Source: Armatimonadota bacterium
Lineage (GTDB): Bacteria; Sysuimicrobiota; Sysuimicrobiia; Sysuimicrobiales; Humicultoraceae
Direction of reading: 5' to 3'
DNA length: 37,203 nucleotides
Assembly: GCA_031081585.1 (NCBI GenBank)
Contig: JAVHLY010000028.1
Location: forward strand, 1 to 37,203
The translations under genes and the position numbers were made by a program. This document shows, in pieces, positions 1 through 37,203 of the stretch. The notes under the pieces were generated by a model. The model did no database searches, was not told the origin of the DNA, and saw nothing but the letters and a program-made list of their open reading frames with translations. The stretch's first letter is position 1. Each line of letters begins with the position of its first letter.

Positions 1-585
1 CGGAAGAGGCGCGCCGCCAGGTGCGCGCTGCGCAACTGTCGGCGGATCGGCTGCGGGAACCGGTAGAAGGTCAGGCAGAGCCCGATCTCGGTGCGGAAGG
101 TCTGCGCCGCCCACTCCCCTACAGCGGACCAGCGCGCCACCCACCTCTCGTACCGGGCGAGCGCCTCCGCCCGGGACGGAGCCCGGAAGATCGCCCGGGC
201 CTCGGCCAGGCACCGGCCGCGGTGGCGTGGGGAGACGGCGCGGCGCATAGCCAGGAGGCGGTGGGGGAGGCTGAACTGGACCAGGGCTCCGGGCAGCTCG
301 GCCTGGATCGCCCGCACCACCGCCCGGTCGCCGTCACAGCACACCAGGCGGAGCCCCCGCAGACGCCCGGAGGCCTTCACCGCCCGCAGCACCGCCCGCC
401 ACCCGTCCTCCAGGTTCCCGCGCGGGCGGTCGGCCAGGAGTGGTACCGGCGTCCCGTCGGCCGTGAGCGCGGCGGCACACAGCAGCACCTGACGCCCCGA
501 CCGGTCCAGGGCGAGCCGGTCCAGGAAGAGGTAGGTGAGGTCCACCAGGAGGTTGTGCCCGTCTCGCGGGAACTTTAGACGAAGG
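1..585 (-). pseudogene. IS256/Mutator-type transposase fragment, 5'-truncated and cut by window edge
   Basis: An open minus-strand frame runs from about 585 to the left edge. It translates to a Mutator-type (IS256-like) transposase core. Visible signs are a YLFLDRLALD stretch (first acidic residue of the RNase-H-like fold), a G-N-L-E-D-G-W block, LRLVCCDGDRAV (second acidic residue), then Q-F-S-L-P-H-R-L, which resembles the family's QRCxxH segment. About 190 residues are visible. The usual N-terminal region of roughly 150-200 residues is not recognisable: upstream of about 585 the frame stays open but becomes low-complexity Ala/Pro sequence over a short tandem repeat, with no convincing start. 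No terminal inverted repeat was found. It is probably an inactive remnant next to the dnaG operon. The family call is by motif only, and the C-terminal end lies outside the window. Confidence 0.7.
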
Positions 586-851
586 TTCGGAGAGGGCGCG
601 GGGAGGGTGGGGGGCGCCGAGGGGGCAACCTCCGGCAAAGCCGCGGCCCGGGCAAGCCGCGGCCCCTGTAGCCGCCCCGGGCATGCCGCGGCCCGGGCAT
701 AAAGGGTGGGGCCACAGGCGTTGATGCCATTGGGAGGTCGGACCGGCAGGAGGGTCCTTCCGGGAACGCGAAGCCGAGGTGGCGGTCGGCAGCCGGGGGA
801 AAGGGCGGGCACCCACCGCCCTTTCCGGCTGTTCTCCGCCGGGAGTGGAGG
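586..851. other. Intergenic region upstream of dnaG
   Basis: No convincing gene is present. The stretch holds a GC-rich tandem repeat (640-700), no clear -35/-10 pair, and a Shine-Dalgarno-like GGGAG at 841-845 serving dnaG. In many bacteria rpsU lies upstream of dnaG; here it is absent and a transposase remnant occupies the position. Confidence 0.5.
640..700. repeat. Four-copy 14-16 bp tandem repeat
   Basis: Four imperfect head-to-tail copies start at 640, 656, 671 and 685. The best copies read GCCGCGGCCCGGGCA; copies two and three diverge or are shortened. Each copy contains CCGCGG and/or CCCGGG palindromes, so the block could fold into alternative hairpins. It lies between the transposase remnant and dnaG. 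Confidence 0.7.
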
Positions 852-2649
852 ATGCGTCCCCCAGGGGCAGGGATCACGGAGGAGATCCGCCAGCGGGTCG
901 ACCTGCTGGAGGTGGTCTCCGCCCACGTCACCCTGAAGCGGGCGGGGCGGCAGTACAAGGGGCTGTGCCCCTTCCACGCCGAGAAGACCCCCTCCTTCCA
1001 CGTCGACCCGGAGCGGGGGCTGTGGTACTGCTTCGGCTGTCACCTGGGCGGGACGGTCTTCGACTTCGTCATGCGCATGGAGGGGCTGACCTTCCCGGAG
1101 GCCCTGGAGGCGCTGGCGACCCGCGCCGGTGTGACGCTGCCGCGGCCGGCCGAGGAGCGGGAGGCCCGCTCGGAGCGGGAGACGATGCTGCGCGCCCTGG
1201 ACGCCGCGGCGGGCTTCTTCCGGGCCGAGCTGGAGGGGGCGCGGGGGCGGGTGGCCCGTGCCTACCTGGCGCAACGCGGGGTGGACGAGGAGACGGCACG
1301 CCGCTTCGGCCTGGGGTACGCCCCGGCGGCGTGGGACGCGCTGCTCGGGGCGCTGCGGGCGCGCGGCTTCGCCGTCGAGCTACTGGAGCGGCTGGGGCTC
1401 GTGCAGGCGCGCGAGGGGGGGCCCGGACGCGGGCACTACGACATGTTCCGCCACCGCCTCATCTTCCCCATCCACGACCTGCAGGGGCGGGTGGTGGGGT
1501 TCGGCGGGCGGGCGCTGGACGACGCGGTGCCGAAGTACCTGAACTCCCGCGAGTCGCCGGCGTTTAACAAGGGGCGGCTGCTCTACGGGCTGCCGCAGGC
1601 GCGGGAGGCGATCCGGGAGGTCGGCGAGGCGGTCGTGGTCGAAGGCTACATGGACGTGCTGGCCTGCCACCAGTTCGGGGTGCGGAACGCCGTGGCCACG
1701 CTGGGGACGGCGCTCACGGTGGACCATGTCCGCCTGCTGCGGCGGGTGGCCCCACGCGTGGTCCTGGTCTACGACGCGGACGCGCCCGGTCTGGCGGCCA
1801 CGGAGCGCGGGCTCGGGCTTTTCGAAGAGGCCGAGGTGGCCGCCCGGGTGGCGGTGCTCCCCGAGGGCGATCCCGACGCCTTCCTGCGCCGGGCGGGTGC
1901 GGACAAGTTCCGGACGCTCGTGGATCAGGCCCTGCCAATGTTCGAGTTCCGGTTCGAGCAGGCGCTGGGCCGCCATGACACGCACACGGTAGAAGGAAGG
2001 GTGGCCCTGGCCGACGAAATGCTGGCTGTCATTGCGTCTGTTGCCAATCCCGTCCGCCAGTCCGAATACGTCCGGATGGTGGCGGAACGCGCCGGCCTGG
2101 CCGAGGCGGCGTTGCGCCAGCGCCTGGCGGCCGGGCCGCGCCGGGGCAACTCCGGCCGCCCCGCGCCGCCCCCGGTCCTCGAGCCCGCGTCGGGACGCGA
2201 GCGGGCCGAGCACGACCTGGTCTGGCTGATGGTGCACGACCTGCAGGCCCGCGCCGCGGTGCGGCGGCACCTGCAGGCGGCGGATTTCGAGCATCCCCGG
2301 TACGCCAAGCTGGCGCGCGTCCTGCTGGAGAGCGACGAGGCGGCCGAGGCCCTGTGCGATCGGGTCGACGCGGAGGCGGTCGCCGACCTGACGCGCCTGC
2401 TGTTTAGGCCGGTGGACCTGGCGGAAAAGGTCAGGGAGCGGGTGCTGACGGACTGCGTCCGGCTGCTGCAGGCCGAACGGCTGCGCGCCGCGCAGGACCG
2501 GGTCAGCCGCGAGCTCGCCGCCGCCGAGCGGGCGGGCGATGTCGGGCGATTGCGACAGCTGCAGGCGGAGGTCCTGCGGCTGCAGCTGGCGGTGCGGCGC
2601 CTGCGTGCGGGCACCGCCGAGGGGGCTCCCCGGAAGGGGGGTGATGGCG

Positions 2650-3780
<1,131 letters not shown>

Positions 3781-3818
3781 CCGCCCCGCGGGCCACGGCG
3801 GCGGGTGCGGTCGACCCT

Positions 3819-3851
3819 GCACGCCCGCCGGGATCGTCCCGGCGGGCGTGC
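3819..3851 (+). terminator. Hairpin terminator after sigA
   Basis: A perfect 15-bp inverted repeat (3819-3833 pairing with 3837-3851) with a 3-nt loop lies 38 nt after the sigA stop. It is followed by TCCTCGTCC rather than a clean T-run. It also faces the convergent secreted-protein gene ending at 3915, so it may act in both directions. Confidence 0.7.
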
Positions 3852-3914
3852 TCCTCGTCCGCAACCGGGGATCGCCCGCGGCGGGCCGCCGTCCTGCGGG
3901 GGATCACCCTCGCG

Positions 3915-4502
3915 TCATCGCCCGCCCGTCGCCGCCAGCCCGGCCACCAGGCCGCACCACACGGTCGGCGGGACGGCCGCAGCGAACCAGACCGTGACCG
4001 GATGGCCGGCGACGAGGAGGTGGACCGCCACCCCGCCGCCGGCCCCCGGGCAGCGCGCCGCCGGTCCTGACGCGTAGAGGGCCGCCCGGCACCCCGGCTG
4101 CGCCCGCTGCGCCGTCAGCCACGCTGTCGGATTGTCGACCCGTCCCGGGACCTCGAGGCGGGCCACAACAGCCGCCGCAGCACGAAAGCGCAGCGTCCGC
4201 CCCTCCACCTGGACCGTCCACGTGGGGGGATACGCAAGCCGCAGGCCCAGGGCCGGCAGATCCAGGCGCCGCCATCCTGCAGCAGGCCCGTCTTCCAGCC
4301 GGCAGGGCCGGGAGAGGCGAGGAAGTGGGGGGAGGTCCGGTCCTGCCGGTGCCGCTCCCACGGGGCGCGCGGAGAGCCCGGTCCCCGCCGGTGCCACCCC
4401 CATGGGGAGCGCGGAGAGGCCGGGCCCGGCCGGCCCTGCCCAGAGGGGAGGGCAGCGGGCCAGGGCCAGCAGCGCCGCCATCACGAGGCCCGTCTTCCGC
4501 AT
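3915..4502 (-). CDS. Small secreted hypothetical protein
   Basis: No family is recognised. The 195-residue product begins MRKTGLVMAALLALARC, a typical Sec signal peptide with a positive start and a hydrophobic core; the Cys17 could mark either a lipoprotein or ordinary cleavage nearby. A 14-residue tandem repeat rich in Gly/Ala/Pro follows, then a globular part containing LGLRLAYPPTWTVQVEGRTLRF, which resembles extracytoplasmic proteins with a 'YPxxW' strand. ATG 4502 has GAGGAGG at 4504-4510, a strong ribosome binding site that overlaps the stop of the upstream Asp-box protein gene; the two genes are only 7 nt apart and probably form one operon. They may act together outside the membrane, but this is inference only. 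Confidence 0.7.
   Translation of the reverse strand: MRKTGLVMAALLALARCPPLWAGPAGPGLSALPMGVAPAGTGLSARPVGAAPAGPDLPPLPRLSRPCRLEDGPAAGWRRLDLPALGLRLAYPPTWTVQVEGRTLRFRAAAAVVARLEVPGRVDNPTAWLTAQRAQPGCRAALYASGPAARCPGAGGGVAVHLLVAGHPVTVWFAAAVPPTVWCGLVAGLAATGGR
4345..4428 (-). repeat. 42-bp tandem repeat inside secreted-protein gene
   Basis: Two adjacent 42-bp units (anchors GCCGGT at 4345 and 4387), with a partial third, encode 14-residue repeats of the type A-G-x-G-L-S-A-x-P-x-G-x-A-P directly after the signal peptide. The repeat length is a multiple of three, so copy-number change would keep the frame. Confidence 0.65.
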
Positions 4503-4509
4503 GTCCTCC

Positions 4510-6277
4510 TCAGGGCTGGGCGAAGAAGACGGTGGGGATCAGGTTCACCGCCCCGTTGTTCCGCCCGTCCGCCCAGGTGATGAGGGCCCGGTCCTTCACC
4601 GCCCGCACGTCGATGTAGTCACCGAAGTTGGGGATGATGCTGTTGAGCGGTGTGGCCCGGCACCAGTTGGTGGTCCGGGTGGTCACGCGGGCCGGGGAGC
4701 TCCAGGTCTGCCCCCCGTCGAGCGAGCGCACCAGGAAGACGTCCACCAGCGAGCTCACCCGGCTCTGGCGCAGGATCGGGTTGTCCAGCGGACCTCCCAC
4801 TCGCACCGAGCACTCCAGGTCGTTGGGGTCCTTCGTCACGTTCACCTCGCGGCTCTGATAGTAGACGACCGTGGCCACGCCCCGCCCGTCGACCGCCACC
4901 GCCGGCCAGAACTGGATGCGCCGGTCGGCCCGCCGGTGCAGCGGGATGGGGGCGCTCCAGTGCTCCCCCTGGTCGTCGGAGAAGATCACGTAGACGTCGG
5001 TGTCCTGCCCGAAGGGTGCCGTCCCGGCGGCGGCCCGGCAGTCCTGGTAGGTGACGAGGATCCGCCCGGCGTGCTTGCCCGTCCGGATGACGTCGATGCG
5101 CGGGAAGTCGTTGGTGACGGTGCGGTTGTAGCCGGCCGGCGGGTTGAGCGCCCCGGAGCAGAGGGAGACCAGCGTCCGCCGCGACCCGAAGCTCTGCCCC
5201 TGGTCCAGCGAGCGGCGGAAGGCGATGGTGGCCCGCGGCAGCCCACTGGGTCCCCCCGCCCAGGAGCGGCGCGAACCAGCCGCGCTCCCAGACGATGTAC
5301 AGCTCCCCGCTGGGGCCTACCGCGGGGGCGGAGCCCTGGTTCACGATGCCGTCCTGGCCGCAGGTCGGATCCTTGGGATCCGTGACGAAGGCCTCGTCCG
5401 GCTGGACGATCCGCCGGCTCCAGGTCGTCCCTCCGTCGAGGGAGCGGTAGAGTTCGATCTGCCCGAAGCCGAAGAACGGCTGGCGGCACAGCTCGATGAA
5501 GTTGGTCACGGTCACGTAGACGGCGCTCCCGTCGGCGGTCATGGCCTCCTTGTCGAGGAAGTCGTCGGGGTAGTTGGGCGACTGGAGGAGGACGGCGTCC
5601 GTCCAGGCGAAGCCCTTGCCGCTGAAGCGCCCCCGGTGGACGCTCACGCCCGCCGGCGGACCCGCCGGGTCCTGGTCCTCCCACACCGCCAAATTGCTGA
5701 AGTAGAGGGTCGTCTCCCCCTTCCCGGTTCCTGCGGCGGCCAGCCAGGGGTCGCCGCGCGTGACGTAGCGCCCGGTGGCACTCTGCCCGCGCCTCCCGGG
5801 ACCCAGCGCGACCACCGAGCCGGGTGGGGGAGCCCCGGCGTCGGTCCAGCTCGCCCCGCCGTTGGTGGAGACGCCAAAGCCCGACAGCCCCAGGGCCGGT
5901 GGGGGGCCGAAGGGGGCGAAGGCGAACCCCTCGCCGTCGTTCCAGCCGGCGACGAGCTTCTGCCCGTCGGGGGTCGACGCCAGTGTGGTCTCGCTCGCCC
6001 CCACGCGCAGGGAGTCGCCGGGGCGCTGGCGCTTGCTGACCTGGACGTTGGTTACGGTCTCGGCCTCCTCCGTCGGGGCGTTCCCCACCCTGGCCTGCCC
6101 GGCGGCCGTAGGGGAGCCCTCGCCGGGATCCGGGGGCACTGGCGACATCCGGACCAGCCGCTTCAACTCCCGCGAGCTGGGGGCGGTCGACTGGCCGTAG
6201 CCCAGCGCCACGACCAGGACGACGAGGAGACCGGCCATGCTCACCACGGCAAACCCTCTGCGGGTGCGCCAGCGCAT
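4510..6277 (-). CDS. Secreted Asp-box (BNR) beta-propeller protein, frameshifted
   Basis: This is an extracytoplasmic sialidase-fold protein of about 588 residues if the frame is repaired. ATG 6277 follows GGGAGGGG and opens a signal peptide (VVSMAGLLVVLVVALGYG). Five Asp-box motifs (S-x-D/N-x-G-x-x-W/F) are visible: STNGGASWTD, SLDGGTTWSR, SLDQGQSFGS, SDDQGEHWSA and SLDGGQTWSS. The first two lie before the break and the last three after it. The break is at a run of six C on the plus strand (5252-5257): removing one base joins ...LLGGG to PSGLPRATIAFRRSLD and continues to the stop at 4510. Asp-box propellers occur in sialidases and many non-enzymatic secreted proteins; no catalytic sialidase signature was identified, so the activity is unknown. 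It is probably co-transcribed with the small secreted protein downstream. Confidence 0.8.
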
Positions 6278-6553
6278 TGCTTTCCCCTCCCGGCAGTCCG
6301 CGCGTCGGCCCCACAGGGCTCCCCGACCGGAGGCGCTTCCCGCCGGTGCAGGCCCGCAGGTCGACCGCGCGCTGGATGATGGGTGGTTCCCGGGAAGATT
6401 GCGGGGGGTCCAGAGCTCTTCCTTCCACCGTTTGGAGGAGCTCGAACCGGTGACGGGAACAGGCAGGGGGCAGGACCCGTGCTGTCCGCGGGCCGGGCCA
6501 GACCGCCCCGCGGGGCGTGTTGATTCAGTTGACCCGGAGTCGCAGCACATCGA

Positions 6554-6598
6554 TGAGGCAATGCCCCGGCCTCGCTTGGATGCACTGTGAGGCAATGC
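6554..6598 (+). repeat. Exact 11-bp direct repeat upstream of ahcY promoter
   Basis: TGAGGCAATGC occurs at 6554-6564 and again at 6588-6598, 34 bp apart (about three helical turns). The second copy ends 5 bp before a TTGACA box. The placement suggests paired sites for an activator or repressor of ahcY, but no regulator is known from the window. Confidence 0.55.
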
Positions 6599-6603
6599 GG
6601 CGT

Positions 6604-6633
6604 TTGACACGGCTCCGCGGAGTGTGGGACGAT
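6604..6633 (+). promoter_or_regulatory. Candidate sigma-70 promoter for ahcY
   Basis: A consensus -35 (TTGACA, 6604-6609) is followed after 18 bp by GACGAT (6628-6633), a weak -10 keeping the key A2, A5 and T6 positions. It lies 70-100 nt upstream of the ahcY start. Confidence 0.4.
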
Positions 6634-6705
6634 GCATCGTTACGTCGAGCCGGGAGCGTCTGGCCGGCCGGGGCATCAGGCCGGGAGTGGTCCGTGTGAG
6701 GGGCG

Positions 6706-7983
6706 GTGGCTGCCGTGGAACCGGTGGGGATGGCCTTTGACGTACGAGACCTGGCCCTGACCGCCGCCGGCCGGGCCCGGCTGGCCTGGGCGGAGCGGGA
6801 GATGCCCGTGCTGGCCCGCCTCCGCCAGCGCTTCGCCCGCGAGCGCCCTCTGGCCGGCATCCGCATCGCCGCCTGCCTCCACGTCACCACCGAGACCGGG
6901 ATCCTCATGCGGACGCTGGTCGCCGGCGGAGCCACGGTCCGGCTGTGCGCCAGCAACCCGCTCTCGACGCAGGACGACGTGGCCGCCGCGCTGGTGGAGG
7001 AGCAGATCCCCGTCTTCGCCATCAAGGGGGAGGACCGCGACACCTACTACCGCCACATCGGCCAGGCTCTGGACATTCGCCCCCACGTGACGATGGACGA
7101 CGGGGCCGACCTCGTCTCCACCATCCACAGCGCTCGCACCGAGCTCCTGGCGGAGGTCATCGGCGGCACGGAGGAGACCACCACCGGCGTGGTCCGCCTG
7201 CGGGCAATGGCGCGCGACGGCGTCCTGCGTTACCCCATTATCGCCGTGAACGACGCCCGGACGAAGCGCCTCTTCGACAACCGCTACGGGACCGGCCAGT
7301 CCACCATCGACGGCATCCTCCGCGCCACCAACCTCCTGCTGGCCGGGCGGGTCGTCGTCGTCTGCGGCTACGGGCCCGTCGGCCGGGGCGTGGCGATGCG
7401 GGCGCGGGGGATGGGGGCCCGGGTGATCGTCACCGAGGTGGACCCGCTGCCGGCGCTGGAAGCGGTGATGGAAGGCTACCAGGTCATGCCTTTGCTGGAG
7501 GCGGCCGCGCTGGGGGACCTCTTCATCACCGCCACCGGCAACCGCGACGTCATCCGGCGGGAGCACTTCGAGCGGATGAAGGACGGGGTCATCCTGGGAA
7601 ACAGCGGGCACTTCAACGTGGAGATCGACGTCGCCGCCCTGGCGGATCTGGCCCGCAGCCGGCGGACGGTGCGCCCTTACGTGGAGGAGTTCCTCCTCCA
7701 GGACGGCCGTCGCCTCTACCTGCTGGCGGAAGGGCGTCTAGTCAACCTGGCGACCGCGGAGGGGCACCCCGCGGCGGTCATGGACATGAGCTTCGCCAAC
7801 CAGGCCCTGGCCGTGGAGTACCTGGTGCGGGAAGGCCGCGGGCTGCGCCCCGACGTCTACCCGGTCCCGCAGGCGCTCGACGACCAGGTGGCCGCCCTCA
7901 AGCTCGCGGCCATGGGCGTGGCGATCGATACCCTCACCCCCGAGCAGCAGCGCTACCTGAGCTCCTGGGAAGAGGGCACCTGA
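6706..7983 (+). CDS. ahcY: Adenosylhomocysteinase (S-adenosylhomocysteine hydrolase)
   Basis: The enzyme reversibly hydrolyses S-adenosylhomocysteine to adenosine and homocysteine, removing the product inhibitor of methyltransferases; it is cytosolic and carries bound NAD. The 425-residue protein matches the family in length. Substrate-site segments are intact: [26 protein letters not shown], and [18 protein letters not shown] (catalytic Lys and Asp). The NAD-binding Rossmann motif is [12 protein letters not shown], and the C-terminal [19 protein letters not shown] segment is typical. GTG 6706 gives the longest form; ATG 6730 ([10 protein letters not shown]), preceded by GGTGGGG, fits family N-termini and may be the real start. 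It stands alone with its own candidate promoter and is followed 53 nt later by the ComF-type gene. Confidence 0.96.
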
Positions 7984-8036
7984 GCCGCGCCGTCGACCCC
8001 CCCTGAAATTTCCGCGCCGCTGCCGATGAGCAGGAT

Positions 8037-8909
8037 GTGGCGGACCCTGGGCGGGGATGGGGCGGAGGGGGCCGGGCTGGCCGTGGATGGGCCGGGCGAT
8101 GGGCCGGGCGTGAGTGGGCGCTCGGTGTACTCGGCGGCCTCTCCGCGCTCCTCTTTCCCCCGCGGTGTGCAGGCTGCCACCGGCCCGGCCCGGTGGGCCT
8201 GTGCGCGGACTGTCTGCGGGGCCTGGCGGGGATCGCGGTCCCCCTCTGCGGTCGGTGTGGCGTCCCGGTGCTGGACGGTCGCGCGACCGGCGGTCGTCTC
8301 TGCGTCCGGTGCCTCCTCCACCCGCCGCCCTTCCGGACCGTGCGGGCGCTGGGGCTCTTCCAGGGTCATCTGCGCCGGGCCGTCCACCGCTTCAAGTTCG
8401 CTGCGGCGGTGGACGTTGGCCGTGCCCTGGGCCGGCAGCTGGGGGAGGCGCTCGCCCGGGAGGGGGTGGTCGCCGCCCGGGCGGTGCTGGTCCCGGTCCC
8501 CGCCCACCCGGACGCCCTGCGCGCACGGGGCTACCATCCGGCGGCGATCCTGGCGCGCGCCGTGGCGGAGGTCCTGCGCCTCCCGCTCCTGGAGGAGGCG
8601 CTCAGGCGAATCCGGGCGGGCCCTCCGCAACGCGGTCTGGGGTATGCCGACCGGGTGCGCAACGTGCGTCACGCCTTTGCCTCCACGCCGCTGGCGTCGT
8701 CGGTAGGGTGTCGGCCCGTCTGGCTCGTGGACGACGTCATGACGAGCGGCGCGACGGCGGCGGCCTGTGCCGAGCTGCTGCTCGCCACAGGCGCAGCATC
8801 CGTCAGCGTGGCTGTGGTCGCCCGTGCGGTCCTCCCACCGACGGCGACGTCAGGTGGAGGAGCGGCAGGCGCGCCACCGAGCACAGGCCCGCGGGGGCCT
8901 CCAGGATGA
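8037..8909 (+). CDS. comF: ComF family phosphoribosyltransferase-like protein
   Basis: This is a member of the ComF/GntX family, linked to DNA uptake and processing of incoming single-stranded DNA in naturally competent bacteria. The N-terminal part carries Cys pairs of the family's zinc finger (CAGC, CADC, CGRC, CVRC). The middle has LRRAVHRFKFAAAVDVGRALG, VLVPVPAHPDALRARGYHPA and QRGLGYADRVRNV, all characteristic. The C-terminal phosphoribosyltransferase (PRPP) loop is VWLVDDVMTSGATAAAC. The GTG at 8037 is the only clear in-frame start before the zinc finger; the first 30 residues are Gly/Arg-rich and the true start is uncertain. The last 107 nt overlap the end of the convergent oxidoreductase gene, giving an atypical Gly/Pro-rich tail of about 25 residues. 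No other competence genes are nearby. Confidence 0.88.
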   Translation: MADPGRGWGGGGRAGRGWAGRWAGREWALGVLGGLSALLFPPRCAGCHRPGPVGLCADCLRGLAGIAVPLCGRCGVPVLDGRATGGRLCVRCLLHPPPFRTVRALGLFQGHLRRAVHRFKFAAAVDVGRALGRQLGEALAREGVVAARAVLVPVPAHPDALRARGYHPAAILARAVAEVLRLPLLEEALRRIRAGPPQRGLGYADRVRNVRHAFASTPLASSVGCRPVWLVDDVMTSGATAAACAELLLATGAASVSVAVVARAVLPPTATSGGGAAGAPPSTGPRGPPG

Positions 8910-9798
8910 GCGGGAGGGCATTCGCGACGATGGCCCAGGTGGCCACGTCACCGTGGATGCCCCCCGCCACCTCCAGCTGAAGCATGGGGTGCCCATAGAG
9001 AGTAACGGCATCGCGGCCGGGAAGCCCGACGGCCATCTGCAGGTCGAGCCAAAGGGAAGGGGCCTCCGGGACGTCACCCGGGCGCCGGCCCCACACCACC
9101 TGATGGACGCCCGTGACCAGCCCGTCCGGGCCCACCAGCGGGGCGATCTCCTCCCCCAGATCGGTGAGGTCCCATCCCAGCGCGTCTGCGATCATGGCGG
9201 CGGACTCGGGGAGGCCGACGTGTCCCAGGCGGCCTTCCCGCACCCCCGCCGCGAAAGCGGCCGGAGTGAGGCCCACACCCACTTTGTGCTGGAGCTGCTC
9301 CCGGCGGCGGCCCACGTCCACCCGGCGCTCCACCACGACCCGGTCGACCCGCTCGCAGGGAGCGGTCAGGAGCAGGGGCAGGGCGTCCATGGCGAACCCC
9401 GGGTTCACCCCCAGGCCGACGACGGTGATCCCCCGGCGGCGCGCCAGCGCGTCCAGCCGGCGGGCGACCTCGGGGTACCTGCGCCAGGGGAAGGCCAACT
9501 CCTCGCAGGTCGAGGTGACGTGGAGGCCGGCTTCCACCAGCGTCTCCAGCTGCGGCAACACGGCGAGCAACCGCGACCCGGTGGAGTGGACGGCGACCTG
9601 TGCGCCGGCCCGGAGGGCGTCGGCGGGGTCGGCCGTCACCTCGACCCCGAGCGGCGGTCCGTCGAGCAGGGTGCCCAGGTCCCGGCCGACCTTGGCCGGG
9701 TCGATGTCGACCGCGCCGACGATCTGGTGACCCCGCTCGAGGAGGACCCGGGCGATGCCCAGGCCGATCGGCCCAAGCCCGTAGTGGATGACCCTCAT
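8803..9798 (-). CDS. DapB-like NAD(P)-dependent reductase (2,4-diaminopentanoate dehydrogenase-like)
   Basis: The 331-residue protein has a Rossmann N-terminus (MRVIHYGLGPIGLGIARVLLERG) with an acidic VDIDPAKVG after strand two, as in dihydrodipicolinate reductase-fold enzymes. Segments STGSRL, STCEELAFPW and GLGVNPGFAMDALPLLLTA match the family that includes 2,4-diaminopentanoate dehydrogenase, an amino-acid dehydrogenase of ornithine fermentation. True DapB is shorter (about 250 residues). I chose ATG 9798 because the fold starts immediately; the frame extends upstream to 9909 without coding character. The gene diverges from a class I/II aminotransferase across about 100 nt, so a shared role in amino-acid oxidation or transamination is plausible. 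The substrate is not determinable from sequence. Its 3' end overlaps the ComF gene tail to tail. Confidence 0.82.
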   Translation of the reverse strand: MRVIHYGLGPIGLGIARVLLERGHQIVGAVDIDPAKVGRDLGTLLDGPPLGVEVTADPADALRAGAQVAVHSTGSRLLAVLPQLETLVEAGLHVTSTCEELAFPWRRYPEVARRLDALARRRGITVVGLGVNPGFAMDALPLLLTAPCERVDRVVVERRVDVGRRREQLQHKVGVGLTPAAFAAGVREGRLGHVGLPESAAMIADALGWDLTDLGEEIAPLVGPDGLVTGVHQVVWGRRPGDVPEAPSLWLDLQMAVGLPGRDAVTLYGHPMLQLEVAGGIHGDVATWAIVANALPLILEAPAGLCSVARLPLLHLTSPSVGGPHGRPQPR

Positions 9799-9899
9799 GC
9801 GCGGAATTCTACCAGCGCGCGGTCCTCCCGGGGTGGGGGCGGAGGGAGGGATGCCCCGGCAGTCGAAACCCGCACAGGACACCCAAGGAGGCGAGGCAC

Positions 9900-11087
9900 G
9901 TGGAGGCACGGTTGGCCGAGCGGATGGCCCTGCTGGGGACGGAGACGGCGTTCGAGGTGCTGGCCCGGGCCAAGGAGCTGGAACGCCAGGGCCGGCACAT
10001 CGTTCACCTCGAGGTCGGCGAGCCCGACTTCGACACCCCCGCGCACATCAAGGACGCGGCGGTCCGCGCCCTGCAGGAGGGCTACACCCACTACACGCCC
10101 ACGGCAGGCCTGTGGGAGGCGCGTGAGGTGGTGGCCGAGTACGTGGCCCGCACGCGCCGCATCCCCGTCCAGCCCCAGGAGGTCGTCCTCACCACCGGCG
10201 CCAAACCGGTGATGTTCTTCGCCATGCTCATGCTGGTCGAGCCCGGCGACGAGGTGGTCGTGCCGAACCCGGGCTACCCCATCTACGAGTCGATGGCGCG
10301 CTTCGCCGGCGGGGCGGTGAAGCCGCTGCCGCTGCGCGAGCGCAACGACTTCCGCGTCGACCCCGAGGAGCTGCGCAGCCTGCTGTCGCCGCGGACGCGC
10401 CTGGTCGTCCTCAACTCCCCCCACAACCCGTGCGGCTCCGTCCTCACCGCCGACGACCTGACGGCGATCGCCGAGGCGGTGCAGCGGACGAATGCCTGGG
10501 TCCTCAGCGACGAGATCTACGGGCGCATCACCTACGGGGTGGAAGCCCCGAGCATCGCCAGCCTGCCGGGGATGCAGGAGCGCACCATCATCCTGGACGG
10601 GTTCTCCAAGACCTACGCCATGACGGGGTGGCGGCTGGGGTACGGCGTGATGCCGGCAGCGCTGGCCGAGCGCATGACGCAGCTGGCCACCAACGCCACC
10701 TCCTGCCCGGCGGCTTTCACCCAGGTGGCCGGGATGGAGGCGCTGCGCGGCCCGCAGGACGCCGTCGACCGCATGGTGGCGGAGTTCCGCCGTCGGCGCG
10801 ACCACATCGTCCAAGGCCTGAACGCCATCGAGGGCATCACCTGCCGGACCCCCCTGGGGGCGTTCTACGTCTTCCCCAACGTCACGGGCGTCGACGTCGA
10901 CAGCCAGCGCTTCGCCAGCTTCCTCCTCAACGAGATGGGGGTCGCAGTACTCGCCGGGACTGCCTTCGGGAGCTCCGGGCAGGGCTACCTGCGGCTCTCC
11001 TACGCCGCCTCCATCGCCGCCATCGACGAGGGGCTGCAGCGGATCGCCGAGGGGGTGCGCCGCTACCGCACGGTAGCCCGGGCCTGA
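9900..11087 (+). CDS. Class I/II PLP-dependent aminotransferase
   Basis: This is a fold-type I aminotransferase of the aspartate-aminotransferase group, transferring an amino group to a 2-oxo acid. The 395-residue length is standard. Visible motifs are LEVGEPDFDTP, YTHYTPTAGLWEAR, TTGAKPVMF, VPNPGYPIYES, NSPHNPCGS (Asn contacting PLP), LSDEIYGRI (Asp contacting the pyridine nitrogen), GFSKTYAMTGWRLGY with the Schiff-base lysine, and the C-terminal GYLRLSYA with the carboxylate-binding Arg. GTG 9900 has AAGGAG at 9885-9890 with 9 nt spacing. The substrate cannot be set from motifs; aspartate, alanine or aromatic amino acids are all possible. It is divergent from the DapB-like reductase and followed by a GC-rich hairpin. 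Confidence 0.93.
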   Translation: MEARLAERMALLGTETAFEVLARAKELERQGRHIVHLEVGEPDFDTPAHIKDAAVRALQEGYTHYTPTAGLWEAREVVAEYVARTRRIPVQPQEVVLTTGAKPVMFFAMLMLVEPGDEVVVPNPGYPIYESMARFAGGAVKPLPLRERNDFRVDPEELRSLLSPRTRLVVLNSPHNPCGSVLTADDLTAIAEAVQRTNAWVLSDEIYGRITYGVEAPSIASLPGMQERTIILDGFSKTYAMTGWRLGYGVMPAALAERMTQLATNATSCPAAFTQVAGMEALRGPQDAVDRMVAEFRRRRDHIVQGLNAIEGITCRTPLGAFYVFPNVTGVDVDSQRFASFLLNEMGVAVLAGTAFGSSGQGYLRLSYAASIAAIDEGLQRIAEGVRRYRTVARA

Positions 11088-11133
11088 GGTGTGCGGGGCT
11101 GGTGGCGCGCCGGACGACCCGCCGAGCAGAGAA

Positions 11134-11170
11134 GGGGACCCCGCCGGGCGTGGGTCGGGACGGGGTCCCC
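11134..11170 (+). terminator. Possible hairpin after aminotransferase gene
   Basis: GGGGACCCCG (11134-11143) pairs perfectly with CGGGGTCCCC (11161-11170) around a 17-nt loop, 47 nt after the stop. There is no T-run, so it may be a weak or Rho-assisted terminator or a processing hairpin. Confidence 0.4.
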
Positions 11171-11289
11171 GGCAACGTGGTCGCCGGACCGGACTTGCTG
11201 GGGGGCGAGCAACCACGCGACCGTCGCAGCTCGGTGCGCCCCCCGGGTGGGGAGGTAGGCCCGCCGGTCCACGGACGGTTTTCCCCCGC

Positions 11290-11337
11290 TCCCGGCAGGT
11301 TAAACACGCCCGCGCCCGGCAGGTCGAGCACGCCGTC
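11290..11337 (+). repeat. Tandem 24-bp repeat upstream of PAS gene
   Basis: Two adjacent 24-bp units (11290-11313 and 11314-11337) share CCCGGCAGGT and a downstream ACACGCC/GCACGCC core at most positions. The second unit ends 48 bp before the PAS gene start, a possible operator position. Confidence 0.5.
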
Positions 11338-11385
11338 TGCCTCCTCCCGCCCCGGACCCGCCGCCATGGGGACCGGCCCGGGGCG

Positions 11386-11778
11386 ATGAAGCAGTACCCG
11401 ATCGAGCTCATCCTGATGCGCCAGCTGGCGGGCTACCTAGCCGTGCCAGTCTTCCTGGTGGACGCCGAGGGCACGCTCCTCTTCTACAACGAACCGGCCG
11501 AGGCACTGCTGGGCCGTCGCTTCGACGAAGCGGGCGAGATGCCGCTGGAACACTGGGCGACCGCGTTTCACCCTACCGACGAGCGTGGCCGGCCCCTCTC
11601 CCCCGCGGAGCTCCCGCTGGTCGTCGCCCTGCGAGAGCGCCGGCCTATGCAGCGGGCCTTTTGGATCGAAGGTCTCGACGGCGTCAGGCGGCGGCTGGAG
11701 GTCGTGGCCCTGCCGCTGGTGGGGCAGGGGGACCGCTTCCTCGGCGGGATGGCGGCGTTCTGGGAGTCGGGCCCGTGA
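11386..11778 (+). CDS. Small single-domain PAS protein
   Basis: The 130-residue protein is essentially one PAS domain. MRQLAGYLAVPVFLVDAEGTLLFYNEPAEALLG is the typical first half (a conserved 'D..g.i.y.N.aae.l.G' pattern), and the second half ends in strands V-A-L-P-L-V and G-G-M-A-A-F-W. No kinase, cyclase, GGDEF or DNA-binding domain is attached, so it must signal through a partner or act as a ligand sensor alone. I chose ATG 11386 because the PAS fold starts within ten residues; the longer upstream frame shows no coding character. The MBL-fold hydrolase gene starts 79 nt downstream on the same strand and may be a functional partner. Ligand and role are unknown. Confidence 0.75.
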   Translation: MKQYPIELILMRQLAGYLAVPVFLVDAEGTLLFYNEPAEALLGRRFDEAGEMPLEHWATAFHPTDERGRPLSPAELPLVVALRERRPMQRAFWIEGLDGVRRRLEVVALPLVGQGDRFLGGMAAFWESGP

Positions 11779-11857
11779 GCCAGCCTGCCCCCGGCGGGAA
11801 CGGGCGCCGGGCCGGGCACCGGGGCCTGCGCCCGGCAGCGGCAGCAGGGGCTGAGGC

Positions 11858-12736
11858 ATGAGGGTCACGGTGTGGGGCACTCGCGGGTCGCTGCCCAGCG
11901 CCGGACCGGAGACGGTGCGGTACGGCGGCAACACCGCCTGCGTGGAGGTCCGGGGGCGCGCCGGCACGGTCCTCATCCTGGACGCCGGGACGGGACTGCG
12001 GCGGCTCGGCGCGGCGTTGCCCGGCGACCTGCCGCGCGTGGACATCCTGCTCACCCACCTGCACCTGGACCACCTGCAGGGGCTGGGGTTCTTCCCGCCG
12101 CTCTTCCGCGAGGGGACAGCGGTGCACATTTGGGGCCCGCCCTCCACGACCCAGGACCTGCGGACGCGGCTCGCCCGCTACCTCTCCCCGCCGCTCTTCC
12201 CCATGCCGCTGCGCGACGTGCCCGGGCAGCTCGTCCTGCACGACCTGCCGCTCGCGCCGTTCGCACTCGGCGAGTTCGAGGTCGACGCGGACCTCGTCTG
12301 CCATCCGGGGCCCACGGCGGGCCTGCGCATCGCCGAGGACGGGGCGGTGCTCGCCTACCTCCCCGACCACGAGCCGGCGCTGTGCGCGCGCCGCTTCCCC
12401 GACGAGCCCGCGTGGACCTCGGGGTACGCGGTGGCGGCGGGCGCCGACCTGCTCATCCACGACGCGCAGTACACGCCCGACGAGTACGCCCGGCACGTCG
12501 GGTGGGGGCACAGCGCCTTTCCGCACGCGCTGGCCTTCGCCCGCCTGGCCGGCGTGCGCCGGCTGATGACGTTCCACCACGACCCCGCGCACGCCGACGA
12601 CCTACTCGACGCCCTGATGGCCACAGCGCCCCGCGACCTCCCCTTCGAGCTCCTCCCCGGGCGGGAAGGGACGACGGTGGAGGTGGGGCCGCGCGTCGGG
12701 GCGGACGGCCAGGGCGAGGCGCCGCGCCAGGCCTGA
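11858..12736 (+). CDS. MBL-fold metallohydrolase (phosphodiesterase-like)
   Basis: This is a cytosolic metallo-beta-lactamase-fold hydrolase of 292 residues. The start MRVTVWGTRGSLPSAG and YGGNTACVEV are typical of the PhnP/cAMP-phosphodiesterase-like branch. Metal ligands are visible in THLHLDHLQGL (HxHxDH) and further His/Asp at YLPDHEP and LIHDAQY; FHHDPAHADD lies near the C-terminus. It is not a beta-lactamase or glyoxalase II by motif. The natural substrate, possibly a phosphodiester or cyclic nucleotide, is unproven. The ATG follows the PAS gene by 79 nt. The last 135 nt overlap the convergent nucleotidyltransferase-fold gene, and the final 15 or so residues look like non-conserved tail. 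Confidence 0.85.
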   Translation: MRVTVWGTRGSLPSAGPETVRYGGNTACVEVRGRAGTVLILDAGTGLRRLGAALPGDLPRVDILLTHLHLDHLQGLGFFPPLFREGTAVHIWGPPSTTQDLRTRLARYLSPPLFPMPLRDVPGQLVLHDLPLAPFALGEFEVDADLVCHPGPTAGLRIAEDGAVLAYLPDHEPALCARRFPDEPAWTSGYAVAAGADLLIHDAQYTPDEYARHVGWGHSAFPHALAFARLAGVRRLMTFHHDPAHADDLLDALMATAPRDLPFELLPGREGTTVEVGPRVGADGQGEAPRQA

Positions 12737-13929
12737 GGGGCGGCACAGCGGGACGGCGGGCGTTGCCAGCGCCAGGGTCAGAGCGGCCAGACGGGCCGCC
12801 CGCGAGGGCTGCAACCTGTGCAGCGCGCCCTGGGGAATGGCCGCGCCGAGCAGCCCGCGCGCCCGCGCAAGGGCCAGCCACACCGGGTCGACCGCGCCCC
12901 ACCGGCGGGCCCGCTCCACCAGGACCGTCCAGTCCGGCGCTTCCAGCCGCACGGCCCGCTCGATGTCCTTCAGCCAGATGAGGCGCCATCCCCCGTGGAG
13001 GCCGGCGTGGAGGGCCAGGTGCAGGACGGCGTCGGTGACCTCCAGCACGGGACACGCCACCTCGCCTGATGTCACCCGTCGCCGCCGCGCCAGCACCCTC
13101 GCCACCGGGATGCGGTACCAGGCACGGGCCTGCGGGCGGTGCACCAGGTCCCAGTGCAGGTCGAGGATCGTGCCGCCCGGCAGTTGCCATGCCTCCTGCC
13201 CGGGCTCGTCCGCGGTGGCCATCGGCCGGGGTGGACGTCCTGCCGTCCGGGGAGCGGTCCCGTCCCCCCTGGTCGGGGGAGCGGGCCGGTGCGCTGCCGG
13301 TGACGGGGCGCGCTCCCGGAGCGGTCGTGCCCCGAGCCGGGCCAGGCGGTCACGGACGAGCGTACGCATCTCGGGGCCGATGAGGATGTCCAGGTCGCCG
13401 TAGAGGCGGAGGGGGAAGGGGGCCGCTTCGCTGTCCCGGTCCGGGACACCCGGGACGGTGGGGTGGGAGCAGGCGAACGCCAGCGCGCCGGAAGGCGCAG
13501 GGACCCGCAGGTGGTGGAGCCGTGCTGCCGCCGGACCCTGAGCACCACCCAGGGGACGCCCTCGGCGTCCAGCACGGCGGCGAGGCGGACCAGGTCGTCC
13601 CCGACGCGGCGCGTCAGGGTCCGGCCCTCCTCCAGGACAGGGACGAGCGCCGCGAGCGTACGCGGACCGGAGGCGAACCGCCCCAGCAGCGCGGCCAGGT
13701 AGCCGCCCACGCCGTGCAGCAGAGCGGCCTCGGACAGGGGAGCCAGGTGGTCGGCGCGGTCGAGGTCGTGCGCGCTCGGGCGGAGGCGCGGGTGTGGGGT
13801 GGCAGGCCCGCCCGCGTCAGGTGCCGGCCCTGAGGCGGGTGCAGCGCCGTCGAGGCGTGCCGGCGGGCCGCCCGGCGGGGCGCCGACAGCGGCGAGGAGC
13901 AGGCGGCCGGTGCGGGAGAGACGGAGCAT
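12602..13929 (-). CDS. Nucleotidyltransferase-fold protein (NTP_transf_5-like), frameshifted
   Basis: This is an uncharacterised nucleotidyltransferase-superfamily protein, about 442 residues if repaired. The N-terminal frame (from ATG 13929) contains LDRADHLAPLSEAALLHGVGGYLAALL and ends at GVPWVVL. The C-terminal frame supplies RLYGDLDILIGPEM (the acidic DxD-type site), ILDLHWDLVHRP, a His-rich LHLALHAGLHGGW and WLKDIERAVRLEAPDW, all typical of this family. The join is at about 13538-13540: coding CTCAGGGTC would become CTCAAGGGTCC with one added A, restoring the conserved L-K-G-P after V-V-L. So a single missing base breaks the gene exactly at the expected LKG motif. Family members often sit near peptide or polysaccharide biosynthesis genes; none is here. 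Its 3' end overlaps the MBL gene by 135 nt. Confidence 0.75.
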
Positions 13930-13980
13930 GGACGGCGCAGGACGCAGCGGGCGCCGTGCACACACCCGCCGGCGCCGGGG

Positions 13981-15069
13981 TCAGTCCCCGCCGCCCCGCT
14001 GCTCGAGGGCGCGCACGATGTCAGTATCGCTCACGACCCCGATGACCGAACCCTCCTGCACGACCGGGAGCTGGCGGACCCCGGCGCGCCGCATCCGCCC
14101 CGCCGCCTCCCACAGGGAGAGCTCGGGGGAGAGCGCCTCCTCCCAGGTCTGGAAGGGTCCGGCCGGCGGGCGCATCACGTCGGCGACGATGTAGGCCGTC
14201 GGCCAGCGCGGCCGGCGGTGTCCCTGCCAGCGGCGCGCCTCCACCGCCGCCAGGATGTCGCTGTCGCTGACGATCCCCAGGATCTCGCCGGGGGCCTCGG
14301 GCCGGGCCACCGGGAAGCGCCGCACGCCCGCCTCGGCCATCCGGGCCGAGCACGCCTCGATGGTGGCTCCGGGCTCGATGGTGCGCACCGGGGCAGACAT
14401 CACCGCACCGACGCGCACGTGGGCGGTGTCCCGCTCCGCGGCCACCAGTTTGAGGACGATGTCCCGCTTGGTGAGGATCCCCTGCGCCGCCGGGCCATCT
14501 TCCGTCACCAGCAGGCTGCTCACGCCGGCGGCCACCATCTTGCGCACCGCCTCGGCCACGGTGGCGTCAGGACCGATGGTCAGCACGGGACTCGACATGA
14601 CGTCGGCGACGGTGCGGACCGTCCCGGTGCGGGAGACCCGCTCCTCCGCCCGCGCCTTGCGCACGCGGCGGACGTGCTCCCACTCCTGCTGCGGGGCCAG
14701 CGCGGTGAAGAGGTCGGTGTCGCTGACGAGCCCCACGATCTCGCCGCCCTCCACGACGGGGAGGCGGCGGACGCCCACCTGGCCCATCACCCCCGCCGCC
14801 TGGGCCACCGTCCAGGCCGGGCGGGCGGTGACGAGCCGCCAGGTCATGATCTCGTGCAGGTGCACCTGGGTCGGGTCGAGGTCGTCGCGCACCACCTTGG
14901 TGAGGATGTCGCGCGCGGTGACGATGCCGTACTCGCTGAGGCCGGGGAGCGGGGGGACGAGGACGCTGCTGATGCCCCGGGCCTTCATCGCCTCGAGGGC
15001 GTCGGCGACGGTGGCGTCGGCGGGAACCATGACGGGACGACGGGTCATCACGTCGGCGACGGTGAGCAT
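13981..15069 (-). CDS. Multi-CBS-domain protein (five CBS motifs)
   Basis: The 362-residue protein consists only of CBS modules, which bind adenine nucleotides or S-adenosyl ligands in pairs (Bateman modules). Five module starts are clear: ADVMTRRPV (about residue 5), HEIMTWRLV (70), ADVMSSPVL (156), GAVMSAPVR (220) and ADVMRPPAG (296). Each is followed by a G-V/I-(R/S)-x-L-P/L-V strand and a G-I/L-V-(S/T)-x-x-D-I/L end. An odd number is unusual; the fifth module may pair between subunits. I chose ATG 15069 because GGGAGGA lies about 6 nt before it; ATG 15108 would add 13 residues. The frameshifted nucleotidyltransferase-fold gene begins 51 nt downstream and may be co-transcribed. Confidence 0.88.
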   Translation of the reverse strand: MLTVADVMTRRPVMVPADATVADALEAMKARGISSVLVPPLPGLSEYGIVTARDILTKVVRDDLDPTQVHLHEIMTWRLVTARPAWTVAQAAGVMGQVGVRRLPVVEGGEIVGLVSDTDLFTALAPQQEWEHVRRVRKARAEERVSRTGTVRTVADVMSSPVLTIGPDATVAEAVRKMVAAGVSSLLVTEDGPAAQGILTKRDIVLKLVAAERDTAHVRVGAVMSAPVRTIEPGATIEACSARMAEAGVRRFPVARPEAPGEILGIVSDSDILAAVEARRWQGHRRPRWPTAYIVADVMRPPAGPFQTWEEALSPELSLWEAAGRMRRAGVRQLPVVQEGSVIGVVSDTDIVRALEQRGGGD

Positions 15070-15236
15070 GGGGGTCCTCCCGGACACGGCGGTAACCGGC
15101 ATTGTCATTCTACCCCGCTCTAGGAGTGGCGCCCTGCGGGTGGAGGAGAGGCAGGGCGGCCGGGGGTGGCGGACGGGGCGGGGCGGTGAGCAGGAGGAGA
15201 AGGGGAGCCGGCTTTGGAAGGAAGTAAAGCAGAACG

Positions 15237-16159
15237 TTGTTCCATATCATGGAACACACCACTCCTCCTGGGCAGGGGCGCAGGCGGGTCCAGGCGGTTG
15301 AACGGCACTGGACCTCCTCCTGGCGTTCGTCGAGGACGGTCCGGAGCTGGGGATCACCGACCTCAGCCGGCGCCTCGCGTTGCCCAAGGCGACCGTCCAC
15401 CGTCTTGTCGAGGCGCTGGTCGCCCGCGACCTGCTGCGCCGCGACCCGCACACCGCGCGCTATGGCCTGGGCCTGATGGCATTTCGCCTCGGCAGCGCCT
15501 TCCTGCGCGCGCTGGACGTCCGCCAGGCCGCACTGCCTGTCATGCAAGCCCTGGCACGCCAGACCGGGGAGACGGTCAACCTGAACATCGTGCAGAGTGG
15601 ACACCGGGTCTGCATCGAGAAGGTGGAAAGCGTCCAGGACGTCCGCCACTTCGTCGAGTTGGGTCGGCCGCTGCCGCTCTTCGCCGGGGCCTCGGGGAAG
15701 GTCTTGCTGGCGCACCTCGATCCGCCGGCGGTGGAGGCGGTGCTCCGGCAGCAGGTGCGGCCGCTGACGGCGCGCACGGTGACCGACCGGGGGCGGATCC
15801 GGGAGGAGCTGGCCCGCATCCGCCAGCGCGGGTACGCCGTCAGTGCCGGTGAGCGGGTCGACGGTGCCTCCGCCGTGAGCGCCCCCGTCCGCAACGCCCA
15901 GGGCGAGGTGGTGGCGGGGCTAACCGTCTCGGGCCCGAGCTACCGGTTCACCCCCGGGCGTGTGCGAACGCTGATCCCCATGGTCCTCGAGGCCGCCGCC
16001 GCGATCTCGAGGAGCGTGGGCTACCTGCCCGGTCCGGCCGATCGCTCGACGGCGACGGAGGTCGGACAGGCCCCCCGGAGGCTTTCCAGGCGCGGGCGTG
16101 TCCCCACGCCGCGACGGGCGGGAGGCCGGCGGACGGTGAGAGAGGCGGCACCGCAATGA
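15237..16159 (+). CDS. IclR family transcriptional regulator, N-terminal frameshift
   Basis: This is a ligand-responsive repressor or activator with an N-terminal winged helix and a C-terminal effector domain. The helix-turn-helix is GITDLSRRLALPKATVHRLVEALVARDLL. The effector domain has GETVNLNIVQSGHRVCIEKVES, FAGASGKVLLAHL and RQRGYAVSAGERVDGASAVSAPV. The start region (TTG 15237 or ATG 15249) encodes RRRVQAVER. The expected continuation A-LDLLLAFVEDGPEL is in another frame; adding one G at about 15304-15306 (CGG-GCA-CTG) joins them, matching the family's 'vqSvERAldlL' start. The intact downstream frame alone, from TTG 15380, would lack half the winged helix. A 40-residue basic tail is unusual. 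The stop overlaps the next gene's ATG (ATGA). It is the first gene of the catabolic cluster and its probable local regulator. Confidence 0.88.
15238..15256. promoter_or_regulatory. 19-bp palindrome, probable IclR operator
   Basis: TGTTCCATATCATGGAACA has perfect 8-bp arms around a 3-bp centre (ATC). It lies at the extreme 5' end of the IclR-family gene, overlapping ATG 15249 and following a TTG start candidate at 15237. IclR regulators bind short palindromes of this size and often repress their own operon. An adjacent GAAC...GTTC half-site pair (15233-15242) may extend the target. Control of the whole downstream cluster through this site is an inference. Confidence 0.7.
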
Positions 16160-17397
16160 CGGTGACCGAACGGATCATCGCCCGGGCCGCCGGGCGCCCA
16201 ACCGTGGCGCCCGGGGACGAGGTATGGGCAACGGTCGACCTGGCGGTGATGCATGACTCGTCGGGCCCGCGCCGCATCGCCCCGATCCTCGAGCGTCTGG
16301 GCGGCCGGCTGTGGGACCCCCAGCGCGTCGTCCTGGCCATCGACCACTTCACCCCGGCGGCGACGCTCACCCACGCGGAGATCGTGGGGTTCACGCGCGC
16401 GTGGGCCCGCGCCCGGGCGCTGCCCTACTTCTTCGACGCGGAGGGGGTCATGCACAACCTCTTGCTCGAAGAGGGCCTGGCCCGGCCCGGGATGCTCATC
16501 GTGGGTGCCGACTCGCACACCTGCACCGCGGGGGCCGTGGGCGCCGTGGCGGTCGGCGTTGGAGCCACGGAACTGGCCACCGTGCTGGTGACCGGGGAGG
16601 TGTGGTTGCGCGTCCCCCCCACGGTGCTCATCCGCTTCGACGGGGCGGTGCCTCCCTACCTGACCGCGCGCGACCTGGCCATGGCCGTCCTGCGGTCGCT
16701 GCGGGCGGACTTTGCCATCTACCGGGCGGTGGAGTACGTGGGGGAGGCCGTCGCGGGGCTGGGGGTGGACGAGCGCGCGGTGCTCACGAACCAGGCCATC
16801 GAGATGGGGGCGAAGAACGGGATCATCGCCCCACCACCCGATGCCGGAGCCGGGGCCGACGGGACCACTCCCGGCGCCGTGGACCTCAGCCCCTCGCCTC
16901 CGGAGGCGTGCGAAGCGGTTCACGTCTTCCCCGTGGCTGACCTGCCTCCGCTGGTGGCCGTCCCGCCTGCCGTCGACCAGGTGCACCCGGTCGCGGCGCT
17001 GGAAGGGACCAGGCTCGACCGCGCCTACATCGGCTCCTGTGCGGGGGGCAAAGCGGAGGATTTGCGCCTGGCGGCGCGCGTGCTCCGGGGGCGGCGGTCG
17101 CGCCTGCCCCTCGTCGTGACGCCCGCCACCCAGCGCGTGGTGCGGGCCTGCCTGGCCGATGGGACGCTGCAGGCGCTGGTCGATGCCGGCGCGGTCGTGC
17201 AGGCACCGGGGTGCGGAGCCTGTGCCGGCCTGCACTCGGGACTCCTCGGGCCGGGGGAACGATGCGTCGCGACCGTCACGCGCAACACGCCGGGCCGTAT
17301 GGGGCACCGGACGGCCGAGATCTACCTCGCCTCGCCCCTCACGGTGGCCGCCTCGGCGCTGACCGGCCGGCTCACCGACCCGCGGGAGGTGCTGTAG
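16156..17397 (+). CDS. Aconitase-family hydro-lyase, large subunit (LeuC/dimethylmaleate hydratase-like)
   Basis: This [4Fe-4S] hydro-lyase subunit of 413 residues belongs to the family of isopropylmalate dehydratase, homoaconitase and 2,3-dimethylmalate dehydratase. The cluster ligands are Cys295 (GSCAGG), Cys353 and Cys356 (GCGAC). Other motifs are GADSHTCTAGAVGAVAVGVGATELA, IEMGAKNGIIAP and NTPGRMGHRTAEIYLASPLTVAASAL. Two points are unlike standard LeuC: the usual C-T-N/G-x-R is CAGGK (Arg replaced by Lys), and a Pro/Ala-rich linker sits after GIIAP. No leuA or leuB is nearby, which argues against leucine synthesis. The next genes encode the small subunit and an isocitrate-lyase-family enzyme, the order expected for a dimethylmaleate- or methylcitrate-like route. 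ATG 16156 overlaps the iclR stop by 4 nt. Confidence 0.88.
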   Translation: MTVTERIIARAAGRPTVAPGDEVWATVDLAVMHDSSGPRRIAPILERLGGRLWDPQRVVLAIDHFTPAATLTHAEIVGFTRAWARARALPYFFDAEGVMHNLLLEEGLARPGMLIVGADSHTCTAGAVGAVAVGVGATELATVLVTGEVWLRVPPTVLIRFDGAVPPYLTARDLAMAVLRSLRADFAIYRAVEYVGEAVAGLGVDERAVLTNQAIEMGAKNGIIAPPPDAGAGADGTTPGAVDLSPSPPEACEAVHVFPVADLPPLVAVPPAVDQVHPVAALEGTRLDRAYIGSCAGGKAEDLRLAARVLRGRRSRLPLVVTPATQRVVRACLADGTLQALVDAGAVVQAPGCGACAGLHSGLLGPGERCVATVTRNTPGRMGHRTAEIYLASPLTVAASALTGRLTDPREVL

Positions 17398-17900
17398 TGG
17401 ACGTGCTGGAGGGGACCGCCTGGGTCTTCGGCGACCACGTGACGACAGACGACATCTACCCCGGCCGGTATCTCGAACGGCCCCTCGACGAGGCCGGGCG
17501 CTACGCCATGAGCGGACTGGACGAGCACTTCGCCGCGCGGGTGCGCCGCGGCGACTTCGTGGTGGCCGGGGTGAACTTCGGGGCGGGGAGCAGTCGGGAG
17601 GCGGCCGTGGTGGCCCTCCGGGAGGCGGGCGTGTCCGCGGTGATCGCCCGGTCCTTCGGCCGGATCTTCTTCCGAAACGCCATCAACAACGGCCTGCCGG
17701 CGGTCATCGTCCCCGATACCTCGGGGATCCAGGCGGGTGACCGCCTGCGGGTCGACCTCAACGCCCGTCAGGTCACGGTCCTGCGCACCGGGGTGACGCT
17801 TCCCATCGTGAACCTCACGGGGATCTCGCTGGCCATCCTGCGCGCCGGAGGCATTGTCCCGTTCACTGAGGCCCGCCTGGCCGGGAGGCGACGGGCATGA
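17397..17900 (+). CDS. Aconitase-family hydro-lyase, small subunit (LeuD/dimethylmaleate hydratase-like)
   Basis: This is the swivelling-domain subunit of the hydro-lyase, 167 residues, a normal LeuD length for the archaeal-like short type. It begins VFGDHVTTDDIYPGRYL, the conserved D-x-x-x-T-D-x-I-x-P pattern. It continues with FVVAGVNFGAGSSREAAVVALREAG and SFGRIFFRNAINNGLPAV, the substrate-binding Ser/Arg block. Most relatives read FGCGSSRE(H/Q)A; here Cys is Ala and His/Gln is Ala, so substrate contacts may differ. GTG 17397 overlaps the TAG of the large subunit by one base, implying coupled translation of the two subunits. The stop overlaps the lyase ATG (ATGA). Substrate is inferred only from the neighbouring lyase. 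Confidence 0.88.
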   Translation: MDVLEGTAWVFGDHVTTDDIYPGRYLERPLDEAGRYAMSGLDEHFAARVRRGDFVVAGVNFGAGSSREAAVVALREAGVSAVIARSFGRIFFRNAINNGLPAVIVPDTSGIQAGDRLRVDLNARQVTVLRTGVTLPIVNLTGISLAILRAGGIVPFTEARLAGRRRA

Positions 17901-18769
17901 CACCGGCCGCGGGACTCCGGGCCCGCCTGGCGACCGGGCCGATCCTGGTGGCGCCGGGCGCCCCGGACGCGCTTACGGCCCGCATCGTCGAGCGGACGGG
18001 GTTCGAGGCGGTCTACTTCACGGGGGCGGGCTTCGCCTACACCCACCTCGGGGCGCCCGACCTGGGCCTCGTCACTCTGACCGAGACCGCCTGGCGGGTC
18101 GGCACGATCGTCGAGGCCACCGCCCTTCCGGTCATTGTCGACGCCGACGACGGGTATGGGGGGCCGTTCAACGTCAGGCGGACGGTGCGATTGTTGGAGG
18201 CGGCCGGCGCGGCAGCGGTGCAGCTGGAGGACCAGGTGGCGCCCAAGCGATGCGGGCACCTGGCCGGCCAGCGGGTCGTGCCCCCGGACGTCATGGTCGG
18301 CAAGCTCAAGGCGGCGGTGGATGCACGGCGGGACCCGGCCCTGGTCGTGATCGCCCGGACGGACGCGCGCGCCGTGGAGGGGCTGGACGCTGCCCTGGAG
18401 CGGGCGCACCGCTACCGGGAGGCCGGGGCCGACCTGCTCTTCGTGGAGGCCCCGCGCACCCGGGAGGAGCTGGCGCGCATCGCCCGCGAGCTGCCGCCCC
18501 CGGTGATGGCCAACATGGTCGAGGGAGGCCGGACGCCCCTCCTGTCGGCCCCGGAGCTGGACGCCCTCGGATTCCGGCTGGTGATCTTCCCCGGGGCCGC
18601 GGTACGCGCGGCCGCGTTGGTGGTGACGCGCCTGATGGAGCGACTGCGGCAGGACGGCTCGACGGCGGCCATGGTGGACGCCATGCTCTCTTTCGACCAG
18701 CTCAACGCCCTGCTGGACCTCCCGCACTTTCAGGAGCAGGAGCGGCGATACGTGCTCGAGGAGGCCTGA
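17897..18769 (+). CDS. Isocitrate lyase/PEP mutase family C-C lyase (dimethylmalate lyase or methylisocitrate lyase-like)
   Basis: This is a TIM-barrel lyase of 290 residues, the size of PrpB and 2,3-dimethylmalate lyase. It has the Mg-binding VDADDGYGG (Asp82, Asp84, Asp85) and the loop KRCGH (residues 117-121). The loop Cys marks true lyases and is absent from phosphonopyruvate-type members. AVYFTGAGFA at the start and ANMVEGGRTPLLS late in the chain are typical of the 2,3-dimethylmalate lyase/oxaloacetate-hydrolase branch. These enzymes cleave 2-hydroxy-diacids to pyruvate (or glyoxylate) plus a second acid such as propionate or succinate. It overlaps the hydratase small subunit by 4 nt, so hydration followed by cleavage is the likely reaction pair. 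Exact substrate is not assignable. Confidence 0.88.
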   Translation: MTPAAGLRARLATGPILVAPGAPDALTARIVERTGFEAVYFTGAGFAYTHLGAPDLGLVTLTETAWRVGTIVEATALPVIVDADDGYGGPFNVRRTVRLLEAAGAAAVQLEDQVAPKRCGHLAGQRVVPPDVMVGKLKAAVDARRDPALVVIARTDARAVEGLDAALERAHRYREAGADLLFVEAPRTREELARIARELPPPVMANMVEGGRTPLLSAPELDALGFRLVIFPGAAVRAAALVVTRLMERLRQDGSTAAMVDAMLSFDQLNALLDLPHFQEQERRYVLEEA

Positions 18770-18771
18770 GG

Positions 18772-20292
18772 ATGGCACGGTACGATCTCGCGGTCCTGGG
18801 CGGGTCCGTGGTCGTCCCCTACGTGGGAACGGTGCGGGCGGACATCGGGATCCGGGCCGGGCGCATCGCCGCGCTCGCCGAGGAGATCGCATCGGGGGAC
18901 GCCACCGCGGTGGTCGATGCGCGGGGTCGCCTGGTCTTCCCGGGTGCCGTCGACTCCCACTTCCACCTGGGGATCTACCGGGACCTGGCCGAGGATGCGG
19001 CGAGCGAGACGCGGTCGGCGCTCGTCGGTGGCGTCACCACCGTGCTCTCCTACTTCCGCACCGGCCGGCACTACCTCAACCGCAGCGGTCCTTATCGCGA
19101 GATCTTCCCCGAGGTGCTGGCGGCCGTGCGCGGGCGGGCCTACACCGATTACGGTTTCCACATTGCCGTGATGACCGAGGCGCAGCTCGACGAGGTGGCG
19201 TGGCTGGTGGCGGACCAGGGGGTCACGTCCTTCAAGTACTACATGTTCTACAAGGGACTGAACCTCACCGCCGACTCCACCCGGGCCAGCGAGTACACGC
19301 TGGCGGACACCTACGACCTCGGCCACCTCTTCCTGCTCATGGAACGGGTGGCGGCCCAGGCTCACCGGCGCGGCCGGGAGGGGCGGATCTCCCTCAGCCT
19401 GCACTGCGAGCACGCCGAGCTGCTCCGCGTCTTCATCGAGCAGGTGCGCCGGGCCGGGCTGCGGGGCCTGGAGGCCTACCACCGCGCCCGGCCGCCGCTG
19501 TCGGAGCGGCTCTCGCTGGCCGAGGCGGTGCTGCTGGCCGACGCCACCCGGTGCCCTATCAACCTGCTCCACCTGAGCAGCCGTGAGGCGATGGGGGCGG
19601 CCGTCGCAGCCAAGCGGGACTACCCGCACCTGGACATCCGGCTGGAGACCACAGTCCACCACCTGGCCCTGACCTACGATTCGGCCGGGGGGATCCGGGG
19701 GAAGGTGAACCCGCCCATCCGCACCGAGGAGGACCGGCAGGCGCTCTGGGAGGCTGTGGTCCGCGGGGAGGTGGACACGGTGGTGAGCGACCACGCCTGC
19801 TGCTTCGAGGAGGAGAAGGGAGAGGATCTCTGGCGGGCCCTGCCAGGCTTCGGCGGAACGGCGCTCCTCTACCCCTACCTGATCTCGGAGGGGTTCCACC
19901 GGCGCGGGGTACCCGCTGCGAGGATCGCAGAACTGGCCAGTGCCAACTCCGCCCGCGCCTTCGGCCTCTACCCCCGGAAGGGCACCATCGCCCCGGGGGC
20001 GGACGCGGACCTGACCATCGTCGACCCGGAGTGGGAGCAGGAGGTCCACCCCGAGCTCCTGCTCTCCGCGCAGGACTTCACCCCGTTTGCCGGCGCGCGG
20101 CTGCGGGGCTGGCCCACCCACACCGTCCGGGGAGGGCAGGTGGTCTTCGCGCATGGCGAGGTGGTGGGGGAGCCCACGGGCCGGTACCTCCACCGCCCGC
20201 TGCGAGTGGAGGCGCCCGCGGGGGAGGGCGGGGGCGGCACGGCGGGCGGTCGGTTGAGCACCGGGGCAGGGACCCAAGGAGGGATGGGATGA
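18772..20292 (+). CDS. Cyclic amidohydrolase (dihydropyrimidinase/hydantoinase family)
   Basis: This binuclear metal amidohydrolase of 506 residues opens cyclic amides such as hydantoins, dihydropyrimidines or allantoin-like rings. All metal ligands are present: His63 and His65 (DSHFHLG), Lys155 in TSFKYYMFYKG (the lysine carbamylated in this family), His211 (LHCEH), His267 (LLHLSS) and Asp340 (VVSDHAC). The C-terminal composite domain with FGLYPRKGTIAPGADADLTIVDP is normal. The last 30 residues are Gly-rich and probably disordered. ATG 18772 is preceded by GAGG and lies 2 nt after the lyase stop. AAGGAGGG near the end serves the next gene, whose ATG overlaps the stop. The substrate is not fixed by sequence; a Mo hydroxylase further down the cluster suggests an oxidised N-heterocycle. 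Confidence 0.9.
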   Translation: MARYDLAVLGGSVVVPYVGTVRADIGIRAGRIAALAEEIASGDATAVVDARGRLVFPGAVDSHFHLGIYRDLAEDAASETRSALVGGVTTVLSYFRTGRHYLNRSGPYREIFPEVLAAVRGRAYTDYGFHIAVMTEAQLDEVAWLVADQGVTSFKYYMFYKGLNLTADSTRASEYTLADTYDLGHLFLLMERVAAQAHRRGREGRISLSLHCEHAELLRVFIEQVRRAGLRGLEAYHRARPPLSERLSLAEAVLLADATRCPINLLHLSSREAMGAAVAAKRDYPHLDIRLETTVHHLALTYDSAGGIRGKVNPPIRTEEDRQALWEAVVRGEVDTVVSDHACCFEEEKGEDLWRALPGFGGTALLYPYLISEGFHRRGVPAARIAELASANSARAFGLYPRKGTIAPGADADLTIVDPEWEQEVHPELLLSAQDFTPFAGARLRGWPTHTVRGGQVVFAHGEVVGEPTGRYLHRPLRVEAPAGEGGGGTAGGRLSTGAGTQGGMG

Positions 20293-21860
20293 AGGCGAAC
20301 CGAGGACTGGCACACCTGATGGGCGGTCTCGTGACCGTTGCCGCGCTGGTCGCGACCGTCTGGCAGCCGGCGGGGAGCGCTCCGGCCGCGGCGCCGCGTC
20401 GGGGAGGCACGCTGAACGCCACGTTCAGCTCAGACCCGGCGCACCTCGACCCGCACCGGGGGACCACGGCCCAGAACTTCGTCCCCCTGGTCTACAACGG
20501 CCTCGTCCGCTTCAAGACGGGGCCCGGCGTCCAGCCGGACCAGTTCATCATCGAGCCCGACCTGGCGGAGCGCTGGGAGCAGCCGTCCCCCACCACCTAC
20601 GTCTTCCGCCTGCGCCGGGGCGTCCGCTTCCACGACAAGCCCCCCGTGAACGGCCGGGAGCTGACCAGCGACGACGTGGTCTGGAGCCTGGAGCGCATGC
20701 TGGCCGAGGACCCGGAGAACATCAAGCGCGACCTCTTCTCCGTCATCCAGCGGTACGAGGCGGTGGACCGGTACACGGTGCGCGTCACCCTGCGGGAGCC
20801 CTTCGCGCCGTTCCTCCACAACCTGGCCACGGTGTTCGCCTCCATCGTCCCGCGGGCCGACGTGGACTACAAGCGTGTGGCCATCGGGACCGGACCGTTC
20901 ATGCTGGACAGCTTCCAGCGCGGCGTGCGGTACGTCTACAAACGGCACCCCGCCTACTTCGAGCGTGGCCAGCCCTATCTGGACGAGATTGTGATCCACA
21001 TCTTCCGCGATTTCGCCACGCGGGCGGCGGCGCTGCGGGCAGGGCGCATCGACGTCGTGGACCTGCTCCCCTGGGGCCAGGCCCAGCCCATCATCCGTGA
21101 GGGACAGCTGCGGTGGGAGAAGTACCAGGGGATCTTCAGCGTCCACGCGCGCCTGAACGTCGACCGCCCGCCGCTCAATCACGAGAAGGCCCGGCAGGCG
21201 ATGTCGCTGGCGCTCAACCGCCAGGCCATCGCCATCGCGTTGGGCGGCGGGGAGGGCGCGGTGAACGGGCCGGTACCGGCTGGGCTGGGCGTCTGGGCGG
21301 TGGACTGGCGGCGCCTGCCCTTCTTCCAGCGGGATGTGGCCAAGGCCCGTCAGTTGCTGCGGGAGGCGGGGTTCCCCGACGGCGTAACGGTGGAGGCCGT
21401 CGGCGGCGTGAGCCCCGATAACCGGCGCATCATGCTGGAGGCCATGAAGGCCCAGCTCGCCCAGGCGGGGATTACCCTCAACTTCCGGCTGATCGACACC
21501 GCGCAGGTGCAGCGTGTCCGCTTCCAGAAGGACTTCATGATCCTGGCCGACAACTTCACGCTGGCCAGCGACCCGGACAGCTACCTCTACGTGGAGTACC
21601 ACTCCACCTCTAGCGGCAACGTCGGGAACTACCGGGATCCGTCCATTGACCGGCTGCTCGAGGCCCAGCGGCGCGAGCTGGACCAGGCCAGGCGCCTCCC
21701 GCTGGTGCACGAGGCGCAGGTGCGCATCGCCCGAAAGGCCTGGATCCTCACTACCGGCGACCCGATCTACGTCAGCCTCTGGTGGCCCTATGTCCAGGGC
21801 TGGAGGCACCACCACATCAACCAGTACCTGCCGCTCAAGAACGTGTGGCTGGACCGGTAA
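20289..21860 (+). CDS. Peptide/nickel-type ABC transporter substrate-binding protein (SBP family 5)
   Basis: This extracytoplasmic binding protein of the oligopeptide/dipeptide class has 523 residues. A Sec signal peptide (GLVTVAALVATVWQPAGSAPA) is followed by GGTLNATFSSDPAHLDPHRGTT, the standard entry of the family. EPDLAERWEQPSPTTYVFRLRRGVRFHDK and LTSDDVVWSLERM are signature segments. No lipobox Cys is seen, so it may be a free or N-terminally anchored protein. ATG 20289 follows AAGGAGGG and overlaps the amidohydrolase stop by 4 nt. The two permease genes follow. Family members carry peptides, nickel, opines or sugar conjugates; context suggests the cluster's own N-containing substrate. 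Confidence 0.93.
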   Translation: MKANRGLAHLMGGLVTVAALVATVWQPAGSAPAAAPRRGGTLNATFSSDPAHLDPHRGTTAQNFVPLVYNGLVRFKTGPGVQPDQFIIEPDLAERWEQPSPTTYVFRLRRGVRFHDKPPVNGRELTSDDVVWSLERMLAEDPENIKRDLFSVIQRYEAVDRYTVRVTLREPFAPFLHNLATVFASIVPRADVDYKRVAIGTGPFMLDSFQRGVRYVYKRHPAYFERGQPYLDEIVIHIFRDFATRAAALRAGRIDVVDLLPWGQAQPIIREGQLRWEKYQGIFSVHARLNVDRPPLNHEKARQAMSLALNRQAIAIALGGGEGAVNGPVPAGLGVWAVDWRRLPFFQRDVAKARQLLREAGFPDGVTVEAVGGVSPDNRRIMLEAMKAQLAQAGITLNFRLIDTAQVQRVRFQKDFMILADNFTLASDPDSYLYVEYHSTSSGNVGNYRDPSIDRLLEAQRRELDQARRLPLVHEAQVRIARKAWILTTGDPIYVSLWWPYVQGWRHHHINQYLPLKNVWLDR

Positions 21861-21869
21861 AAACGGGCG

Positions 21870-22814
21870 GTGCGGCACTACCTGCTTAGGCGGGCGATCC
21901 TGGCCGTGGCGGCGCTGTGGGGACTCTCCCTGCTCGCCTTCGGGCTGATTCGGATCGTTCCCGGGGACGTCCTCATGGCGCGCCTGGAGGAATCCGGAAC
22001 CGTCACCGACCTGGCGGCGGCCCGGGCGGCGCTCGGGCTGGACCGTCCGTTCCTGGTCCAGTACGCGGCCTGGGTGAGCGGTGTGCTGCGGGGTGACCTG
22101 GGGGTCTCGTTCTGGTCGGGACGACCGGTGCGTCACGACCTGCTGGCGGCCCTGCCCGTGAGCGTGGAGCTGGCGGTGCTGGCCATGACGCTCTCGGTGG
22201 TCATCGGGCTGCCGCTGGGTGTGGCGGCGGCGGCCCGCCGCGGCGGCCCGCTGGACTATGCCGCCCGCCTCTTCAGCTTCGGTGGGCTCAGCGTCACCCA
22301 CTTCTGGATCGCCACGCTGGTGCTGCTCTACGGCTCGATCTGGCTCCGCTGGGTGCCTCCGCTGGGGTACGTCCCCCTGCACACGTCACCGGCGCAGAAC
22401 CTGGAGCAGTTCCTGATCCCGGCGGCCATTCTGGGCGTCCACCTCTCCGCCCGCAGCCTGCGGATGGTGCGCTCGTCCCTCCTGGAGGTCCTGCAGGACG
22501 ACTACGTGCGCACGGCCTGGGCCAAAGGGCTGGCTCCCAGGCGAGTCCTGTGGGCCCACGCCGTCCGCAACGCGCTCATCCCCATCCTGACCGTGCTGGG
22601 GAGCCAGTTCGTCTACCTGCTCAGCGGCGCGGTGATCATCGAGGACATCTTTGCCCTCAGCGGGGTCGGCCGGTACGTGGTGGACGCCATCACCCACCGG
22701 GACTACCCGGCGGTCCAGGCGGCGGTCCTCTTCACGGGCCTGGTTGTCGTGCTGGTGAACCTGCTCGTCGACCTGGCGTACGCCTGGATCGATCCCCGCA
22801 TCCGGTACGCCTGA
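21870..22814 (+). CDS. Dpp/Opp-type ABC transporter permease, first subunit
   Basis: This is an integral inner-membrane permease, 314 residues, of the DppB type. It starts VRHYLLRRAILAVAALWGLSLLAFGLIRIVPGD, the characteristic first membrane helix and loop with the 'PGD' motif, and has about six hydrophobic segments. The ATPase-coupling EAA loop is DDYVRTAWAKGLAPRRVLWAHAVRNALIP. GTG 21870 lies 9 nt after the binding-protein stop; no better start is visible. It forms a heterodimer with the next gene's product. No DppD/DppF ATPase genes occur in the window. Confidence 0.93.
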   Translation: MRHYLLRRAILAVAALWGLSLLAFGLIRIVPGDVLMARLEESGTVTDLAAARAALGLDRPFLVQYAAWVSGVLRGDLGVSFWSGRPVRHDLLAALPVSVELAVLAMTLSVVIGLPLGVAAAARRGGPLDYAARLFSFGGLSVTHFWIATLVLLYGSIWLRWVPPLGYVPLHTSPAQNLEQFLIPAAILGVHLSARSLRMVRSSLLEVLQDDYVRTAWAKGLAPRRVLWAHAVRNALIPILTVLGSQFVYLLSGAVIIEDIFALSGVGRYVVDAITHRDYPAVQAAVLFTGLVVVLVNLLVDLAYAWIDPRIRYA

Positions 22815-23732
22815 ATGGGCGGCGTGCTCTCCTCTCGTCGTGGGGTGCTCCTGCCGGCTCTGGGACCGAGGCGCCGGGCGGGACCATGGGGGGGCATGCT
22901 GCGACGGCTCCTCCGTTGGCACCCCGGCGGCGTGCTGGCGGCGGCCGTGCTGGCGGGGCTGCTCGTCGCCTCCCTCGGTGCGCCCTGGCTGGCCCCGCAC
23001 GACCCCTACGCGCAAGATTACAATGCCCTGATGCGTCCTCCCGGCACCCACTACCCCCTGGGGACCGACTACCTGGGACGCGATGTCCTCTCCCGCACGC
23101 TGTACGGCGGCCGGACCTCGCTGCTGATCAGCCTGGCCTCGATCGGCGTGGGCACGGTGGCAGGCACGGCCGTGGGCCTGCTCTCCGGCTACTACGGCGG
23201 CTGGCTGGATGGCGCGGTGCAGCGCGTGGTGGACGTGCTGATGGCGTTGCCGGCCATCATCCTGGCGCTGGCCCTCATGGCGGTGCTGGGCCCGCGCCTG
23301 GAGAACGTGGTCCTGGCCATCGCCATCGTCGTCCTGCCGGGGCTGGCGCGCGTCGTGCGCGGGGTGGTCCTCCAGCTGCGCGAGTTCCAGTTCGTCGAGG
23401 CGGCCCGGGCGCTGGGAGCCTCCGACGCCCGCCTCCTCTTGCGCCACCTCCTGCCCAACGCCGTGGCGCCGGTCATCGTGCTGGCCACCAACGCCCTGTC
23501 GGCGGCCATCCTCATCGAAGCGTCCCTCTCGTTCCTGGGGCTGGGCACCCAGCCGCCCGTCCCCTCCTGGGGGAACATGCTGAGCGAGGAAGCGCGACGG
23601 TACTTCGAGCAGGCCCCTTGGATGGCGTTGCCCCCAGGGGTCGCCCTCAGCCTGGCGGTCCTGGCCGTGAACTTCCTGGGCGACGCGCTGCGCGACGCCC
23701 TCGACCCGCGGCTGCGGAGGAGCGGGGCATGA
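22815..23732 (+). CDS. Dpp/Opp-type ABC transporter permease, second subunit
   Basis: This is the DppC-type partner permease, 305 residues. After a basic N-terminus (residues 1-30) come the first membrane helix and the periplasmic signature APHDPYAQDYNALMRPPGTHYPLGTDYLGRDVLSR, found in nearly all DppC/OppC proteins. The EAA loop is QFVEAARALGASDARLLLRHLLPNAVAP, and the C-terminus has SLSFLGLGTQPPVPSWGNML. ATG 22815 starts on the base after the previous stop; ATG 22896 (MLRRLLRW) is an alternative that would remove the Arg/Gly-rich leader. Its stop overlaps the M20 gene ATG by 4 nt. Confidence 0.93.
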   Translation: MGGVLSSRRGVLLPALGPRRRAGPWGGMLRRLLRWHPGGVLAAAVLAGLLVASLGAPWLAPHDPYAQDYNALMRPPGTHYPLGTDYLGRDVLSRTLYGGRTSLLISLASIGVGTVAGTAVGLLSGYYGGWLDGAVQRVVDVLMALPAIILALALMAVLGPRLENVVLAIAIVVLPGLARVVRGVVLQLREFQFVEAARALGASDARLLLRHLLPNAVAPVIVLATNALSAAILIEASLSFLGLGTQPPVPSWGNMLSEEARRYFEQAPWMALPPGVALSLAVLAVNFLGDALRDALDPRLRRSGA

Positions 23733-25135
23733 GCCTCCCCGTCGCCCGGGCGGCCCTCGCCGCGGCGGAGGAACGCCACCGCGGGCGCTTCGCCGACCAC
23801 GTGGCGGAGCTGGCCGCGTTCTGCCGGATCCCCTCGGTCGGCGGCGACGACGCCGCCATGGGCCAGGCTGTGGCGTGGCTCGAGGCGGCCATGCGGCGCA
23901 GCGGCATCGAGGTCGAAGTCTGGCCGGGCGAAGGCAACCACCCCTACCTGGTGGGCATGGCCCGCGGCGCCGCTGCGCGGACCCTGCTCTTCTTCAACCA
24001 CTACGACATCGCCACCTACACCAACCCGATCGAGCGGCGGCCAGGGGACCGGGACCCCTTCTCGGGCGCCGTGGAGGGGGAGCGCCTCTACGCCCGCGGG
24101 GTGGCCGACGACAAGGCCACGCTCCTCTCCCGCATCCACGCGGTGCGCCTCTGGCACGAGGCGAATGGGACGCTGCCGGTGACCGTGAAGTTCCTGCTGG
24201 AGGGCAAGCGCGGGTTAGCCACCGACGGGCTTGGGCGCTTCCTCGCCCGGGCCTTCCCCCGGGTCGCGGCCGACGCCTGCTGCTGGGAGGCGGGGGCCAA
24301 GGACGAGGCGGACCGCCCGGTGATCACCCTCGGCCACAAGGGGCAGCTCTACGTCGAGTTGCGGTGCCGCACCGCCAACGGCGACTACCCCTCCCGCCTA
24401 ACCGCCCTCCCCAACAGCGCGTGGCGGCTGGTATGGGCGCTCGCCTCGCTCAAGGATCCGGACGAACGTGTCCGCCTGCCGGGCTTCTACGACCGGGTCC
24501 GGCGGCCCGGCCCTGCCGAGGAGGAGTGGTGCTACCGGCACCTCCCCGCCGACGTCTCCGGCTTGCGGGCGAGCACCGGGGTCAGGGCGTTCGTCGCCGG
24601 GCTGGACGGCCAGCGCGTCATGCGGTTCACCTACACCGAGCCGACGGTAGGGCTCTGCGGGCTGGCGGCGGGGGAGGCCGGCCCGGCCCACCGGCTCGTC
24701 ATCCCCGGCGAGAGCCGCGCCCACGTCGAGTTCCGCCTGGTGCCGGATCAGGATCCCGAGGAGGTGCTCACCAGCCTGCGGGCCCACCTGGACCAGGGAG
24801 GCTTTCCCGACATCACCCTCGAGGTGCGCAGCATGCTCCCGCCCTACACCACCGACCCTGACGGCCCGCTCCCGCGGCTGGTTGGGGAGGCTGCCGAAGA
24901 GGTCTATGGCCGGCGTCCGGTGTTGGTCCCCTTCGCCACCGGCATCGGCCACCGCTACCTCTTCCGGCGCTACAGCTCCATGCCGATCGTGGGGTTCGCG
25001 GTAGGGTACGCCGGCTCGGCGCTGGAGACCAACGACGAGCACATCCGCCTGCGGGACTACGACGAGGGGATCCGCCACGTCCTGGCGATCCTGGCGCGGG
25101 CACCGACGCTCCCCGCGGTCGGGGGGGAGGGGTAG
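23729..25135 (+). CDS. M20-fold metallohydrolase-like protein A, altered active site
   Basis: This 468-residue protein is closest to the M20 dipeptidase branch (PepV/carnosinase-like). The first metal motifs are kept: FNHYDIATYT (His91, Asp93) and ARGVADDKA (Asp127). The dipeptidase-typical NVKFLxEGEEExGS block is instead VKFLLEGKRG (158-162), so the catalytic-base and metal-ligand glutamates are replaced by Lys/Arg/Gly. The substrate-lid 'DLHSG' is DYPSR. The C-terminal 'HSPNEH' is ETNDEH (Glu433 for the metal His). WEAGAKDE occupies the position of the usual Asp ligand. VIPGESRAHVEFRLVPDQDP and PGFYD are normal. The protein is full length and conserved with its neighbour, so this looks like a distinct subfamily, not decay. 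It may have another metal set, another reaction or a non-catalytic role. Confidence 0.85.
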   Translation: MSLPVARAALAAAEERHRGRFADHVAELAAFCRIPSVGGDDAAMGQAVAWLEAAMRRSGIEVEVWPGEGNHPYLVGMARGAAARTLLFFNHYDIATYTNPIERRPGDRDPFSGAVEGERLYARGVADDKATLLSRIHAVRLWHEANGTLPVTVKFLLEGKRGLATDGLGRFLARAFPRVAADACCWEAGAKDEADRPVITLGHKGQLYVELRCRTANGDYPSRLTALPNSAWRLVWALASLKDPDERVRLPGFYDRVRRPGPAEEEWCYRHLPADVSGLRASTGVRAFVAGLDGQRVMRFTYTEPTVGLCGLAAGEAGPAHRLVIPGESRAHVEFRLVPDQDPEEVLTSLRAHLDQGGFPDITLEVRSMLPPYTTDPDGPLPRLVGEAAEEVYGRRPVLVPFATGIGHRYLFRRYSSMPIVGFAVGYAGSALETNDEHIRLRDYDEGIRHVLAILARAPTLPAVGGEG

Positions 25136-25137
25136 GT

Positions 25138-26496
25138 ATGCGCACCCGCACCGGCGCGGTCGATGCGTACATCAGCGGGGGGATGGCGCAGTGGATGTCG
25201 GAACTCGCGGAGTTCTGCGCCTTCCCCAGCGTCGGCGACCGGTCGGAGGCGATGCACGCCGCGGCGCAGTGGCTGGTCCGGCGGCTGGCCGCCGCGGGGC
25301 TGGCCGCGCGCCTGCTGGCGGTCACGGACGGGTTCCCCGCGGTCTACGCCGAGGCGCCCGGCCGCTCCCCGCGCACCGTGCTCTTCTTCAACCACTACGA
25401 CATCGCCGCCTACACCCACCCGCTGCCGCGGGACCTGTTGCAGGTCCCCGTCAGGCTGGCCGCAGACCGGCTCTTCGCCCGCGGGGTGGCGGACGACAAG
25501 GGGTGCTGCTTCTCGCGGATCGTGGCCGTGGAGGCGCTCCTGCGCACCCACGGGCGCCTGCCGGTGGGGGTGAAGTTCCTCATCCTCGGCAAGCGGGTCC
25601 CCAACGATCCCTGTCTGGATGACGTCCTCGCCCGCTACCCCGAGGTCCTGGCCTGTGACGCGGTGATCTGGGAGACGGGAGCGAAGGACGAGCGCGACCG
25701 TCCCACCGCGTCCCTGGGCGCCAAGGGATACCTCTACGTGGAGCTGGTGGTGCGGAACCCGGCCGGGGCCCAACCCTCGCGCATCAGCATCCTGCCCAAC
25801 CCGGCCTGGGACCTGGTCTGGGCCCTGAGCACGCTGAAGGGCCCGGACGAACGCATCCGCGTCCCCGGCTTCTACGACGACGTCCTCCCCCCTACGCCCG
25901 CGGACCTGGAGGTCCTGGCCGTTCTGGGCGAAGACCTGGACGAGCGCGTCGCGCGGCGGATGGGCGCACCGCGCTTCGTGCTGGGGTGCCGGGGGCTCGA
26001 GGCGGCTCGCCGCTGGTTCTTCGAACCCTCCTGCACAGTCTGCGGCCTCGTGGGCGGGGAGACCGGTTCGGAGGAGCGGCTGGTCATCCCCGCGGAGGCC
26101 CGGGCCAAGGTGGAGTTCCGGCTGGTGGCCCGGCAGGACCCGGCGGACATCGCCCGGAAGGTGCGGGCCCACCTCGACCGGGAGGGGTTCGGGCACGTCG
26201 AGATGGTTGTGCGCTCCCAGACCACCCCGTACCGGACACCGGCGAACGACCCCCTCGTTCGGGCAGCCCAGCGGGCAGCCCTGCAGGTCTACGGGCAGCC
26301 CCTGGTGATCCGTCCCACCTCGGTGGGGATGAGCCCCAAGTACCGGTTTGCTCCCCGCCCGACCCTGGGCATTGGGGTCGAGTACGCCGGTTCGGCGATG
26401 GAGATGCCGGACGAGCACATCCGGCTCGAAGACTGGGAGCAGGGCGCGCGCATGGTGGCTGCTGTGCTGGAGGCGTACGCGGAGGAGTCGGGATGA
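25138..26496 (+). CDS. M20-fold metallohydrolase-like protein B, tandem paralogue
   Basis: This 452-residue paralogue lies 2 nt downstream of protein A. Shared blocks include FNHYDIAAYT (His86, Asp88), ARGVADDKG (Asp119), LPVGVKFL, W-E-T-G-A-K-D-E, PGFYDDV, AKVEFRLVARQDP and YAGSAMEMPDEHIRL. It shows the same replacements: ILGKR (Lys152, Arg153) for EGEEE, here without even the leading Glu; QPSR for the lid His motif; and Glu422 for the late metal His. It differs from A in the middle (residues about 240-310), which has no simple alignment. M20 dipeptidase-type enzymes dimerise through the lid domain, so A and B could form a heterodimer; this is inference. ATG 25138 follows GGGGAGGGGTAGG. The stop overlaps the DUF3891 gene by 4 nt. 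Confidence 0.85.
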   Translation: MRTRTGAVDAYISGGMAQWMSELAEFCAFPSVGDRSEAMHAAAQWLVRRLAAAGLAARLLAVTDGFPAVYAEAPGRSPRTVLFFNHYDIAAYTHPLPRDLLQVPVRLAADRLFARGVADDKGCCFSRIVAVEALLRTHGRLPVGVKFLILGKRVPNDPCLDDVLARYPEVLACDAVIWETGAKDERDRPTASLGAKGYLYVELVVRNPAGAQPSRISILPNPAWDLVWALSTLKGPDERIRVPGFYDDVLPPTPADLEVLAVLGEDLDERVARRMGAPRFVLGCRGLEAARRWFFEPSCTVCGLVGGETGSEERLVIPAEARAKVEFRLVARQDPADIARKVRAHLDREGFGHVEMVVRSQTTPYRTPANDPLVRAAQRAALQVYGQPLVIRPTSVGMSPKYRFAPRPTLGIGVEYAGSAMEMPDEHIRLEDWEQGARMVAAVLEAYAEESG

Positions 26497-27308
26497 TCGT
26501 GCGCGAGGAGGATGGGCGGTGGCTGCTGATCCGCCAGGTCGACCACGCAGCGCTGGCGGGGGACCTGGCGCGGCACTGGGGGAATGAGACTTTCGAGCGG
26601 CCGGAGCCCCACGCGTCCGTGGTGATCGCTGCGACCATGCACGACGAGGGGTGGCGGGAACAGGACGCATTGCCCCGGTACGACGCCACCCGGGCCGGCC
26701 CGCTGCACTGGCGTGACATCCCGGTCCAGGAGCACGTCGCCTTCTACGCCGTCGGGATCGAGCGGACGGTGGCCCGGGACCCCTACGCCGGGTTGCTGGC
26801 CAGCATGCACGGGGCGGGGATCTACACGCAGCGCTACGGGACCTTTCCCGTCTACATGACGACGATCACGCCCGAGGCCCGTCCTTGGATCGAGACCTTC
26901 ATCCGGGATCAGGAGGCGCTCCAGGCGGAACTGAAGCGCCGGCTGTGGAGCCCCCGGGAGCGCCGCAGCCGCTTCGAGCGGCAGCTGTGGACGAACTACG
27001 AATGGCTGCAGATCTACGACCGCCTCTCGCTCTTCCTCTGTCTGCATGACCTGCGGGGGGCGGTACAGGACCGGCTGGGCCCCACGCCGCTCGGCATCGA
27101 CGCCCCGACGGTGGAGCTGACGGTGGCGGCGCTGGGCGACGATGTGGTGGTGGTCGAGCCCTGGCCCTTCGACGTCGCCGAGGTGACGGTGGCCCTACCG
27201 GTCCGGCGTATCCCTCGCCGCCCCTATGCCGACCTGGCCGACCTCCAGGGCACGGTGGGGGCGGCGGCGGAGGAGTCCATCCGGGCCTGGCTCGTCCCGC
27301 AGGCATGA
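26493..27308 (+). CDS. DUF3891 family protein
   Basis: The 271-residue protein matches the uncharacterised DUF3891 family in pattern: WLLIRQVDHAALAGDLARHWG near the start, then ATMHDEGWREQD, PLHWRDIPVQEH, DPYAGLLASMHGAGIYTQRYGT and a C-terminal LCLHDL. The repeated His and His-Asp pairs resemble a metal-binding, HD-like helical fold, so a metal-dependent hydrolase is possible, but no reaction is known to me. There is no signal peptide or membrane segment. The gene overlaps the M20 gene upstream and the Mo-hydroxylase gene downstream, each by 4 nt, so it is made together with them. Context suggests a step between ring oxidation and chain hydrolysis. Confidence 0.82.
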   Translation: MIVREEDGRWLLIRQVDHAALAGDLARHWGNETFERPEPHASVVIAATMHDEGWREQDALPRYDATRAGPLHWRDIPVQEHVAFYAVGIERTVARDPYAGLLASMHGAGIYTQRYGTFPVYMTTITPEARPWIETFIRDQEALQAELKRRLWSPRERRSRFERQLWTNYEWLQIYDRLSLFLCLHDLRGAVQDRLGPTPLGIDAPTVELTVAALGDDVVVVEPWPFDVAEVTVALPVRRIPRRPYADLADLQGTVGAAAEESIRAWLVPQA

Positions 27309-29704
27309 CGACGGGGACGGCCGGACGCTACGTCGGGCAGTCGGTGCGCCGCATCGACGGGGCCGCACTGGTCACGGGACAGGCGCGCTTCGTTGGCGAC
27401 CTGTCCTTCCCTGGGCTCCTCCACGTCGCCATCCTGCGCAGTCCCCACGCCCACGCCCGCATCCGGCGGGTCGAGACCGCCGCCGCCGTCGCCATGCCCG
27501 GCGTGGTCGCCGTCCTGTCCGGCGAGGATGTCCGCCGCCACCTCGACCCCATCCCGCACCGCGTCGACCCTGCGTCGGTCGGGGGCCGCAGCGCGGAGGT
27601 CTGGGCGCTCGCGCCTGAGGAGGTCCTCTACGCGGGGCAGGGCGTGGCCGCGGTGGCCGCCGAGACCCTGGAGCAGGCGCGGGCTGCGCTGGCCCGCATC
27701 AGGGTGGCATACGAGCCGCTGCCCGTCGTGCTCGACGCCGAGGAGGCGTTGCGACCGGACGCGCCGCGGGTCGTGGAGGGATGGCCGGACAACGTCCTCC
27801 TGGCCGGGCAGATCCGTCACGGCGACGTCGAGGGGGCCATGGCGCGCGCCCACCGGGTGGTGCGGGCGACCATCCGGATCCACCGCTACTCCACCCAGCC
27901 CCTGGAGCCCCGCAGCTACCTGGCCGTCCCCGATCTCCTGGGGGACGCGCTGATCCTCTACGCGACCACGCAGAACCCCCATCAGCTCCGGCACATGCTG
28001 GCGCGGACCTTGCGCCTGCCTGAGCACCGGCTGCGCATCATCGTGCCGCGCCTGGGTGGAGCCTTCGGGCTGAAGATGATTGGGCACCCCGAGGAGTCGC
28101 TGGTCTGCCTGTTCGCCCTCCTCACGCGGCGGCCGGTCCGATGGGTGGCCAGCCGGGAGGAGGAGCTGCTCATCGGCGGTCGGGAGCAGGTGCACCACAT
28201 CGAGGTGGGGTGCACGGCCGAGGGGCGCATGGTGGCCTTCCGCGACCGCTTTGTCGCCAACGTCGGCGCCCCCTACCCCACGCCTGGCTGGGGGATGGCG
28301 CCGCTCACCGCAGCCACCCTGCCCGGCGTCTACGACGTGCAGGACGTGGACATCGCCTACACGCTGGTGGCCACCCACAAGGGTCCTTGGACGGCATCGC
28401 GCGGGTACGGCAAGGAGGCGGCCACGGTGGTGATGGAGCGGGTCGTGGATCTGGTGGCGAGGGCGTGCGGCCTCGACCCGGTGGACGTCCGCCTGCGCAA
28501 CCTCATTGCCCCCGACGCCTTCCCCTACCGCACCGCCACCGGGCTGGTCCTCGACAGCGGCGACTACCCGGCGTTGCTGCGGCGCGTCCTCGACATGGCC
28601 GGCTACGAGCGGCTGCGGGAGGCGCAGGCCCGGCTGCGCGCCCACGGTCGGTGGTTCGGGGTGGGCGTGGCGATGGAGCTCACTCCTGAAGGCGGCAGCC
28701 TCCCGCGGTCCCTGGTGGCCGGGTACGACAGCGCCACCGTGCGTGTCGCCCCGTCCGGGGCGGTGACGGTCCTCACCGGCGTGACCAGCCCGGGCACTGG
28801 CAACGAGACGGCGATGGCCCAACTCGTGGCCGAGGAACTGGGCGTTCCACCCGAGACCATCCGGGTGGTGCAGGGCGACACGGACCTGTGCCCCTACGGC
28901 TTTGGCACCTACAGTGGCCGCAGCGTCATCGCCGGAGGCACAGCCGCGGTGCTGGCGGCACGGGAGGTGCGGGCGAAGATGGCGCAGGTGGCGTCGGCGC
29001 TGCTCGGGGCGCCCCCGGACGTCCTGCGCTTCCGCGACGGACGGGTCGAGGTCGACGCCCGTCCCATCCACGACCACCGGCCCCGGAGCGTCGCCTTTGG
29101 CGAGGTCGCCTACGTGGCCCACGCGCAGGCCTACGACCTGGCCCGGATGATCGAGCCGCCGCTCGAGGCCACCCGCACCTACCGTCCGCCCACCATCAGC
29201 CACCGGCCGGACGCCCACGGACGGATCAACCCCTATCCTACGTACTCGGCCTGCGCGTACGTGGTCGCCGCAGAGGTGGACCCGGAGACAGCGGTCGTGC
29301 AGGTGCGGCAGGTCAGCGCCGTGCACGATGCCGGCGTGGTGGTCAACCCGGCGCTGGTGGCGGGGCAACTGCGCGGGGCCGTGGCCATGGGGCTGGGCGG
29401 GGCGTTGAGCGAGGAGGTCCGCTACGCTCCGGACGGGACGCGGCTGACCACTTCGCTGGGGGACTACCGCATGCTCCGGGCCCCCGACCTGCCGCCCATC
29501 GTCGTGGACCATCGGGTCACGCCCAGCCCTCACACCCTGCTGGGCGTGAAGGGGGGCGGAGAGGCGGGGGTGGGCGGGGCGGCCGCGGCCCTGATGAATG
29601 CCGTGGCCGACGCGCTGGCGCCGCTCGGGGTCGACGTGCTGGCGCTGCCGCTCCGTCCCGATGCCCTCTGGCAGGCCATGCAGAGCGCCAGGCACCGACG
29701 ATGA
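27305..29704 (+). CDS. Xanthine dehydrogenase-family molybdopterin-binding subunit
   Basis: This is the large catalytic subunit, 799 residues, of a Mo hydroxylase that inserts water-derived oxygen into N-heterocycles or aldehydes. The N-terminal a/b-hammerhead domain has VRRIDGAALVTGQARFVGDL and LRSPHAHARI. The molybdopterin domains have GGAFGLK (251 onward) and ASRGYGKEA. The C-terminal active-site motif is KGGGEAGVGGA with Glu753, the base of this family (most relatives read KGxGE). FGTYSGRSVIAGGTAA is also typical. The substrate pocket is not predictable: xanthine, nicotinate, uracil, isoquinoline or CO enzymes share these motifs, though the CO dehydrogenase active-site loop (AYRCSFR) is absent. 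It overlaps its neighbours by 4 nt; FAD and 2Fe-2S subunits follow. Confidence 0.93.
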   Translation: MTTGTAGRYVGQSVRRIDGAALVTGQARFVGDLSFPGLLHVAILRSPHAHARIRRVETAAAVAMPGVVAVLSGEDVRRHLDPIPHRVDPASVGGRSAEVWALAPEEVLYAGQGVAAVAAETLEQARAALARIRVAYEPLPVVLDAEEALRPDAPRVVEGWPDNVLLAGQIRHGDVEGAMARAHRVVRATIRIHRYSTQPLEPRSYLAVPDLLGDALILYATTQNPHQLRHMLARTLRLPEHRLRIIVPRLGGAFGLKMIGHPEESLVCLFALLTRRPVRWVASREEELLIGGREQVHHIEVGCTAEGRMVAFRDRFVANVGAPYPTPGWGMAPLTAATLPGVYDVQDVDIAYTLVATHKGPWTASRGYGKEAATVVMERVVDLVARACGLDPVDVRLRNLIAPDAFPYRTATGLVLDSGDYPALLRRVLDMAGYERLREAQARLRAHGRWFGVGVAMELTPEGGSLPRSLVAGYDSATVRVAPSGAVTVLTGVTSPGTGNETAMAQLVAEELGVPPETIRVVQGDTDLCPYGFGTYSGRSVIAGGTAAVLAAREVRAKMAQVASALLGAPPDVLRFRDGRVEVDARPIHDHRPRSVAFGEVAYVAHAQAYDLARMIEPPLEATRTYRPPTISHRPDAHGRINPYPTYSACAYVVAAEVDPETAVVQVRQVSAVHDAGVVVNPALVAGQLRGAVAMGLGGALSEEVRYAPDGTRLTTSLGDYRMLRAPDLPPIVVDHRVTPSPHTLLGVKGGGEAGVGGAAAALMNAVADALAPLGVDVLALPLRPDALWQAMQSARHRR

Positions 29705-30561
29705 CCGCCCCCGTCTACCACGCCCCCGCGACGCTGGAGGAGGCTCTCGCCCTCCTGGGGGCCTGCGGGGACGAGGCCGCCATCGTCGCCGGCGGCCAGG
29801 AGGTGGTCCCGCTCCTCACGGCCGGACGGATCGCCCCGCGGATGCTCGTCGACCTCCGTCGGCTCGACGCCCTCACGGGGATCACCGAGGAGCCCGATAC
29901 GCTCAGGCTCGGTGCCCGGGTCACCCACCGCGAGATCGCCTCCAGTCCGGTGGTGCGCGGTCGGTGGAGTCTGCTGACCCAGGCCGCTGCGGCAATCGGC
30001 GGCGGTGTCCAGGTGCTGAACCGCGGGACGCTCGGCGGTGCCCTCTGCGCCGCGCACCCCGCGTACGACTACGCTCCCTGCCTGGTAGCCCTCCAGGCGG
30101 TGGTGGTGCTGGCCAGTGCGCGGGGCCGTCGTTCTCTCCCGGTGCAGACGTTCTTCACGGGGGCGGGAAGGACCGCACGGCGGCCGGATGAGCTCCTCCT
30201 CGAGGTCCGCATCCCTGCACCGCCTCCGCCGACGACGGCCGCCTACCGGAAACTCCGTGCGGTCTGGGGCGGGCCGGGCGTGGTCAACGCCGCCTGCCTG
30301 GTGCGGCGGGAAGGCGACCGTCTGGTCGACATCCGGCTCACCGTGGGGGCCGTTGAGGAGACACCCGTGGTCGTCTCGCTGGACCACCTCAGGGGTGCGC
30401 CGCCCGATGCGGTCCCCGAGCGCGCGGCAGAGGCCGCGCAGGACCTCGTCCGCCATCCCATCGAGGATGCGGCTGCCGGGGCAGCGTACCGTCGCGCCAT
30501 GGCCGGAGTCATGGCCCGGCGGGCCGTTGCCGCCGCGATGACGGCGAGGGAGAGCCCGTGA
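29701..30561 (+). CDS. Xanthine dehydrogenase-family FAD-binding subunit
   Basis: This is the medium subunit of the Mo hydroxylase, 286 residues, passing electrons from the 2Fe-2S centres to FAD and an acceptor. YHAPATLEEALALLGACGDEAAIVAGGQEVVPLL contains the first FAD pyrophosphate motif (usually AGGTDLLP). NRGTLGGALCAAHPAYDYAP is the second (usually N-x-G-T-x-G-G-N). The C-terminal CO_deh_flav_C-type domain begins YRKLRAVWGGPGVVNAAC. The order large-FAD-FeS differs from the common FAD-FeS-large order but is found in several bacteria. ATG 29701 overlaps the large-subunit stop by 4 nt. No frameshift seen. Confidence 0.92.
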   Translation: MTAPVYHAPATLEEALALLGACGDEAAIVAGGQEVVPLLTAGRIAPRMLVDLRRLDALTGITEEPDTLRLGARVTHREIASSPVVRGRWSLLTQAAAAIGGGVQVLNRGTLGGALCAAHPAYDYAPCLVALQAVVVLASARGRRSLPVQTFFTGAGRTARRPDELLLEVRIPAPPPPTTAAYRKLRAVWGGPGVVNAACLVRREGDRLVDIRLTVGAVEETPVVVSLDHLRGAPPDAVPERAAEAAQDLVRHPIEDAAAGAAYRRAMAGVMARRAVAAAMTARESP

Positions 30562-31097
30562 GCGGCCCGGCAGGGGGCTCGGGGGTGTCGATCCGCCTGA
30601 CCGTGAACGGACAGGAGCGGGAGGTGGTCGTCGACACCCGCTGGTCGCTGCTGCAGCTACTGCGGGAGGGACTGGGGTTGGCGGGGACCCGCTTCGGCTG
30701 TCTCACCGGGCACTGCGGTGCGTGCACCGTCCTGCTGGGAGGCCTCGCCGTGAAGGCCTGCACGGTGCTGGCCGCCTCTGCGGAGGGGCAAGAAGTGGTC
30801 ACGGTCGAGGGGCTGGCCACCGAGGGACGTCTCCATCCCCTGCAGCAGGCCTTCTGGGAGCACCACGCGCTGCAGTGCGGCTACTGTACCCCCGGCATGA
30901 TCCTCACCGCCCTCGACCTGCTGCGCCGTTCCCCGGCCCCCGCAGCAGCAGAGATCCGGATGGGCCTGGCCGGGACGCTCTGCCGGTGCACCGGATACGA
31001 CGCCATCGTGGAGGCTGTGCTGGCGGCCGCCCGCGCCATGGCCGGCGCTCAGGCGCCCGCGACGCGGACAGCGACGCCCCCAGCGGGATGGCCATGA
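30558..31097 (+). CDS. Xanthine dehydrogenase-family 2Fe-2S subunit
   Basis: This is the small iron-sulfur subunit, 179 residues. The plant-type ferredoxin cluster is bound by Cys48, Cys53, Cys56 and Cys68 (FGCLTGHCGACT...KAC). The second cluster is bound by Cys107, Cys110, Cys142 and Cys144 (QCGYCTPGM...LCRCTGY). All eight ligands are present. The start is GTG 30558, overlapping the FAD-subunit stop (GTGA); the ferredoxin fold begins at about residue 12, so the start is consistent. The 20-residue Ala/Pro/Thr tail after the helical domain is not conserved. With the two preceding genes it completes a three-subunit enzyme, similar in composition to nicotinate and carbon monoxide dehydrogenases. 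Confidence 0.95.
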   Translation: MSGPAGGSGVSIRLTVNGQEREVVVDTRWSLLQLLREGLGLAGTRFGCLTGHCGACTVLLGGLAVKACTVLAASAEGQEVVTVEGLATEGRLHPLQQAFWEHHALQCGYCTPGMILTALDLLRRSPAPAAAEIRMGLAGTLCRCTGYDAIVEAVLAAARAMAGAQAPATRTATPPAGWP

Positions 31098-31939
31098 AGA
31101 TCTGGTTCCAGAAGCACATCGTCTCGGGACGCCTTCCAGCGCTCGATCGGGCGTACGCGGCGCACTTCCGCCGCGTGGCCCGGCCAGGCACCGAGGTACA
31201 CCTCTACACCCTCCCGCCGGACACCTATGCGGGCGCCCTGCCCGAGCCGCTGGTGCGCACGCATGCCGTGGAATCGCTCTTCGCAGGGTACTTCGCGCTC
31301 CAGGCGCTGCGGGCGGAGCGGGCCGGGTACGACGCCTTCGTCATCGGGACGAGCCAGGACCCCGGCCTGGCGGAGGCGCGGGCCTGGGCGCGCATCCCCG
31401 TCCTCGGGTTCGGCCAGGTGGCTGCGCACGTCGCCGGTGTCCTGGGCGCGCGCTTCGGCCACGTCGGCTTCATCGCTGAGCTGGCCGATCCCATTCGGGT
31501 CAACCTCCTGCGCGACGGTCTGGCGCACCGCTGGGTCGGGTTTCACCCGCTGGGCGCCGGTCCGCGGGAGTTACTGGCAGCGCTCGACGGGGACGCCGCG
31601 CCGCTCCGGGAGGCGTTCACGGCCGCCGCACGTGCCGCCATCGCGGCGGGCGCGGAGGTGCTGATTCCCGGCGACGGGGTGACCAACGAGGCGCTGGTGG
31701 CTGCGGGCCTCGGCGCCGTGGACGGGGTGCCGGTCATCGACGCCAACGGGCTCCTGGTGAAGGCGGCCGAGCTGTTCGTCGACCTCCGGACGCTCGGGAT
31801 CGCCACCCCGCCGACCACCGGCTATGCCCACGGCCGCCCGGACGATGCCACGGCGGATCACCTGTTGCGCCTGTTCGCGCCCAGGGCCTTCACCCTGGGA
31901 CCAGATCCGACCCTGAGGCCGGAGGAGGGGAGGGAGTGA
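31094..31939 (+). CDS. Asp/Glu/hydantoin racemase-fold protein without cysteine
   Basis: The 281-residue protein has the two-domain fold pattern of the aspartate/glutamate/hydantoin racemase superfamily: an N-terminal MKIWFQKHI strand, YDAFVIGTSQDPGLAEARAWARIPVLGFGQVAAHVA, FGHVGFIAE, and AGAEVLIPGDGVTNEALVAAGL. Catalysis in this family uses two cysteines, one before 'DPGL' and one in 'LGCxG'. Here those sites are Gly-Thr-Ser (85-87) and Pro-Gly-Asp-Gly (192-195), and the complete protein has no cysteine at all. It is therefore unlikely to be an ordinary racemase; it may be an isomerase, decarboxylase or ligand-binding protein using other groups. ATG 31094 overlaps the 2Fe-2S subunit stop by 4 nt. 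It lies directly before a Liv-type ABC importer. Confidence 0.85.
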   Translation: MKIWFQKHIVSGRLPALDRAYAAHFRRVARPGTEVHLYTLPPDTYAGALPEPLVRTHAVESLFAGYFALQALRAERAGYDAFVIGTSQDPGLAEARAWARIPVLGFGQVAAHVAGVLGARFGHVGFIAELADPIRVNLLRDGLAHRWVGFHPLGAGPRELLAALDGDAAPLREAFTAAARAAIAAGAEVLIPGDGVTNEALVAAGLGAVDGVPVIDANGLLVKAAELFVDLRTLGIATPPTTGYAHGRPDDATADHLLRLFAPRAFTLGPDPTLRPEEGRE

Positions 31940-33198
31940 TGCGCACGCAACGGTCTGTGCTCGTCTGGTGCTCCATCGTCCTGAGCGCGGTACTGCTCTG
32001 GGCCGGTGGTCGGCTTCCGACCATGGGGGCGCCCACCGCGGAGACGGTGACCGTGGGCTTTACGCTGCCGCTCACCGGCGCGGCCGCCCGGGAGGGGCAG
32101 GAGAGTCTGGAGGGCGCCCAGCTCGCCGTTCGCCTGCTCAACGAGGCCGGCGGGGTCCGCGTGGGTGGGCGCACCGTCCGCTTCGAGATCGTCAGCGAAG
32201 ACGACCGGTGCACCCCGGCCGGGGGGACCGAGGCGGCCAACCGCCTGGTGGCCCGCCGGGTCCAGTTCGTCGGCGGCAGCTTCTGCAGCGGCGCGGCCGT
32301 CGCCCAGCAGCCGGTCTTCGCCCAGGCGCGCATCCCCCAGGTGATCTACGCCTTTGCCACCGACCTGACCGGCGCGGCGCGACAGCGGGCGGGTGCGGTG
32401 CTCTCGGTCCGTCTCGGCCCCCAGGCGGTCATCGAGATGGCCCCGCTGGCCAAGTATGCGGTGACGGTGAACAACCACCGCCGCTTCTTCGCCATGGCCC
32501 AGAACACCGACTTCGGGCGGTCGATGATCACGGAGTTCCGCCGCGTCCTGGAGCGTCTGGGTGGTCGGCTGGTGGCCGACCCGGAGTTCTACACCTTTCC
32601 CGGGACCACCGACTTCCGCACCATTCTCACCAAGGCGCGCGGGTCGGGAGCGGACGGGCTGGTGGCCATGGGCCTGGGCGGTGAGATGATCGGCGTCTCG
32701 CTGCAGTTCCGTGAGCTCGGACTGGCCATGGGGTTCTACGGGAGCGACCTGTTGGAGGATCCCGCCTACCAGGATGCGGTGGGGGAGCGGGCCAACGGCT
32801 TCTTCTACCCCTGGGTGTACGACGACGGGGTCGATCTGCGCCGCTTCACCCGTACGGAGCCGGAGCGGATGGCCCGGGAGATGAGCCTGGCCTTCCTCAA
32901 CACCCTGCGAAAACGGGCCACGCGCAACCACGGCTGGGGATGGGGCACGATCCACTTGCTGAAGCAGGCGATGGAGCGCGAAGGCTCCACCGAGCCGGAG
33001 CGCGTGATGCGCCGCATCCTCTCGGGCGAGCGTTTCGAACTGCCGCTGGGGACGTACGGGTTCCTGCCCTGTGGTCAGGCGGACATGCGGGTGGGCGTGG
33101 CCACGTACGTCGACGGGCGTCGCACCCTGCTGGTGGACCGCGACTTCGCCGGTCGGCCTCCCGCGGTGTTGAGCGCCGCCGACCTCTGTCCCCGATAG
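31939..33198 (+). CDS. Branched-chain amino acid/urea-type ABC substrate-binding protein
   Basis: This periplasmic-type binding protein, about 419 residues, belongs to the Leu/Ile/Val-binding (peripla_BP_6) family. A signal peptide (VLVWCSIVLSAVLLWAGG) precedes VTVGFTLPLTGAAAREGQESLEGAQLAVRLLNEAGGV, the typical family start. RRFFAMAQNTDFGRSM, TTDFRTILTKARGSGADGLV and the C-terminal YGFLPCGQADM are also family features. ATG 31939 has GGAGGGGAGGGA ending 6 nt upstream; GTG 31936 would give a GTGA overlap with the upstream stop and one extra Met. Ligands of the family include amino acids, amides, urea and aromatic acids, so the ligand is unknown. It heads a complete five-gene importer. Confidence 0.93.
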   Translation: MRTQRSVLVWCSIVLSAVLLWAGGRLPTMGAPTAETVTVGFTLPLTGAAAREGQESLEGAQLAVRLLNEAGGVRVGGRTVRFEIVSEDDRCTPAGGTEAANRLVARRVQFVGGSFCSGAAVAQQPVFAQARIPQVIYAFATDLTGAARQRAGAVLSVRLGPQAVIEMAPLAKYAVTVNNHRRFFAMAQNTDFGRSMITEFRRVLERLGGRLVADPEFYTFPGTTDFRTILTKARGSGADGLVAMGLGGEMIGVSLQFRELGLAMGFYGSDLLEDPAYQDAVGERANGFFYPWVYDDGVDLRRFTRTEPERMAREMSLAFLNTLRKRATRNHGWGWGTIHLLKQAMEREGSTEPERVMRRILSGERFELPLGTYGFLPCGQADMRVGVATYVDGRRTLLVDRDFAGRPPAVLSAADLCPR

Positions 33199-33211
33199 GA
33201 GGCGAGGGGCG

Positions 33212-34084
33212 CTGGACCTGACCACGGTCCTGCAGTTCGCGGTCAACGGCCTCTTCATCAGCGCGGCCTACGCGCTGGTGGCCCTGGGCCTGACCTTGAT
33301 CTTCGGGGTCCTGCACATCGCCGACTTCGCCCAGGGAGCCCTGTACATGCTCGGGGCGTACGTGAGCTTCTACGCCACGCACGCCCCGGGCCTGGGCTAC
33401 TTCGCCTCCGTGCCCGTGGCCATGGGGCTCACGGCGGCGCTGGCGACGCTGAACGGCGCCCTCGTCTACCGCCCGCTCCAGCGCCACGGGGGCGCGCTGA
33501 CCTTCATCGCCGCCCTGGGCATCCTGCTCATCCTGCAGAACCTGGCGCTGTGGCTCTTCGGCGGCGACTTCCGGCTGATCGCCTCGCCCTTCGGCGACGG
33601 TAAGATCACCGTCTGGGGGGTCGTCCTCACCCATCACCAGGCGTTCGTCCTGGGGGTGACGGCCCTGCTCGTCGCGGCCGTGTGGTTCGGGCTGCGGCAC
33701 ACCAAGCCCGGCAAGGCGCTGCGCGCCATGGCGCAGCAGCCGGAGGCTGCACGCCTGGTGGGGATCGACAGCGCCCGGCTGGGCCTGGTGACGTTCGCCC
33801 TGGCGGGCGCGCTGGCCGGGGCCGCAGGGGGGCTCATCTCACCGATCCGGGCGTTCGACCCCCACATCGGGGCGATTGTGATCCTGAAGTCGTTCGCCAT
33901 CGTCATCTTCGGGGGGATGGGCAGCGTGCCGGGAGCGATCGTGGGGGCGCTCCTGGTCGGCATGGCCGAGACCTTCACCGCCGCCTACCTGGCGGCGGAG
34001 TTTGCCGACCTGGTCGCCTTTGCCCTGATGATCGTGATCCTCTTCGCCCGCCCCCAGGGGCTGCTGGGGCGGGTGCCGGCCTGA
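33212..34084 (+). CDS. LivH-type ABC permease, probable CTG start
   Basis: This is an integral membrane permease of the branched-chain amino acid/urea class, 290 residues with the start used here. The first helix LDLTTVLQFAVNGLFISAAYALVALGLTLIFGVLHIADFAQGALYMLGAY is the normal LivH N-terminus. It can only be read from CTG 33212, which has a strong AGGAGG (33197-33202) 9 nt upstream. The first standard codon, GTG 33278, would delete half of that helix and has no ribosome binding site. A non-standard CTG start is therefore likely. The coupling loop region GIDSARLGLVTFALAGALAGAAGG and GGMGSVPGAIVGALLVG are typical. Its stop lies 14 nt before the likely start of the next permease gene. Confidence 0.88.
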   Translation: MDLTTVLQFAVNGLFISAAYALVALGLTLIFGVLHIADFAQGALYMLGAYVSFYATHAPGLGYFASVPVAMGLTAALATLNGALVYRPLQRHGGALTFIAALGILLILQNLALWLFGGDFRLIASPFGDGKITVWGVVLTHHQAFVLGVTALLVAAVWFGLRHTKPGKALRAMAQQPEAARLVGIDSARLGLVTFALAGALAGAAGGLISPIRAFDPHIGAIVILKSFAIVIFGGMGSVPGAIVGALLVGMAETFTAAYLAAEFADLVAFALMIVILFARPQGLLGRVPA

Positions 34085-34098
34085 CGGCGCCGGGGATC

Positions 34099-35076
34099 GT
34101 GCGCGGATCGCTCGTGCGCTCCCGGGCCGCGTGGCTTGCCGCCCTGGCCGCCGCGGTCCTGGCCCCCCTGGCGTTGCAGAACCCCGCGCACCAGAACCTG
34201 CTGGTCCTCACCGGCGTGAACGTCATCCTGGTGGCCAGCCTCGACCTGCTCATCGGTCAGAGCGGCCTGCTCTCCCTGGGGCATGCCGGGTTCTGGGGGA
34301 TCGGAGCATACACCTCGGCGTTGCTGACCCTGCGGGCCGGGGTGCCCTTCCTGCTGGCGCTCCTGGCGGCGGCGGCGACCGCGGCAGCCAGCGGGATCTT
34401 CATCGGCTACCCCTCCCTGCGGCTGCGCGGGCACTACTTCGTCCTGGTGACCTTCATCTTCGGCATCATCATCACGTTGCTGCTCACCAGCCTCGTGGCC
34501 GTCACCCGCGGCCCCATGGGCCTGCCCGGGATTCCCTTCGCCACGCTGCCGCGTCCCTGGGGGCCGCCGCTCACCCTCAACACGTTCCAGGGGAAGACGG
34601 GGTACTACTACCTGGTGCTCGCCGCCGTGCTGTTGACGCTGTGGCTGCGGGCGTGTGTGGTGCACTCCCGGATGGGACGGGCTCTCGTGGCCATCCGCGA
34701 GGACGAGGACCTGGGACAGACCCTCGGGATCCACACCCACCGCTACAAGGTGGGCGTCTTCGCGCTGAGCACCGGGCTCGCCGGGATGGCGGGCTCCCTC
34801 TACGCCCACTACACCACCTTCCTCGCCCCCGAAATCTTCGACTTCGTCGCGTCCTTCGACCTGTTCGTCATGAACCTGGTGGGCGGGGCCGGGACGGCCG
34901 CAGGACCGGTTCTGGGGCCGGTGCTCTTGACGGTCGTCCGCGACCTGCTGCGGGCGGTGCACCCGGTGCTGGCGGAGATCCTCTTCGGGCTCTTCCTCAT
35001 CGCCGCCATCGCCTTTCTCCCGGCAGGGCTGGTGGGGGGATGGCGCCGGCTGGTGGCCAGACGGGTCAGCCGGTGA
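34099..35076 (+). CDS. LivM-type ABC permease
   Basis: This is the second membrane subunit of the Liv-type importer, about 325 residues. A first hydrophobic segment (WLAALAAAVLAPLALQ) is followed by LTGVNVILVASLDLLIGQSGLLSLGHAGFWGIGAYTSALLT, the strongly conserved LivM motif. ALVAIREDEDLGQTLGIHTHRYKVGVFALSTGLAGMAGSLYAHY is the coupling region, and VGGAGTAAGPVLGPVLL ends the chain. GTG 34099 is preceded by a weak GGGG. CTG 34081 would give a CTGA overlap with livH, echoing the 4-nt overlaps elsewhere in the cluster, so the start is uncertain. The stop overlaps the first ATPase gene (GTGA). Confidence 0.9.
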   Translation: MRGSLVRSRAAWLAALAAAVLAPLALQNPAHQNLLVLTGVNVILVASLDLLIGQSGLLSLGHAGFWGIGAYTSALLTLRAGVPFLLALLAAAATAAASGIFIGYPSLRLRGHYFVLVTFIFGIIITLLLTSLVAVTRGPMGLPGIPFATLPRPWGPPLTLNTFQGKTGYYYLVLAAVLLTLWLRACVVHSRMGRALVAIREDEDLGQTLGIHTHRYKVGVFALSTGLAGMAGSLYAHYTTFLAPEIFDFVASFDLFVMNLVGGAGTAAGPVLGPVLLTVVRDLLRAVHPVLAEILFGLFLIAAIAFLPAGLVGGWRRLVARRVSR

Positions 35077-35852
35077 ACCGGACGGAGCCGCTCCTGGCCG
35101 TCGACGGGCTCACCCGCACCTTTGACGGCTTCCGCGCGGTCTCCCACTTGAGTTTCCACGTGGATGCTGGAGAGATTGTCGGTCTGGTGGGGCCGAATGG
35201 CGCCGGCAAGACCACGACCTTTAACCTCATCACCGGCTTCCTGCGACCCACGGCGGGGCGCGTCTGGTTTCGCGGGGAAGACATCACCGGCCTCCCGCCT
35301 CACCGGCTGGCGCGCCGGGGGCTCGTGCGGACGTTCCAGCAGACCAGGGTGTTCAGCCGGCTCACCGTCGCGGAGAACGTCCGTCTCGGTCTGCACCGGC
35401 ACGAGCCGGGAGGCCTCCGCCGGACCCTCTTCGGCCTGCACGCCCGGGAGGCGGCGGCGCTGGACCGCCGTGTCCGGGAGGTGCTCGAGTTCACCCGGCT
35501 GTGGGATCGCCGGGATCGGCCCGCCGACGAGCTGCCCTACGGTGAGCAGCGGATGCTGGGCATCGCGGTGGCGCTGGCGGTGGACCCCGTGGCCCTGCTG
35601 CTGGACGAACCGCTCGCAGGGATGAACCCCGCGGAGGCCGACACCACCATGACGCTGGTCTGCCGCATCCGCGACCGCGGGGTCACCGTCCTGGTGATCG
35701 ACCACCACATGGAAACCCTGATGCGCTACTGCGACCGCCTCATCGTCCTCCACCATGGGGAGAAGCTGGCCGAGGGGCCTCCGGCGGCGGTGCGGGCGCA
35801 TCCGGAGGTCATCCGGACCTACCTGGGGGACGAGGCGGCGCTCTCGCCATGA
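35073..35852 (+). CDS. LivG-type ABC transporter ATPase
   Basis: This is a cytosolic nucleotide-binding subunit, 259 residues. The Walker A motif is GPNGAGKTTTFNLITG. The LivG-specific ARRGLVRTFQQTRVFSRLTVAENV holds the Q-loop, ELPYGEQRML is a variant signature motif (usually LSYGQQR), the Walker B motif is ALLLDEPLAGMNPAE, and VLVIDHHMETLM carries the H-loop. The usual 'M..lm.lcDri.VL..G..iaeG' end is present (YCDRLIVLHHGEKLAEG). GTG 35073 overlaps the LivM stop. With LivF it powers the two Liv permeases. Whether it also energises the ATPase-less peptide-type importer upstream is unknown and unlikely by family rules. Confidence 0.95.
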   Translation: MNRTEPLLAVDGLTRTFDGFRAVSHLSFHVDAGEIVGLVGPNGAGKTTTFNLITGFLRPTAGRVWFRGEDITGLPPHRLARRGLVRTFQQTRVFSRLTVAENVRLGLHRHEPGGLRRTLFGLHAREAAALDRRVREVLEFTRLWDRRDRPADELPYGEQRMLGIAVALAVDPVALLLDEPLAGMNPAEADTTMTLVCRIRDRGVTVLVIDHHMETLMRYCDRLIVLHHGEKLAEGPPAAVRAHPEVIRTYLGDEAALSP

Positions 35853-36598
35853 CGGGGCCGGCACCTGCTGAACCCTTCCAGGGTCCCGGGGCCGCCGCCC
35901 TCCTGGACCTGCACGAGGTCACCGTCTACTACGGGCGTGTGCGGGCGCTGCAGGGGCTCACGCTGCGGGTCCTGCCGGGAGAGGTGGTGGCCCTCCTTGG
36001 AGGGAACGGGGCGGGCAAGTCCACGACACTGCGGGCCATCTCCGGGCTGGTCCGCCCGGCAGCCGGCCGCGTCGCCTTCCGCGGGCGCGACCTCACCCGG
36101 CTCGATCCCACCGCCATCGTCCGCCTCGGCATCGCCCACTGTCCGGAGGGACGCAAGCTCTTTCCGGAGATGAGCGTCCTGGAGAATCTGGCGCTCGGTG
36201 CCTACGTCCGTGCGGGGGACCTGCGGGAGGACCTGGACCGGGTCTTCGCGCTCTTCCCCGTGCTGAGAGACCGCCAGCATCAGCTGGCCGGCAGTCTCTC
36301 CGGTGGGGAGCAGCAGATGGTGGCCATTGCCCGTGCCCTGATGGCCCGACCGACGCTCATCCTGCTGGACGAGCCCACCATGGGGCTGGCGCCGGCGATG
36401 GTCGTGGAGGTGGTACGGGCGGTCCGGGCCCTGAACGAGGCCGGGGCGACGGTGCTGCTGGTGGAGCAGAACGTCCAGGTGGCCCTCCGACTGGCGCACC
36501 GGGCCTACGTGCTGGAGAATGGGCGCGTCGTCGCCGAGGGGCTGGCCGAGGCCCTGGCCCGGGACGACCGGGTCCGGCGGGCCTACCTCGGCGCGTAG
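35849..36598 (+). CDS. LivF-type ABC transporter ATPase
   Basis: This is the second nucleotide-binding subunit, 249 residues. Walker A is [16 protein letters not shown]. The LivF-specific [21 protein letters not shown] contains 'PEGR..F'. The signature is [20 protein letters not shown], Walker B is [13 protein letters not shown], and the H-loop region is [12 protein letters not shown], where Gln-Asn replaces His as is normal for LivF. Residues 1-17 are Pro/Ala-rich and not conserved. ATG 35849 overlaps the LivG stop by 4 nt. It is the last gene of the co-directional cluster; no clear terminator hairpin is visible in the following 74 nt. Confidence 0.95.
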
Positions 36599-36672
36599 CG
36601 AGCGTGCCAGCAGGCCCCGCCGGCCCCGACGGCCAACTTGTCCCAGTAACCCTGAGTCCCTGTCCGGGAGGG

Positions 36673-37203
36673 ATGCCTGTGGCCGACCGCACCATCGAGG
36701 CGCTCCTGCTGGAAGAGCGCCGTATCCCGCCCCCCGAGGCCTTCCGCCGCCAGGCCAACGTCCAGGACCCCGCGGTCTACGCCCGTGCCGAGGCCGACCC
36801 GGAGGGCTTCTGGGCCGAGGTGGCCCGGGAGCTGCACTGGTTCCGCCCCTGGGAGCGGGTGCTGGAGTGGGAGCCCCCCTACGCCCGCTGGTTCGTCGGC
36901 GGGCGCACCAACCTGGCCTACAACTGCCTCGACCGCCACATCACGGGCGGGCGGCGCACCAAGGCGGCCATCGTCTGGGAGGGGGAACCCGGCGACGAGC
37001 GCGTCCTCACCTACGGCGACCTGCTGCGCGAGGTGAGCCGCTTCGCCCACGCGCTCCAGCGCCTGGGCGTGCGCCGCGGCGACCGCGTGGCCATCTACCT
37101 GCCGATGGTGCCCGAGCTGCCCATCGCCATGCTGGCCTGCGCGCGCATCGGCGCCGCGCACACCGTGGTCTTCGGCGGCTTCAGCGCCGAGGCGCTGCGG
37201 GAC
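36673..37203 (+). CDS. acs: Acetyl/propionyl-CoA synthetase, N-terminal part (runs off window)
   Basis: The first 177 residues of an AMP-forming acyl-CoA synthetase of the Acs type are visible, open to the right edge. Segments [75 protein letters not shown] and the closing [36 protein letters not shown] are the normal N-terminal domain and first half of the adenylation domain. The AMP-binding and catalytic motifs lie beyond the edge, so acetate versus propionate preference cannot be judged. ATG 36673 lies immediately after GGGAGG; GTG 36679, 7 nt from that site, is an equally good start. It begins 74 nt after the cluster's last gene. It could activate an acid released by the cluster's lyase, but this is inference. 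Confidence 0.93.

Follow-up and report, generated by a model that had tools for sequence, protein, structure and literature searches.

Two adjacent genes of an Armatimonadota bacterium, here called A and B, encode paralogous proteins with the fold of M20, a common type of metal-dependent peptidase. A single ancestor of the two had already exchanged the residues that cut peptides, and the exchanged forms have persisted in two distantly related genomes, so that both proteins probably do a different job from a peptidase within a nutrient-uptake gene cluster. Based on sequence comparison, we read A and B as copies of an M20 protein that was put to a new use and has one metal site, and give this reading about even odds (ca. 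0.5). They are most likely not peptidases and would be either enzymes with new chemistry or binding proteins. M20 enzymes occur universally and almost always carry the label of peptidase or deacylase; an automatic pipeline would give A and B the wrong name.

A co-translated M20 pair in an inserted cassette

Both genes lie in the analysed window, a stretch of 37,203 nucleotides (contig JAVHLY010000028.1), in the following arrangement:

15380..20292, + strand: core operon part 1 (IclR regulator, LeuC-like and LeuD-like hydratase, PrpB-like lyase, cyclic amidohydrolase)
20289..21860, + strand: solute-binding protein, SBP_bac_5 (DppA/GsiB-like), first gene of the cassette
21870..22814, + strand: DppB/Opp2B-like permease
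22815..23732, + strand: DppC/Opp4C-like permease
23729..25135, + strand: gene A, M20 (Sso-CP2/PRK06446-type) protein with a non-canonical active site, 468 aa
25138..26496, + strand: gene B, paralogue of A with a matching non-canonical active site, 452 aa, 46% identity to A
26493..27308, + strand: DUF3891 protein (PF13030)
27305..29704, + strand: molybdenum hydroxylase large subunit (xanthine dehydrogenase / CO dehydrogenase family)
29701..30561, + strand: molybdenum hydroxylase FAD subunit
30558..31097, + strand: molybdenum hydroxylase 2Fe-2S subunit
31100..31939, + strand: Asp/Glu/hydantoin racemase family protein (start codon approximate)
31936..36598, + strand: core operon part 2 (LivK and LivHMGF-type ABC transporter)

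The cassette of solute-binding protein, two permeases, A, B, DUF3891 protein and molybdenum hydroxylase is inserted into a catabolic operon. Relatives have this operon but lack the cassette; they keep part 1 of the core operon and have the LivK/LivHMGF-type transporter directly 3' of the amidohydrolase gene. A and B are thus flanked by a peptide-type importer without ATPase genes of its own and by the DUF3891-molybdenum hydroxylase block, and no intact M20 partner adjoins them.

The two frames are unbroken and tightly packed, with the start of A overlapping the upstream permease gene (ATGA), the start of B 2 nt past the stop of A, and the end of B overlapping the DUF3891 gene (ATGA). Their products are co-translated, intact M20 proteins of the Sso-CP2/PRK06446 type. 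Sequence and fold place them in the M20 superfamily with both its catalytic and its dimerisation domain (Pfam PF01546 and PF07687, matched above cut-off in A and B). PRK06446 is the best NCBIfam model for each protein and the nearest family, though its scores of 258 and 240 bits stay below the curated cut-off of 369. An alignment-based structure model of A reached a pLDDT of 93 (only 37 from the single sequence alone), showing that the fold is preserved, and its closest PDB match is Sso-CP2 (4mmo; TM 0.86-0.92), which is also the top PDB match by sequence for A and B.

Replaced and retained active-site residues

In the homologous mouse carnosinase CN2 (CNDP2; 2zof), His445 and Glu167 hold one metal and His99 and Asp195 the other, with Asp132 bridging and Glu166 as the catalytic residue (PMC6271292). 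We set the catalytic and ligand positions by alignment to this protein and its ligand list and, where noted, by alignment to relatives:

24206..24214, + strand: A Lys160-Arg161-Gly162, Arg for the catalytic Glu and Gly for a metal-ligand Glu (CN2 and relatives)
25591..25599, + strand: B Lys152-Arg153-Val154, equivalent replacement (relatives)
25025..25027, + strand: A Glu433 for the late metal-ligand His (CN2 and relatives)
26401..26403, + strand: B Glu422 for the late metal-ligand His (relatives)
24389..24391, + strand: A Pro221 for the lid His (relatives)
25774..25776, + strand: B Pro213 for the lid His (relatives)
24695..24697, + strand: A Leu323 for the invariant lid Thr (relatives)
26080..26082, + strand: B Leu315 for the lid Thr (relatives)
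23999..24001, + strand: A His91, retained ligand of the remaining metal site
24107..24109, + strand: A Asp127, retained ligand of the remaining metal site
24287..24289, + strand: A Glu187, retained ligand of the remaining metal site

An earlier note on this DNA had described intact frames with HYD and ADDK kept, and the motifs EGKRG (158-162 of A), LGKR (150-153 of B), DYPSR/AQPSR and ETNDEH/EMPDEH, all of which we located as described. It had taken Lys-Arg to stand in for the catalytic Glu-Glu, and the Glu pair is indeed replaced, but at positions 161-162 of A and not 160-161: Arg161 aligns to the catalytic Glu166 of CN2 and Gly162 to the ligand Glu167, while Lys160 aligns to a non-catalytic position (Met), which rules it out as the replaced catalytic residue.

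Across the 101 subfamily relatives that we compared, positions 161, 162, 221, 323 and 433 of A are without exception Glu, Glu, His, Thr and His, and all five deviate in each of the four Lys-Arg (KR) proteins, that is, A, B and two homologues from a second genome. Because positions invariant in 101 relatives have changed in all four, the pattern is far beyond chance. The catalytic Glu is absent, with Arg161 in A, Arg153 in B and Arg in both homologues, and so is the metal site formed by Glu167 and His445 in CN2, where the KR proteins carry Gly (A) or Thr, Val or Lys (the others) together with Glu. As the earlier note had proposed, the lid His that reaches into the partner's active site (CN2 His228) is lost to Pro in 4/4, and Glu has taken the place of the late metal His; Leu323 of A corresponds to Thr330 of CN2. 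The new residues that A, B and both homologues have in common are grouped at the pocket motifs (F89, I94, A95, K160, R161, P221, R223, L323 and E433).

With fold and subfamily membership unremarkable overall, A and B might be taken for ordinary active M20 amidases or peptidases with catalytic residues misaligned or elsewhere in the chain. We consider this very improbable, since the alignment of the motif regions with the 101 relatives and solved structures revealed no second, suitably placed Glu-Glu or His; the earlier note had named the presence of such residues elsewhere in the chain as grounds to reject its proposal.

Its further claim that both proteins lost metal-site residues holds for one site, but the other is intact: the equivalents of CN2 His99, Asp132 and Asp195 (or Glu) are present as His91, Asp127 and Glu187 in 4/4 KR proteins and are invariant in relatives; Asp93, Lys129 and Arg336 are likewise unchanged in all four. 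In E. coli ArgE, a mutant of the second-site His355 still shows binding like that of the first metal-binding event (PMC4320195), and one zinc is common to the mono- and di-zinc structures while Asp112, Glu145 and His355 bind the other (PMC11270798). The KR proteins keep what aligns with this His/Asp/Glu site, which is the primary site in ArgE, though three ligands of which a single one is His might hold a metal weakly. The mono-zinc form of ArgE (7RSF) is an M20 fold with a single zinc at a site independent of the Glu145/His355 pair (PMC11270798), but ArgE, unlike A and B, retains its general base Glu144 and can take a second zinc.

Origin and conservation of the KR proteins

The changes are not confined to one genome, as the earlier note had allowed they might be, but recur in genome L016 (MENB01000152), where homologues of A and B with 65-68% identity stand in the same gene order; the two genomes belong to different families of one order. 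In a tree calculated without the motif columns, A, B and these homologues are monophyletic (support 99/91, 99% of bootstrap trees), which, for a sample of four members from two genomes, supports the suggested distinct clade and separate subfamily. Their placement in one clade means that the replacements preceded the duplication into A and B, and the trees thus reject the previously proposed parallel change in the two genes.

Long branches lead to the KR clade and would suit gene decay or sequence error, which is nevertheless hardly credible given the intact frames in two independent assemblies and identical replacements in four genes. We saw neither frameshifts nor lost retained ligands in the KR genes, and pN/pS is 0.43 for A and for B, similar to the 0.42 of the lyase of the operon. 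A and B are both under purifying selection and adjacent in both genomes.

Among ca. 1,850 genomes, of which the best 4-8 candidates each were scored, no KR forms appeared beyond these two, and none was present among the best 15 of 246 matching plasmid records. The closest non-KR matches were motif-checked individually, with the exception of two weaker ones. Given this number of candidates per genome and the six short peptide seeds used to scan all GTDB species, divergent members may be missed. Our literature searches found KR-type M20 proteins described nowhere.

Possible roles of A and B

The comparison shows an M20 ancestor of the Sso-CP2 type that, before it was duplicated, had given up its general base (Glu to Arg161), the two ligands exclusive to one metal (Glu to Gly/Thr/Val/Lys at position 162, His to Glu433) and two lid residues, His (to Pro221) and Thr (to Leu323). 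What remained were the fold and all three residues that would hold the other metal (His91, Asp127 and Glu187). Such a pocket would bind one divalent metal, and the cations of Arg161 and Lys160 might form an ion pair with Glu433 where the second metal would otherwise sit, which is a guess from the alignment; two-metal peptide hydrolysis of the canonical kind would seem impossible. We favour, at roughly even odds, a different metal-dependent reaction on an imported and probably nitrogen-containing compound, and A and B may pair as an M20-type dimer. If active, they would show how a two-metal hydrolase can become a one-metal protein, with an ion pair taking over from a metal site in the course of duplication; having few parts, the pair would lend itself readily to testing such a conversion.

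A catalytically dead binding protein would fit the identical sequence facts. A and B would then simply bind the imported compound or pass it on, or scaffold or regulate neighbouring enzymes, with the metal ligands kept for structure. That the general base, one metal site and two lid residues (His and Thr) are all gone, and that the genes lie directly 3' of the importer permeases, agrees with this. Inactive members of metallopeptidase families are known, such as M14 Ecm14, in which Lys stands for the general-base Glu and activity was not detected (PMC11266112). We still regard such pseudoenzymes, and mere binding of the compound, as rather unlikely: His91, Asp93, Asp127, Lys129, Glu187 and Arg336 are unchanged in 4/4 KR proteins, new charged residues are fixed at the pocket motifs in all four, and there is no adjoining intact M20 partner to regulate, both copies being altered in contrast to active/inactive pairs like MPP alpha/beta. 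Ecm14 (M14) and MPP-alpha (M16) resemble A and B as peptidase folds without catalytic residues, and Ecm14 too has a cation where the general-base Glu would be, but they belong to other peptidase families, whereas A and B are both altered and keep one complete metal site. If inactive, A and B would be rare M20 pseudoenzymes kept as a pair within a catabolic operon.

The earlier note had suggested different chemistry and possibly an obligate heteromer, and both are plausible. A and B could form an obligate heterodimer with two unlike sites complementing each other in trans, with the odds somewhat against it. The genes are adjacent, translationally coupled and equally ordered in both genomes (co-occurrence 2/2), and both proteins have the M20 dimerisation domain, which DapE requires (PMC4012986). 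M20 enzymes can borrow residues from the partner subunit, as with His228B and Thr330B in CNDP2 (PMC12655758), but these partner-contributed residues are gone from A and B alike, so that neither could give the other the canonical ones. A bolder reading, in which A and B are an M20-fold enzyme that works only as a heterodimer, each site holding a single metal with an Arg-Glu ion pair in place of the second, and perform a non-peptidase step when the DUF3891/molybdenum-hydroxylase cassette breaks down an imported nitrogen-containing compound, would be unlikely as a whole.

Compared with Sso-CP2, a metallo-carboxypeptidase, and PRK06446, A and B share the two-domain fold and the HYD, DDK and WE motifs; they differ at the catalytic Glu, at two residues that bind metal and at the His and Thr of the lid. 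The fold of A also matches 5-nitroanthranilate aminohydrolase (5k8m-5k8p), an M20-type fold doing non-peptide chemistry that has ca. 16% identity to A in structural alignment and was not found by sequence search. It sets a precedent for non-peptidase chemistry on this fold, without pointing to an aromatic amine as the substrate of A and B. The aminohydrolase uses a single metal. Its reaction is hydrolytic and thought to proceed by nucleophilic aromatic substitution (PMC11903332).

An altered active site on an M20 fold

The features concerned are the following.
15380-20292 and 31936-36598: core catabolic operon, with IclR, LeuC/LeuD-like and PrpB-like genes, a cyclic amidohydrolase and a LivKHMGF-type transporter
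20289-31939: cassette of SBP5, two Dpp-type permeases, A, B, DUF3891, a three-subunit molybdenum hydroxylase and an Asp/Glu/hydantoin racemase-family protein
23729-25135 (+): A, M20-fold protein, 468 aa
25138-26496 (+): B, paralogue of A, 452 aa

Both A and B match the Peptidase_M20 and M20_dimer domains, and their frames are unbroken at exactly the coordinates of the earlier note. The predicted model of A, based on an alignment of 71 sequences, reaches a mean pLDDT of 93 and a pTM of 0.92 and resembles their nearest solved structure, Sso-CP2 (4mmo), with a TM of 0.86-0.92. The earlier claims of intact frames and a well-kept M20 fold thus hold, and the fold of A as modeled is ordinary. A and B are M20 members by sequence and fold, yet score below the cut-off of their nearest NCBIfam model, PRK06446, and unlike M20 hydrolases lack the general base, one metal site and the lid His.

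Position equivalences (A numbering) come from a HMMER alignment of A to mouse carnosinase CN2 and the CN2 ligand list (PMC6271292), and conservation was assessed across 101 relatives within the subfamily. CN2 Glu166, which is catalytic, and Glu167, a metal ligand (PMC6271292), align with A161 and A162, and both positions are Glu in 101/101 relatives. In A, B and their two homologues A' and B' (the KR proteins), 161 is Arg and 162 is Gly, Thr, Val or Lys. The proposed loss of the catalytic Glu-Glu stands, but its placement at 160-161 does not, since the true pair is 161-162 and Lys160 is not at a catalytic position; position 160 is mostly, though not always, Glu in the relatives. The two other reported losses are borne out: the lid His (CN2 His228) is Pro at 221 in KR proteins, and the late metal His (CN2 His445), at 433 in all 101 relatives, is Glu in all four. 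Position 323 is Leu in KR proteins; in docking to CNDP2, its CN2 equivalent, Thr330, belongs to the partner chain and touches the ligand (PMC12655758). His91, Asp127 and Glu187 (CN2 His99, Asp132 and Asp195) are identical in every relative and KR protein, Glu being the usual subfamily residue at 187 as opposed to Asp in CN2. With 161, 162 and 433 lost and these three residues kept, one metal site of the KR proteins is, judging from the alignment, dismantled and the other complete. The counterpart of the latter site in ArgE appears to fill first (PMC4320195) and holds the zinc of a mono-zinc crystal form (PMC11270798).

Origin and maintenance of the KR form

A scan of GTDB species with six short peptide seeds found one further KR genome, L016 (MENB01000152, deposited as Armatimonadetes), so the changes are not unique to one genome, a possibility that the earlier note had raised. 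It carries both genes in the same arrangement, with identities of 65% (A) and 68% (B). In the set of 43 genomes from the window's phylum it matches G017, which belongs to the same taxonomic order but a different family. No further KR case appeared in ca. 1,800 genomes of other groups, for which the best 4-8 candidates per genome were scored, so that divergent members may have escaped notice. In a maximum-likelihood tree built with the motif columns removed, the four KR proteins form one clade (99/91 support) that splits into A+A' and B+B', a grouping recovered in a second tree. The replacements therefore arose once, before the A/B duplication; the Lys-Arg form is indeed a clade, and the trees rule out the parallel change in A and B that had been suggested.

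Between the two cassette-bearing genomes, pN/pS is 0.43 for A and B and 0.42 for the PrpB-like lyase, somewhat lower for the transporter and amidohydrolase genes (0.30-0.32) and higher for the DUF3891 gene (0.64). Nine new residues (F89, I94, A95, K160, R161, P221, R223, L323 and E433) are fixed at motif positions in all four KR proteins, and at several of these positions the relatives have another, invariant residue. This pattern looks like a maintained, altered site; decay of A and B is disfavored by both the lyase-like pN/pS and the shared newly fixed residues.

Proposed working of the pair

An ATGA overlap joins the upstream permease gene to the start of A, B starts 2 bases past the A stop behind a GGAGG-like stretch, and a second ATGA overlap links the B stop to the DUF3891 gene, making co-translation of these genes very likely. 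Together with the conserved dimer domain, this makes dimerization of A with B plausible. Since the partner-supplied His and Thr are lost in both, neither subunit, judging from the sequences, can simply restore the canonical site of the other. A and B would each bind one metal, with Arg161 (perhaps Lys160) forming an ion pair with Glu433 at the former second-metal position, and would not perform canonical peptide hydrolysis. They might instead serve the compound imported by SBP5 and the permeases and oxidized by the molybdenum hydroxylase, either by binding it or, as we favor, by catalysis. Metallopeptidases that lost catalytic residues have precedents in Ecm14 and MPP-alpha (PMC11266112), and new chemistry on the M20 fold has one in 5-nitroanthranilate aminohydrolase (PMC11903332), which is among the fold matches of the A model; our literature search found no published description of a KR-type M20 form. 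No ATPase gene for the Dpp-type importer (20289-23732) lies within the cassette; the only two oligo_HPY ATPases found in this genome are encoded outside it on contig C2, so the importer may share these.

Tandem M20 genes also occur elsewhere (loci L034 7935-10677 and L036 7941-10695; genome contigs G009:C33, G010:C4, G007:C4 and G002:C33), several of them in the window's own phylum, and seem to be a recurring arrangement; the L034 and L036 pairs have canonical active sites in both copies.

The cassette within the core operon

Five relatives (G039, G038, G004, G016 and G041) have the LeuCD-PrpB-amidohydrolase genes. Close LivK genes adjoin the amidohydrolase or regulator in four of the five, and all five lack the SBP5-to-racemase genes. 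L016 shows the same amidohydrolase-SBP5 junction and the genes up to the molybdenum hydroxylase before its contig ends. In the amidohydrolase tree, the window and L016 operons are not nearest kin, so by this phylogeny the cassette has moved or was lost repeatedly.

Several cassette-free genomes of the phylum share the core operon, with most genes at ca. 60-88% on the amino acid level. The window amidohydrolase (18766-20289) falls in with family f5 (87% identity to G039) instead of f1, the family to which the window belongs (75-80%), which suggests that the operon was transferred between families. The enzyme retains the hydantoinase-type metal motifs HFH, SFKYY and SDH, and the gene content of the operon points to a route in which a cyclic imide or hydantoin-like compound is ring-opened, hydrated and cleaved by a lyase. 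DUF3891 was found in 3/43 genomes of the phylum, i.e., the two with the cassette and G011; its protein (26493-27308) is the least conserved cassette member compared, at 44-47% between the two genomes.
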